Below are positions 1 through 52,699 of a stretch of 52,699 nucleotides of DNA, one piece after another. The stretch is from positions 1 through 52,699 of the forward strand of contig JAFSBX010000139.1 of the NCBI GenBank assembly GCA_017437065.1, given 5' to 3'. A model generated the notes under the pieces. It was not told where the DNA came from, searched no databases, and was given only the letters and a program-made list of their open reading frames with translations. The number at the start of each line of letters is the position of its first letter. Position 1 is the stretch's first letter. Origin of the DNA: Lachnospiraceae bacterium (GTDB lineage: Bacteria > Bacillota > Clostridia > Lachnospirales > Lachnospiraceae). The position numbers and the translations under genes are program-made.

Positions 1-444
1 TACACGTTCTTTACTGTTCTTTGTTACAAGAGAGGTTAATGATGCATATGCAATGTCATTTGCTGTATAGAACACCGCATTCAACAATGTATAAGCTATA
101 AAGAACCAGGCATACTGTGCTGTCTTTCCCATGTTTGTTGGAATTGCAAATACTCCAAATAATGTAATTGCACATCCAAAGAATCCATAAAACATCCATG
201 GTCTTGCTTTACCCATTTTACTCTTGGTTCTGTCTATCATTGAACCAAAGAATATGTCTGATACTCCATCAAATAACTTCGATACGGCTATCAACGTACC
301 AATAATACCTGCATTTAACCCAATTGTATCGGTTAAATAAATCATTACGAATGCTGTCAGAAATGCATATACCACATTACCTGCAATGTCGCCCGAACCA
401 TAGCCGACTTTGTTATACCACTTCAAATATTTTTTTTGCTCCAT
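1..444 (-). CDS. GPH-family sugar:cation symporter, N-terminal part
   Basis: First 148 codons of an inner-membrane sugar symporter of the glycoside-pentoside-hexuronide (GPH) branch of the major facilitator superfamily; the gene runs off the left edge. The translation starts MEQKKYLKWYNKVGYGSGD, is strongly hydrophobic after residue 15, and has the GPH loop motif DRTKSKMGKARPW after the second membrane segment. The ATG at 444 follows an AGGAGGA ribosome site by a few bases. It is divergent from an AraC-type regulator, and the shared intergenic region holds repeats that could be operators, so substrate-controlled expression is likely. The sugar cannot be told from this part. Confidence 0.88.
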   Translation of the reverse strand, partial: MEQKKYLKWYNKVGYGSGDIAGNVVYAFLTAFVMIYLTDTIGLNAGIIGTLIAVSKLFDGVSDIFFGSMIDRTKSKMGKARPWMFYGFFGCAITLFGVFAIPTNMGKTAQYAWFFIAYTLLNAVFYTANDIAYASLTSLVTKNSKERV

Positions 445-554
445 AGAAAGTCCTCCTTTTTTGGTGATAAATTTGTAACCTCGCCGTTCCAATTCGTTTT
501 TTATTTTGTAAGTTAATTATACTAAAACACATATATAAAATACATATCAAGAAT

Positions 555-633
555 TAGACAAAACATGCACAAAATGATACAATAAGTAAAAAAAAGCTGT
601 CTATTATAGTTCATTCATGCACTAAAATGAACT
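555..633 (+). promoter_or_regulatory. araC promoter with AraC-type direct repeats
   Basis: A TAGACA -35 (555-560) and TACAAT -10 (578-583) with 17-base spacing face the regulator gene. Two near-identical copies of CATGCAC(T)AAAATGA lie at 564-577 and 616-630, one inside the promoter spacer and one downstream. The second is part of an inverted repeat AGTTCATT (608-615) / AATGAACT (626-633). Direct repeats in a divergent araC-transporter gap are the usual AraC-family operator layout. A TATAAT (complement of 516-521) probably serves the transporter on the other strand. Confidence 0.55.
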
Positions 634-657
634 AACAACAAGGGGAGGTTCAAAAAT

Positions 658-1512
658 ATGTATGCTAATAATGCCTACCTAAACAATACAACCATAGATA
701 TAAAAGATAAATCTAAGCCTTTAATTGTAACCAGTTGTGGTACTTATCACCTATTTACCCGTACTAAATTACCCACTTGGCGACCACGTGGACGTCTGGA
801 CTTTCAGATTCTATATATTGCTTCCGGAAAAGCACACTTTCATTTCAACGGAAAAGAAGAAATTGTTACGGCTGGTCACATGGTTCTTTACCGACCAAAG
901 GAGCCACAAAAATATGAATACTATGTCGAGGACCAAACTGAGGTATATTGGGTACACTTTACCGGAAGTGATGTAACTAACATTCTTAAATATTATGGAT
1001 TCACCAAAGATAAACATGTATATTACTGTGGGAAAGGGCTAGAGTATCAGACTCACTTTCGATTAATGATTCAGGAACTTCAAATGTGTAAGGAACACTA
1101 TGCAGAACTATTGGAAATGCAATTAAGAGAAATCTTTATTATGGTTCACAGATATTTGCAGACGAGATCAAGAATAAATAGTAGCCAGATTGTAGAAGAT
1201 ATAGATGCTGCAACTCTCTATTTTAACGAACATTACAACGAAGAAATAAATATTGAAGAATATGCTCAAAGCCACAATATGAGCACAAGTTGGTTTATTC
1301 GCAACTTCAAACAATACACAGGACTTACTCCTCTACAATATATATTATCTGTTCGAATATATAACGCGGAGGCTCTTTTGAAGAGCAATATGTATAATAT
1401 TACAGAAGTGGCAAATATTGTCGGATATGATAATCCACTATATTTTAGCAGAATATTCAAAAAAATGAGGGGAATATCTCCTTCGGAATATCGAAACAAC
1501 ATTGAATCCTAG
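658..1512 (+). CDS. AraC-family transcriptional regulator
   Basis: 284-residue regulator. Residues about 35-110 look like the cupin-type sugar-binding domain (AraC_binding), and about 180-282 form the paired helix-turn-helix DNA-binding domain, ending in the family signature GYDNPLYFSRIFKK followed by GISPSEYR. Start ATG at 658 has AGGGGAGG just upstream. It is divergent from the GPH sugar symporter, so it most likely controls that transporter and its own promoter in response to the sugar. Length and both domains are normal. Its effector is unknown. Confidence 0.9.
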   Translation: MYANNAYLNNTTIDIKDKSKPLIVTSCGTYHLFTRTKLPTWRPRGRLDFQILYIASGKAHFHFNGKEEIVTAGHMVLYRPKEPQKYEYYVEDQTEVYWVHFTGSDVTNILKYYGFTKDKHVYYCGKGLEYQTHFRLMIQELQMCKEHYAELLEMQLREIFIMVHRYLQTRSRINSSQIVEDIDAATLYFNEHYNEEINIEEYAQSHNMSTSWFIRNFKQYTGLTPLQYILSVRIYNAEALLKSNMYNITEVANIVGYDNPLYFSRIFKKMRGISPSEYRNNIES

Positions 1513-1616
1513 AATTATCCCAGCAGCTGTTATACTTATAGATGCATGGTTTGGATTTTTTACTGTTAATTTCACTATAATTGTGTATAATATAAGTAAG
1601 AAAATAAATTGTTTTC

Positions 1617-1717
1617 CAAAATATTTCACTGCCATCCGTAAGGCAGTATATAAAAGCACGGAGACAAAATATTTCTCGCCACCTGTAAGGCGTGTAATAA
1701 AAGCACAGGGACAAAAT
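1617..1717 (+). repeat. 47-nt tandem repeats, type III antitoxin-like
   Basis: Two tandem copies with a 47-base period: GCC..GTAAGGC at 1631 and 1678, and AAAAGCAC..GACAAAAT at 1652 and 1699, preceded by a partial copy of the CAAAATATTTC segment at 1617. The copies differ by compensated changes: each has a small hairpin around the loop A(T/C)C(C/T)GTAA (ACTGCC/GGCAGT versus CGCC/GGCG). A TATAAT is at 1586-1591, a hairpin follows at 1718-1737, and a toxin-like fragment starts at 1755. This is the layout of type III toxin-antitoxin loci, whose antitoxin is a repeat RNA. Confidence 0.6.
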
Positions 1718-1742
1718 GAGGACTCTTCGAAGTTCTCTTATA
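1718..1742 (+). terminator. Hairpin between repeats and toxin fragment
   Basis: GAGGACT (1718-1724) pairs with AGTTCTC (1731-1737) around the loop CTTCGA, followed by a short U-rich stretch. Type III loci carry such a leaky terminator between the antitoxin repeats and the toxin gene, and its position here fits. As a terminator it is weak. Confidence 0.5.
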
Positions 1743-1754
1743 TTATGAAGAAAT

Positions 1755-1862
1755 ATGACAAAAGAAAAATTTTACTTTTTATCAGATGAGTATTGTGAAC
1801 AATTTAAAAATCATGGAGTAATGTCAAATAAAGAAGTTTCTGATGACGGATTACATTTTTGA
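1755..1862 (+). pseudogene. Truncated ToxN/AbiQ (CptN-like) type III toxin
   Basis: A 35-codon frame, MTKEKFYFLSDEYCEQF..GVMSNKEV..GLHF, then a stop. It resembles the N terminus of CptN/ToxN-family endoribonuclease toxins, which open with FYxLxxxYxxxF, then a NKE segment and a short GxxHxRPCF stretch; intact members run to about 150-170 residues. No continuation is visible in any frame downstream, so the rest is deleted and the toxin should be dead. The family assignment rests on this short stretch plus the upstream repeat array and hairpin. If it is wrong, this is just a short open frame. Confidence 0.55.
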
Positions 1863-1940
1863 GAATATAAAATAAAGACACCAATTAAGGTTTCATTTAT
1901 ATATGTAATGAACCTGATAATTCCGTCGGTTTTTTGTAGT

Positions 1941-1980
1941 GAAAGAGCTGTCTATTTCCTGACAGCCCCTTTCATTTTTA
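1941..1980 (+). terminator. Rho-independent terminator
   Basis: GAAAG(A)GCTGTC at 1941-1952 pairs with GACAGC(CCC)TTTC at 1961-1973, followed by ATTTTTA. It ends plus-strand transcription coming from the araC and toxin-relic side, and the hairpin may also act on the minus-strand lipoprotein gene ending at 1992. Apart from the toxin relic, the 1513-1991 stretch shows nothing else. Confidence 0.7.
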
Positions 1981-1991
1981 TAGCTAATAAT

Positions 1992-3200
1992 TTATTTCTG
2001 CTCTGCCTCTTCTACTGTTTTTGTTGTAAAGTCTTCCGGAGTAACTCCATTAAAATTTGCAGCAGGAGCAATCGTTCCATTTTTTATTAAATCATATGCT
2101 ACGTTCATTTTTTCTATTGTTTCCTTTGAGAGTTGGCATCTTTTCGGATCACTGACATAACCGGTAGAATCTGTGTCCGCATACAATATTACATTTCCAC
2201 CTTTAAAATCTCCGTCATTAATAGCATACAGTTGCTTTTCCACGTTCAGATGCATTATCTTAAGTACGCTGGTTAATACAATATTTTCTTTTCCGAAAAT
2301 ACCATCATCAAATTGATCTACGTCGCTACCGATAACTTTTACATCTTCAGCATATTTCACTGCCTCAAAAACTCCCTGTCCGGATTTTCCGGCAGCTACG
2401 AATAGGACATCGCATCCCTTTGCAATTAACGAATTGGCAAGTAATCTTCCGGTAAGTTCATCTGAAAAACTCCCTATGTAATTGCCGCCCACATCTGCCC
2501 CGGTCATATCTGTTCCTGCAAAAGCAGGCATTTCTACTACTGCTACTTGTTTTCCTTCGGTCTCATTTACATACTTTACACCGCACTCAAAACCATACTG
2601 ATAATTTACATTAGAAGGAAATGCAAAACCGTTTATGACAGCAACTTTTCCTGTTTTTGTTTCAAGGGCAGCTGCCATACCGGCAAAAAATCCGCTTTCC
2701 TGTTCGGCAAACTGCATGGCATAAACATTCTCCAATTCAATGTCGTTTCCTTCGGTATCTTTCAAAAAAGCATCCACCAAAATAAATTTTTTATCCGGAT
2801 TATTTTGTGCTGTTGCAGCAATACCTTCAAACTGATATCCACAACACACGATTACTTCATATTCTTCTACGATATCCGCGACCAGACGATTGGCAGTTTC
2901 TGTTTTTTCATCATTTCCCACAATCGATGTTACACTGCTACCGGGGCTTTTTTCAACATAAGCCAATACACCTTCATAAATATCCTGATTAAAGGAACCA
3001 TCATTTATGCCGGAAGGACCTGATACAATTGCTATTTTTAATGGAGCAAAGGTCTGTTCAATTGATGTTTCAACATTTTCTTTTGTTTTTGTTTCTGTAT
3101 TAGACATTGTTTCTGGCATTTTTTCGCCTGACGTATTTCCACATGCAGACAATGAAAACATTATTACAAATGCCATCATTAAAAGAATCATTTTTTTCAT
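1992..3200 (-). CDS. BMP-family substrate-binding lipoprotein
   Basis: 402-residue extracytoplasmic binding protein of the BMP/PnrA (basic membrane protein, Med) family, which typically captures nucleosides for an ABC importer. It has a lipoprotein signal, MKKMILLMMAFVIMFSLSAC, so Cys20 would be lipidated. The mature part shows the family pattern IAIVSGPSGINDGSFNQ and later DVLFVAAGKSGQG and VIGSDVDQFD. I chose the ATG at 3200, 6-7 bases behind AGGAAGAG, rather than the longer start at 3221, which overlaps the upstream stop. No ABC permease or ATPase genes are adjacent, so its partner is elsewhere or it is a sensor protein. Confidence 0.85.
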   Translation of the reverse strand: MKKMILLMMAFVIMFSLSACGNTSGEKMPETMSNTETKTKENVETSIEQTFAPLKIAIVSGPSGINDGSFNQDIYEGVLAYVEKSPGSSVTSIVGNDEKTETANRLVADIVEEYEVIVCCGYQFEGIAATAQNNPDKKFILVDAFLKDTEGNDIELENVYAMQFAEQESGFFAGMAAALETKTGKVAVINGFAFPSNVNYQYGFECGVKYVNETEGKQVAVVEMPAFAGTDMTGADVGGNYIGSFSDELTGRLLANSLIAKGCDVLFVAAGKSGQGVFEAVKYAEDVKVIGSDVDQFDDGIFGKENIVLTSVLKIMHLNVEKQLYAINDGDFKGGNVILYADTDSTGYVSDPKRCQLSKETIEKMNVAYDLIKNGTIAPAANFNGVTPEDFTTKTVEEAEQK

Positions 3201-3217
3201 TATGCTCTTCCTAACTA

Positions 3218-4096
3218 TCATCCCAAATTATCTACATGAACATCCATTTGCGGGTAAGGAATTTCAATCGCATTCTCATCAAGTGCATATTTTACGTTCT
3301 CTGTGATTCTCCATTTCCCTTCCCAATAATCTTCGTTTTTGAACCAACATCGAATGCCTAAAATCACAGAACTATCAGCCAGTTCATCTACATATACAAT
3401 TTGTTCCTTTTCCTTAACGATAAATGCATCTTTTTTCAATACTTCCATCAGAACATCTTTTGCTTTTCTTATATCCGCTTTATAGGAAATACCTACTTTA
3501 ATATCCAACCTTCTGTCCGGTGCAAAAGTAACATTGGTCAGGCTGCTATTAGCAAGATTTCCATTAGGTAATATAATAATTTTGTTTTCCGGAGTTGCCA
3601 GTCTTGTATAGAATAATTGAATTTCTTCTACTGTACCTTCATTTCCGTTTGTATCTTCTTTAATATAATCTCCTACTTTAAAAGGTTTTAAAAGTAAAAT
3701 CAATACGCCACCTGCCAAATTGGATAAACTGCCCTGAATTGCAAGACCAATTGCTACACCGGCCGAACCTAACAGTGCTACTACACTTGCTGCGTCAACA
3801 CCAAAGCCGGATGCAATAAAAAGCACTAAAATAATATAAAGTGCTGCCTTTATAAAAGAATCAAGAAACTGGATAACCCCCTGCTCAGCGTTACCGCGAA
3901 GCAGGGATTTTTTAACCATTTTCCGTACAATTTTAATAATTCTTGTACCTACCAAAAAAACAATTATCGCTAACAGTACTCTGATACCAAGCCGGAATAT
4001 TTTGTCAGGAAGTTCAGCAAAGAATTTTTCAATTAATCCGATATCTATTTCTTCTTCTGCAATTTCCGGAAGAGCTATATTTAATACATCTAACAC
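3218..4096 (-). CDS. Small-conductance mechanosensitive channel (MscS)
   Basis: 292-residue membrane channel that opens under membrane tension to release solutes during osmotic downshock. Hydrophobic segments lie at about 36-57, 82-102 and 105-130. The last is the pore helix with the Gly/Ala pattern GSAGVAIGLAIQGSLSNLAGG typical of MscS TM3, followed by the beta domain (KPFKVGDYI..GTVEEIQLFYT, then PNGNLANSSLTN). Start is a GTG at 4096 behind AGAGG. It lies upstream of the BMP lipoprotein on the same strand with 17 bases between, so the two are probably co-transcribed, though no functional link is known. Confidence 0.92.
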   Translation of the reverse strand: MLDVLNIALPEIAEEEIDIGLIEKFFAELPDKIFRLGIRVLLAIIVFLVGTRIIKIVRKMVKKSLLRGNAEQGVIQFLDSFIKAALYIILVLFIASGFGVDAASVVALLGSAGVAIGLAIQGSLSNLAGGVLILLLKPFKVGDYIKEDTNGNEGTVEEIQLFYTRLATPENKIIILPNGNLANSSLTNVTFAPDRRLDIKVGISYKADIRKAKDVLMEVLKKDAFIVKEKEQIVYVDELADSSVILGIRCWFKNEDYWEGKWRITENVKYALDENAIEIPYPQMDVHVDNLG

Positions 4097-4139
4097 GCTT
4101 TAACCTCTCTTATTCATATCTTAACTGCCAAGCTGATAC

Positions 4140-6593
4140 TTATTTTGCAACCTCTTTTTTTGTTTTTGCAGCAGTTGTTTTCGTTGCTTTTTGTACTGCT
4201 GTTTTATCTACTTTTTCAGTAGATGCTTTCGTATTTTTTGTGGCTGTTTTTTTGTCTTCTTTTATAGTTGTTTTCGCCACTTTTGCTGTTGTTACTTTCT
4301 CTGTTTTCGTACCAGTTGCTTTTGCTGTTTTTGTCGTTGTTTTTTTCGCAACGGTTTTCTTTTCCTTCACAGTCGGTTTTGAAGTTTCTACAGTCATTTT
4401 CTTATACTCAAAAATGCTGACTGATAAAGGAGCTGATTTTACAGTAAGAGAAAATGGCTTATTTTCATAGTCTTCTTCTTCTGTTAAAATGGCACGCTTA
4501 TTTACTCTGCCCTCTCCACCAAATTCTACTGCATCTGTATTCAGGACTTCTTTATAACTTCCTTCATACGGAACGCCAAGCTTAAATTCCTGTGCTACAT
4601 TGGCAAAGTTAGCTACTACAAGTAAGGTATCTTCTCTGTTTTGGCTTTTTCTCATATAAGCTACCATACACTGTTCAGATGCGATACAATTCAGCCACTC
4701 AAAACCTTTAGAAGAATGATCCCACTCATGCAAGGATGGATATTTTACATACAATTCATTTAATTTTTTAACCAGTTTGCGCATTCCTTCATGTTCAGGT
4801 GCATCCAGTATTTCCCATTTTACACTTCGGTTTTCATTCCATTCATCAAATTCTGCAATGTCCTGCCCCATAAATAAGAGCTTTTTCCCCGGATGAGTAA
4901 AGAAAAATCCGTACGCCGCTTTCAGATTATTAAACTTATCCTGTCTTTCCCCCGGCATTTTACCTATTAAAGTAGCTTTACCATGTACGACCTCATCATG
5001 AGACATTACCAACATGAATTTTTCACTATAATTATAAATCATACTAAAGGTAAGCTCGCCGTGATGATGTGCACGGAAATATGGATCGTAGGACATATAT
5101 CCGAGGAAATCATTCATCCATCCCATATTCCATTTTATGTCAAAACCAAGTCCATCGTCCTCTAAATCACCTGTAATCTTCGGCCATGCCGTAGACTCTT
5201 CCGCTATTGTTACTACACCTTGATTTCTTTTATGCATAATAGAATTCAAATGCTTAATAAACTCAATAGCCTCCAGGTTTTCATTGCCGCCATACATATT
5301 AGCAATCCATTCACCATCATTTTTTCCATAATCCAGATAGAGCATGGAAGCCACCGCGTCCATACGGATTCCGTCTGCATGGAACTGCTCTACCCAGTAA
5401 AGCGCATTGGCGATTAAATAATTAGATACTTCCGGTCTTCCGTAATTGTAAATCAATGTTCCCCAGTGCGGATGAGCACCTTTTCTTGGGTCTTTATGCT
5501 CATACAGGCATGTTCCGTCAAAATTGGAAAGTCCGTGTGTATCTCTAGGAAAATGTGCCGGTACCCAGTCTAAAATAACACCGATTCCTGCTTTATGAAG
5601 TTCATTCACTAAAAATCGGAAGTCTTCCGGTGTACCATATCTGGATGTAGGAGCATAATATCCAATTACCTGATATCCCCATGAACCATCAAAAGGATGT
5701 TCCATAATTGGCATAAGTTCTACGTGTGTATATCCCATTTCTTTGACATATTTAATCAAAGCAGGAGCAATATCTCTGTAATTGTCATAATCTTTTCCAT
5801 CCTCAGCTTTTTTGAAGGATCCAAGATAAAGCTCATAAATGCTCATCGGAGAAGTTACTGCGTCGAAATCTTTTCTTTTTTCCAACCAGTCATTATCTTC
5901 CCAAGGGAATTCTTCACCGGATGCAACTACGGAAGCAGTTTCCGGACGAAGCTGCTGTCTGAAAGCATAAGGATCCGCTTTCAAATAAGTCAGTCCGCCT
6001 TTCACTTTTATTTCAAATTTGTAGTTATCCCCTGGTTTTACTCCCGGAATAAAAATTTCAAAAATACCGGAATCCCATAATCTGCGCATCTGATGTGTTC
6101 TTCCATCCCAACCGTTAAAATCTCCCACAGTGCTGACTCTGAGTGCATTAGGCGCCCATACTGCAAAGCTGACACCTTCTGTTCCATCGATTGTCATTGG
6201 ATGAGCACCCAGCTTTTCATATACTGTATAATGGATTCCAGCCTGGAAACGTTCTGTATCCTGTCTCGTAATTTGTGGTTCAAAACGATATGCATCTCCA
6301 ACCTGTTTTACATTTCCTTCTTTATCCGTTACTTCATAAATATAATTTCCGATTTTCTTACCCGGTACTAAAGCGGCAAAATAACCTTCCTCATCTGCCA
6401 TGTCCATCTTTAGTTTCTGGCCAGATTCCTTTAATATAAGTGTTACTTTTTCTGCACCCGGCTGAAATGTTTGTACCACAGTATTATTTCCTGCTGTATG
6501 TGCACCCAAAAGAGTATGCGGATTATCTGATTCTGAAAAAACAATTTCTTCTATAGCCGGCCAGTTCATAAGTTTATAAAGCTTTTTATCCAT
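4140..6593 (-). CDS. glgB: 1,4-alpha-glucan branching enzyme with Lys/Thr-rich tail
   Basis: 817-residue GH13 branching enzyme that makes alpha-1,6 branches in glycogen. Order: CBM48-type N-terminal domain (about 120-215), GH13 barrel (about 250-590), and a C-terminal beta domain to about 730. Catalytic residues are visible: D412 in DGIRMDAVAS, E465 in TIAEESTAWP and D533 in SHDEVVHGK. Residues 735-817 are an extra low-complexity tail built of K, T, A, V and E (repeats such as KKTTTKTAKAT), absent from usual branching enzymes of about 630-730 residues. It lies downstream of the DUF1015 gene; no other glycogen genes are adjacent. Confidence 0.96.
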   Translation of the reverse strand: MDKKLYKLMNWPAIEEIVFSESDNPHTLLGAHTAGNNTVVQTFQPGAEKVTLILKESGQKLKMDMADEEGYFAALVPGKKIGNYIYEVTDKEGNVKQVGDAYRFEPQITRQDTERFQAGIHYTVYEKLGAHPMTIDGTEGVSFAVWAPNALRVSTVGDFNGWDGRTHQMRRLWDSGIFEIFIPGVKPGDNYKFEIKVKGGLTYLKADPYAFRQQLRPETASVVASGEEFPWEDNDWLEKRKDFDAVTSPMSIYELYLGSFKKAEDGKDYDNYRDIAPALIKYVKEMGYTHVELMPIMEHPFDGSWGYQVIGYYAPTSRYGTPEDFRFLVNELHKAGIGVILDWVPAHFPRDTHGLSNFDGTCLYEHKDPRKGAHPHWGTLIYNYGRPEVSNYLIANALYWVEQFHADGIRMDAVASMLYLDYGKNDGEWIANMYGGNENLEAIEFIKHLNSIMHKRNQGVVTIAEESTAWPKITGDLEDDGLGFDIKWNMGWMNDFLGYMSYDPYFRAHHHGELTFSMIYNYSEKFMLVMSHDEVVHGKATLIGKMPGERQDKFNNLKAAYGFFFTHPGKKLLFMGQDIAEFDEWNENRSVKWEILDAPEHEGMRKLVKKLNELYVKYPSLHEWDHSSKGFEWLNCIASEQCMVAYMRKSQNREDTLLVVANFANVAQEFKLGVPYEGSYKEVLNTDAVEFGGEGRVNKRAILTEEEDYENKPFSLTVKSAPLSVSIFEYKKMTVETSKPTVKEKKTVAKKTTTKTAKATGTKTEKVTTAKVAKTTIKEDKKTATKNTKASTEKVDKTAVQKATKTTAAKTKKEVAK

Positions 6594-6638
6594 TCCATTT
6601 TCCTCTCAAAACGTTATTTTTTATCTTTTTGCATTTGT

Positions 6639-7871
6639 TTAAAATTTATGTATAAATAATCCGCTTCTGAGTTTTGGCTCAAACCATGTAGATTTAGGCG
6701 GCATTAAAAGCCCTGCATCTGCCACGGCAAAAAGCTCGCTGATATCTGTAGGATACATTGCAAATGCGACTCCACCAAACTTCTCAGCACGTTTTTCTAA
6801 TTCTTTTAATCCACGGATACCACCTACAAATTCGATACGATTATCCGTTTTCGGATCCTCAATTGCTAAAATCGGATGTAATACTTTTGTCTGTAAAATG
6901 GATACGTCTAATGCTTCTACCGGATTTTCACTTATTTCTCCGGTATACACCAGCTGATACCATTTTTTATCCAAAAACATGCCGATTTTTCCTTTTTGTT
7001 CCGGTTTATATGGTTCTACTCCCATTTCCGTTACTTCAAAATCATTCTTCAGAGTTTCTAAAAACTGTTCAGCAGTATGTTCGTTTAAATCCTTTACTAC
7101 ACGATTATAATCCATAATCATTAGTTCTTTGTCAGGAAATAGTACCGAAAGAAAATAGTTATACTCTTCATTACCTGTATGTGTAGTGTTTTCTTCTTTT
7201 CTCTTCCAAGCTACCTTTACTGCGGAAGCACATCTGTGATGACCGTCTGCAATATAAATACTGTCCATACCTGCAAAGCTGTTTGTTATTGTATTTATTT
7301 TATCTTCTTCTGAAATAATCCAAACTTTATGTGCAATTCCATCAGTTGATATAAAATCATATTCCGGACTTTTTTGTTTTACTTCTTCCGTAAGTTTTTC
7401 GATTTCGTCCTGATAACGGTAAGCTAAAAAAATCGGTCCTGTCTGTGCACTGCATGCATCTACATGGCGAATGCGGTCTTCTTCTTTATCCGCTCTTGTA
7501 TTTTCGTGTTTTTTAATTATCTGATTTCGGTAATCCTCTGCACTGGCACATGCCACAATTCCGGTCTGACTACGTCCATCCATAATCTGTTCATACAAAT
7601 AATAGCAAGGTTTGTCATCCTGTATGAAATATCCTTCTTTTATCATGTTTTCAAGAAGTTCCGCTGCCTTCTCATAAACACAATCATCGTAAGTGCCTAC
7701 ACTGGATGGAAAATTTGTTTCTGCTCTGTCAATTTTCAAAAAAGAAAGAGATTCCTTTTTGACTTCTTCTGCCGCTTCATTCCTGTCATACACATCATAA
7801 GGCAGTGCTGCAATCCTGCCTTCCAACCCACATTTAGGGCGATATGCCTGAAATGGTTTAATTTCTGCCAT
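6639..7871 (-). CDS. DUF1015-family protein, possible serine-metabolism enzyme
   Basis: 410-residue protein of the DUF1015 family (COG4198), of uncertain biochemical role. Key segments are the N-terminal AEIKPFQAYRP, KHENTRADKEEDRIRH, and IADGHHRCASAVK (DGHHR at 209-213). The last resembles the DGxxRxxA motif of the ParB/sulfiredoxin fold, which includes the free serine kinases SbnI and SerK. In many Clostridia this family sits beside serA/serC, and here those genes are 1-3 kb upstream on the same strand. Start ATG 7871 is behind GGAGAG; a longer start at 7898 lacks a ribosome site. A serine-linked kinase role is my inference only. Confidence 0.85.
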   Translation of the reverse strand: MAEIKPFQAYRPKCGLEGRIAALPYDVYDRNEAAEEVKKESLSFLKIDRAETNFPSSVGTYDDCVYEKAAELLENMIKEGYFIQDDKPCYYLYEQIMDGRSQTGIVACASAEDYRNQIIKKHENTRADKEEDRIRHVDACSAQTGPIFLAYRYQDEIEKLTEEVKQKSPEYDFISTDGIAHKVWIISEEDKINTITNSFAGMDSIYIADGHHRCASAVKVAWKRKEENTTHTGNEEYNYFLSVLFPDKELMIMDYNRVVKDLNEHTAEQFLETLKNDFEVTEMGVEPYKPEQKGKIGMFLDKKWYQLVYTGEISENPVEALDVSILQTKVLHPILAIEDPKTDNRIEFVGGIRGLKELEKRAEKFGGVAFAMYPTDISELFAVADAGLLMPPKSTWFEPKLRSGLFIHKF

Positions 7872-8022
7872 AAATTCTCTCCATTCTGCCGTTTTCATAC
7901 AACTTTTATTTGTCCAATAAGATGTCTCTCAAAGCATGACATCATTTGGTGTTATCTATTTAATTTTATCAAATTCTAATCTTTTATACAACGCACTAAA
8001 CGAAAATATTGTCAGAAAATTT

Positions 8023-8051
8023 TTGACATATGTAAATCTTAATGCTAGAAT
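8023..8051 (+). promoter_or_regulatory. Sigma-A promoter for small gene at 8102
   Basis: TTGACA (8023-8028) and TAGAAT (8046-8051) are separated by exactly 17 bases, one of the best vegetative promoters in the window. It faces the short gene starting at 8102, implying that gene is well expressed. Confidence 0.8.
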
Positions 8052-8101
8052 AAAGCCTGTCGGAGTTATTATAAGAAATTAAACGAAAGGATGTGTTTTC
8101 A

Positions 8102-8368
8102 TTGACAGAAAACGATAAACTCTTTTTAGAACGTATAGGTGCCTATGCGGAAGAAGTAATGGCAGATATGGATGCAAATCCTGAAAAAACAAGAATTTCT
8201 GTTCAGCTTGATAAATTAAGACCGATTATGGAAGAAATTGCAAAAGAACAAAATGTTTCCGTGGAAGATGTTTTTATACGTTATATGGATCTTGCAAGTC
8301 ATGCAGGTGTCAAAAAGCAGGAAGACTTTAAAAATGATTATCTGGACTTTGATGATTTAAAAATTTAA
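8102..8368 (+). CDS. Conserved small acidic protein, unknown function
   Basis: 88-residue, acidic, mostly helical protein (MTENDKLFLERIGAYAEEV...) with no recognised motif, signal or membrane segment. I place the start at the TTG at 8102, about 9 bases behind AAAGGA; a GTG at 8093 is too close to that site. It has its own strong promoter (8023-8051) and a terminator (8389-8426), so it is a single-gene unit lying between two minus-strand blocks. It is probably a real housekeeping protein of this lineage, but I cannot assign a job. Confidence 0.7.
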   Translation: MTENDKLFLERIGAYAEEVMADMDANPEKTRISVQLDKLRPIMEEIAKEQNVSVEDVFIRYMDLASHAGVKKQEDFKNDYLDFDDLKI

Positions 8369-8388
8369 AGGATCTATTTTTTTCATGT

Positions 8389-8426
8389 AAAAACGGTTAT
8401 CCATTATTATATGGACAACCGTTTTT
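8389..8426. terminator. Bidirectional terminator
   Basis: AAAAACGGTTATCCA (8389-8403) pairs with TGGACAACCGTTTTT (8412-8426) with one mismatch, with A and T runs at both ends. It can end both the plus-strand small gene and the minus-strand gene whose stop is at 8441. Confidence 0.88.
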
Positions 8427-8440
8427 ATGTGCATTAGCTT

Positions 8441-8989
8441 TTAATACTGATCTTTAACAAATTGTTCTACTGCCTTTGTAAATTGCTTTTTGGTTATTTC
8501 ATCTGATTCTAACAGATATGTTGTGTTTCCACTTGTAAAACATGCAGCATAGTAGCCTCTTTCTCTGTCCTCTGAAAAACAAATCTGCATTCCATGCAAT
8601 TCAGACAGTACACCTTCCAAAAGCACGGGGGGCACTTCTGAGTCCTCTGTTAAAGTGGTAATGGAAACTTTATTTTCGACATAATGTTCTGTGCCGTCTT
8701 TTTTGTTTCCCCCTTCTTCCCACTCCAGAATACTTTGATATACACCGGATACTTCAATCCCGGAAGCATCAATATCATTATATGTTACCGGATTATTTTT
8801 TAACATCATCACGGATACAATAACTACCACAATAACTATTGCGGCAACAGCCATCAGAAGATGAATCAACGTAGAAAATTTGCTGTGATGTTCTTCATGC
8901 TCCATATCATCTTCTGACTCATTTGTATCTAATATGTCCAAATCCAGTTCTTCCCCTAAGATACCGTCTCTTTTTTCTTTTCTTTTCAT
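8441..8989 (-). CDS. Single-pass membrane protein, unknown function
   Basis: 182-residue protein: a charged N-terminal cytoplasmic part (about 1-38, rich in D, E and K), one long hydrophobic segment (FSTLIHLLMAVAAIVIVVV and on, about 38-63), then an external domain of about 120 residues. I recognise no family. The start at ATG 8989 has GGAG about 9 bases upstream; ATG 9004 or GTG 9013 are alternatives. It directly follows serA, whose stop is at 9024, so it is likely in the serC-serA transcript, but nothing in the protein suggests serine metabolism. Confidence 0.7.
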   Translation of the reverse strand: MKRKEKRDGILGEELDLDILDTNESEDDMEHEEHHSKFSTLIHLLMAVAAIVIVVVIVSVMMLKNNPVTYNDIDASGIEVSGVYQSILEWEEGGNKKDGTEHYVENKVSITTLTEDSEVPPVLLEGVLSELHGMQICFSEDRERGYYAACFTSGNTTYLLESDEITKKQFTKAVEQFVKDQY

Positions 8990-9023
8990 GTCAAGATGCT
9001 CCATTTTCACCACAAATGTGGGA

Positions 9024-10187
9024 TTATTTTACAACACGAACACGGAATACACCCTCGATGTTTTGTAATTTTTCAACGATTTCTGCTGTAATCGGCTGTT
9101 CAACATCTAACATGGTAACACCAAATTCACCTTTGGATTTGTTAAGCATATCTGTGATGTTAATGTTATTGTCACCAAATACTGCCGTAAATTTAGTAAT
9201 CATATTTGCCACATTTTTGTGGAAGATGGAAATTCTTCCTGCCTGATTACATACACCCATATCACAGTTCGGGTAGTTAACGCTGTTAATGATATTTCCG
9301 TTTTCTAAGTAATTCATCATTTCTTTTACTGCCATTTTAGCACAGTTGTCTTCGGATTCTTCTGTAGAAGCTCCAAGGTGAGGAATTACAATACAACCTT
9401 CCTGTCCTGCTGTTGTAGGATTTGGGAAGTCAGTTACATATTTACGGATTTTTCCTTCTTTAATACCTGCAAGAACATCTTCTTCGTTTGCAAGTAAATC
9501 TCTTGCAAAGTTAAGAATGATAACGCCATCTTTCATTTTGCTGATAGATTCTTTGTTAATCATACCTTTTGTAGAATCTAATAATGGAACATGCACTGTA
9601 ATGATATCACAGTTTTCGTAAATTTCATCTACGTTTAATACGTGTTTTACGTCTCTGCTTAAGTTCCATGCAGCATCTACAGAAACATATGGATCATAAC
9701 CATAAACTTCCATTCCTAAATGTTTTGCAGCATTGGCAACTTTAACACCGATAGCACCAAGACCGATGATACCAAGTTTTTTATCCTGAATTTCTGTACC
9801 TGCAAAGTTTTTCTTTTCTTTTTCAGCTGTTTTTGCAATGTTTTCATCAGCTTTTGCACTTTCTACCCAGTTGATGCCGCCAACAACATCTCTGGAAGCT
9901 AAGAGCATACCTGCGATAACAAGTTCTTTTACGCCGTTTGCATTAGCACCCGGTGTATTGAAAACAACAATACCCTTTTCTGCACATTTCTCTAAAGGAA
10001 TATTGTTTACACCTGCGCCGGCTCTTGCGATGCAAAGTAATTCATCAGAAAATTCCATGTCATGCATAGCTGCACTTCTTACTAAAATTCCCTGTGCTTT
10101 GTCTGCATCTTCCACTTTTTCATAATTATCTGTAAATTTATCTAATCCAATCTGTGCAATCGGATTCAGGCAATGATACTGAAACAT
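9024..10187 (-). CDS. serA: D-3-phosphoglycerate dehydrogenase
   Basis: 387-residue NAD-dependent enzyme for the first step of serine synthesis, oxidising 3-phosphoglycerate to phosphohydroxypyruvate. It shows the dinucleotide-binding stretch KLGIIGLGAIGVKVAN (about 136-151), the catalytic Arg in LNFARDLL, the His in PHLGASTEES and a C-terminal ACT domain (about 315-387, ITKFTAVFGDNNINITDM) likely to sense serine. The short form lacks the intervening domain of long SerA proteins. It lies 55 bases after serC on the same strand and shares its promoter. Confidence 0.95.
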   Translation of the reverse strand: MFQYHCLNPIAQIGLDKFTDNYEKVEDADKAQGILVRSAAMHDMEFSDELLCIARAGAGVNNIPLEKCAEKGIVVFNTPGANANGVKELVIAGMLLASRDVVGGINWVESAKADENIAKTAEKEKKNFAGTEIQDKKLGIIGLGAIGVKVANAAKHLGMEVYGYDPYVSVDAAWNLSRDVKHVLNVDEIYENCDIITVHVPLLDSTKGMINKESISKMKDGVIILNFARDLLANEEDVLAGIKEGKIRKYVTDFPNPTTAGQEGCIVIPHLGASTEESEDNCAKMAVKEMMNYLENGNIINSVNYPNCDMGVCNQAGRISIFHKNVANMITKFTAVFGDNNINITDMLNKSKGEFGVTMLDVEQPITAEIVEKLQNIEGVFRVRVVK

Positions 10188-10242
10188 AATTTTCCATCCT
10201 TCTTTAAACTCAATAATCTTCTATGTAAACTTAAGTGCTTTA

Positions 10243-11325
10243 TTAAGCATTTTCTGCTTCGAATTTTTTCATAAATTCAACAAGCTTCTCAACACCTTCT
10301 TTTGGCATTGCATTGTAAATACTTGCACGCATACCGCCAACAGATCTGTGTCCTTTTAAGTTTTCGAAACCTGCTTCTTTGGCTTCTTTTACGAATTTAG
10401 CATCTAATTCTTCGTTTCCTGTTACAAAAGGTACATTCATTAAAGAACGGTCTTCTTTTCTTACAGTTCCTTTGAATAATTTGCTTTCATCTAAGAAATC
10501 ATATAAAATCTTAGCTTTTTCTTCGTTGTGTTTTTTCATTGCGTCAAGGCCGCCCATTTTCTTAATCCATTTGAAGACTTTACCGCAAATGTAAATACCA
10601 TATGCAGGCGGTGTATTGTATAAGGATTCATTGTCAGCATGAATCTTGTATTTCAACATAGTAGGTGTTCCAGAAAGTGTATCTTCTGTAATTAAATCTT
10701 CACGGATAATTACGATAACAACACCTGCCGGTCCGATATTTTTCTGAACGCCACCATAAATAACACCGTATTTGCTTACATCCATCGGCTCAGATAAGAA
10801 ACAGGAAGAAACGTCAGATACTAATGTTTTTCCTTTTGTGTTAGGTAAAGTTTTGAATTTTGTTCCGTAAATTGTGTTATTTTCACAAATATATACATAA
10901 TCTGCATCTTCAGAAATCGGAAGATCGGAGCAATCCGGAATATATGAGAATGTTTCATCCTCAGAAGTTGCGATTTTATTAGCTTTTCCATACATGCAAG
11001 CTTCCTGGTAAGCTTTTTTCGCCCACTGACCTGTTACGATGTAATCTGCAACACCGTTTTTCATTAAGTTCATAGGAATCATTGCAAACTGCTGGCTTGC
11101 ACCACCCTGTAAGAAAAGTACTTTATAATTATCAGGAATGTTTAAAAGGTCTCTTAAATCAGCTTCTGCTTCTTTAATGATGGTATCATATGCTTTGGAA
11201 CGATGACTCATTTCCATTACAGACATACCTGTTCCTTTATAATCTAACATCTCATCGGCAGCTTCTTTTAATACTTCTTCAGGTAAAACTGCAGGACCTG
11301 CTGAAAAATTGTATACTCTGGACAC
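10243..11325 (-). CDS. serC: Phosphoserine aminotransferase
   Basis: 360-residue PLP enzyme converting phosphohydroxypyruvate and glutamate to phosphoserine, the second step of serine synthesis. The N-terminal VYNFSAGPAVLPEEVL is diagnostic, and the PLP lysine lies in YGGVQKNIGPAGV. The start is a GTG at 11325, 8 bases behind GAGGAGG. It is the first gene of the serC-serA(-membrane protein) operon under the promoter at 11368-11396. A phosphoserine phosphatase gene is not visible in this window. Confidence 0.96.
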   Translation of the reverse strand: MSRVYNFSAGPAVLPEEVLKEAADEMLDYKGTGMSVMEMSHRSKAYDTIIKEAEADLRDLLNIPDNYKVLFLQGGASQQFAMIPMNLMKNGVADYIVTGQWAKKAYQEACMYGKANKIATSEDETFSYIPDCSDLPISEDADYVYICENNTIYGTKFKTLPNTKGKTLVSDVSSCFLSEPMDVSKYGVIYGGVQKNIGPAGVVIVIIREDLITEDTLSGTPTMLKYKIHADNESLYNTPPAYGIYICGKVFKWIKKMGGLDAMKKHNEEKAKILYDFLDESKLFKGTVRKEDRSLMNVPFVTGNEELDAKFVKEAKEAGFENLKGHRSVGGMRASIYNAMPKEGVEKLVEFMKKFEAENA

Positions 11326-11367
11326 TTTCGTTTCCTCCTCATAGTTTATATTCTATACATAATCTCC

Positions 11368-11396
11368 ATTGTAACCATAAAAATTGCTTTCGTCAA
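11368..11396 (-). promoter_or_regulatory. serC-serA operon promoter
   Basis: On the minus strand TTGACG (11396-11391) and TACAAT (11373-11368) are 17 bases apart, about 45 bases before the serC start. No long leader or riboswitch fits in this gap. Confidence 0.78.
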
Positions 11397-11436
11397 TCAC
11401 TTTGACATATTACATTGTTAAAATATTAATAATTTA

Positions 11437-12840
11437 TTAATAAAACATCACCACAGGGGTGCCGATTTCTACGTGTTCATATATTTTTTCCATTGCATCA
11501 TAGGGAGTGTTAATGCAACCATGAGAACCATTTGTTTTGTATATTTCACCACCATAGTCCTCCCGCCACGGTGCATCATGAATACCGATATTTCCTTTTA
11601 CAGGCACCCAGAAATTTACAAAAGATGCGTAATTTGCACCACGAAGGACACGATTTTTCTGTTTTCCGTATACAAAACAGGTTCCTTCCGGTGTATCCAT
11701 ACGTCTTTTTGTATTGCCTGTCACCACAGGAGTTTCTACATAAATCGTACCATCAACGTAATAATACATCATTTGTTCGGTCATATCGATTTCAATATAT
11801 GTATCACCAATATCATCCTTGCCCCGCACAAACGCCTCCTGCGTATATATAGGGACATGTAAATGTACTGCACGGTTTTCAAATGCTTCTGTTAAATACG
11901 CAATCTCCGCTTTTTCATTTAATTTCGTACCGTAAGTACCACCGGAAACAGTTACCGTTTCTCCGCGGGTGGCCTGAAATTCTCTGTCTTTTCCCGCAGT
12001 AGTATATTCTTCTGCCAGCTGATGTACAAATTCTTTAATCTTCTCTTCGTCTGTAATCAGTTCTCCACCCTCATCCAGCAAAAATTCCCCATTTTCATCA
12101 AGGGTAATCCAGTCACAAACCACCGAAGCATCAATGGGAATAATCGTATCTCCCATGTCATAGCGAATCTTACAGTCCTGAAATTTCTGTACCTTGTTCC
12201 ATAAACGAATCGTTTCTTTTTCCTGACGGCTTAAGGGCAAATCAACATAACAGGTATCATCTGCCATTACATGAACTTCACCGGTTTGCAATGCCTGTAA
12301 AACTTTTTCTTTTAACTTGTCCTTATCAAGTACATATTCCTTTTCGTTAACAAGTACATATCCTTCTGATGTTTTCACGATTTCAACTTTCTTGTTTTTT
12401 TGTTCTTCTGCCTTTTTCACAGATTGCAACGCTTCTACTTTATCAAAAAGCTTTTCTTGGTCAAAAGACAATACAGGAGAAATCGTTGTTGTATTTGTTT
12501 CCACTTTCAGAAAGTTTAATATCCATAAACTTGGATTCTGTTTTTCACTGAAAAGCGTTAAATTCTCTTTATAATCCAAAGAATAAGAAAACGCTTCCAG
12601 TGAAATTGTTTCTTTTGTACCATCAACAAAGGAAATTTCTATTTCCGATAATGTAAATTGATTAACAAGTTCTTCGTTTACTTCTTCTATGCTTTTACCG
12701 GTACAATATATTCCATTAATCCAGGTTCCGTAAGAAAATCCGTCTTCATAATATTTCGCAAGTCCAAAATAAACAGCTCCCATTGCTGAAAAAAGGATAA
12801 ATAAGCTGATGAATATAGTTAAAACGGTCTTTTTTCTCAT
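11437..12840 (-). CDS. L,D-transpeptidase, membrane-anchored (YkuD domain)
   Basis: 467-residue cell-wall enzyme expected to form 3-3 peptide cross-links outside the membrane. One N-terminal anchor (about 6-28), a middle region with a peptidoglycan-binding-like domain (about 220-330, TVSGGTYGTKLNEKAEIA), and a C-terminal YkuD catalytic domain (about 345-467) with TPEGTCFVYG and the active-site motif SHGCINTPYDAM, where Cys about 442 is the nucleophile. It starts 34 bases after the ilvB stop and may be read from that operon; the link to amino-acid synthesis is probably only positional. Confidence 0.93.
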   Translation of the reverse strand: MRKKTVLTIFISLFILFSAMGAVYFGLAKYYEDGFSYGTWINGIYCTGKSIEEVNEELVNQFTLSEIEISFVDGTKETISLEAFSYSLDYKENLTLFSEKQNPSLWILNFLKVETNTTTISPVLSFDQEKLFDKVEALQSVKKAEEQKNKKVEIVKTSEGYVLVNEKEYVLDKDKLKEKVLQALQTGEVHVMADDTCYVDLPLSRQEKETIRLWNKVQKFQDCKIRYDMGDTIIPIDASVVCDWITLDENGEFLLDEGGELITDEEKIKEFVHQLAEEYTTAGKDREFQATRGETVTVSGGTYGTKLNEKAEIAYLTEAFENRAVHLHVPIYTQEAFVRGKDDIGDTYIEIDMTEQMMYYYVDGTIYVETPVVTGNTKRRMDTPEGTCFVYGKQKNRVLRGANYASFVNFWVPVKGNIGIHDAPWREDYGGEIYKTNGSHGCINTPYDAMEKIYEHVEIGTPVVMFY

Positions 12841-12874
12841 AGTAATATCCTATCGGTTTCCTTTTCGTTTGTAC

Positions 12875-14557
12875 CTACTGTTCTTTTGCTTTTAAATCAT
12901 CTCCGTCAAAAGCATCGCTGATTGGAGCTCCTGCCGGAACCATCGGGAATACTTTATCGTCTTCCGGAATCACACACTCGATTAATACAGGCTTTCCTAA
13001 TGTCAATGCTTTTTCAAAAGCAGGTGCAACTTCTTCTTTTGAAGTAACACGAATGGCTTCACAGCCAAGACCTTTTGCTACCATACAGAAATCCACACCG
13101 TCATTTAATACGGTCTGAGAATATCTGTGATCATAGAATAATGTCTGCCACTGACGAACCATACCAAGTACATGGTTGTTAATAACCACCTGAATAATCG
13201 GGATGTTATAACGGCTTGCAGTTGCAAGTTCGTTCATATTCATACGGAAGCATCCGTCACCTGCAATATTTACACAGATTTTATCCGGCTGTCCCATTTT
13301 GGCACCAATACATGCTCCGAGACCATATCCCATCGTACCAAGACCACCGGAAGATAATAATGTACGAGGCTGTTTGTACTTATAATACTGTGCCGCCCAC
13401 ATCTGGTGCTGTCCTACATCAGTAGTAATGACTGCTTTTCCTTCTGTGATTCTGTCCAGTTCTTCAATAACATACGGACAGGATAACTGGCTGTTTTCAT
13501 ATTTCAACGGATATTTTTCTTTCAGTTCTTTAATATGAGCTGTCCATTCTGCATTGTTTTTCTGTTCTACTTTTTTGTTCAGCTCTTCTAAAACAAGTTT
13601 TAAGTCGCCAACAACGGCTGCATCTGTTTTGATATTTTTATTAATTTCAGCAGCGTCAATGTCAATATGTAATATTTTCGCATTGCTTGCAAATTTATTT
13701 GGATTACCGACAACACGGTCTGAAAATCTTGCACCTAAAGCAATTAATAAGTCACATTCGCTGACACCAAAGTTGGATGTTTTTGTTCCGTGCATACCAA
13801 TCATACCGGTATACAGTTCGTCACGACCATCAAAAACACCTTTTCCCATCAGTGTATCACAAACCGGTGCATCAATTTTCTTTGCAAATTCTCTTACTTC
13901 TTTGTCAGCTCCGGAAATAATGGCACCGCCACCTACATAAATATACGGTTTTTTAGCTTCTTTGATTAAAGCAACTGCTTTTGCGATATCCTCTTCGGTA
14001 TAAGCTTTTTTGCGTTCCGGCTGTGTTGGCTGAACCGGTGTATATTCGCACATATTTGCAGTAACATCTTTTGTGATATCTACAAGAACCGGTCCCGGAC
14101 GACCACTTTTTGCAATTTCAAATGCTTTTCTGATTGTATCAGCCAAAATAGTAACATCTTTTACGATATAACCATGCTTTGTAATAGGCATGGTTACACC
14201 GGCAATATCTATTTCCTGAAAACTGTCTTTTCCAAGTAATGGAAGATTTACATTTGCGGTAATTGCTACCAATGGAACGGAATCCATGTAAGCTGTTGCA
14301 ATTCCTGTTACCAGATTTGTTGCACCCGGACCGCTGGTTGCAAGGCAGACACCTACTTTTCCGGTGGCTCTTGCATAACCGTCTGCTGCGTGTGCTGCTC
14401 CCTGTTCATGGGAAGTTAAAATATGATTAATTTCATCACTGTGTTTATATAATGCATCATAGACATTCAGAATGGTACCGCCCGGATATCCGAAAACAGT
14501 ATCCACGCCCTGCTCTTTTAAACATTCAATTACGATTTCTGCCCCTGTAAGCTGCAT
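12875..14557 (-). CDS. ilvB: Acetolactate synthase large subunit
   Basis: 560-residue thiamine-diphosphate enzyme joining two pyruvates (or pyruvate and 2-ketobutyrate) for valine, leucine and isoleucine synthesis. The catalytic Glu lies in HEQGAAHAADGYARATG, and the ThDP/Mg motif runs GDGCFRMNMNEL..NN. The full three-domain length is present. It follows leuB and ilvD on the same strand, 80 bases after ilvD. No ilvN regulatory subunit is adjacent, so that subunit must be encoded elsewhere or be absent. Confidence 0.95.
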   Translation of the reverse strand: MQLTGAEIVIECLKEQGVDTVFGYPGGTILNVYDALYKHSDEINHILTSHEQGAAHAADGYARATGKVGVCLATSGPGATNLVTGIATAYMDSVPLVAITANVNLPLLGKDSFQEIDIAGVTMPITKHGYIVKDVTILADTIRKAFEIAKSGRPGPVLVDITKDVTANMCEYTPVQPTQPERKKAYTEEDIAKAVALIKEAKKPYIYVGGGAIISGADKEVREFAKKIDAPVCDTLMGKGVFDGRDELYTGMIGMHGTKTSNFGVSECDLLIALGARFSDRVVGNPNKFASNAKILHIDIDAAEINKNIKTDAAVVGDLKLVLEELNKKVEQKNNAEWTAHIKELKEKYPLKYENSQLSCPYVIEELDRITEGKAVITTDVGQHQMWAAQYYKYKQPRTLLSSGGLGTMGYGLGACIGAKMGQPDKICVNIAGDGCFRMNMNELATASRYNIPIIQVVINNHVLGMVRQWQTLFYDHRYSQTVLNDGVDFCMVAKGLGCEAIRVTSKEEVAPAFEKALTLGKPVLIECVIPEDDKVFPMVPAGAPISDAFDGDDLKAKEQ

Positions 14558-14637
14558 TTACGTCATCCTCTCTTTATTTCTTCTTAAATAATCTGTATTT
14601 CTGCAATACCGTTATAGTTATCTTTCCGTACAACGTA

Positions 14638-16308
14638 TTAGTTTTTCGGTACTTCTAAAATAGCTCCTCTGTTACCGCTTGTTACAAGCTCTCTGTATCT
14701 GCTTAAGTAACCTGTTGTAACCTTCGGTTCTCTTGGCTGCCATTTTGCTTTTCTTGCTGCCATTTCTTCATCAGAAACCTTAATATCCAGTTTATTTTCC
14801 GGAATGTTAATGCTGATAATGTCGCCTTCTTCTACTAAGGCAATCGGTCCGCCCACTGCTGCTTCCGGTGACACATGTCCGATAGAAGCTCCTCTGGAAG
14901 CTCCGGAGAAACGACCGTCTGTGATAAGTGCCACGCTGGAGCCAAGTCCCATACCTGCGATTGCAGAAGTAGGATTTAACATTTCACGCATACCCGGACC
15001 GCCTTTCGGACCTTCGTAACGGATAACTACAACATCTCCTGCTACAATCTTTCCGCCTTTGATTGCTGCGATAGCATCTTCTTCACAGTCAAATACTCTT
15101 GCCGGACCTTCATGTACCATCATTTCCGGTACAACTGCAGAACGTTTTACAACGCCGGAATCCGGTGCGAGATTACCTTTTAATACGGCAATTCCGCCTG
15201 TTTCGGAATATGGATTTTCTAATGGACGAATAACTTCAGGATTTTTGTTCATCACACCCTTGATATTCTCTCCTACCGTTTTTCCTGTTACAGTAATTAA
15301 ATCTGTATATAATAAATCTTTCTTTGCTAATTCGTTCATAACTGCATATACACCGCCTGCTTCGTTCAGGTCTTCCATGTAAGTGTAACCTGCCGGTGCT
15401 AAATGGCAGAGGTTTGGTGTTTTTGCAGATAATTCATTGGCAATATCCAGATTCAAATCCACGCCTGCTTCGTGAGCAATTGCAGGAAGGTGAAGCATGG
15501 AGTTTGTGGAGCAGCCAAGTGCCATATCAACAGTTAATGCATTTAAAAATGCTTTTTCTGTCATAATATCTCTTGGTTTAATATCTTTTTCTACTAATTC
15601 CATAATTTTCATACCCGCATGTTTTGCCAGACGGATTCTTTCGGAATAAACTGCCGGAATTGTTCCGTTTCCGCGAAGTCCCATACCAAGTGCTTCTGTC
15701 AGACAGTTCATGGAATTTGCTGTATACATACCGGAGCAGGAACCGCATGTAGGACATGCTTTTTCTTCAAACTCGCATAAGTCTTCCATTGTCATAGTAC
15801 CTGCTGCAACACTTCCAACTGCTTCAAACATGGAAGAAAGACTTCTCTTTTCGCCTTTTACTCTTCCTGCAAGCATCGGACCACCGGATACAAAAATTGT
15901 AGGAATGTTCAATCTTGCAGCTGCCATCAAAAGACCCGGTACGTTTTTGTCACAGTTTGGAATACAAACCAGACCGTCAAAACCATGTGCCATTGCCATA
16001 CACTCTGTGGAGTCTGCAATCAAATCTCTTGTTACCAAAGAATATTTCATTCCGATATGTCCCATGGCAATACCATCACATACCGCAATTGCCGGGAATA
16101 CTACCGGAGTACCGCCTGCCATGGCAACGCCCATTTTTACGGCTTCTGTAATTTTATCCAGATTCATATGACCCGGTACAATTTCATTATAGGAGCTGAC
16201 AATACCAATCATCGGTCTTTGTCTTTCTTCCTCTGTATATCCTAATGCATTGAACAGACTTCTGTGTGGAGCCTGCTGTGTTCCTGTTTTTACGGAATCG
16301 CTTCTCAT
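14638..16308 (-). CDS. ilvD: Dihydroxy-acid dehydratase
   Basis: 556-residue iron-sulfur enzyme dehydrating 2,3-dihydroxy acids in valine and isoleucine synthesis. Cluster cysteines are visible in [11 protein letters not shown] and [16 protein letters not shown]; the C-terminal [19 protein letters not shown] is also characteristic. It starts with MRSDSVKTG, as usual for the family. It lies between leuB (41 bases) and ilvB in a three-gene branched-chain amino acid operon. Length is normal and no defect is seen. Confidence 0.97.
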
Positions 16309-16349
16309 TTTTATCCTCCATTCTGCCTTTAAACAGCTTCCAATTTTTA

Positions 16350-17432
16350 TTATATTCTTTCAGCCAGCAAATCGCCCATTTCGCTGCAGCTTACCTGTTT
16401 GCAGCCTTCTGACATAATATCAATGGTACGATAGCCTTCTTTTAATACCTGTTTTACTGCTGCTTCTACCGCATCAGCTTCTTTGTCCAAATCAAATGTA
16501 TAGCGTAACATCATTGCAGCACTTAAAATGGTTGCGATCGGGTTTGCAATATTTTTTCCTGCAATATCCGGTGCGGAACCGTGACTTGGTTCATACAGAC
16601 CAAATTTGCTGTCATTTAAGCTTGCAGAAGCTAACATACCGATGGAACCTGTTACCATACTTGCTTCATCGGAAAGAATATCACCAAACATGTTCTCAGT
16701 TAAAATAACGTCAAACTGTGCCGGATTTTTTACAAGCTGCATTGCACAGTTGTCTACTAACATATGCTCTAAAGTAACATCCGGATAATCCTTTGCTACT
16801 TCTTCTACAACGGCTCTCCAAAGTCTGGAGGAATCCAGTACGTTTGCTTTATCAACGCTTGTCACCTTTTTGTTACGTTTTCTTGCAATATCAAAGCCTT
16901 TGATTGCAATTCGGCGAATTTCTTCTTCGTTATATGCAAGTGTATCGATTGCTTTTCTGACACCATCTTCTGTAACAGTCTTTCTTTCACCAAAATAAAG
17001 TCCGCCTGTTAACTCTCTCATAATCATCATGTCAAAGCCGGCTTTGCTGATTTCTTCTTTTAAAGGACATGCATCTGCAAGCTCATCGTAAAGAATTGCG
17101 GGTCTTAGGTTTGCAAATAAATTCAGTTCTTTACGAATCTTTAAAAGTCCTGCTTCCGGTCTTAAAGAAGGCTCTAATTTATACCACGGAGATGTAGTTG
17201 TGTCTCCACCAATAGAACCCATTAATACTGCGTCAGCACTCTTTGCTGTTGCAATTGCCTCGTCTGTCAGTGGTACACCGTGAACATCAATGGATGCCCC
17301 ACCCATTAAAATGTCTGTATATGTAATGTTATGTCCGAATTTTTCTGCTGTTTTATTTAATACTTTCTTTGCTTCCGCTACGATTTCCGGACCAATTCCG
17401 TCACCCGGAATACAAGTAATCTTTAATTCCAT
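16350..17432 (-). CDS. leuB: 3-isopropylmalate dehydrogenase
   Basis: 360-residue NAD-dependent decarboxylating dehydrogenase of leucine synthesis. N terminus [17 protein letters not shown], substrate arginines in [22 protein letters not shown], and [16 protein letters not shown] plus TEDGV segments are all diagnostic. I chose the ATG at 17432, 7 bases behind AAAGGAAG, over an upstream in-frame start that would add 15 unlikely residues. It is the first gene of leuB-ilvD-ilvB, with a clear promoter and two palindromes upstream. leuA and leuCD are not in the window. Confidence 0.96.
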
Positions 17433-17493
17433 AATGTTTCTTCCTTTCATTCTCTTACTATCTGTGAAATATTTCAAATTAGTTTATTGATTA

Positions 17494-17522
17494 ATATTAT
17501 CATAAAGAGAAATATTCCTCAA
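17494..17522 (-). promoter_or_regulatory. leuB-ilvD-ilvB promoter
   Basis: Minus-strand TTGAGG (17522-17517) and TAATAT (17499-17494) have 17-base spacing, about 60 bases ahead of the leuB start. The -35 touches the inverted repeat at 17521-17543. The leader is too short for a T-box, so control probably acts at initiation. Confidence 0.72.
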
Positions 17523-17560
17523 ATACATATTATTTATGTATTTTATAACTTGAAGTTATA
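17521..17560 (-). promoter_or_regulatory. Two palindromic operator candidates upstream of leuB
   Basis: AAATACAT (17521-17528) and ATGTATTT (17536-17543) form a perfect inverted repeat next to the -35. Directly upstream, 17544-17560 is a perfect 17-bp palindrome TATAACTTGAAGTTATA. It contains ATAA-N7-TTAT, a pattern used by LysR-type regulators (for example CcpC). Position just upstream of -35 suits a LysR-type activator. Which protein binds is unknown. Confidence 0.5.
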
Positions 17561-17616
17561 TTATGATTTTTGATTATTCCTACGAACTTCCCGCTTTATG
17601 CTGTGTCTTATTGTAC

Positions 17617-17647
17617 AGAAAAGGGAACCGTGTGTTTACCGGCTCCC
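17617..17647 (-). terminator. Terminator after yajC
   Basis: On the minus strand GGGAGCCG (17647-17640) pairs with CGGTTCCC (17630-17623), with one G-U, followed by TTTTCTG. It ends the yajC transcript, whose stop is at 17682, before the leuB promoter region. Confidence 0.82.
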
Positions 17648-17681
17648 TCTTTTTGTTTCCCTTCAAAAACATAGGTTGGAA

Positions 17682-18008
17682 TTATTCAGCATTTGCTTTT
17701 TCTACCTGTGTAATTGCAGATTTCTGCATCGGAATACGGCAGTTTTTGTTATTACCAAATTCTACAATAACGGTATCATCCGTAATATCAATTACAATTC
17801 CATAAAAACCGCTGGATGTTAAAATACAATCCCCGATTTCCAATGTAGAAAGCATTGCTGCCATTTTTTTTTGTTCTTTTTTCTGTGGACGAATCATAAA
17901 AAAGTAAAGTACACCCACAATAAGTACGATATACATCACTGTAAACATTGTCATACCGCCTGTTGTAGCTGCCGCTGCTGATGCGTCACTTGTCATTAAA
18001 ATACCCAT
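17682..18008 (-). CDS. yajC: Preprotein translocase accessory subunit YajC
   Basis: 108-residue membrane protein of the SecDF-YajC accessory complex. One transmembrane segment (about 19-40, ending in YFFMIRPQKKEQKKM, the YajC signature) is followed by a small cytoplasmic beta domain with LEIGDCILTSSGFYGIV. Start ATG 18008 sits behind AGGAGGAAATACGA. It lies downstream of tgt, the usual order in bacteria, but has its own promoter candidate at 18055-18083. SecDF is not next to it here. Confidence 0.94.
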   Translation of the reverse strand: MGILMTSDASAAAATTGGMTMFTVMYIVLIVGVLYFFMIRPQKKEQKKMAAMLSTLEIGDCILTSSGFYGIVIDITDDTVIVEFGNNKNCRIPMQKSAITQVEKANAE

Positions 18009-18054
18009 TTCGTATTTCCTCCTAGTTTTTTAGCCTATAAGCCACTTAAAAAAT

Positions 18055-18083
18055 ATAATACACAAGGTTTGCTTTTTGGGCAA
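18055..18083 (-). promoter_or_regulatory. yajC promoter candidate
   Basis: Minus-strand TTGCCC (18083-18078) and TATTAT (18060-18055) are separated by 17 bases, within the 121-base tgt-yajC gap. It would let yajC be transcribed independently of tgt. Confidence 0.55.
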
Positions 18084-18129
18084 GCACTTTTTCTATGAAT
18101 ACTTCTGTCTTAGATAAAAAGTCATTATA

Positions 18130-19260
18130 TTAGTTGTTACCGGACATACCATCTAATTTTCTTTTTTTGTAAGAAGCAAATTCGCCTGCATCCAGTGCAT
18201 CTCTGATTTCCTCCATCATCGTATTATAGAAATACAGATTGTGCAATACGCACAGACGCATACCGAGCATTTCTTTTGCTTTCAATAAATGACGTATATA
18301 CGCTCTGGAATATCTTTTACATGCCGGACAGCCGCAACCTTCTTCAATTGGTCTGTCATCCAGTTCATATTTTGCATTAAACAGATTTATTTTTCCGAAA
18401 TTCGTATATACATGTCCGTGTCTTCCGTTTCTGGTCGGATATACGCAATCAAAGAAGTCAATTCCACGTTCTACCGCCTCCAGTATATTTGCAGGAGTTC
18501 CCACTCCCATCAGATAGGTTGGTTTATTTACCGGAAGGTAAGGCACGGTTGCTTCAATAATACGATACATATCTTCGTGGCTCTCTCCTACTGCAAGACC
18601 GCCGATTGCATAACCGTCCAAATCAAATTCACTGATTCGTTTTGCATGTTCAATACGGATATCTTCATATATAGCACCCTGATTAATGCCGAACAGCATC
18701 TGGTTTTTATTAATGGTATCTTCTAAGCTGTTTAATCTTGTCATCTCTGCTTTACAGCGTTCTAACCATCTGGTTGTCCGTTCTACGGAATTTTGTACAT
18801 ATTGCCGGTCTGCTACACTGGATGGACATTCGTCAAATGCCATTGCAATGGTAGAGGCGAGATTTGACTGAATCTGCATACTCTCTTCCGGTCCCATAAA
18901 AATTTTGCGTCCATCGATATGGGAATTGAAATAAACACCTTCTTCTTTAATTTTACGAAGTCCGGCAAGTGAAAATACCTGAAACCCGCCGGAATCTGTT
19001 AAAATAGGTTTATTCCAGGACATAAATTTATGAAGTCCGCCCATCTGTTTAATAATTTTATCTCCCGGGCGCACATGTAAATGGTAAGTGTTTGATAATT
19101 CTACCTGTGTTTTAATATTTTCTAAATCTTCAGTTGATACGGCACCTTTAATGGCAGCCACGGTGCCTACGTTCATAAAAACAGGCGTCTGAATCACCCC
19201 ATGTACGGTATGAAATTCGCCTCGTTTTGCTCTGCCTTCCTGTTTTAATAATTTATACAT
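18130..19260 (-). CDS. tgt: tRNA-guanine transglycosylase
   Basis: 376-residue enzyme exchanging guanine-34 for a queuine precursor in tRNAs with GUN anticodons. Base-binding residues are present in ILTDSGGFQVFSL (D89) and AMAFDEC (D143), with GGLAVGE, the nucleophile Asp in GIDFFDCVYPTRNGR, and a zinc site CGCPACKRYSRAYIRHL. Start ATG 19260 is about 10 bases behind GAAGGA, inside the end of the upstream carboxypeptidase gene; a TTG at 19278 would overlap more. No queuosine synthesis genes are nearby. Confidence 0.96.
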   Translation of the reverse strand: MYKLLKQEGRAKRGEFHTVHGVIQTPVFMNVGTVAAIKGAVSTEDLENIKTQVELSNTYHLHVRPGDKIIKQMGGLHKFMSWNKPILTDSGGFQVFSLAGLRKIKEEGVYFNSHIDGRKIFMGPEESMQIQSNLASTIAMAFDECPSSVADRQYVQNSVERTTRWLERCKAEMTRLNSLEDTINKNQMLFGINQGAIYEDIRIEHAKRISEFDLDGYAIGGLAVGESHEDMYRIIEATVPYLPVNKPTYLMGVGTPANILEAVERGIDFFDCVYPTRNGRHGHVYTNFGKINLFNAKYELDDRPIEEGCGCPACKRYSRAYIRHLLKAKEMLGMRLCVLHNLYFYNTMMEEIRDALDAGEFASYKKRKLDGMSGNN

Positions 19261-19264
19261 ATTC

Positions 19265-20197
19265 CTACAATCCTTCAATAAATTCTTCTAAACATATTTC
19301 CTGTTCGGTAATCACTTTTGCTGCTTCTTTTCCGACATAGCGGAAATGCCATGGTTCATATTCTACACCTGTTATATATTCTTTGCCAAGTGGGTAACGA
19401 AGAATAAATCCGTATTCCCAACAATGCTCTGCAAGCCATTTTCCGGCTTCTGTATCTGCAAAGCCTACATCCAGACTGGTGTATGTATCACTGTTAATGT
19501 CAATGGCAAGTCCAAGCTGGTGTTCACTTGCTCCCGGTACCATAACGATTTGTGAAGCAAGGGAGTAGGCTTCCATATAGGACATTCCGTTTTTTAAATA
19601 ATTTTTTATCTTTCTTTCAAACAACCATTCCTGCCTGCTGATATCCCGATATGGTGAACATACTGCAAGATTTACACCATCTTCATCCGCAGCCTGAAAC
19701 ATGGCAATCAAATCTCCGATAATCCGCGCATCACATTGCATACTTCCCTTGATTGTTTCAAGCTCCACAGTATAACCTTCCGGAACCGGATGCTGTTTAT
19801 TTACCAGTATAAGTCGCCAGTCATTTTTGTCAAAAACATATTCTTTTGCTGTTTCGGAAAAAGCTTCTGATTTCGAAAAATCATTATACCTGTCATTTTC
19901 CTCTAAAATTTCGTCTAACGTATATTTGTCAGCATTCTCCATACCCTGTTGGTCTGCTTCTTCATATTCTTCTGCTAAATCATCCGAAAACAGTTCCTGC
20001 TTTTCTAAAGAAAGACTGTTCTCATTTGCAAGTGTTACCTGAGAATCGTAAAGGTATACATCAGCCTGTTCACGAAAAATGTTTGTTTTACTATAAATAA
20101 AGGCTAAAACGCCCAAACAACATACACTGATCGAAAAAAATATACTAAGTATCAGATAATTATGCTTTTTTACTTTTTTTTGAATCTTTGCAGACAA
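19265..20197 (-). CDS. D-alanyl-D-alanine carboxypeptidase, VanY type
   Basis: 310-residue zinc peptidase of the LAS/VanY family that trims peptidoglycan stem peptides outside the membrane. One N-terminal anchor (about 13-34) precedes a charged linker, and the catalytic domain covers about 150-300. Motifs: SPYRDISRQEWLF, GASEHQLGLAIDIN (zinc His and Asp) and EPWHFRYVG (catalytic Glu and zinc His). The start is a TTG at 20197, 6 bases behind GGGGGAG. Its end lies 4 bases from tgt, so the two genes are translationally close. No vancomycin-resistance genes are nearby, so a housekeeping role is likely. Confidence 0.92.
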   Translation of the reverse strand: MSAKIQKKVKKHNYLILSIFFSISVCCLGVLAFIYSKTNIFREQADVYLYDSQVTLANENSLSLEKQELFSDDLAEEYEEADQQGMENADKYTLDEILEENDRYNDFSKSEAFSETAKEYVFDKNDWRLILVNKQHPVPEGYTVELETIKGSMQCDARIIGDLIAMFQAADEDGVNLAVCSPYRDISRQEWLFERKIKNYLKNGMSYMEAYSLASQIVMVPGASEHQLGLAIDINSDTYTSLDVGFADTEAGKWLAEHCWEYGFILRYPLGKEYITGVEYEPWHFRYVGKEAAKVITEQEICLEEFIEGL

Positions 20198-20286
20198 TGT
20201 ACACTCCCCCTAAAATACTACATTTTATAATAACATAAAACCATAATTTGTACACACTTTTTTACAAAAAGCACGAAAATTCGTCC

Positions 20287-20315
20287 TTGCCAGCATATAG
20301 GTAATCTCTTATAAT
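20287..20315 (+). promoter_or_regulatory. aroC promoter
   Basis: TTGCCA (20287-20292) and TATAAT (20310-20315), 17 bases apart, point at aroC about 80 bases downstream. Confidence 0.72.
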
Positions 20316-20396
20316 AAATTGGAATAAATTATACTCTTTGTATTATATTATTTTAAAATTGATATTACTTTGTTACTACAAACACGGAGGATTATT

Positions 20397-21509
20397 ATGG
20401 CTGGTTCAACATTCGGCACTATATTTAAAATTACAACCTGGGGTGAATCCCACGGAAAGGGATTAGGCGTAGTCATTGACGGCTGTCCTGCCGGTATTCG
20501 CCTTTCAGAAAATGATATTCAAAAATTTTTGGACAGAAGAAAACCCGGACAGTCCAAAATCACAACGCAACGTAAAGAAGCTGACGAAGTAGAAATTCTT
20601 TCCGGAGTTTTTGATGGATGTACCACCGGTACCCCCATTTCCATGATTGTAAAAAACACTTCCCAGATTTCAAAGGATTACAGCGAAATTGCTTCCTGCT
20701 ATCGTCCGGGACATGCAGATTACACCTTTGATGCAAAATACGGATTCCGTGATTACCGTGGTGGCGGACGTTCTTCGGGGCGTGAAACCATCGGGCGTGT
20801 AGCTGCCGGTGCTGTTGCTGCACTTGCATTACAGCAGTTAGGAATTGAAGTTACTGCCTACACAAAAGCAATTCATAATATCGAAATTAATCCGGAAAAT
20901 TTTGATTGTTCGTCTATTTTAGAAACACCTACCTGTATGCCTGACAGAGAAGCTTCTAAAAGGGCTGAAGAATATTTGGCAAAATGCATAGAAAACATGG
21001 ATTCTGCCGGTGGGATTATTGAATGTGTTGCAAAACATGTACCTGCCGGAATCGGAGATCCTGTTTTTGAAAAACTGGATGCCAATCTTTCCAAAGCCAT
21101 TATGTCTATTGGTGCGGTAAAAGCTGTAGAAATCGGTGATGGTATTCAGGTTGCCACTGCCAACGGCAGTACAAATAATGATGCTTTTTGTATGACTGAC
21201 GGCAAAGTAACCAAAAAGACTAATCACGCCGGTGGTATTTTGGGTGGTATGAGTGACGGTTCAGATATTATACTTCGCGCTTATGTAAAACCTACCCCAT
21301 CCATCTTTTCAACGCAGGAAACAATAAACAAAGACATGGAAGAAATTGAAATTCAGATTAAAGGAAGACATGACCCTATTATTGTGCCTCGTGCTGTTGT
21401 TGTAGTGGAAGCCATGACAGCAATTACTCTATTTGATGCGTTGCTCGTGAATATGACAGCTCGTATGGATAACATAAAAAAATTCTATCAGGATTACCCT
21501 GAAAAATAA
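20397..21509 (+). CDS. aroC: Chorismate synthase
   Basis: 370-residue FMN-dependent enzyme making chorismate from EPSP, the last step of the shikimate pathway. Signatures are GESHGKGLGVVIDGCPAG near the start, RPGHADYTFDAKYG..DYRGGGRSSGRET, and GGILGGMSDG. The true start is ATG 20397, 6 bases behind CGGAGG; a longer in-frame start adds nine unlikely residues. It is a single-gene unit with its own promoter and a strong terminator, divergent from the carboxypeptidase gene. Confidence 0.97.
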   Translation: MAGSTFGTIFKITTWGESHGKGLGVVIDGCPAGIRLSENDIQKFLDRRKPGQSKITTQRKEADEVEILSGVFDGCTTGTPISMIVKNTSQISKDYSEIASCYRPGHADYTFDAKYGFRDYRGGGRSSGRETIGRVAAGAVAALALQQLGIEVTAYTKAIHNIEINPENFDCSSILETPTCMPDREASKRAEEYLAKCIENMDSAGGIIECVAKHVPAGIGDPVFEKLDANLSKAIMSIGAVKAVEIGDGIQVATANGSTNNDAFCMTDGKVTKKTNHAGGILGGMSDGSDIILRAYVKPTPSIFSTQETINKDMEEIEIQIKGRHDPIIVPRAVVVVEAMTAITLFDALLVNMTARMDNIKKFYQDYPEK

Positions 21510-21565
21510 TCAAACATGTTTACTTAACAAACATCATTATTAAAGATCAAATTTATTGTCACATA

Positions 21566-21597
21566 AAAAGTGCGGACTATATTTTATCCGCACTTTT
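21566..21597. terminator. Bidirectional terminator after aroC
   Basis: AAAAGTGCGGA (21566-21576) pairs perfectly with TCCGCACTTTT (21587-21597). It serves aroC and the convergent lactonase-like gene ending at 21631. Confidence 0.92.
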
Positions 21598-21630
21598 CGA
21601 TTTCTTATTATCATATTTTGAAATAATACA

Positions 21631-22680
21631 TTAACCAATTCTATGGAATAAAACGCAGTTCGGCTTGTCCACCTTCACTTCCGGTCCATTCATAATGATT
21701 GTCTTTTCTTCCTTATCAACAGTAAAGAAGGTAAGTGTATTGGACTCATGATTTAAGGATACCAGATGTTTGCAATCCGGGAAGAGAGCTGCATCTTTCG
21801 GATACTCTCCGCTTATCGGCAAACATAATATCTGTTCCAAAAGCCCCTCTTTTGCATCTACATTATAAAGTATTACGCTGTTATCCCCGGCATTGGAGCT
21901 GAGAAGATATTCATGATCCCATGAAAATTTAAGCGCGCTGGCTGCAACACCGCCTCCGTCACTTTTTACGGTAGAGATTCTTTGGATTTTTTCGAAATAA
22001 GGAATATTATTACGTTCTTCATAAGTATAAACTTCAATATAATTTTTTAATTCATGAACAATATACATAAATTTTCCGTCTGTGCTGAATACCAGATGTC
22101 TCGGTGCAGACTCCAATTCACTTCTGACCACATCTACCAACGTTAATTTCCCGGTATCATGATTCATTCTGTAAATATTCACATGATCCATTCCTAAATC
22201 AGCCGCACAGAGATACTTGTTATCCCTTGTCATTTTCACGCAGTTTATATGCGGGCGGAAATTTCTTTCTGCAACACTTCCAAGTCCTTTATGATAAATT
22301 TCATCTGCAATTTCCCCTACACTGCCATCTTCATTCAAACGTAATACCGTAATTTTCCCATCATGATAACCGCCAACGAAAAGAAATTTACTTTCGTGGT
22401 CTGTAGAAAGGAAACATCCTCTCATTCCATTAATAGACCCTTTATTAATAAATTCCAGATTTCCATCCTCCAACACTCTGAATGCAACAACCCCCTGGTC
22501 TGTAATAGAGTACAAATATTTCAGATTATGCGAATGTGTAATGTAGGAAGAATTCGTAATTTCCACCTCATTTTTTTCAGTAAATCTGCCCGTTTCCAAA
22601 TCAACATCATAAATCTTAATGCCATGTTTATCCTTCATTGTGTAGGTCGAAACATATGCAACAAATTTTCCTTTTTCCAT
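21631..22680 (-). CDS. Lactonase-family beta-propeller protein
   Basis: 349-residue seven-bladed beta-propeller of the lactonase family (Pfam Lactonase, YbhE/Pgl-like). Repeated blade segments include DGKFMYIVHELKNYIEVYTY and DHEYLLSSNAGDNSVILYN; LVFSTDGKFMY and RPHINCVK are family-like. Members include 6-phosphogluconolactonase, but no pentose phosphate genes are adjacent, so the substrate is open. I chose ATG 22680 with GGAGG 8 bases upstream; a TTG further upstream overlaps the ribosome site. It shares a terminator with aroC. Confidence 0.82.
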   Translation of the reverse strand: MEKGKFVAYVSTYTMKDKHGIKIYDVDLETGRFTEKNEVEITNSSYITHSHNLKYLYSITDQGVVAFRVLEDGNLEFINKGSINGMRGCFLSTDHESKFLFVGGYHDGKITVLRLNEDGSVGEIADEIYHKGLGSVAERNFRPHINCVKMTRDNKYLCAADLGMDHVNIYRMNHDTGKLTLVDVVRSELESAPRHLVFSTDGKFMYIVHELKNYIEVYTYEERNNIPYFEKIQRISTVKSDGGGVAASALKFSWDHEYLLSSNAGDNSVILYNVDAKEGLLEQILCLPISGEYPKDAALFPDCKHLVSLNHESNTLTFFTVDKEEKTIIMNGPEVKVDKPNCVLFHRIG

Positions 22681-22786
22681 AAAAATGCCCTCCAAATTCT
22701 GTCGTTCTTTATAAAAATCATATAGTTATATTATTTTTATCTTACCATATCCCCAATATTTTGTTAATAGATTTTGAAAATTTCAA

Positions 22787-22814
22787 TTGACTTTCTATAT
22801 GAATTTAATATAAT
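22787..22814 (+). promoter_or_regulatory. potABCD promoter
   Basis: TTGACT (22787-22792) and TATAAT (22809-22814) have a 16-base spacer, followed by an 85-base leader before potA with no obvious structure. Confidence 0.72.
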
Positions 22815-22899
22815 TTATCACAGTATGTTTTATTTTTGTTTTCATATTTATATTATTTACAAAAATATTGAAAGCTACCGCCGAAAGGGACATAATCCT

Positions 22900-23973
22900 A
22901 TGAAAAAAGAACTTATTAATTTACAAAACATTTCAAAATCTTATGACGGACAACTTGTATTGGATGATTTAAACTTATATATAAGAGAAAATGAATTTTT
23001 AACGCTTCTCGGACCAAGTGGTTGCGGAAAAACTACCACGCTTCGCATTTTAGGCGGTTTTGAAGCACCTGATTCCGGAAAAGTTATTTTTGACGGTACA
23101 GACATTACTTCTCTTCCGCCAAATAAACGTCACTTAAATACTGTATTTCAGAAATATGCTCTTTTTACGCATATGACGATTGCTGAAAATATTGCTTTTG
23201 GCTTAAAAATCAAAAAAAAGAGCAATGCATATATTCAGGACAAAATTAAATATGCTTTAAAACTGGTAAATCTTGACGGTTATGAGAACCGTATGCCTGA
23301 CTCATTAAGCGGTGGACAGCAACAACGTATCGCTATTGCAAGAGCTATCGTAAACGAGCCTAAAGTGCTTCTTCTGGACGAGCCTTTAGGTGCTTTGGAT
23401 TTAAAACTCAGACAGGATATGCAATATGAATTAATCCGTTTAAAAAATGAACTTGGCATAACTTTTATTTATGTTACACACGACCAGGAAGAAGCACTTA
23501 CCATGTCCGACACGATTGTTGTTATGAATCAGGGCTATATCCAACAGATTGGTTCTCCTGAAAAAATATATAATGAACCGGAAAATGCGTTTGTTGCAGA
23601 CTTTATTGGTGAAAGTAATATCATCTCTTCTATTATGGTTCGCGATGAATTGGTAGAAATTTTAGGTGCACGCTTTGCCTGTGTAGATAAAGGTTTTGGC
23701 GAAAACACTCCTGTGGATGTTGTTATCCGTCCGGAAGATGTGGAACTGGTATCTTCCGGGGAAGGTGTTATTGATGGTGTAGTCAGCCACGTTATCTTCA
23801 AAGGTGTTCATTATGAAATGGAAGTTATGGCAAACGGCTTTGAATGGCTTGTTCACTCTACAAAAATGTTCCCTGCCGGAACAAAAGTCGGTATAAAGGT
23901 AGATCCTTATAACATTCAGATTATGAATAAACCGGCTTCTGAGGATGAGGAGGCCGTAACCATAGATGAATAA
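22900..23973 (+). CDS. potA: Spermidine/putrescine ABC transporter ATPase
   Basis: 357-residue ATP-binding subunit driving polyamine import. Walker [10 protein letters not shown], signature [14 protein letters not shown], Walker [13 protein letters not shown] and the switch His (YVTHDQEEA) are intact; a TOBE-like domain follows (about 280-350). Start ATG 22900 is behind GAAAGGGA. A longer open frame reaches back to 22774 but lacks a ribosome site and crosses the promoter. It overlaps potB by 8 bases. First gene of potABCD. Confidence 0.95.
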
Positions 23974-24781
23974 AAAGAAACTTTTATCCGCCCCTTATCT
24001 GTTTTGGTCCGTTATGTTTATTATCATTCCATTGTGTATGATATTTTATTATGCTTTTACAGATAAAACCGGTGTCGTTACTTTAGAAAATATTATGGCA
24101 ATTGCCAGTGCTGAGCATTCTAAAGCATTATGGCTTTCTATGTTACTTTCCTTAATCAGTACTGTTATTTGCCTTCTTCTGGCTTATCCGCTTGCTATGA
24201 TTTTAGCGAACATGAATGTAAGCCAAAACAGTTTTATTGTTGTAATTTTCATTCTTCCCATGTGGATGAATTTTCTGCTGCGTACTCTTGCATGGCAGAC
24301 TTTACTTGAAAAAACAGGTGTGATTAACAGTATTTTATCGTTCCTACACCTGCCTGCACTAAACATTATTAATACACCTTTTGCCATTGTTCTCGGTATG
24401 GTTTATAATTTCCTGCCGTTTATGATACTGCCTCTTTACAATTCTCTTGTCAAGATTGACAAAAACGTAATAAATGCAGCGAAAGATTTAGGAGCTAATC
24501 AAGTACAGACATTTACAAAAATTATTTTTCCGCTTTCCATTCCCGGAGTTATCAGCGGTATAACCATGGTTTTTGTTCCTGCACTTACTACTTTTGTTAT
24601 TAGTACCCTGTTAGGTGGAAGCAAAATTTTATTAATCGGAAATGTCATTGAGCAGGAGTTTACTCAGGCCGGAAACTGGTATCTTGGTAGCGGTCTTTCC
24701 ATTGTTCTTATGATTTTTATTCTTATAAGTATGGTATTATCAGCTATATTTGATAAGGATGGAGAGGGGGCACTGTTCTAA
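23966..24781 (+). CDS. potB: Spermidine/putrescine ABC transporter permease PotB
   Basis: 271-residue inner-membrane permease with about six transmembrane segments and the EAA loop ([20 protein letters not shown]) that contacts the ATPase. It begins inside the end of potA (8-base overlap) and ends in a one-base overlap with potC, so translation of the operon is tightly coupled. PotB and PotC form the heterodimeric channel. Length and motifs are normal. Confidence 0.93.
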
Positions 24782-25581
24782 TGATTAATTTTATAAAACG
24801 ATGTTATATCGGCATTATATTAGTGTTCCTCTACGCTCCGATTGCTACTTTGATTGTATTGTCTTTTAATGCCAGCAAAACAAGAGCAAAATGGGGAGGG
24901 TTTACTTTTAACTGGTATGTCTCTCTTTTTGAAGACGAAATAATATTACAGGCATTATGGAATACTCTGTTAATCGCATTAATTTCTTCTCTTGTGGCAT
25001 CCGTGATTGGTACTGCAGCATGTATTGCCATGCAGGGCATGAGTAAAAAAATGCGTACGGTTTTGATGGGAATTACCAATATCCCTATGCTGAATGCCGA
25101 TATTGTAACAGGTATTTCTTTAATGCTTTTATACATCAGTTTTGGTATTCGCTTTGGATTTTCAACAATACTGCTCTCGCATATTACCTTTAACATTCCC
25201 TATGTTATATTAAGCGTAATGCCGCGAATGAAACAGTTAAATCCTCATACGTATGAAGCAGCATTGGATTTGGGAGCTTCTCACATACAGGCATTTTTTA
25301 AAGTTGTTTTTCCGGATTTACTTCCCGGAATTCTGACCGGTTTTTTAATGGCATTTACGATGTCATTGGATGATTTTATTATTACTCACTTTACAAAGGG
25401 TGCCGGTATCGATACTCTTTCCACCAAGATTTATTCTGAAGTCAGAAAAGGAATCAAACCGGAAATGTATGCACTTTCCACGATTATTTTTGTAACGGTT
25501 ATTGTATTACTTATCATAGTAAATATATCCGGAAAAAAATCCGTACAAAAAACTCAGAAAATCAAAAACCGTGATAAATAA
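24781..25581 (+). CDS. potC: Spermidine/putrescine ABC transporter permease PotC
   Basis: 266-residue second permease of the polyamine importer, with about six membrane segments and the EAA loop EAALDLGASHIQAFFKVVFP. The start lies in TAATG shared with the potB stop. The segment MAFTMSLDDFIITHFTKG near residue 200 is typical for PotC. It is followed by the potD lipoprotein 73 bases downstream. Confidence 0.93.
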   Translation: MINFIKRCYIGIILVFLYAPIATLIVLSFNASKTRAKWGGFTFNWYVSLFEDEIILQALWNTLLIALISSLVASVIGTAACIAMQGMSKKMRTVLMGITNIPMLNADIVTGISLMLLYISFGIRFGFSTILLSHITFNIPYVILSVMPRMKQLNPHTYEAALDLGASHIQAFFKVVFPDLLPGILTGFLMAFTMSLDDFIITHFTKGAGIDTLSTKIYSEVRKGIKPEMYALSTIIFVTVIVLLIIVNISGKKSVQKTQKIKNRDK

Positions 25582-25653
25582 ATAAAAAAGTTATTCTGTA
25601 TAATTACGATATCATTGAAAATCAGCTTTATTGCTGATATAGAAAGGAACATT

Positions 25654-26724
25654 ATGAAAAGAAAAAAAATATTCTCTCTTATTTTGGCTGTTTCTGTAAC
25701 TGCTACTACCCTTCTATCAGGTTGTGGAGCTTCTGCCGGCGGTAAAAATGGTCAGGTTATCGTTTATAACTGGGGTGAATATATTGATCCCGATACCATT
25801 ACGATGTTTGAAGAAGAAACAGGTATTAAGGTTATTTATGATGAATTTGAAACAAATGAAATCATGTATCCTAAGATTGAGGCAGGTGCATCTCAGTATG
25901 ACGTAGTCTGTCCTTCTGACTATATGATTCAGAAAATGATTGATAATGATTTATTGGCTGAATTAGACCTTTCTAAGATGCCAAATGCTACTGCAAATAT
26001 CGGTGAACAATATTGGGAACAGTCCAAACAGTTTGATGCCAAAAACAAATATTCCGTGCCATACTGCTGGGGAACTGTAGGTATTCTTTATAATAAAACA
26101 ATGGTGGATGAACCAATTACAAGCTGGTCTGTTCTTTGGGATGAAAAATATGCCGACAATATTTTGATGCAGGATTCTGTAAGAGATGCTTTCATGGTTG
26201 CTTTAAAATTAAATGGTTATTCTATGAATTCACTCAATGAAACTGAATTAGAAATTGCAAAGCAGGATCTGATTGAACAGAAACCTCTTGTACAGGCCTA
26301 TGTTATAGATCAGGTGCGTGATAAAATGATTGGTGGAGAAGCTGCTATCGGTGTAATTTACTCCGGCGAAGCTATCTATACCCAGCGTGAAAATCCTGAT
26401 TTAGAATATGTAATTCCGGAAGAAGGAACAAACATCTGGATTGATTCCTGGGTCGTACCGAAAAATGCACCAAATATGGAAAATGCTTATAAATTCATTG
26501 ATTTTATGTGCCGTCCGGAAATTGCACTCAAGAACTTTGAATACATTACTTATTCCACTCCTAACGTAGCTGCACAGGCATTGATTGAAGATGAAGATAT
26601 TCGTAACTCTTCCATCGCATTTCCTGATTTATCCCAGTACAGCAACTTAGAAACCTTTTCCTATCTTGGCGAAGAAGGTGATGAGCTTTATAACGCACTT
26701 TGGAAAGAAGTAAAATCTAACTAA
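25654..26724 (+). CDS. potD: Spermidine/putrescine-binding lipoprotein PotD
   Basis: 356-residue extracytoplasmic binding protein that delivers polyamines to PotBC. Its lipoprotein signal ends in LLSGCGAS, and the mature protein opens with VIVYNWGEYIDPDTI, the hallmark of PotD. Later segments include YDVVCPSDYMIQKM and YSVPYCWGTVGI. I chose ATG 25654, behind GAAAGGA; the longer frame from 25615 has no ribosome site. Last of the transporter genes. Confidence 0.94.
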   Translation: MKRKKIFSLILAVSVTATTLLSGCGASAGGKNGQVIVYNWGEYIDPDTITMFEEETGIKVIYDEFETNEIMYPKIEAGASQYDVVCPSDYMIQKMIDNDLLAELDLSKMPNATANIGEQYWEQSKQFDAKNKYSVPYCWGTVGILYNKTMVDEPITSWSVLWDEKYADNILMQDSVRDAFMVALKLNGYSMNSLNETELEIAKQDLIEQKPLVQAYVIDQVRDKMIGGEAAIGVIYSGEAIYTQRENPDLEYVIPEEGTNIWIDSWVVPKNAPNMENAYKFIDFMCRPEIALKNFEYITYSTPNVAAQALIEDEDIRNSSIAFPDLSQYSNLETFSYLGEEGDELYNALWKEVKSN

Positions 26725-26743
26725 TACTTCGAAAGGAAACGAT

Positions 26744-27646
26744 ATGGAGCGTATTTTTCAATATACGATTACTTCCGAATACGAAAATAAACCCATAGAT
26801 TTTTATTTAAAGTCTATGGGTTTTTCTTCACAAAATATTATAGAACTAAAGAAGATGCCGGAAAGTATCCTGCTAAACGGCTTATGGGTGTATACCAGAA
26901 CACTTTTACATACAGGCGATTCACTTACAATACATTTATCGGAAACTTCCACATCAGATAAAATAAAGCCTGTTCTGTTACCATTTCCGATTGTATATGA
27001 AGATGAAGATATTTTAGTAGTAAACAAACCGGCCGATATGCCTATACATCCTTCACAAAACAATTACGAAAATACCTTGGCAAATGCAGCCGCATTCTAT
27101 TTTACAACCCAAAATATTCCATTTACTTTTCGTTGCATTAATCGTCTGGACCGTAATACTACCGGTCTTACAGTTATTGCAAAACATATGGTAAGTGCTA
27201 ATATTTTAGGTAAAATGGTTGCTGACAAAACATTAGAACGTGAGTATCTTGCTATATGCACGGGAAATCCACAGCCGTCAGAAGGAATTATAGAAAAACC
27301 TATTGGCAGAGTACAAGGCTCCACGATTGAACGATGCATTGATTTTGAACATGGCGATTATGCCGTAACACGTTACAAAGTGTTGGAAACGGGAGCCGAT
27401 TTTGCATTTCTTTCTTTAGTATTAGGCACCGGACGCACGCATCAGATTCGTGTTCATATGGCCTCTATAGGTCATCCTCTCCTGGGTGATTCACTGTATA
27501 ATGCCGCTCCGGGACAAAAAATAAAACGGCAGGCTTTGCACTCCTACCGTCTTTCTTTTCCTCATCCTATCACGGGACAAAGTCTTGTGTTTACTGCACC
27601 AATTCCGGATGATTTTCTTAATCTCGGCATCCACAATTATCATTGA
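26744..27646 (+). CDS. RluA-family RNA pseudouridine synthase
   Basis: 300-residue enzyme isomerising uridine to pseudouridine in rRNA or tRNA. The N-terminal about 70 residues resemble an S4-type RNA-binding region; the catalytic domain carries CINRLDRNTTGLTVIAK with Asp136 as the catalytic residue, plus GRTHQIRVHMASIGHPLLGD. It lies 19 bases after potD with its own AAGGAAA site and is probably read from the pot promoter. RluD/RluC-like, but the target nucleotide cannot be told. Its last 29 bases overlap the convergent Cys-rich gene. Confidence 0.93.
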   Translation: MERIFQYTITSEYENKPIDFYLKSMGFSSQNIIELKKMPESILLNGLWVYTRTLLHTGDSLTIHLSETSTSDKIKPVLLPFPIVYEDEDILVVNKPADMPIHPSQNNYENTLANAAAFYFTTQNIPFTFRCINRLDRNTTGLTVIAKHMVSANILGKMVADKTLEREYLAICTGNPQPSEGIIEKPIGRVQGSTIERCIDFEHGDYAVTRYKVLETGADFAFLSLVLGTGRTHQIRVHMASIGHPLLGDSLYNAAPGQKIKRQALHSYRLSFPHPITGQSLVFTAPIPDDFLNLGIHNYH

Positions 27647-28037
27647 ACGGGCTAAACGGTCTTGCTTCCGGTCTTCGGCATCCGCAACCGTCTTCCCGTT
27701 CTCTGCTATTGTCACAATTACTTTCTCTATCACAATCTCTATCACATTCCCTGTCTCTATCACAACCGCACTCTCTATTACGGTTTCTGCCTCTTTCGCA
27801 GCCATTATCGCTATTATGTTCTCGGTTTCTATCACAACTGCAATCATTATCGTTGTTCCAGTTTCTTTCGCAATCGTTGTCTCGATCTCTGTTCTTTTCA
27901 CAACCGCAATTTCTATCGTGATCTCTATCATTATCGCAATCACAATCGCAGTTGTTCATGCAGTTGTTACTGCCGGAAACACCATTTCCGCCGCAACAGA
28001 CAAGTAAAAATAATAACCAAAGACATTTCATATTCAT
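27618..28037 (-). CDS. Cys/Asp/Arg/Asn-rich low-complexity protein
   Basis: 139-residue protein with a hydrophobic start (MKCLWLLFLLVCCGGNG) followed by about 110 residues of D, R, N, E and about 22 Cys, many as CxC pairs (CDCDCD, NCGCE, DCSCD, ECGCD, DGCGC, NCGCRD). I know no named family; such CxC arrays suggest metal binding or disulfide-rich coat or envelope material, which is inference. Start at 28037 or 28031; the ribosome site is weak. It overlaps the 3-prime end of the pseudouridine synthase gene by 29 bases on the opposite strand. Plus-strand frames across it are Ser/Leu-rich shadows. Confidence 0.6.
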   Translation of the reverse strand: MNMKCLWLLFLLVCCGGNGVSGSNNCMNNCDCDCDNDRDHDRNCGCEKNRDRDNDCERNWNNDNDCSCDRNREHNSDNGCERGRNRNRECGCDRDRECDRDCDRESNCDNSREREDGCGCRRPEARPFSPFNDNCGCRD

Positions 28038-28088
28038 TATCTCTTTTCATTTTTCTTTACTTTATCCTATTCGGCACTTTTCCATTTG

Positions 28089-28616
28089 TTACAAAACCTT
28101 TTCTCTTATATAAGCAAAAGTCGCTTTTTCGCCTTTTTGAGCTAACATGCACAACAGCTTTTCTAAAAGCGCCTTTGTTTCTTCATGAATAGGAGCTGAA
28201 TCTTTTCCCTGCATATAATAAGATAATGGTGAGTCATCTGTATACTTTTCTTTCTGATAAACCTTTGCTGCTGCAATCCTGTCCATTAACATTTCTACCA
28301 CATACTTTTTCGGCATTGGAGCAGGTGCCATCCCCCCGGGAATGGATTTAAGGCTGTAATCAATCCAATACTCATAATGATGCTTATTTCTTCCTTTGTG
28401 GTGTAACCATGCCGAAGAATAGCCTATAGCTTCTCTTTCTGCATTGTTTGGACTTCTGTCTCCCTGAAAGTATTTCACTCCGACAAAAAATTCCGCAGGC
28501 GAATATTTTGACATATCATGTAAGATCCCCTGCTTATAAAGTCCTACCCGAAAACAGCCTTTTGCCACTAAATATTTGTGATATGTGATTGTCTTAAAAT
28601 GTTGCCATATTTTCAT
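28089..28616 (-). CDS. DUF5662-family protein
   Basis: 175-residue soluble protein of unknown function, matching what I know of the DUF5662 family. It has many conserved histidines: GILHDMSKYSPAEF near residue 31 looks like an HD-type metal site, and AWLHHKGRNKHHYEYWID (about 69-86) and APAPMPKKYVVEMLMDR follow. A metal-dependent hydrolase-like fold is plausible, but the substrate is unknown. It is the downstream neighbour of the GH13-like gene with 27 bases between, so the two are probably co-transcribed. Confidence 0.72.
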   Translation of the reverse strand: MKIWQHFKTITYHKYLVAKGCFRVGLYKQGILHDMSKYSPAEFFVGVKYFQGDRSPNNAEREAIGYSSAWLHHKGRNKHHYEYWIDYSLKSIPGGMAPAPMPKKYVVEMLMDRIAAAKVYQKEKYTDDSPLSYYMQGKDSAPIHEETKALLEKLLCMLAQKGEKATFAYIREKVL

Positions 28617-28643
28617 TCAAACATCTGCCCTTTTCAGCATATT

Positions 28644-30533
28644 TTATTTTGCTACATAAATAACAATCGTACGTGGCTTCAATTCAATTTCCACGCCTGT
28701 TTCTGCCTTTGTAAGCGCTTCCGACACATCAGGAATACTTGCATCATTTTCCGTATTTGCTAAAATGTACCATTCTTTTCCTTTCGGAAGCTTCGGCAGT
28801 GCCAGTTTTCTTTTTTGCCAGTGCATATTATATGCAATAAAAAAGGTGTTGTCATCTTCTTTTTTATCTTTCTTTCCATAATTTCCAGCATATAAGATTC
28901 CTACATGACGATTATAATTTTCAAGTTCCGGTCTCCACGCCTGACTTCCATGATAAGATACATCCGGATAACCGCAGGAAAGTGTATCCATCATTTTTAA
29001 TGTTCTGAACCCTTGTAATACAGGGTGTGCTTTTCTGAAAGCAATCAGACTTTTTACATAGGAAAACCATTCTTTATTCTTTTCAAGTAAGGACCAGTTC
29101 AGCCAGGTAATTTCATTGTCAAGGCAGTATGGATTGTTATTTCCTTTCTGACTGTTTCCAAATTCATCTCCTGCCAGAAATGCCGGTGCTGCCTGAGATA
29201 AAAATACTAAGTTAAATGCGTTTCTCATCTGTTTTTTACGCAGTTCCACTACGCTTTTTTTCCGACTTGGTCCTTCAACACCACAATTCCAGCTGTAGTT
29301 AAAATCATTTCCGTCTCTGTTTTCTTCACCATTTTCCCAATTGTGTTTACGTTCATAGGATACTAAATCAGCAAGTGTAAATCCATAATAATTAGTAATA
29401 TAATGAATCACACCATGATTATCACTATTGTGACGTAAATGTCCTACCAAAGCAGTAAGCATATTTTCATCACCCTTTAAATAACGACGCATATCATACA
29501 TACAATCATCACGATAAGATGCTAAATTACGATATGAAACGACTTCCTCTTCTCTGTATATCTCATCATACGGAAAAGAATAATAGAATAGCTTTGTATC
29601 TTTTAAAAGTTCTTCCGTCGCTAATAACGTCAATGGCAAGTGCTCTCCCTTTAAATGAAAGCCATCTACATGGTATTCCATTCGCCAGAATTTTAAAACT
29701 TCTAAAATAAATCCGGGATTTTCCTGTTCAAAATAAAACTGCATAATCAACTCTATGCCATTTTTATGCAATTCTTTTACCATTGTTTTAAACTCTGTCT
29801 CTACTTGTGAAGGCACCGCTGCATAAGATGCTTTTGGGACAAAATAATGACAATTTTTCGTATAACCCCAATAATTAATTTTAATACTTTCTTTTTCCTT
29901 ATTCAAATCTTTCGTATACTGCTTCGCAACCTCGTTCATGGACAGTTTGCCTTCAAAAGGCAACACTGTTTCACAAAAATCGTAAGCAGGCATCATTTCA
30001 ATAGCTGTAATTCCTAATTCTTTTAAATATGGAATCTTCTCTATAATCCCTTGAAACGTTCCACGTTCTGCTACTTTGGAAGATTTATGCTTTGTAAACC
30101 CTCTTACGTGCAAACAATAAAAATAACTATGTTCATATGGGATTTTTAAAGTCTGATCCTGTTCCCATGAAAAATCCGATTCTGCTATTTTGTAAAAAAT
30201 ATCCTTTTGATTAACAGACTTTCCCCATTTTTCATTTCCGGATATTTTGCCCGCATATATATCTTTTATGACTGTACCATCCGCATAAAGCTGGTAACGA
30301 CATCCTGCCGCATCAACTTTCGGTAAATACATGCAGCTGATATCTCCAATACGAAATTTATCTGTAAAAGGAATTTTATGTTTTTTTTCATGACCTTCAT
30401 CTGTTTTTGTCCATAAAAAGATTCCGCAGTCCTTTGCACGCGGGATTTTTACTGCAATATTGATTCCGTCTTTATAACGGCTGATTCCTCTAGGTGATAT
30501 TTTTCCCTGTTCTATTGCAATTTTTTTCGTCAT
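28644..30533 (-). CDS. GlgX/isoamylase-like GH13 protein lacking catalytic residues
   Basis: 629-residue homologue of GlgX-type glycogen debranching enzymes: CBM48-like N-terminal domain (about 5-110), GH13 barrel (about 130-500), C-terminal beta domain. Homology is clear in DLVSYERKHNWENGEENRDG and YSWNCGVEGP. All four GH13 active-site regions are changed. DVVYNH is MQFYFEQ, DGFRFD is DGFHLK (Lys295 at the nucleophile), the region III Glu (EPW) is replaced around LFYYSFPYD, and HDGFTL is YYGFTL (Tyr383 at the third carboxylate). It should be inactive as a glycosidase, perhaps a glycan-binding pseudoenzyme. Start ATG 30533 is behind GGAGG. Confidence 0.85.
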   Translation of the reverse strand: MTKKIAIEQGKISPRGISRYKDGINIAVKIPRAKDCGIFLWTKTDEGHEKKHKIPFTDKFRIGDISCMYLPKVDAAGCRYQLYADGTVIKDIYAGKISGNEKWGKSVNQKDIFYKIAESDFSWEQDQTLKIPYEHSYFYCLHVRGFTKHKSSKVAERGTFQGIIEKIPYLKELGITAIEMMPAYDFCETVLPFEGKLSMNEVAKQYTKDLNKEKESIKINYWGYTKNCHYFVPKASYAAVPSQVETEFKTMVKELHKNGIELIMQFYFEQENPGFILEVLKFWRMEYHVDGFHLKGEHLPLTLLATEELLKDTKLFYYSFPYDEIYREEEVVSYRNLASYRDDCMYDMRRYLKGDENMLTALVGHLRHNSDNHGVIHYITNYYGFTLADLVSYERKHNWENGEENRDGNDFNYSWNCGVEGPSRKKSVVELRKKQMRNAFNLVFLSQAAPAFLAGDEFGNSQKGNNNPYCLDNEITWLNWSLLEKNKEWFSYVKSLIAFRKAHPVLQGFRTLKMMDTLSCGYPDVSYHGSQAWRPELENYNRHVGILYAGNYGKKDKKEDDNTFFIAYNMHWQKRKLALPKLPKGKEWYILANTENDASIPDVSEALTKAETGVEIELKPRTIVIYVAK

Positions 30534-30609
30534 AATCAGCCTCCACACATAATGTTATATATAGTTTACCATATTTTTTTCCATCATGAAACTATTTTCC
30601 CATATCCTA

Positions 30610-30638
30610 TTGATTAAATTGTCCATATTTTGTACAAT
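30610..30638 (+). promoter_or_regulatory. Promoter for DUF1292 gene
   Basis: TTGATT (30610-30615) and TACAAT (30633-30638), 17-base spacer, about 45 bases before the start at 30682. Confidence 0.65.
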
Positions 30639-30681
30639 ACCTTTGTATATTGTGCGAATTCACACACTAGGAGGATATCAT

Positions 30682-31014
30682 ATGGGAAATGATTTAAACA
30701 AAAAGGAAGAATTAAACGACGAAGAAATGACTGTCGATTTGGAATTGGAAGATGGTAGCGTTGTAAGCTGTGCCATTGTTACAATCTTAAATGTACAGAA
30801 AAAAGACTATATCGTTCTTCTTCCTTTGGATGAAAATGGTGAAAATGAAGACGGTGAAGTTTGGTTTTACCGCTATTTTGAGGATGAAAATGATGTTAAT
30901 GCAGAACCGGAATTAGAGTATATCGATAATGATGACGAATACGAAATGGTTGCTGATGCATTTGACGAATACCTGGATAATGCGGAGTTTGATGAAATTG
31001 TAGACGCAGAATAA
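30682..31014 (+). CDS. DUF1292 (YrzB-like) acidic protein
   Basis: 110-residue very acidic protein of the DUF1292/YrzB family, widespread in Firmicutes and of unknown function. The core DLELEDGSVVSCAIVTIL..YIVLLPLDENGE..VWFYRYFEDE matches the family pattern. Start ATG 30682 is behind TAGGAGGA; an upstream in-frame start at 30586 would add a spurious hydrophobic stretch. In Bacilli, relatives sit beside yrrK/yrzL; here it is a single-gene unit convergent with a helicase. Confidence 0.85.
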   Translation: MGNDLNKKEELNDEEMTVDLELEDGSVVSCAIVTILNVQKKDYIVLLPLDENGENEDGEVWFYRYFEDENDVNAEPELEYIDNDDEYEMVADAFDEYLDNAEFDEIVDAE

Positions 31015-31019
31015 TTCTT

Positions 31020-32876
31020 TTAAGACGGTTTCTTTTTAGGGATCGTCTTATTATTTTTCAGGAAACGTGAAGGCTTTTCACGCTCATTATCTATATAAAA
31101 CAATTCAAGATTTTCTTTTGCCCTTGTAACCGCAACATAAAAAATACGCCGTTCCTCTTCTTCTTCCTCTTTTGACAGCATCTTTCCGTACGGTACGGTT
31201 CCTTCATTTAAATCCGGCAGAAATACCGTTTCGAACTCCAAGCCCTTTGCACCATGCATGGTAATAACACATACTTCATCTGTGATTTCGTCTTTTTCTG
31301 CATTGTTTGAACAAACTTTTTCATTGCTGTTTCTACGTTCTTCTATAGATAACAACCACGCCTCTATACTTCTGTAGTCTGCGGCATCCTTTTGTATACA
31401 TTCGATTATTTCTTCATAGTTTTCTGTTGTTTTGCCGATTCCCTTTAACTTCAATTCCTTCAGGTAATCATCATATCTCATTGCTTTTCTGATATAATTT
31501 ATGGCAAGAAAGGGGGGCATTTCCTTTAACATTTCTATATCCTTTTCCAGTCTTTCAATAGTATGTGCCATTTTAAGATTTTCATTGTAATATTGCCTTA
31601 TTTTATTAAAATCCACGTTTCCGTTACCTATACTTTCCCGGCTGATAAATCGAGAGGGTTTATTCATAATATGAAAAAATCGTTCTCTTGTCCGTTCACC
31701 TTTCGCAAACAAAATATAGTCTTCCATGTCCCGCATAATAAAATGTTCAAAAAAAATACTTCTTCTTTCATGGGAAACAAAAGGAATTTCTTCTTTTTGA
31801 AGTAATCTTTTCATATACGCTGTTCCCTGATTGGTTCGCAGTATAACAGCACATTGATTCAATTGTTTATTTTGTTGATATTTTTTTAATTTTTTGATAA
31901 TTTCCTCATATTCTTTTTCTTTATCCTGAAAAACATTTAGACTGACCCTTCCTTCCCGGTCTGTTCCTGTTTTAATTATTTTAGGTATACGATTTTGATT
32001 TTCCTTGATAATATCCATTGCTGTTTCTACGATTTTCTTTCCGGAACGGTAGTTTTTATCCAAAACTACCTGACTGGTATTTGGGAAATCTGTAAGGAAT
32101 TTCTGCATAATCATTGGATTAGCACCACGAAATCCGTAGATAGACTGATCGTCGTCTCCTACTGCTAAAATATTCTTCTCTTCCCCGGCAAGAAAACGCA
32201 TAACGGCATATTGCACTGCATTAATATCCTGAAATTCATCTATCATAATAAACGGAAACCTCCTTTGCCATTTTTCTAAAATATCTTTTCGTTTGCAAAA
32301 GAGTTCCAGACATTGTAATGCCATATCATCAAAATCCATTTTTCGTCTTTCCATACATAGTTTTCTATATTTTTTATATACATAAGAAAACTCCTCCGGC
32401 TCCATATAGCCGTTTTCAAACCGATAATTCTCTATACCTCCTATACTGTTCTTTACTTTACCAAATTCACTTAAAAGCTGCTCTGAAAGATTCTCTTTCT
32501 CTTTATTTTTTATTCCTTCAAGAGCATATGATAAATATTCTCTTTTTTCTTTTTCTGTAATAATATTATTGGAATTATATTGATACGCTTGTTTTAATAT
32601 GTGAAAAAAGACTGCGTGAAAGGTTCCAAAATTTACCGGATAGTTGTTGTCTTTCACTGCTTTAGAAAACCGCTGTTCCATTTCCAGTGCTGCGGCTTTT
32701 GTAAAAGTAATTACTAAAATGTTGGATGGTTCGACCTGATACTGCTCTATAAGATAACGAATTCTCTCTACGATGGTAAATGTTTTGCCGCTTCCGGGAC
32801 CGGCTGTTAAAAGCATCGGTCCCTTGAAATGTTTCACGGCACGAAGCTGTGCTTCGTTACAATTATTTAACGGCAT
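31020..32876 (-). CDS. UvrD/PcrA-type DNA helicase
   Basis: 618-residue superfamily 1 helicase unwinding DNA with ATP. Motifs in order: Walker [11 protein letters not shown] (about 26), [61 protein letters not shown] and [14 protein letters not shown]. It is shorter than PcrA (about 730 residues), so domain 2B or the C terminus is reduced; this is an accessory UvrD-like type. It overlaps the gltX end by 14 bases and is probably in one transcript with gltX and the hydrogenase gene. Confidence 0.92.
31021..31058 (+). terminator. Terminator inside convergent helicase 3-prime end
   Basis: TAAGACG (31021-31027) pairs with CGTCTTA (31044-31050), followed by TTATTTTT. It ends the DUF1292 transcript, and the hairpin lies within the last codons of the minus-strand helicase gene. 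Confidence 0.72.
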
Positions 32877-34326
32877 TTTTTAAAAGTTCAATTCCTTTTT
32901 CTACTCGTTTTATGGTTTCTTCTTTACCTATAATCTCCATAATTTCCGTCGCACCTGCAGGAGTCATCTGTTTACCTGACACAGCTGTTCTTACCGGCCA
33001 CATTACATAACCGTTCTTACATCCTTTCTTTTCTACGAAACCAAGGAGCATTTGATAGAGAGCATCGTTACTATAGTCTTCCTGCTCTTTTAATACCGGA
33101 AGAAGTTCTTCCAATACTTCCAAAGAGGAAGCTTCATCTGTTTTCATTTTCTTATGAGTATACATTGCAGTATCGTATTCCGGAAGAGTTTCAAAGAAAT
33201 CTACTAAATCTTTAATATCCGGGAAAACTTCGATTCTGGTTTTTACCATTGCCGCAATTTTCTTTAAATCGAAAGGTTTAGAAAGTGCTTCCTGTAAATA
33301 GGGAAGTGCCATTTCATAAAACTTCTCGTCATCCATTGCTTTTAAATATTCACCATTCATCCATTTGAGTTTTACGATGTCGAAAACTGCCGGAGATTTG
33401 CTGATTCTGTGGTAATCAAAGTCTTTAATTAATTCATCCAGTGTAAAGATTTCCCTGTTATCTTCCGGGCTCCAGCCAAGTAATGCAATATAATTTACAA
33501 CTGCTTCTGCTAAAAATCCCTGTTCTAACAAATCTTCAAAAGATGAATGTCCGCTTCTCTTGGATAATTTCTTATGATTTTCGTCAGTAATTAATGGCAA
33601 ATGCACATAAACAGGCACGTCCCAGCCAAATGCGTCATACAATCTTACATATTTCGGTGAAGAAGAAAGGTATTCATTCCCTCTTACTACATGCGTGATG
33701 TTCATGGTATGGTCATCTACTACGTTTGCAAAATTGTATGTCGGATATCCGTCCGATTTAATCAGAATCATATCGTCTAATTCAGAGTTATCTACGGTAA
33801 TATCTCCATAAAGCTCATCATGGAATGTAGTCGTTCCTTCTGTCGGATTGTTCTGACGGATAACAAACGGTTTTCCTTCCGCTAAATTAGCTTCTACTTC
33901 TTCCTTGGAAAGGGAAAGACAGTGTTTATCATAAACTGTAATTTCTTTTCCTTCTACAACCTCTGTTTTTAAGCTGGCAAGTCTTTCTTTATCACAGAAA
34001 CAGTAATAAGCCTCTCCTTTGTCAACCAATTCTTTTGCATATTTCATATAAATACCGGTTTTCATACGTTCACTCTGAACATATGGACCAACACCGCCGT
34101 CTTTATCCGGTCCTTCATCATGAATCATTCCTGTTTTTTCCATGGTACGATAAATAATGTCAACGGCACCTTCTACATAACGCTCCTGATCCGTATCTTC
34201 AATACGAAGCATGAAAGTTCCCCCATCATGCTTTGCAATTAAAAATTCATACAATGCAGAACGCAGATTTCCAACGTGCATTCTTCCGGTTGGACTTGGT
34301 GCATATCTTGTTCTAATTTTTGTCAT
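32863..34326 (-). CDS. gltX: Glutamyl-tRNA synthetase
   Basis: 487-residue class I aminoacyl-tRNA synthetase charging tRNA-Glu (perhaps also tRNA-Gln). The HIGH-like motif is in [18 protein letters not shown] and the KMSKS-like motif is [11 protein letters not shown]; the bacterial C-terminal anticodon-binding domain is present. It lies 29 bases downstream of the [FeFe] hydrogenase gene and overlaps the helicase gene. Full length and no defects seen. Confidence 0.96.
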
Positions 34327-34355
34327 GTTTATATCTCCTCTTCATAATGAATTTA

Positions 34356-35840
34356 TCAATTATCTTTATCAGGTAATTTCTTATCTGCTTTATTTTTAAA
34401 GGATGCCAGTTCCTTCGCTGCCTGATTAATTGCAATATTTGTACCTGCTCCGGCAATACATCCTCCCGGACACGCCATACCTTCTATCAGACACCCGTTT
34501 TTCTTTCCTGCTTTTGCAAGCATCAGCATTTTCTTGCATTCTGAAAGACTTTCAGCATGTTCGATATGTACATCAACATCCGGATAATATTCCTGAATTA
34601 CATTTTCGATAGCACTCGCTACACCACCGGCAACACCATAACCACGTCCGGCACCTGTTGCATCATTCATCACTTCTTCTGACTGAATACTTTCCAAATC
34701 AATACCTCTGGCTTCAAACATACCTGCAAGCTCTTCAAAAGTAATAACAAAATCAACATCCGAACGTATAGTTGTTCTGGAAGCTTCCAACTTTTTGGAG
34801 GCACATGGTCCGATAAATACTACACCGGCATCCGGATGTTCTTCCTTGATAACTCTTGCAGTTGCCACCATAGGTGTCAATTCGTTGGAAATTTTATCAA
34901 TGGTTTCCGGGAAAAATTTCTTAGCAAGCATTGACCAGGATGGACAACAGGAAGTCAGGCTGAAAGACTGTTTTCCGCTTGCAACTTCTTCCACATAGTG
35001 TTTGGCTTCTGCCAATGCACCGGCATCTGCACCAATGGCAGTTTCATATACATCTGCAAAACCAAGCTCTTTTAATGCTTTTTTAAACATTTCCGGGGTA
35101 ACATTCGGACCAAACTGACCTACAAATGCGGGAGCTACCTGTGCAATAATTTTCTTACCTGACAACAATGCTTTAATCAGCTGAAATATCTGTGATTTAT
35201 CTGCAATCGCGCCGAAGGGACAATTTACCATACACATACCGCAGGAAACACAAATATCATTATCAATTACGGCTCGTTCCATGCGGTCACTCTTAATCGC
35301 ACCTACTCCGCATGCTACCGCACAAGGTCGTACCTGATGGGAAATGGCATCATATGGGCAAATAGACTTACACTTTCCGCATTTAATACACTTTTCCTGA
35401 TCGATAACGGATTTGCCATTTACAACTGTAATGGCATTTCTCGGACAAACTTCCCTGCATGGATGTGCAATACATCCCATACATTTATTTGTCACCTCAT
35501 AGCGGTTTTCCGGACAGGCATTACATGCCGACGGAATTACCTGCATAAGAGGCGGTTCGTAATATTTTTCCGAAATATTTGATTCTTCCAGTCCCTGTGT
35601 AGCATGTACCGGAACATTTTCAGGTCTTAAGCTCATTCCCATCGCAAGGCGAATTCTTTCACGAATAATTGCACGTTCACGATACACACTCTCACGACAT
35701 TCCGGTTCATCATAATCAACAATTTTATAAGGTAATGCTTCCACATCATTAATTAAATTATCGGATGTATAAGCAAGATTTGCCACTTCTTTAAACACAC
35801 GACGTCGCATTTTGCGAACTTGCGTATCTATACCTCTCAT
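34356..35840 (-). CDS. Monomeric [FeFe] hydrogenase, group-B-like
   Basis: 494-residue iron hydrogenase interconverting protons and H2 with ferredoxin. N-terminal Cys clusters (CMGCIAHPCREVCP, CIKCGKCKSICP, CVSCGMCMVNCP) bind [4Fe-4S] centres. H-cluster motifs are TSCCPSW (296-302), GPCASKKLEA (344-353) and EGMACPGGC (from 453). GPC rather than MPC in motif 2 and no N-terminal [2Fe-2S] domain suggest group B rather than the classic group A. Start ATG 35840 is behind CGGAGG. Maturases HydEFG are not in the window. Confidence 0.88.
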   Translation of the reverse strand: MRGIDTQVRKMRRRVFKEVANLAYTSDNLINDVEALPYKIVDYDEPECRESVYRERAIIRERIRLAMGMSLRPENVPVHATQGLEESNISEKYYEPPLMQVIPSACNACPENRYEVTNKCMGCIAHPCREVCPRNAITVVNGKSVIDQEKCIKCGKCKSICPYDAISHQVRPCAVACGVGAIKSDRMERAVIDNDICVSCGMCMVNCPFGAIADKSQIFQLIKALLSGKKIIAQVAPAFVGQFGPNVTPEMFKKALKELGFADVYETAIGADAGALAEAKHYVEEVASGKQSFSLTSCCPSWSMLAKKFFPETIDKISNELTPMVATARVIKEEHPDAGVVFIGPCASKKLEASRTTIRSDVDFVITFEELAGMFEARGIDLESIQSEEVMNDATGAGRGYGVAGGVASAIENVIQEYYPDVDVHIEHAESLSECKKMLMLAKAGKKNGCLIEGMACPGGCIAGAGTNIAINQAAKELASFKNKADKKLPDKDN

Positions 35841-35875
35841 ATTGCCTCCGTTCTGTTTTTAACATTCGTATATTA

Positions 35876-35975
35876 GGGAATTTTATTACTTATAAGACAA
35901 AAAAATTCCCCATCTGTCTTTATATTTTCACATAAACAGACGAGGAAATCAAGCTATTTGTTAAAAAAATCACAA
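35876..35975 (-). promoter_or_regulatory. Hydrogenase 5-prime region: hairpin and Rex-like site
   Basis: TTGTTAAAAAAATCACAA at 35958-35975 matches the redox-sensor Rex consensus TTGTTAA-N4-TTAACAA at 7 of 7 left and 5 of 7 right half-site positions, and Rex commonly controls fermentative genes in Clostridia. Closer to the gene, GGGAATTTT (35876-35884) and AAAATTCCC (35902-35910) form a hairpin in the leader. Both are candidates only. No clear sigma-A promoter was found between them. Confidence 0.4.
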
Positions 35976-36364
35976 CAATATGCAACGAGTAATGCCATAT
36001 GCACTATTATGCATTCCTATGTCTTATCCAAATAATGATTCCAATAATAAAATAGCACTCGGAACATTTACAAGACTACTTACAGCAATAGTAAATAGTT
36101 AAGATTACAAATATCATCAATAATGCCAGATATTTTCCTATAATAATCTGTTCGATACCAATTGATGCTGTTAAAATACAATCCAAGGAAAAACAGTGTG
36201 GTCGCCATGGAAAGTTGTCTGATTACAGAATGTAAATATATCTGCCACAAATTTAAGTATTCAGCAACCGTCATATCTGTATAAATCGGTGGAATTTACG
36301 GCAAATAACCTATATTTTTTTGCTTTTCTGGTTGCTGATTTTGTTTAAAAACTCAAAAAAACGT
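35976..36364. other. Intergenic stretch, nothing convincing
   Basis: About 390 bases between the hydrogenase upstream site and the cotJ promoter. A 64-codon minus-strand frame (36080-36274) has no ribosome site and no recognisable family, and neighbouring frames show only short hydrophobic pieces. It may be decayed membrane-protein DNA, but I see no gene, RNA or clear repeat. Confidence 0.5.
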
Positions 36365-36366
36365 GA

Positions 36367-36394
36367 AACATGTGCAAACTTCAACCATACTATA
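36367..36394 (+). promoter_or_regulatory. Mother-cell sporulation promoter of cotJ
   Basis: AACA at 36367-36370 and CATACTATA at 36386-36394 match the sigma-K pattern (AC at -35, CATAnnnTA at -10, about 16 bases apart); sigma-E shares the CATA -10. It is 37 bases ahead of cotJA. The B. subtilis cotJ operon is read by sigma-E, so a sporulation promoter is expected here. Confidence 0.5.
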
Positions 36395-36430
36395 CTATTA
36401 AAAGAATGAAAAATTTATGAAAGGAGTTTT

Positions 36431-36601
36431 ATGAAAGATTATAATTTTGATGAATATTTCGAACGTTTTCCAATTGCAATGGCATATGTACCGTTCCAGC
36501 AAATGTCACACATTTATGAAAATCTGGATGAAGCCTTAAAAATCGGTACTATCTTTCCGGAACTCACAAAACCGTTTGTAGGAAGGAGAAAAAAATCATG
36601 A
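36431..36601 (+). CDS. cotJA: Spore coat-associated protein CotJA
   Basis: 56-residue protein matching CotJA of the spore-coat cotJ operon: FPIAMAYVPFQQMSHIYENL followed by a LxxAL..GTIFPEL segment is the family core. ATG 36431 is behind AAAGGAG. Its TGA overlaps the cotJB start (ATGA), giving coupled translation. It is made in the mother cell and assembled with CotJC into the inner coat. Short but clearly real from motif, spacing and operon. Confidence 0.9.
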   Translation: MKDYNFDEYFERFPIAMAYVPFQQMSHIYENLDEALKIGTIFPELTKPFVGRRKKS

Positions 36602-36867
36602 ACTATAATTCTATGTCAGAACGTGAATGTCTGATGAATGATATTAATACACTTAGCTTTGTTATGGTAGAAATGACTCAATATCTTGATACGCATCCAC
36701 ATGATAAAGATGCTGTCAATTATTTTGCTCATCAGACAAGAAAACGAAATCAGGCAATGCGTGAATATGCCGTAAAATTTACTCCTCTCACTTTAGATAC
36801 TGCTGATACCTGTGGTAAAGAATGGTCATGGGCACTTGATCCTATGCCTTGGGAAGGAGGATGTTAA
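36598..36867 (+). CDS. cotJB: Spore coat protein CotJB
   Basis: 89-residue member of the CotJB family: LMNDINTLSFVMVEMTQYLD near the start and a mid-protein HPHDKDAVNYF segment, then a C-terminal WSWALDPMPWEGGC. It overlaps cotJA by four bases and carries the AAGGAGG site for cotJC at its end. Probably an assembly partner for CotJC in the spore coat. Confidence 0.9.
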   Translation: MNYNSMSERECLMNDINTLSFVMVEMTQYLDTHPHDKDAVNYFAHQTRKRNQAMREYAVKFTPLTLDTADTCGKEWSWALDPMPWEGGC

Positions 36868-36870
36868 TTT

Positions 36871-37518
36871 ATGTGGAATTATGAAAAAAGATTACAGTTT
36901 CCGGTAAAAATTAAGGAACCTAATGCTAAACTTGCACAAGTGATTATTAGCCAGTTCGGAGGTCCGGACGGTGAGCTTGCTGCTTCTATGAGGTATATTT
37001 CCCAAAGATATACGATGCCTTATAATGAGGTGGCAGGATTGCTTACGGATATTGGGACTGAAGAACTTGCGCATATGGAAATGGTCTCCTCTATTGTCTA
37101 TCAGCTTACAAAAAATCTTTCTATGGAAGAAATCGAACGTAGCGGATTTGATAAATACTATGTAGACCACACACTTGCACTTTGGCCTCAGGCAGCAGGC
37201 GGTACACCATTTAATGCATGCGTATTTCAGTCAAAGGGGGATCCGATTACGGACTTATTTGAGGATATGGCAGCAGAACAAAAAGCACGGTCAACTTATG
37301 ACAATATTTTACGTTTAGTACACGACTCAGATGTATGTGAACCTATTCGTTTCCTGCGTGCAAGAGAAATCGTACACTTCCAGCGATTCGGTGAAGCGAA
37401 TGTTACTGATTTAAGTAGATTTGAAGCAAAGGCACCGGTCATGCCGACCGATACCTTTGCTTTATTAATTTCTATAGTAGAACGGTTATTCCTGCAACAT
37501 ATCCAAATACATATCTAA
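36871..37518 (+). CDS. cotJC: Spore coat CotJC, manganese-catalase family, altered C terminus
   Basis: 215-residue protein of the CotJC/manganese catalase family. Residues 1-175 follow the family closely (QFGGPDGELAASMRYISQRY, DIGTEELAHMEMV with metal-ligand Glu and His, AAEQKARSTYDNILRL, REIVHFQRFGEA). After FGEA (about residue 175) the sequence (NVTDLSRFEAKAPVMP...) no longer resembles the usual short CotJC tail, crosses a terminator-like hairpin (37424-37462) and overlaps the Fic gene end. The native 3-prime end seems lost at a junction with accessory DNA. The four-helix metal core should survive. Confidence 0.85.
   Translation: MWNYEKRLQFPVKIKEPNAKLAQVIISQFGGPDGELAASMRYISQRYTMPYNEVAGLLTDIGTEELAHMEMVSSIVYQLTKNLSMEEIERSGFDKYYVDHTLALWPQAAGGTPFNACVFQSKGDPITDLFEDMAAEQKARSTYDNILRLVHDSDVCEPIRFLRAREIVHFQRFGEANVTDLSRFEAKAPVMPTDTFALLISIVERLFLQHIQIHI
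37424..37462. terminator. Hairpin at the cotJC / fic convergence
   Basis: AAGCAAAGGCACCGGTC (37424-37440) and GACCGATACCTTTGCTT (37446-37462) pair with two mismatches on the plus strand. On the minus strand those positions become U-G wobbles, giving a continuous stem, so it probably evolved as the fic terminator. It lies inside the cotJC frame. Confidence 0.65.
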
Positions 37519-38379
37519 TCTTGCATTGATGTATCCTGCAAACAGATTTTCCATTGCCGAAAGATTATGTTTCACATGATACTCATCAAATGCATTGTAG
37601 TAGGCAATTCTATCTGCAAACTTAATATCGATAGGTGGATATCCTGCCTTCATCAATTCAAGATTCACAAGCAGTCTTCCGGTTCTGCCATTACCATCAA
37701 TGAAAGGATGGATGCCCTCAAACTCAATATGAAAACGAGCCAGTTTTGTTACAATATGCGAACTGCTTTCAGCAAAATCATGTAATAGCTGTTCCATCTT
37801 AGGTTCAATAAGATACGGCTGCACAGGTTCATGTTGTGCGCCCATAATACGAACGGGAACTCTGCGGTATGCACCACGATCCTCTTTCTTATCCGCAAGG
37901 ACAAGGTAATGAATCTGCTTGATGATGCTTTCACTAAGTGGAACATTATCTTTCACAAGTTCGCTCACAAAATCAAATGCATCTTTATGACCGACTGCCT
38001 CCATATGGTCTTTTAACGGTTTTTGGTCAATTGTAAGACCTCGAAGTACCAAATCTGTTTCTCGCAGGGTAAGTGTATTTCCTTCAATAGCGTTAGAGTT
38101 GTATGTGTATTCCACGATAAACTCCTCGTTTAGCCTTTCCACTTCGCCCGCCGTCAAAGGTCTTCTTCCGTCCAGCTCTACCTTTTTGCGGTCGATTTGC
38201 AGCAACAGACTTTCCTTCGATTTATAACGACCATCTGCTGGTTTCTTTGCATCCACAGGAATTTTCCACCCGCGTCCTTCCTGGTACGCACCCGGAATTT
38301 TCCCTTCTGAGCAAAGAACTCGGATTCTTCTATCAGAAATGCCCCATTTTTCAGAAGCCTGTTTTACTGTCATGAACAT
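37486..38379 (-). CDS. Fic-domain protein with N-terminal DNA-binding domain
   Basis: 297-residue Fic enzyme, expected to transfer AMP (or a related group) to a target protein. The N-terminal about 45 residues form a MerR-like helix-turn-helix (VKQASEKWGISDRRIRVLCS). The Fic core carries the intact motif HPFIDGNGRTGR (224-235). An inhibitory motif SNAIEG (95-100) of the (S/T)xxxE(G/N) type precedes it, so activity is probably self-restrained. Start ATG 38379 is behind GGAGG. Three repeats upstream may be its own operators. First gene right of the cotJC junction; target unknown. Confidence 0.9.
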   Translation of the reverse strand: MFMTVKQASEKWGISDRRIRVLCSEGKIPGAYQEGRGWKIPVDAKKPADGRYKSKESLLLQIDRKKVELDGRRPLTAGEVERLNEEFIVEYTYNSNAIEGNTLTLRETDLVLRGLTIDQKPLKDHMEAVGHKDAFDFVSELVKDNVPLSESIIKQIHYLVLADKKEDRGAYRRVPVRIMGAQHEPVQPYLIEPKMEQLLHDFAESSSHIVTKLARFHIEFEGIHPFIDGNGRTGRLLVNLELMKAGYPPIDIKFADRIAYYNAFDEYHVKHNLSAMENLFAGYINARLDMYLDMLQE

Positions 38380-38417
38380 AGACTATTCCTCCAATCTACG
38401 ATATAGTATATCACTTT

Positions 38418-38474
38418 ATCGGAATAATATTAATAATATCGGAACAATATTTGATAAAATAACGGAATAATGTT
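38418..38474 (-). repeat. Three direct repeats upstream of fic
   Basis: (A)TCGGAATAATATT at 38418-38431, ATCGGAACAATATT at 38438-38451 and AACGGAATAATGTT at 38461-38474, spaced 20 and 23 bases. They lie just upstream of a minus-strand TATACT -10 (38409-38404) for fic. Equal orientation and near two-turn spacing suggest a cooperative binding array, perhaps for the Fic protein's own HTH domain. Confidence 0.55.
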
Positions 38475-38487
38475 TTTTCTTTCTGCC

Positions 38488-38520
38488 AAAAAGGCACCTG
38501 CATAGTTACATGGTGCCTTT
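38488..38520 (-). terminator. Strong minus-strand terminator
   Basis: On the minus strand AAAGGCACC (38520-38512) pairs perfectly with GGTGCCTTT (38498-38490), then a T run. It stops transcription from the caspase-FRG side, and of the candidate RNA at 38488-38774, before fic. Confidence 0.85.
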
Positions 38521-38774
38521 ACTACCCAAGAAAAGTGGGATTTGTACATATATATTTTACGTTGACTGAACTGTAGTAAGGCACTTTTCACAACGCCACG
38601 ATTTGCATTGATTTATCCAATCAATAGCCGACATTTCTTTTACTCACAGAGGTAGTGCCGTAGTAAAAGAATAGAACTTTTACCATAGTTTTCAAACATC
38701 TTAAATATCCCAGAAATGCTCTGTTTTGCAAGCATTTCCAGAATATTGTTTAAATTGTTGTTTGCGTGTCAACT
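38488..38774 (-). ncRNA. Candidate structured non-coding RNA
   Basis: About 290 bases without a convincing gene, bounded by an extended -10 promoter (minus TGCTATAAT, 38789-38781, with TTCAAA as -35 17 bases before) and the terminator at 38488-38520. Arms 38731-38747 and 38704-38720 make a 17-bp hairpin whose three variable pairs are G-U on the minus strand but mismatches on the plus strand. TTCTTTTACT (38671-38662) / AGTAAAAGAA (38644-38635) forms a second stem, with an alternative partner at 38683-38677. ATTGATT/AATCAAT (38625-38607) forms a third. A 25-codon frame with a CxxC (38557-38634) has no ribosome site and is the main rival reading. Confidence 0.4.
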
Positions 38775-38861
38775 AGGCAAATTATAGCATAATTAAGCAA
38801 GTTTTGAATACCTATTAATAGTAGATATAGTAGTAAAATGGAGTTTCCTACTACTAAGCGT

Positions 38862-39725
38862 TTAAAGCAAATGTCTCGATATGCCTCTATCTTCTTTCGG
38901 AGTCATTTCCCATTTATTCTTACATTTCTCCAACAATTCTTTTAACTTTCTTTCATTAAATTCCTTCAAGCTTTTTGATATTTCATCTTTTTCATCTTCA
39001 TCTACATATATAGAATCATGAGTAATCCCAAAGCATTTCATATATACTTCCAGTTCATCTGCCACCTTGCTAGGTATTATGATTTTAATTAGTGTTTCTT
39101 CATCCACATTATAATGTTCCAGTGGCCATACCAAGTTCCCATGAACCATAAAATTGCCTGATTGACGGCACATTCTTTTATCATATTTTTTTCCATAAAT
39201 TGCCAAAGGAATAAGATTTGAAATTTTTATAATTTCATCCGAAGTAAATATTTTTTTACATCCACTTGCCATTTCATTCCATCTCTTTGGTTCAAGCAAA
39301 AAAACAGAACAATCAGAATCTTTCTTACGACCATCACAAGCAAAAAATAGCGCCACGGAAAAATCTGTAGTCCAATCCATCATAGGAGTCCAAACACCAT
39401 AATGTTGAGCCAAACAATATAAGTCAACTATATTCAAGGACGTATCATATGTTATATTATTTTTATTTAATTCTTTTAAAAATGAAGCTAAATATATCTT
39501 ATGCAATAACAATATTTTATCACCGCGGTTATTAAACTCTTTCAATTTTCTTGGTTCAACAGGTCTATCAAATTGATCAGCAATCACATAAAGATTTCTA
39601 TATGCGCTCGGATTTAAAATATAATTAGAATCTGCATGTCCTCTAAACCAATAATTATTTTCCGAATTAGTGTCTTTTACAAACGCTAGCAGTTCTTGTA
39701 AGCTATCTATCTTATGTATTTTCAT
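38862..39725 (-). CDS. FRG-domain protein
   Basis: 287-residue protein with an N-terminal FRG domain, named for its Phe-Arg-Gly motif: YWFRGHADSNYILNPSAYR (F27-R28-G29), then CLAQHYGVWTPMMDWTTDFS and VALFFAC. The C-terminal third is charged and helical (ISKSLKEFNERKLKELLEK). FRG domains recur in accessory and defence loci; their biochemistry is not settled as far as I know. It lies 77 bases downstream of a caspase-like protease gene on the same strand, so the two likely form an operon. No signal or membrane segment, so it should be cytosolic. Confidence 0.85.
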   Translation of the reverse strand: MKIHKIDSLQELLAFVKDTNSENNYWFRGHADSNYILNPSAYRNLYVIADQFDRPVEPRKLKEFNNRGDKILLLHKIYLASFLKELNKNNITYDTSLNIVDLYCLAQHYGVWTPMMDWTTDFSVALFFACDGRKKDSDCSVFLLEPKRWNEMASGCKKIFTSDEIIKISNLIPLAIYGKKYDKRMCRQSGNFMVHGNLVWPLEHYNVDEETLIKIIIPSKVADELEVYMKCFGITHDSIYVDEDEKDEISKSLKEFNERKLKELLEKCKNKWEMTPKEDRGISRHLL

Positions 39726-39802
39726 TTCATTATGTCCTAAAATTATTTTCCGTTTAAAATAAATACTTTATTTAATCATTCACACTTTCTAAATTAAAAT
39801 AT

Positions 39803-40987
39803 TTAAGAACGTAGATTTATCTCAAAAAAATCATTTGTATATGTCGGAATAGAATTTAGGAAATAATTCATATCTTCTAAAAACACTTTTTGTACACTAT
39901 ATGGTATTGTAATTCCCTCGCCATTTTCAAACATTGCACTATAATAATATAGATTATTTAATGTCTTTTCCCATCCGTAATACAAATATCCCATTTTTTT
40001 CAATTCCTTACATACCATATATACACAATTTTGAGAAGGATTAAATCCGTCTTCACCACTTCCTATAACAATACACTTTTCTATTATAGCAGAAGAAATC
40101 TGAAAACGCAGCTCAGACAAAGCCTCTTCTATTTTTTCTCGAAACGAAAATACTTGATGTTTTTCCTGTTCTGTTTTAATATCCTCATCATCAACAATAG
40201 CATATATAATATTCTTCCCCTCAAATAGGCACGTTGGATGTTGCTTAATCTGTGAGTTACTCATGCTAACCAAATTTGACTGTTCCTCTATATATTTATA
40301 CAGAGACGCAAAAGTCAAGAAATTGCCATCTAATGCTCTTGCTTGTCCTTTCAAAGCATCTAACAAAAAAGAAGTAAATACACTAATTTCTTGGTTGTTA
40401 AAACAGTCTAGCGAATATTCTCCTTCTGTGCATGAAAAAATTACTCCCATTCCTTTCGCCATTTTCAAATACTTTAGCACATAATTATCAGATTGAACCT
40501 GCAATCCTTTCTTGTTTCCAACTCTTTCACAACAAGCATCAATTAGAACTGTAATACTTCCACGATCACCGGAATATAGTTCCTTTAAACTCTCTAATAA
40601 CTCTTTTAATGATATCATTGTTTCAGCGTTCTTCTCCGAGTCAGATACAAAAAAATAAAATTCTCCATCTATCGTACATCCATGACCACTGTAATAGAAA
40701 ATAATATTTTTATCTTTTTTGAACTGCCCTTTTCTTTCATGTAACATATCTAAAATTGCTTTTTTACTGGTCTTTGCTTCATCATCGGAAATGAGTAGGC
40801 AACTATCCGTTGACATTGCCAAAAAATTTGACTTTGCGAAAACATTGTGCACTAATGTTGCATCTTGTTCACAATTATCTAGGCAATCCTGATTTTGAAG
40901 ATATTTATTAATCCCAACTGCAAAAAGACAATTTTCTCCAATTGCTTTTTGTTTCTTTTCTTTTTTTATTCTTTCTGCTTTCGTCAT
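39803..40987 (-). CDS. Caspase-like (clan CD, C14) protease
   Basis: 394-residue protein with an N-terminal caspase fold: CLFAVGINKYLQNQ (first strand), the catalytic His in FYYSGHGCTIDGEFYF (H102) and the catalytic Cys in VLIDACCERVG (C152). The fold ends near 255; the remaining about 140 residues (helical, then YMVCKELKKMGYLYYGWEKT) are a domain I do not recognise. Start ATG 40987 has only a weak AGAGA site. Bacterial caspase-like proteases often act in suicidal defence. The FRG gene follows directly and may be sensor, effector or substrate. Confidence 0.85.
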   Translation of the reverse strand: MTKAERIKKEKKQKAIGENCLFAVGINKYLQNQDCLDNCEQDATLVHNVFAKSNFLAMSTDSCLLISDDEAKTSKKAILDMLHERKGQFKKDKNIIFYYSGHGCTIDGEFYFFVSDSEKNAETMISLKELLESLKELYSGDRGSITVLIDACCERVGNKKGLQVQSDNYVLKYLKMAKGMGVIFSCTEGEYSLDCFNNQEISVFTSFLLDALKGQARALDGNFLTFASLYKYIEEQSNLVSMSNSQIKQHPTCLFEGKNIIYAIVDDEDIKTEQEKHQVFSFREKIEEALSELRFQISSAIIEKCIVIGSGEDGFNPSQNCVYMVCKELKKMGYLYYGWEKTLNNLYYYSAMFENGEGITIPYSVQKVFLEDMNYFLNSIPTYTNDFFEINLRS

Positions 40988-41112
40988 CGTTTTTATCTCT
41001 TATTTATATTTTCATATATTTTTTAATATTAGTACTTATTATATCGTCACCTATATCATTTTTCCATAGAGAAAACGCCCAGTAACCGGAGCATCTCTGT
41101 CATGTAGCATTT

Positions 41113-41469
41113 CTACACTACTTTAAACATTTTCTGTAATACCGCTTTTGCATCGTTTTTCTTTTCAATCTCTGCTCGTGCTTTGCTAAACTCCTCCATT
41201 CATCCCAGTTCTTCCTCATCACCAAAGCTGATATGCGTGTATACACTCATCGTAACACTGATATCCGAATATCCCATGAGGTACTGCAATGTTTTTGGAT
41301 TCATTCCCGATTTTGCCATATTGTAACAATAAGTATGGCGGCACACATGCGGAGTGATATTGGGCATCTGTACTCACTAAATATCATTGTCCTTGCCAAT
41401 CATACTCTTGAGCTTACGCTGTCAGTGCATTACTCTTCTAATGGATTGCCATTTTCATCAAACAAAATC
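41113..41469 (-). pseudogene. Tyrosine integrase C-terminal relic 1
   Basis: Decayed end of a Tn916-type tyrosine recombinase. Reading the minus strand: ILFDENGNPL, then stops and shifts, then MPNITPHVCRHTYC, AKSGMNPKTLQYLMG, SDISVTMSVYTHISFGDEEE, an in-frame stop, and MEEFSKARAEIEKK. The catalytic Arg-His (CRH) and the Tyr (SVYTH) are recognisable, but the usual LGH is LMGY, several stops interrupt it and the N-terminal two-thirds are missing. It lies between the AAA ATPase gene and the caspase gene. It cannot be active. Confidence 0.85.
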
Positions 41470-41475
41470 ACTAAT

Positions 41476-42699
41476 CTATATCATCCAAATCGGCACAATA
41501 TAATTATCTCTATCAATTGCACTCAATCCCGGTTTCATACAAATCACTGCCCCCTTAGAACGCGGTGTTGATGCTCTATCCAACAAATCAAACACCTTAA
41601 TAAGCTCTGCCCCCGGATTAGAAGTCTTCTTTATTTCAATTGGATTAAGTACTCCATCATGCTCTAATACAATATCGATTTCTTTTGCATCCTTGTCACG
41701 ATAATAGTACATAAATGGTTCCTTACCACTGCATAGATATGTTTTCATTATCTCAGCAACCACATAGTTCTCTAATATAGCACCATTCATTGCGCCACAT
41801 TCCAAAGTCTCTGCACTGCTCCACTTTGTCAAATAACAAACCAATCCTGTATCATAAAAATACAATTTCGGTGTCTTTACAAGTCTCTTTAAGAGATTAT
41901 TAGAATACGGATGCAAATAAAATATGATGCCCAACGTTTCCAATATTCCTAACCAGTCTTTTGCCTGTTTTTGGTTAATATCTGCATCTCTGGCAATATC
42001 TGCGACATTCAGCATTTGACCGCACCTTGCGGCTACTGCAGTGATAAAATGCAAAAATTTTAGTGAATCTATAGCATCTGATAATTCTTTTACATCTCTC
42101 TCAATATAAGTGGATAAATAACTACTATAAAATATCTGACTATTACTATTTCGGCCACTTACAATAGCCGGCATAGAACCTCTATATATTCGTTCAAAAA
42201 CACCTCTCGTATCAACCTGTTTTCTTTCTTTACCTCTCCTAGATAATGCATCCAAATCAATTGTAAATGATTCCATTTCTCCATTACAGAGTTCTGCCTG
42301 AGATAATGACGTTAACGAAAGCACTGCAACTCTTCCGGCTAAAGACTCCTGTACCCCACGCATCAACTTAAACACCTGTGAACCGGTAAGCCAAAATGCT
42401 CCCGGCTCATGATTCCTGTCTACATGTATTTTTATATAATTAAATAATTCCGGTGCATACTGAACCTCATCAATCAATACTGGTGTCTTATGCAACTGTA
42501 AAAACAACTCAGGATCCGTCTTCGCAAGATTTCGCTCGTTCAAATCATCTAACGATACATAACTTCTATCTGTACCTTCCATTAGCTTCTGAAGCATTGT
42601 GGTCTTTCCTACCTGTCTGGGTCCGGTTACCAATACAACTGGATATTCTTTTGTCACCGTTGAAACTACTTTTTCCAAATTTCTTGATATATAGTTCAT
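41476..42699 (-). CDS. AAA-type ATPase, DUF4143 family
   Basis: 407-residue P-loop ATPase. Walker A GPRQVGKTTM (26-35), Walker B TPVLIDEVQYAPELF, sensor WLTGSQVFKLM, and a C-terminal DUF4143-type nuclease-like part with YYYRDKDAKEIDIVLEHDG, whose Asp/Glu pattern resembles PD-(D/E)XK. This is a common accessory family of unclear role; some members are tied to mobile elements. Start ATG 42699 is behind AGGAGG. Four TTAGCCGAAAA motifs sit just upstream. It is flanked on both sides by integrase relics. Confidence 0.9.
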   Translation of the reverse strand: MNYISRNLEKVVSTVTKEYPVVLVTGPRQVGKTTMLQKLMEGTDRSYVSLDDLNERNLAKTDPELFLQLHKTPVLIDEVQYAPELFNYIKIHVDRNHEPGAFWLTGSQVFKLMRGVQESLAGRVAVLSLTSLSQAELCNGEMESFTIDLDALSRRGKERKQVDTRGVFERIYRGSMPAIVSGRNSNSQIFYSSYLSTYIERDVKELSDAIDSLKFLHFITAVAARCGQMLNVADIARDADINQKQAKDWLGILETLGIIFYLHPYSNNLLKRLVKTPKLYFYDTGLVCYLTKWSSAETLECGAMNGAILENYVVAEIMKTYLCSGKEPFMYYYRDKDAKEIDIVLEHDGVLNPIEIKKTSNPGAELIKVFDLLDRASTPRSKGAVICMKPGLSAIDRDNYIVPIWMI

Positions 42700-42710
42700 A
42701 AAAACCTCCT

Positions 42711-42811
42711 TCGGCTAATTTGTATTATATTTATATATTAGCCGAAAAATAAATAAAAGAGCAAGAACTTTTTCGGCTAAAATATATTATGAATTAAAAT
42801 TAGCCGAAAAA
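42711..42811 (-). promoter_or_regulatory. Four-copy TTAGCCGAAAA operator array
   Basis: Two inverted pairs of the same motif: CGGCTAA (42712-42718) facing TTAGCCGAAAAA (42738-42749), then TTTTTCGGCTAA (42769-42780) facing TTAGCCGAAAAA (42800-42811). They fill the region directly upstream of the ATPase start, so the promoter must lie within the array. The first copy overlaps the ribosome-site region, so binding would block the promoter, and pairing in RNA could also mask the ribosome site. Confidence 0.65.
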
Positions 42812-42859
42812 TACTTACATTGCATATTATCATATTAAATTTTAAAGCAACTAAAATAT

Positions 42860-43052
42860 CTACTGTATCGCGGTCTTCTTCTCAATCTGTTTTCCACCTA
42901 CCTCGGCCCTTACTTTTCTGAATTTTTCAACAGCATAATGTTCGACATTTATACTCTATAAATATTGTTATAACTGCCAACCATATGATTGAACTATACT
43001 ATCAATGCATTGCCACCAATAGATTTCCATATTCATCAAAAAAAACTACAAA
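42860..43052 (-). pseudogene. Tyrosine integrase C-terminal relic 2
   Basis: A second, shorter integrase remnant on the minus strand: VVFFDEYGNLLVAMH then a stop where Trp is usual, FNHMVGSYNNIYRV then a stop where Gln is usual, MSNI, and after an internal deletion EHYAVEKFRKVRAEVGGKQ. The catalytic core between these pieces (CRH to YTH) is missing. Same family and orientation as relic 1 but a different copy, since the shared pieces differ. It lies between the ATPase gene and the serine recombinase. Confidence 0.75.
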
Positions 43053-43108
43053 TCAAACTTATATTACATATAATATATGAAAGCCATCAGGAATAATCCC
43101 TCCGGCTT

Positions 43109-44638
43109 TCATATATTCCATATTATCTTAGTACTCCCATCCTCACTTATAACAATCTTATCTATCATAATCATAGCAACTGCTTTTTTCCTGTTATAAT
43201 CAGCCGATTTCCATGATTTAGCCAAATTTACAACAATATCTTTTTCATCATCTCTGCTCTTTATTTCTTCTATTCTTTCATATAATGCCAGTCTGTCTCT
43301 TTTAAGCTGTGTAGCTTTCTGGTTTGCAAGCATCAGCAAATCATCATTAAAACCACCAGCCAGCATAGTATCCAAAAGTTGCTTTTCTGACTTTTCAATT
43401 GCTTTAATTTTCAGCTTCAAATCATTGATTTCGGCAGTATTACTTGTTTCAGTTTTATGTTTTGTCCCCTTCAAATCCAACAATTTCTCAGCAATGCAGT
43501 CATAAACCATGTTCTCCAAATCCTCAGCATATATAGATACTTTCGGTCCTGTACAAATTTTCTTATGTGACTTTCCGGTACAGTTGAAATACCGCCGCAT
43601 TTCACCATCTTTATTGATTTTACCTTTAATGGTAGTCATTGTGTGTCCGCATTTTTCACAAATTAACTTGCCGGACAGCCAACTGGTACGATTACTGACA
43701 CTATTCCCTATTTGCTTATTCTTCTCCAACTTTCTCTGGCATTTAAGCCAGATATCCGAATCTACTACTCCAGTATGAGTCAAAATCACCAGTTTCATAT
43801 CAGACCAATCCGGATCGTCAGGATTATGTTTGGTACGTCCATATAGCTGTGCCCCGTATTCTCCTGTAAACATTGACACATCTGTTATCATCTGCACCCC
43901 ATGCCTGTCATAATAATCATATACATCTGAATCCGCCTTAACATAAATAGGGTTCCTTAACAAATTGGAAAGCTTTGCTGTAGACCAATTACTTCCATTC
44001 AATGGCTTTTTATTTTCAGCAATCAAAATATCTAATAATCGTCTTAGCGAAACACTTTCCTGTGCGTAAACCTCAAATATGTATCGTATTTGTTCAACTT
44101 CTGATGGTATAGGATTTAACTTTTTAGTCTTTATATTATGAATAACGGTCGGTACAAGCTCAAACCCATAAGGCTGCCTGCCTCCCATATAAAACCCCAT
44201 TTCGCTCCGATGAGCATAAGCCTGAGTTACACGATTAATAGTGGATGTTCTCTCAAACTCTGCAAATACCATCAGAATTTTAACAATCAACTCTCCATAA
44301 GGGGAGGATGTGTCAAAGGATTCCTGCGAAGAAACAAACTCAACTTTATGCTCTTTGAATTCCTGCAAAATATTTACAAAGTCCGAAAGCGAACGACTGA
44401 TTCGGTCAAGTTTATAAACAATTACTTTACTGATTTTATTTTGCCGGACAAGCTTCATCATCTTCTGAAAACCATCACGATTAATATTCCCACCGGAAAA
44501 ACCATTGTCTATAAATGTCAAAATCTTTTCATTCCGTTCATCCAGTTTAAGAACTGACTTACAATATTCTATTTGAGTTTCGCAGCTGATGCTGTTTTCG
44601 CGTTCTACTGATTTTCTCGCATATAGAACAATTGCCAT
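43109..44638 (-). CDS. Large serine recombinase (integrase)
   Basis: 509-residue site-specific recombinase. The N-terminal resolvase domain (about 1-145) has the catalytic Ser10 in YARKSVERENS, plus GFSGGNINRDGFQ and KLDRISRSLSDF. A recombinase domain follows (about 165-270), then a zinc ribbon (CEKCGHTMTT..YFNCTGKSHKKIC) and a coiled coil (about 380-460). Complete and apparently intact. It would insert and excise the element to its right. Start ATG 44638 is behind GGGAGG. Confidence 0.95.
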   Translation of the reverse strand: MAIVLYARKSVERENSISCETQIEYCKSVLKLDERNEKILTFIDNGFSGGNINRDGFQKMMKLVRQNKISKVIVYKLDRISRSLSDFVNILQEFKEHKVEFVSSQESFDTSSPYGELIVKILMVFAEFERTSTINRVTQAYAHRSEMGFYMGGRQPYGFELVPTVIHNIKTKKLNPIPSEVEQIRYIFEVYAQESVSLRRLLDILIAENKKPLNGSNWSTAKLSNLLRNPIYVKADSDVYDYYDRHGVQMITDVSMFTGEYGAQLYGRTKHNPDDPDWSDMKLVILTHTGVVDSDIWLKCQRKLEKNKQIGNSVSNRTSWLSGKLICEKCGHTMTTIKGKINKDGEMRRYFNCTGKSHKKICTGPKVSIYAEDLENMVYDCIAEKLLDLKGTKHKTETSNTAEINDLKLKIKAIEKSEKQLLDTMLAGGFNDDLLMLANQKATQLKRDRLALYERIEEIKSRDDEKDIVVNLAKSWKSADYNRKKAVAMIMIDKIVISEDGSTKIIWNI

Positions 44639-44679
44639 TTGACACCACCTCCCTTCAAGATAAATTTTAATTGTGATTG

Positions 44680-44835
44680 TTATGCGGTAATATTCCGGAT
44701 TGGTTTCGTTAATGCTTGAAACAACTCTTCCATAATCTGTTCCTTGCTGTTCCTATTATTAGCTGATAAAATAATATGTTCTACTCTGTGTGTTTTTTTC
44801 TTAATGTCAGTATATTCCTTTGTTAAAAAATCCAT
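44680..44835 (-). CDS. Small mobile-element protein, unknown
   Basis: 51-residue protein (MDFLTKEYTDIKKKTHRVEH...) starting at ATG 44835, 6 bases behind a perfect AGGAGG that overlaps the end of the upstream gene. Small genes directly before large serine recombinases sometimes encode helper or excision factors, but this one shows no motif that proves it. Spacing on both sides is tight, so it belongs to the recombinase transcript. Confidence 0.65.
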   Translation of the reverse strand: MDFLTKEYTDIKKKTHRVEHIILSANNRNSKEQIMEELFQALTKPIRNITA

Positions 44836-44845
44836 GTGACACCTC

Positions 44846-45550
44846 CTAGATCGTCCCACAAAGTGGTGTTGTGTTGGAATCCAAATCGATTCCACTTGTT
44901 ACTATCATATGTGTGAAATTACAGCAAATTTCATGGTTTAGCAGATTTAATATTCCCTCACGGGTGTACGGAAAGAAACAACTTGTCAGCTGATGTGGCG
45001 TTATCTTTATATTCTGACGTTTGTATTTACGGTCGTAGTAGTAGCACTGTCTGACAACCCCTTTTCCGCCATTATAGTATTCTAATTCAATATAAATTAA
45101 TCGATAAAGCTTATTTTTCAGCCGAGTACATAGTCGTAAAGGAATACCATTATAATCTTCACCATCTCCTACCATGATTAGAAAATGATACTTATTGCCT
45201 GCTCCGGATGTTTTCATTTTCAAATATTCTTCAAGCGATAAGTTCGCATTATCATCATGAATAAATTCCACACCATAAAATTTCTTGTCAAGCTCGGTTG
45301 CAATTACTGAAAGTAATTCATCCAATCGGCATTGAAATGTCTGTAATTTTTTTGGTTTAGAACTATAACGCTCTTCCTCGATTTTGCCCTGATTGCGGTC
45401 AATGTAGAAACAATCTAATATAGTACAATCCGAATCGTTTACCTTCAAAGATAGGTAAATCATTCTGCTGTGTTGTGTTTTGAAAATTGTTCTGAATATG
45501 TTTTGAGCATTGCTTGTACATACTTCAAATTTTAATATACTTTGCTTCAT
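44846..45550 (-). CDS. Unrecognised mobile-element protein
   Basis: 234-residue soluble protein with no family I recognise. It has alternating beta-like stretches (MIYLSLKVNDSDCTILDCFY, YHFLIMVGDGEDYNGIPLRL, LIYIELEYYNGGKGVVRQCY) and several Cys. Start ATG 45550 is behind GGGAGG. It is 10 bases ahead of the small gene at 44835 and presumably in one transcript with it and the recombinase. Likely an accessory gene of the element. Confidence 0.7.
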   Translation of the reverse strand: MKQSILKFEVCTSNAQNIFRTIFKTQHSRMIYLSLKVNDSDCTILDCFYIDRNQGKIEEERYSSKPKKLQTFQCRLDELLSVIATELDKKFYGVEFIHDDNANLSLEEYLKMKTSGAGNKYHFLIMVGDGEDYNGIPLRLCTRLKNKLYRLIYIELEYYNGGKGVVRQCYYYDRKYKRQNIKITPHQLTSCFFPYTREGILNLLNHEICCNFTHMIVTSGIDLDSNTTPLCGTI

Positions 45551-45594
45551 GTTTTTTACCTCCCTGTCATGAAGAATATATAATCAAGCAAAAC

Positions 45595-45619
45595 GAGCAT
45601 ACGTTTAGCGGGCGTGCTC
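45595..45619 (-). terminator. Weak terminator candidate upstream of the 234-residue gene
   Basis: On the minus strand GAGCA..TGCTC (45619-45595) forms a short stem with a bulge and is followed by GTTTTGC. It would separate the FtsK transcript from the recombinase transcript. Low confidence. Confidence 0.3.
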
Positions 45620-45640
45620 CTATCCACTACAATTGTATCA

Positions 45641-45666
45641 GCAACAGCTTTTTGTAAAGCTGTTGC
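45641..45666. other. Perfect 11-bp hairpin
   Basis: GCAACAGCTTT (45641-45651) and AAAGCTGTTGC (45656-45666) are perfect complements around TTGT. No U run follows on either strand, so it is not a plain terminator. It could protect the 3-prime end of the FtsK transcript, whose stop is at 45692, or bind a protein. Confidence 0.6.
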
Positions 45667-45691
45667 ATAATAGAAATACTATCACTTTCCT

Positions 45692-47086
45692 TTACTTATC
45701 TTCAAAATTCCTTCCAATCTGTTCCATAGTGTATCCGGAATGTTCCAATAAATTTACCGTTTCATAAGTCAACTCTTCAATACTGTTTGGAATAACCTTT
45801 CTCGGCTGATTTGAGAACTTAGTTGTGACAATGTTCATTCTACAAAGCACGTCCATAATTTCATTTGCCCTGTTTCCCATGCTAAAATGCTCTTTTATCT
45901 GACTCACAGAAATAGTCTTATGCATTAAAGTCCACATAATAATATCCGCTAGTTCCTTCTCTTTGACTGATACACTGGATATAATCTCAAGTTCCTGCAT
46001 TAATGGATCTTCCATTTCTAATTCAGGTATAACAAATTTTCTGCTTAAATCATGATTTGATGCTTTTATTCGATCTACCAACTGTACAACATTCGCAGAA
46101 TCCATAAATGCTCCCTGCAACTGTATCGGATCAGGATATTCTTTCGACTTATATAGTAATGAACCTTTTCCCTGCAATTTTTCTGCACCACCCTCTCCAA
46201 TAATCGTTATAGAATCTTGATATTTGGCACACGCAAATGCAACTCGTGCACTAATATTGTTAATGTCAACTCGCATAGATTTTTTTGCAGCATTCTGCGT
46301 AGAAAGCACCATATGAATCTTTGCATGCCGACCACACCGCAAAAGATTAGAAATTGAATCTTCTACTTCTTGAACCACCTTTCGTTCACTAATATTCAAT
46401 AGGAAAGAAAGATACTCATCTATCACACAGATTATTGCTGGTTGCTTTAGCAACTCTTTACGGTCAAGTTGACTACGACGCTCCATTTCTTTTACCACCA
46501 TTCTAATAACATAAACCCCTGTCGCAGTATCTTTAATAATGGGATATGAAAGCTGCGGAACCCCTTCAAATGAATCCATTGTATCGCTTACAACATCAAA
46601 AAGAATAATGTTGACTTTCTGAGCTGGATTTTTATACAATAAACTGAGAATAAGGCAGATAAGTCCCGTACTTTTACCTGAGTTAGATGCCCCCGCATAC
46701 ATAACATGTGGCATTTCACTCAAATCAGCAAAAACCATTTTGCATCTCATATCATATCCTAAAGCAATGGGGAGTAACATTTTGCTTCTGCGGAATGTCT
46801 GACTTGTCAACATTTTCCAAAGACTATTTTGTGTAACCGATTTTTCAGAGACAGCTAAGCATACTTTCAGACCACTTTTAAATGGTTGAAATAATTGAAT
46901 CTGTAGTGCTGTTTTAATATCTGATGCACGGTCAAAGATTAAATTTTCTCTAGTACCTGGCTTTAATTTAATCTGGAAAATAATACATTCATTATCTCCA
47001 ATAATTTCTAGTGGGATAAGATCAATATCAACACCGTGTCGTGAATAATGCTTTATTATTAACTGTCTTATTTTTTTGAGTTTCAT
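45692..47086 (-). CDS. FtsK/SpoIIIE-like DNA translocase of mobile element
   Basis: 464-residue P-loop DNA translocase or coupling protein. Walker A GASNSGKST (132-140), Walker B IICVIDEYLSFL, and the FtsK-type STQNAAKKSM and RVAFACAKYQDSITIIGEGGAEKL, ending in a winged-helix-like region (ADIIMWTLMHKTISVSQIKEHF). No membrane segments, as in element-encoded TcpA/Orf21-type proteins that move element DNA. I chose ATG 47086, 5 bases behind AAAGGAGG, over an in-frame ATG at 47113. Confidence 0.88.
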   Translation of the reverse strand: MKLKKIRQLIIKHYSRHGVDIDLIPLEIIGDNECIIFQIKLKPGTRENLIFDRASDIKTALQIQLFQPFKSGLKVCLAVSEKSVTQNSLWKMLTSQTFRRSKMLLPIALGYDMRCKMVFADLSEMPHVMYAGASNSGKSTGLICLILSLLYKNPAQKVNIILFDVVSDTMDSFEGVPQLSYPIIKDTATGVYVIRMVVKEMERRSQLDRKELLKQPAIICVIDEYLSFLLNISERKVVQEVEDSISNLLRCGRHAKIHMVLSTQNAAKKSMRVDINNISARVAFACAKYQDSITIIGEGGAEKLQGKGSLLYKSKEYPDPIQLQGAFMDSANVVQLVDRIKASNHDLSRKFVIPELEMEDPLMQELEIISSVSVKEKELADIIMWTLMHKTISVSQIKEHFSMGNRANEIMDVLCRMNIVTTKFSNQPRKVIPNSIEELTYETVNLLEHSGYTMEQIGRNFEDK

Positions 47087-47248
47087 CTTTTCCTCCTTTG
47101 TGTGTTCATTCATTCGTTTAATAAACTAACATATACTTCTATGTCAAAATTTCATGTACTATATACATACATTTTTTGAATGAATAAACAAATAGATAAA
47201 TAGTTAAAATTGAGAGGAAGCGAGAATGCCTCCTCTTCTACGTTTAAA

Positions 47249-47593
47249 TTATTTTTTTTCAGGCAAATATATTGTTGAACTTCGCTTATCGGGGAACCTA
47301 TTAACAGCAGCAGTTGCCAATTCAAAAAATCCGGGTAATGAAGTTGTTAAAGCTTCCTGCCACCAAACTTGTTGCTTTGACTGCATCTTTTCTTGATACT
47401 GATTAAAAAGCATAATTCTTTTAAGTTGTTCACATTCCATTTCCAGATGCTTAATTCTTTTTTTTATCTTTTTCTTTTTTCCCTTTCCTTTCTTTTTTTT
47501 CTTTAATTTGCGGATTTCATTGCTAAGCAATTTCATTTTTTCCAGCACTTCTTCTGTTCCATTTTCTTCATAATCACTGTATAAATCCTGCAT
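47249..47593 (-). CDS. Lys-rich coiled-coil protein, unknown
   Basis: 114-residue protein with a strongly basic coiled-coil centre (EEVLEKMKLLSNEIRKLKKK, then KGKGKKKK and KKRIKHLEMECEQL) and a C-terminal part with WWQEALTTSLPGFFE. It could bind DNA or RNA, or be a recombination accessory protein; no family recognised. Start ATG 47593 is behind TAGGAGGA. It is a stand-alone unit between the FtsK gene and the 602-residue gene's terminator. Confidence 0.6.
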   Translation of the reverse strand: MQDLYSDYEENGTEEVLEKMKLLSNEIRKLKKKKKGKGKKKKIKKRIKHLEMECEQLKRIMLFNQYQEKMQSKQQVWWQEALTTSLPGFFELATAAVNRFPDKRSSTIYLPEKK

Positions 47594-47646
47594 AAATTTT
47601 ATTCCTCCTAAAATTTTTTTGATGTGATGCTTTGTAATTTATCATT

Positions 47647-47678
47647 AAAAAAAGTGCTTCGCCACACACGAAACACTC
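47647..47678 (-). terminator. Terminator after the 602-residue gene
   Basis: On the minus strand AGTGTTTCG (47677-47669) pairs with CGAAGCACT (47661-47653), with one U-G, then seven T. A clear rho-independent terminator for the gene ending at 47714. Confidence 0.85.
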
Positions 47679-47713
47679 CAAAATTACCACCTTATTTTTA
47701 CAACAGTAGTCTA

Positions 47714-49522
47714 TTAAACTAATTTAAATTCCTGCATAATACATTTATTACTTTTATAATCAAAAAATAACTCAAAAGAAACCTCCAGCCTCTCCTTACC
47801 ACTTGCATCAAAAACTTCAATGTCTTTCAGTTCCAATGTAGACTCCTGAGTCTGTATCACATAGTTTATCATCGCAATTAAACTCTGATATATATCTTCT
47901 ATTTCAGGAGGAAATAAAAATATATAACGAATTATATACCATTCATCTACATACTCAAATCCTTTATCCTTTAAATAGCTCGTTAACCGTTTGACTGCCG
48001 AAATCTGTTTTCTTGTTGTAATCAATCCATCATCCAATTTCGACAGATAAAATTCATGTACTTTTCTCATTTCATCCAAATTAGATTGCGTCAAAATTTT
48101 CAGCAATATATTATCACAAACTTGCTCTAATGCTCTTGTCTTCGTTCTCACATCAGCTCTTCCGATATTGGCATACCAACGGTCTGTAACTTTTCGCACC
48201 CAATAACATTGCAAAGCATCAAGCACATGCTTATCATTTTTTAACCCTCCTTGAACTTGGGGCATATGTTTCATATATTTTTGCCATCCATGAAAAGAAT
48301 AGTTAAAAGTCTCGTTTTTATCGTCCAGTATAATGGCTTGCAAAACAGATACTATTTGTAACTCATTAGCTATATCTTCTTTACTAAGCATTGGTTTTGC
48401 ACGAGCACAAAACTCTATCCATTTATGTACCTTTCCTTTACTCTTTCGTATTCTTCTGACTTCCTCCTTACTTACTTCAGGTTTTAAATATACATATTTA
48501 GATATTCTTAACGCATCCTCTTCTATAAATCGCTCAACATTTTCGATATCAATGAGTTTGTAATGAAGATTTTTCATTTCTTCTACAAGTTCTGGTGATA
48601 TTTTGAAATCGTACTCTTTTTGGATATTATTTAATTTAATTATATCCTGTATATTTCCAATATACTCATACTGTGTCATTTTCAAATATAACGTTTCAAT
48701 TGGAGAATATGTATATTGAAGAATATTATTTACTTTAACTCTCTCCGAATCAGTTAACAGTAAACGTATAGTTTCCTCAAAATCATAATCGTATCCCTTT
48801 TCATACAAAAAATCCATTAGAAGATATGCATTTTCCATAATTTCATCCCACTTCAATACAATTTGGGCTACTCCCCCTTTAATTTCTTCTTTTACAGGTA
48901 AAAACAGTTCTTTTTCAAGCGAATCTTTAATAAACTTAATAACCATCCCATTGTATGTTTTCATTCCTATGAATGAATTATCTATATTCTCCATTGATGG
49001 CTTATTAAGCAACATTAAAACATTCGTATCAGGGAAATAATAGTGTTCCAACATATAGAAAAAATATAAAATTTTACATCTCTCACGTTTACATCGTATA
49101 TTATCCTTATCAAATAATTCTAAATCAACACAAAGACTTGTTCTTAAACGTTCAATTAATCCCTTTTTTCTATAAAATTTATTAACAAATTCCTCAGCCT
49201 CTGCTTCTATATCGTTTTTAAAAGCTAAATTCAATATAGTAATAATCTCTTTTGCTACCTCTACGTCTTCACATTCATTATCATCAAACTCATAAGCACT
49301 ACCCATATCATATTTACTCTCATAGGTATCAAATACTTCTTGCCGAGTCAACAGAAAGCGCTCAATGAACTCTTCCAATGATATACTAATACCACCGACT
49401 CCCCATATTTTTGTATTTTTAATCTTCTTATAGTTGTCTGATTCTTTGTAATTATAATCGCAAATATCAACCCCGTTAGATTGTAAAAAAACTCTTATTG
49501 ACTCCCTAAAAAGTTCAAACAT
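47714..49522 (-). CDS. Large unrecognised protein, 602 residues
   Basis: 602-residue, mostly helical, soluble protein that I cannot assign. No P-loop, zinc or nuclease motif is obvious. Features: acidic stretch near 90-110 (EFDDNECEDVEVAKEI), Cys/Arg patch (IRCKRERCKILYFFYMLEHY), basic segment (RRIRKSKGKVHKWIEFCARA) and a C-terminal beta-like end. It has no strong ribosome site (start ATG 49522) and ends at a solid terminator, so it is its own unit. Position between the toxin-antitoxin pair and the FtsK gene fits a cargo or defence gene of the element. Confidence 0.75.
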   Translation of the reverse strand: MFELFRESIRVFLQSNGVDICDYNYKESDNYKKIKNTKIWGVGGISISLEEFIERFLLTRQEVFDTYESKYDMGSAYEFDDNECEDVEVAKEIITILNLAFKNDIEAEAEEFVNKFYRKKGLIERLRTSLCVDLELFDKDNIRCKRERCKILYFFYMLEHYYFPDTNVLMLLNKPSMENIDNSFIGMKTYNGMVIKFIKDSLEKELFLPVKEEIKGGVAQIVLKWDEIMENAYLLMDFLYEKGYDYDFEETIRLLLTDSERVKVNNILQYTYSPIETLYLKMTQYEYIGNIQDIIKLNNIQKEYDFKISPELVEEMKNLHYKLIDIENVERFIEEDALRISKYVYLKPEVSKEEVRRIRKSKGKVHKWIEFCARAKPMLSKEDIANELQIVSVLQAIILDDKNETFNYSFHGWQKYMKHMPQVQGGLKNDKHVLDALQCYWVRKVTDRWYANIGRADVRTKTRALEQVCDNILLKILTQSNLDEMRKVHEFYLSKLDDGLITTRKQISAVKRLTSYLKDKGFEYVDEWYIIRYIFLFPPEIEDIYQSLIAMINYVIQTQESTLELKDIEVFDASGKERLEVSFELFFDYKSNKCIMQEFKLV

Positions 49523-49596
49523 AGACTTTTCTCCCTCAACAAATCAACTTTTCCATACATTTTTTCTAAGCAAATATCATCCTTGATAGACAGAAA

Positions 49597-49911
49597 TTAT
49601 ATCATCCTATTTTCATAATCCTGCAATTCATGAAAAATATTGTCTACAAAAACAGTATCCCCATCAATTCTATAAAGCATAAAATACCTATGCGTCATAA
49701 AATTAATCCGTCTATACCCCAGTTCTTTTAAACGTGGATTTTCACATTCTTTCAAGCTTCCAGCAATATGGGACAAACTAACTATTGTTGATTCAAAGTC
49801 ATCAAGCAAATTTCTCGCTGCTTGTTCGCTCTTCTTTTCTAATAAAAGATAACGAACAAATTTGTCTAAATCTTCCTCTGCATCTTCCATAATCACTATC
49901 TTATATTCCAT
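49597..49911 (-). CDS. RelE/ParE-family toxin
   Basis: 104-residue toxin of the RelE/ParE superfamily: IVIMEDAEEDLDKFVRYLL at the start, ENPRLKELGYRRINFMTHRY and FMLYRIDGDTVFVDNIFHEL near the end, the typical strand order with conserved Arg and Tyr. RelE types cut mRNA on the ribosome and ParE types poison gyrase; this sequence does not decide. It overlaps its antitoxin by 11 bases and lies downstream of it, the normal order. Confidence 0.88.
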   Translation of the reverse strand: MEYKIVIMEDAEEDLDKFVRYLLLEKKSEQAARNLLDDFESTIVSLSHIAGSLKECENPRLKELGYRRINFMTHRYFMLYRIDGDTVFVDNIFHELQDYENRMI

Positions 49912-50200
49912 ATTTTGACCTCATATCAGAAATCACTCCATCTGCTTCACGATATTTCCCTTCCGCACCATGCTTTCTGGATTTCTCTAATTTTGCAAAC
50001 ATTTCTTCTTCCGTCATTGCTGTATATGGATTATACTCTGCGGTATTTCTCTTGATTTCAAATGGAAAACCATTATTTGCTACAGCCTGCGTTAAAAATA
50101 TTCTGATTGCTGTTGTTGTATCAGTACCCAAATCCCTAAATAACATATCGGATTTCATCTTAAGCTCATCATCTACTCTCACTTGAATTGTACTTGCCAT
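49901..50200 (-). CDS. RelB/DinJ-family antitoxin
   Basis: 99-residue antitoxin: a ribbon-helix-helix N terminus (TIQVRVDDELKMKSDMLFRD and TTAIRIFLTQAV) and an acidic toxin-binding C terminus. It should neutralise the RelE/ParE toxin and repress their promoter at 50225-50253. Start ATG 50200 is behind AAGGAGG. The pair probably stabilises the mobile element. Confidence 0.9.
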   Translation of the reverse strand: MASTIQVRVDDELKMKSDMLFRDLGTDTTTAIRIFLTQAVANNGFPFEIKRNTAEYNPYTAMTEEEMFAKLEKSRKHGAEGKYREADGVISDMRSKYGI

Positions 50201-50224
50201 AAAAATGTACCTCCTTTTTCTTTA

Positions 50225-50253
50225 ATTATAATGCATATTCATTGCTAAATCAA
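50225..50253 (-). promoter_or_regulatory. Toxin-antitoxin promoter
   Basis: Minus-strand TTGATT (50253-50248) and TATAAT (50230-50225) with a 17-base spacer, 25 bases before the antitoxin start. The palindromic ATGCAT in the spacer could be part of the antitoxin operator. Confidence 0.75.
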
Positions 50254-50280
50254 TACACTTGTAATGACATAAAACATTCT

Positions 50281-50326
50281 AATCTTTTGAAATTAATGAA
50301 TTGCAACACGAAAATCTTTTGAAATT
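50281..50326. repeat. 14-bp direct repeat AATCTTTTGAAATT
   Basis: Identical copies at 50281-50294 and 50313-50326, 32 bases apart start to start, between the replication-like gene and the toxin-antitoxin promoter. Could be iteron-like or a regulatory pair; two copies alone prove little. Confidence 0.5.
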
Positions 50327-50366
50327 GCTATTGTAAACGTGATTACGAATTAAGAATTAGAATATG

Positions 50367-51359
50367 TTATTTTTCATCCAACAGATATGAGTAGAGAGAT
50401 TTCAAATATTTCATATCTTGTCGTTTACTTAAGGTAACCGGAGACAGATTGATTTTAGCGAACCACTCCATTATTTTGTCCATATCCCTGCTACAGCTCA
50501 TGGCTTTTTGGGCGAGGTACAAGGATTTCTTCTCTGGGATAAGTGTAACCAGTCGCAGCATTTTTCGCCTTAATACCCTGTCCCCAACTTCCTTTTGTAT
50601 GATTTCCATAGCTTTGTCCTTCTTATAAAAATCACCAAAAGGAAACACCTGTCTGAATACATCAATAAAAATATTCTGCCGTTCCCACAATAACTCCTTC
50701 ATACACCCTGCCGTATCGGCATCCGCGGTATAGATACGGATTGCTTTTGGCTTGTCCAAGCGGACTTCCAGACGTAAAACCCCCTCTGCTCCCTTCACTG
50801 CTGCCTTTGCTTTTTTGGGGCTTATGCCCATATTCCCATACTGCTCACTAATAGCAGCTTCCAAACTATAAGCTAAAAACATGACTTCGTTACTTTTGCC
50901 TCGTAAATAAAAATATTCCTGCTTTTCCAAACTCTCCAAATCTGCTATCATGAATTTTTTTACTTTCCCAATTCTGTGAAACACTTTCAGATATTCTTTG
51001 ACAATTTCCTGCCGTCCTACATCTATGTCATTAGCAAGCAGCATTCCTGATAGCATGAAATCATTCAGCTTATATTTATATCCAAAATATACTCTGATGG
51101 TTTTATCCAGTTTGCTGACAACTTTATTTACTTTTGAAGTTTTATCCATCTGCTTCCATTGCAGGTTATATATAATAAACACTTTCTTTTTATACTAGCT
51201 TGCACGGTATCGGAAAATGATTCCCTTTTCTGCCATTGAATTGTCTATATACTCTTCCTTTTCCTCATCCCATTCATCTGCTTTTACATGTGCTATTACT
51301 TCTTGAAATTTCTTTTCATTTAATACCATAGAAAACTCAAAAACCTGATTTAAGAACAT
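50367..51359 (-). pseudogene. Phage/plasmid replication-initiator-like gene split by amber stop
   Basis: One reading frame from ATG 51359 (behind GGAGGG) to 50367, about 330 codons, interrupted by a single TAG at 51197-51195. Before it: MFLNQVFEFSMVLNEKKF..EKGIIFRYRAS. After it, same frame: YKKKVF..KLDKTIRVYFGYKYKLNDF, VKEYLKVFHRIGKVKKF and GVLRLEVRLDKPKAI. The joined sequence resembles gene II/X-type replication proteins of phages and plasmids, whose RYHxSxYKKKV segment spans the stop. If translated separately, the parts are 54 residues and about 260 (restart at ATG 51149 or GTG 51182). Family assignment is moderate; the split is plain. Confidence 0.5.
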
Positions 51360-51374
51360 ATATTTCCCTCCAAT

Positions 51375-51539
51375 TTACAAATTTTTTATAAAAAGGTTAC
51401 TGGAAATAATGTTTTTATACTGGTGCAACTCCGGTGTTTCTGTAATTCCTATGCTTCCCACTGTTTTTCTGTGGTCTGTTTTCTTTAAAAATGAAACATA
51501 CATATTCAATTTTATTACTTGGCAGATGCGACGGCACAT
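51375..51539 (-). CDS. Possible 54-residue small protein
   Basis: Frame from ATG 51539 (or an inner ATG at 51503) to a stop just before the next gene's ribosome site; contains FLKKTDHRKTVGSIGITETP, which looks protein-like. No ribosome site is seen before either start. It could instead be a coding relic. It lies in a 205-base gap that otherwise shows nothing. Confidence 0.25.
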   Translation of the reverse strand: MCRRICQVIKLNMYVSFLKKTDHRKTVGSIGITETPELHQYKNIISSNLFIKNL

Positions 51540-51564
51540 TTATCTGTTATCAAAACTTTAGCTT

Positions 51565-52698
51565 TTAATCATTCTCAAACTCATATTTTTTCATCTCTGC
51601 CTGTTTTAATGGAAAATTGGAAAACAAGTTGACAGTGCAGTTGTACCTCAGTAACCTTGCTCTGCCTACTGCCTGTTCCAGTTCGCTTTCAATCATCCAG
51701 AAATGAAATTTTCTCAAAACATCTTGTTCTTCACTATAAGTAGTAAAAGTAAAAATATACCCATTATGAGAAACCATACAAGATTTCATTTTAGCATTCT
51801 CATCTATATTTAATCCCAATGAAAACGGAAACAATTTATATAAGAAATCCACTTGATATGGTGTACCAACTACATCAATATTCTGCCCTTTTAAATAATC
51901 ACACCCTATAGCATTTCCAAAATACATATCTCCGATCGAATATTTTTTAAATGTTATCATGTGTTCAAATCCAGACCAATCAGATATCCTTTTCAAAATA
52001 CTGGTATCCTCATCTATACAATGTCTGCTCATAGGCTTATCATAGTATTGATTAAGTGTACCCATATAATTTGCCTGTTTACATTCATAAAATTTTACGT
52101 TTTGCTTTCCAAAACAATACTCACAAATGTCCTTATCAACAGTTGCTGATACCATGATATGTTTTATGTCCTTAAATTTATATGGCTTCAAAAAAACTAT
52201 GCTATCTTCCGAAAGATTCTTTTCTTCGGAAGCATTTCTATACACAAAATATTCCGCCAAGCAAAATGACGGTATATCAGTAAGGGCTAATATACCGTCA
52301 ACATTATCTTTTTCATATTCAATATTATTATCATCTTCTCCGCTATCCCACTCAAAACCGGATAGTTTAAACAATGTATTACGTTTTATCATTTGAAATA
52401 ATTTCTTGATTTTTTTTGCTACTAAGCTGTATGTTCCTTTCATTACACCGTATTTTATCACTTCTTTCTCAACTTTTTTCAAGACTTTTTTTAGAACAGA
52501 AATTGGTATTTCACATTGATTCGGAATGATACTACTAAGAATGATATCCTCGTCTATTATTATAACATCATACTTATTTAATGTTTTTTTATCCATATTC
52601 AAAAACTTCCGATGAGTAGTAATTGTATTTCCTCTATATTTTTCAAATTCCTTTTGTTTCTTTAGATACTGTTCAAGGCAGACCACATTCTCTTCCCC
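51565..52698 (-). CDS. DEAD/DEAH-like helicase, C-terminal part
   Basis: At least 377 codons, open to the right edge, so the N-terminal part with the Walker A motif lies outside. Visible helicase motifs: DVIIIDEDIILSS (motif II-like, DED rather than DEAH), IMVSATVDKDICEY (motif III, SAT) and ESELEQAVGRARLLR (motif VI). A short insert rich in Glu/Asp/Asn (DSGEDDNNIEYEKDNVDG) sits in the middle. Probably a superfamily 2 helicase for element replication, with the replication-like gene downstream on the same strand. Confidence 0.65.
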   Translation of the reverse strand, partial: GEENVVCLEQYLKKQKEFEKYRGNTITTHRKFLNMDKKTLNKYDVIIIDEDIILSSIIPNQCEIPISVLKKVLKKVEKEVIKYGVMKGTYSLVAKKIKKLFQMIKRNTLFKLSGFEWDSGEDDNNIEYEKDNVDGILALTDIPSFCLAEYFVYRNASEEKNLSEDSIVFLKPYKFKDIKHIMVSATVDKDICEYCFGKQNVKFYECKQANYMGTLNQYYDKPMSRHCIDEDTSILKRISDWSGFEHMITFKKYSIGDMYFGNAIGCDYLKGQNIDVVGTPYQVDFLYKLFPFSLGLNIDENAKMKSCMVSHNGYIFTFTTYSEEQDVLRKFHFWMIESELEQAVGRARLLRYNCTVNLFSNFPLKQAEMKKYEFEND

Positions 52699-52699
52699 A

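What the first reader, a model, noticed from the sequence alone, without database searches (positions are those of the whole stretch)
38862..40987. Two-gene caspase-like protease plus FRG-domain operon, candidate defence module
Seen: an intact caspase fold with catalytic H102 and C152 and an unrecognised C-terminal domain, followed 77 bases later on the same strand by an FRG-domain protein, inside an accessory island with recombinase relics. Known: bacterial caspase-like proteases take part in suicidal anti-phage defence, and FRG domains recur in accessory loci. I am not aware of a described caspase-FRG pair. Inference: FRG and the caspase C-terminal domain supply sensing or killing.
Basis: partly seen in the sequence, partly recalled or inferred. 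Interest (0 to 1): 0.75.

Follow-up and report, generated by a model that had tools for sequence, protein, structure and literature searches.

The report
Caspase and FRG gene pair
Two neighbouring genes on a bacterial mobile element, a protein-cutting caspase-like enzyme and an FRG-domain protein, look like anti-virus cargo, but the pairing turned up nowhere else that was searched, so a joint system remains a hypothesis.

Summary
Window 39803-40987(-) encodes a 394-aa caspase-domain protein with H102 and C152; 38862-39725(-) encodes a full-length FRG protein 77 bases downstream. They lie in an integrated mobile element that splits cotJC at about 37397. Its four cargo genes, before an intact serine-recombinase ORF, all match PADLOC defence or defence-candidate models.

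A recurrent caspase-FRG module is not supported: 0 of 131 distinct other caspase ORFs had FRG within 200 bp on the same strand, and 0 of 108 FRG-bearing loci from two surveys had a caspase nearby. These surveys reach distant relatives only: no close relative of this caspase was found, and its C-terminal 139 residues match nothing convincing.

The five caspases scoring best against it sit beside a small TIR gene, the arrangement of type IV Thoeris. Here FRG stands in that place. FRG is assigned in print to the NAD+-using ART superfamily; I could not test that fold. The boldest reading is a Thoeris-like circuit with FRG as signal maker. Against it, the tree puts this caspase outside the TIR-linked clade and its C-terminus is unlike theirs. 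Two independent defence genes side by side are nearly as likely.

The parts
36871..37397 (+). cotJC (Mn-catalase-like spore coat gene), 5' part; homology to relatives stops at 37394-37397, where the element begins
   Evidence: PF05067 164 bits; blastn ends at 37394-37397 in six relative loci; sequence following cotJC in a same-genus genome is on G000:C108
37387..37397 (.). junction core TTCGGTGAAGC, present (as GCTTCACCGAA) at the other junction on contig C108: putative attachment-site core
   Evidence: printed junction sequences, compared by eye
37486..38379 (-). Fic protein with N-terminal HTH, first cargo gene
   Evidence: PF02661 74.5 bits; PADLOC PDC-S04 134.5 bits, SoFic 100.2 bits
38488..38520 (-). 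terminator-like hairpin with a short U run, downstream of the FRG gene
   Evidence: 61-nt fold -19.7 kcal/mol, z -3.57, 0 of 200 shuffles as good; not among the three sites listed by the terminator scan
38862..39725 (-). FRG-domain protein, 287 aa; R28, G29, R43, F82, H108, T113, D117, F128, R184, Q188, F192 shared with all relatives aligned
   Evidence: PF08867 63.1 bits; PADLOC PDC-S15 113.3 bits; alignments; AlphaFold2 model pLDDT 81.7, pTM 0.80
39726..39802 (-). 77-base intergenic gap; AGGA 9 bases before the FRG start codon; no terminator-like site listed in it
   Evidence: sequence, scan, gap length
39806..40222 (-). caspase protein residues 256-394, orphan C-terminal region
   Evidence: no convincing relative; model pLDDT 30-62 by blocks of ten
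40223..40924 (-). caspase (C14) catalytic domain, about residues 22-255; H102 (40682-40684), C152 (40532-40534)
   Evidence: PF00656 61.8 bits; H102, D150 and C152 same in all sequences aligned; model pLDDT mostly 70-92, but 50-56 at residues 151-170 and 31-34 beyond 240
39803..40987 (-). caspase-like protease ORF, 394 aa
41038..41066 (-). promoter-like site TGGAAA-17-TATAAT upstream of the caspase gene (weak: 26 such sites found in the stretch, mean 17.0 in shuffles)
41115..41373 (-). relic of a tyrosine recombinase C-terminus
   Evidence: three-frame translation, identification by eye
41476..42699 (-). AAA_14/DUF4143 ATPase, cargo gene
   Evidence: PF13635 159 bits, PF13173 100 bits; PADLOC PDC-S01 372 bits
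43109..44638 (-). large serine recombinase of the element, intact ORF
   Evidence: PF00239, PF07508, PF13408; phrog_95 integrase 323.8 bits

Best explanation
The two genes form one transcription unit carried as cargo at the end of an integrated mobile element, and most likely protect the host (and so the element) by abortive infection. Shown: gene identities, caspase catalytic residues, conserved FRG residues, 77-base gap, shared low G+C, a terminator-like hairpin after FRG, element borders, defence-candidate neighbours. Inferred: co-transcription, defence, and joint action. Mechanism I commit to: infection switches on the FRG protein, a NAD+-using enzyme of the ADP-ribosyltransferase (ART) superfamily; its product, or its modification of a target, is read by the orphan C-terminal region and turns on the caspase, which cuts cell proteins and stops the infected cell. 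The coupling between the two is the least certain step.
For: Same strand, 77-base gap, no terminator-like site listed between, a stable terminator-like hairpin after FRG. GC3 0.240 (FRG) and 0.243 (caspase) are the two lowest of 36 genes measured, and their G+C (0.306, 0.315) is unlike the flanking Fic (0.417) and ATPase (0.373) genes. All four cargo genes match PADLOC models. By single-sequence search the five best-scoring relatives of the caspase are TIR-adjacent, an arrangement in which a TIR-made NAD+ derivative activates a caspase (type IV Thoeris, passages of PMC12847820). FRG is placed in the ART superfamily and named as a signal-generating or NADase domain in PMC9503650 (passages).
Against: 0 of 131 distinct other caspase ORFs have FRG within 200 bp; no caspase near FRG in 79 viral and 29 order-level FRG loci. 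The sixth and seventh best caspase relatives have no TIR beside them. The tree places this caspase outside the TIR-linked clade, split support 91/97, on a branch of 2.58 changes per column. Its C-terminus scores worse than most of its own shuffles against theirs. Low G+C is shared with two genes of the element itself (47714-49522, 0.304; 51565-52686, 0.306), so composition argues only weakly for joint arrival. ART fold of FRG untested: no ART Pfam hit among 23 members and the fold search never ran. FRG genes elsewhere stand without a caspase.
Confidence: 0.4

Rival explanations
1. Two independent single-gene defence (or toxin-like) genes that happen to be neighbours in the cargo zone of a mobile element. 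The caspase and FRG each act alone, as Fic and the DUF4143 ATPase beside them may.
For: No other caspase-FRG neighbour pair among 131 caspase ORFs or the FRG loci examined. The two flanking cargo genes match single-gene candidates too (PDC-S04/SoFic, PDC-S01), and FRG itself matches PDC-S15. FRG genes elsewhere stand alone or beside unrelated partners, e.g. an AAA ATPase-like plus RloB-like gene in L107 and DUF262-like genes in L222 and L223 (names by eye).
Against: Tight 77-base spacing, no terminator-like site between, very similar composition. The caspase is an orphan, so absence of the pair among distant relatives is weak evidence.
Confidence: 0.36
2. Protease-activated effector pair: the caspase responds to infection and cuts the FRG protein (or a partner) to release its NAD+-using activity. 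The FRG protein is the killer.
For: Gene order and spacing. A nuclease activated by a trypsin-like protease partner is described in PMC12799240 (listing and abstract start only). The FRG C-terminus beyond residue 240 is longer than in most relatives aligned and its last 16 residues are poorly modelled, a possible cleavable tail.
Against: No cleavage site identified; no such pair elsewhere.
Confidence: 0.1
3. Not defence: mobile-element housekeeping, decaying cargo or another regulatory role.
For: Neighbouring recombinase relic. The caspase is very divergent, without detected close relatives.
Against: Both ORFs are intact with catalytic or conserved residues kept; the other cargo genes are defence candidates.
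Confidence: 0.14

Closest known systems
Type IV Thoeris (TIR plus caspase-like protease; Rousset et al. 2025, read only as cited in passages of PMC12847820 and PMC13373217)
   Same: Caspase-domain protease with catalytic His-Cys beside a gene of a NAD+-linked superfamily; the five best-scoring single-sequence relatives are TIR-adjacent.
   Different: No TIR gene, FRG instead; caspase outside the TIR-linked clade; C-terminal region unlike theirs; the caspase lies upstream of its partner, whereas the TIR gene is upstream of the caspase in most TIR-adjacent loci seen.
PDC-S15, FRG single-gene phage-defence candidates (PADLOC)
   Same: FRG protein matches PDLC04938 at 113.3 bits. PMC12482510 (passages) calls such candidates still uncharacterised.
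   Different: Here immediately downstream of a caspase gene; longer charged C-terminal tail than most relatives aligned.
PADLOC 'caspase' model PDLC02987
   Same: Catalytic domain matches, 36.1 bits over residues 24-154.
   Different: Only positions 8-127 of a 453-position model match.
NCBIfam NF047832 caspase, EACC1-associated type
   Same: Caspase-domain similarity, 54 bits.
   Different: Far below the curated cut-off of 140 bits; not a member.
Metacaspases and MALT1 paracaspase (solved structures)
   Same: The 36-row caspase alignment A4 matches metacaspase-1 (E 8.1e-12) and MALT1 (E 4.5e-10).
   Different: The profile is dominated by TIR-linked caspases; the window protein alone matched no solved chain at E up to 1.

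Membership tests
Peptidase C14 (caspase-like) | Score above the Pfam cut-off over the domain | tested here: met
   61.8 bits against 21.4, profile positions 7-223 of 233
Peptidase C14 (caspase-like) | Catalytic His-Gly and Asp-x-Cys motifs | tested here: met
   H102-G103, D150 and C152 align with the same residues in 12 and 35 other caspases
Peptidase C14 (caspase-like) | Proteolytic activity | not testable with these tools
   needs a protein assay
Type IV Thoeris | Adjacent TIR-domain gene | tested here: not met
   The genes scanned on either side carry Fic, FRG, AAA_14/DUF4143 and recombinase families, no TIR; ORFs under about 110 aa were not scanned
Type IV Thoeris | Caspase in the same clade as TIR-linked caspases | tested here: not met
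   outside the clade, split support 91/97; long branches make its exact place unsure
Type IV Thoeris | Same C-terminal region as TIR-linked caspases | tested here: not met
   best score -4.1 bits; 1546 of 1617 scored shuffles (of 2000 made) as high or higher; hhalign probability 0.24%
Type IV Thoeris | Activation by an ADP-ribose-type signal | not testable with these tools
   needs biochemistry
FRG family (PF08867 / PDC-S15) | Score above the Pfam cut-off and shared invariant residues | tested here: met
   63.1 bits against 25; shares the 11 columns that are invariant in 20 aligned FRG proteins, itself one of them
ART superfamily (FRG clade) | ADP-ribosyltransferase fold | not tested
   model made but no fold search ran; literature assignment only; no ART Pfam hit among 23 members
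Caspase-FRG module as a recurrent system | The two genes adjacent in several independent genomes | tested here: not met
   0 of 131 distinct other caspase ORFs with FRG within 200 bp on the same strand

The most novel reading that the evidence does not exclude
A NAD+-signalling suicide circuit in which an FRG (ART-superfamily) enzyme, not a TIR, makes the ADP-ribose-type messenger, and the orphan C-terminal region of the neighbouring caspase is its receptor: the logic of type IV Thoeris reached with a different signal enzyme and a different sensor.
Probability: 0.13. Interest if true: 0.82.

Novelty: new variant of a known kind. Interest (0 to 1): 0.4.

Why it matters
FRG proteins are common in this order (57 of 392 genomes searched) and occur in viral contigs (121 relatives). 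In the held library eight papers hold the phrase 'FRG domain'; I read one of them, PMC9503650, in passages, and the titles and abstract starts of the other seven do not announce a tested mechanism. A genetic partner with a readable output, protein cleavage, would give a direct assay for what FRG does. If the pair acts together it would show that caspase effectors can be wired to NAD+ enzymes other than TIR. If not, the locus is still a compact example of four defence-candidate genes loaded beside the attachment site of a mobile element.

Tried and rejected
Type IV Thoeris membership: rejected on missing TIR, tree position and unlike C-terminus. A MAFFT alignment had suggested a shared C-terminal A...T pattern; the shuffle test did not bear it out.

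Close relatives of the caspase: none in genome contigs by its own peptides (182 pattern matches, 0 confirmed), in viral contigs (48 matches, 0 confirmed) or in phages. In 72,556 plasmid records 6 had distant matches, of which 5 were fetched. In the same family 2 of the 249 genomes other than the window's own matched weakly. The wider genome-contig scan used one motif that the window caspase itself lacks, so its 80 kept loci (of 266 confirmed) over-represent the TIR-linked clade.

C-terminal region alone: the order-level search gave 4 marginal hits at E 0.0016-0.0052 per genome in 392 genomes, treated as chance; none in plasmids at E up to 1; five PDB matches at E 0.27-0.96. A DUF2067 match (17 bits, cut-off 24.9) was not believed.

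Genome-level co-occurrence: 5 of 15 other caspase genomes also have FRG, against 51 of 376 without caspase, Fisher p 0.049 (counts), but never on the same contig; more likely both follow defence-rich genomes.

Structure: the FRG model is good; the caspase C-terminus is not. No fold search ran, so the ART fold stays untested.

Rows dropped: in the tree every second TIR-type caspase from L139-L218 was left out, as were the duplicate loci L089-L138 and rows covering under 70% of the core model (77 rows kept; one search was the same script, which crashed). In one search four loci had no caspase ORF recognised (L104, L106, L137, L138), seven ORFs had a shorter flank under 500 bases, and one stop-interrupted gene (L100) counts as two ORFs. 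An earlier count with a 400-base limit gave TIR adjacent in 87 of 128 loci.

Full report
WHAT IS THERE. The upstream gene, 39803-40987(-), encodes a 394-aa protein with a caspase domain (PF00656, 61.8 bits, cut-off 21.4). H102 and C152 fall in columns that are the same in all 13 and all 36 caspases aligned, the window protein included. The downstream gene, 38862-39725(-), encodes a 287-aa FRG protein (63.1 bits, cut-off 25) that shares the 11 residues invariant in 20 aligned FRG proteins, itself one of them, and matches PADLOC's PDC-S15 models (best 113.3 bits). The gap is 77 bases, with no terminator-like site listed in it. A hairpin with a short U run at 38488-38520 lies after FRG; the 61-nt stretch folds at -19.7 kcal/mol, z -3.57, 0 of 200 shuffles as stable. 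The simple terminator scan did not list this hairpin. A promoter-like site precedes the caspase gene, but 26 such sites were found where shuffles give 17.0 on average.

COMPOSITION. FRG and caspase have G+C 0.306 and 0.315 and GC3 0.240 and 0.243. These are the two lowest GC3 values of the 36 genes measured, and the G+C differs from the flanking Fic (0.417) and ATPase (0.373) genes. Two genes of the element itself are as low in G+C (0.304 at 47714-49522, 0.306 at 51565-52686; GC3 0.260 and 0.281). Composition therefore fits joint arrival but only weakly, and does not show joint action.

SETTING. cotJC homology stops at 37394-37397 in the six relative loci compared, of nine held. The sequence that follows cotJC in a same-genus genome (G031) is found on another contig of the window's own genome, C108, ending at base 31229. 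Both junctions share an 11-base core (by eye). So an element sits in cotJC; it is at least about 34 kb (15.3 kb in the window plus 18.6 kb on C108) if both contigs are element to their ends. Between the junction and an intact serine-recombinase ORF (43109-44638) lie four cargo genes: Fic, FRG, caspase and an AAA_14/DUF4143 ATPase. All four match PADLOC models (PDC-S04/SoFic, PDC-S15, caspase, PDC-S01). Of the other element proteins, five in the window and three on C108 were scanned against PADLOC, without a match. These are models of known or candidate systems; a match is not a test of function.

IS THE PAIR SEEN ELSEWHERE? In 392 genomes of the order, 16 have a caspase and 57 an FRG domain. 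Six have both, and only the window's own genome has them on one contig. I fetched flanks for the caspases found at family, order and phylum level, for 5 of 6 plasmid records and for 80 genome-contig loci. Among 131 distinct other caspase ORFs, 0 had FRG within 200 bp on the same strand; 2 had an FRG gene somewhere in the stretch, 2.8 kb (L083) and 2.3 kb (L175) away. From the other side, 79 viral FRG loci (of 80 kept from 121 relatives) and 29 order-level FRG loci had no caspase-domain ORF; the order-level stretches reach only about 1.5 kb either side. The pair is a singleton in what I could search. Limits: no close relative of this caspase was found, so the surveys cover distant relatives only, and one search was steered by a motif the window protein lacks.

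WHAT THE RELATIVES SAY. By single-sequence search, the five best-scoring relatives are caspases of about 315-325 aa beside a small TIR gene; the sixth and seventh (L086, L073) have no TIR beside them. A TIR gene lies within 200 bp in 86 of 131 ORFs: 71 of 80 in the motif-steered set, 4 of 5 on plasmids, 11 of 46 in the less biased family, order and phylum sets. TIR plus caspase is the arrangement of type IV Thoeris, in which a TIR product, N7-cADPR, activates a protease that degrades cellular proteins; I read this in passages of PMC12847820, which cites Rousset et al. 2025, not in the original. A maximum-likelihood tree of 77 catalytic domains puts the window protein outside that clade (split 91/97), on a branch of 2.58, near a few long-branched caspases (93/90); the program warns that such joins may be false. 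Its C-terminal residues do not resemble the C-terminus of the TIR-linked proteins. By these tests it is not a type IV Thoeris caspase. Whether it works like one is open.

FRG. PMC9503650 (passages) places Frg in the ART superfamily, lists it among NAD+-processing signal generators and says it might act as a NADase. The AlphaFold2 model is good (pLDDT 81.7, pTM 0.80), but the fold comparison could not be run, the best solved chains by sequence are at E 0.09 or worse, and no ART Pfam family matches any of 23 members. The ART claim is thus from print, not from my data.

CASPASE STRUCTURE. The catalytic domain is modelled mostly at pLDDT 70-92, but only 50-56 at residues 151-170, which include the catalytic Cys, and 31-34 at 241-260; the C-terminus stays at 30-62. 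No function can be read from the C-terminus.

HOW IT LIKELY WORKS. I favour a co-transcribed two-gene abortive-infection unit (0.40): FRG turned on by infection, the caspase as protein-cutting executioner, the orphan C-terminus as receiver. The coupling is inferred. Two independent defence genes side by side is almost as likely (0.36), given that the pair is a singleton. A protease-activated FRG effector (0.10) and no defence role (0.14) remain.

LITERATURE. 'FRG domain' plus 'caspase' gave 0 papers, 'FRG domain' plus 'antiphage' 1, 'FRG domain' alone 8; no title or abstract start among the eight describes a caspase-FRG pair. PMC12482510 (passages) calls the PADLOC candidates PDC-S15 and PDC-S66 still uncharacterised. 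The library lacks most subscription papers, including Burroughs and Aravind 2020, which PMC9503650 cites for Frg.

VERDICT. Observation confirmed; defence setting supported; recurrent caspase-FRG module not supported. Novelty: a caspase gene directly beside FRG was not found elsewhere, so I file it as a possible new variant of the known caspase-effector kind, with the caution that joint function is unshown.

Noticed in passing
window 37387-37397 and L312 about 3230 (G000:C108 31229): A mobile element has inserted in cotJC, a spore coat gene, with an 11-base core shared by both junctions. Its two ends lie on two contigs. Precise excision might restore cotJC, as known for other sporulation-gene insertions (recalled).
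   Followed up: partly
window 37486-38379: Fic protein with N-terminal HTH and a sequence SNAIEG resembling the S-x-x-x-E-G inhibitory motif of Fic proteins (motif from recall); matches PADLOC SoFic and PDC-S04.
   Followed up: partly
window 41476-42699: AAA_14/DUF4143 ATPase, a near full-length match to PADLOC PDC-S01 (372 bits), next to the pair.
   Followed up: no
L073/L131 (G701): Caspase with a large C-terminal region outside the caspase domain that has no Pfam match at E up to 0.01 and an upstream gene that looks like a membrane protein by eye: possibly another uncharacterised caspase system.
   Followed up: no
L132 (G607), 2769-6769: A caspase gene 1.4 kb downstream of a protein whose start resembles DUF4062, the TIR-like NADase family of PMC13174449 (abstract start seen); identification by eye.
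   Followed up: no
L107 (G539), 4558-7766: The best-scoring FRG relative (125.9 bits) lies 62 bp downstream of a gene resembling RloB, itself next to an AAA ATPase-like gene, a possible three-gene defence operon (names by eye).
   Followed up: no
L222 and L223: FRG genes in two viral contigs are each followed 2 bases later by a gene resembling DUF262, a possible recurrent FRG partner (name by eye).
   Followed up: no
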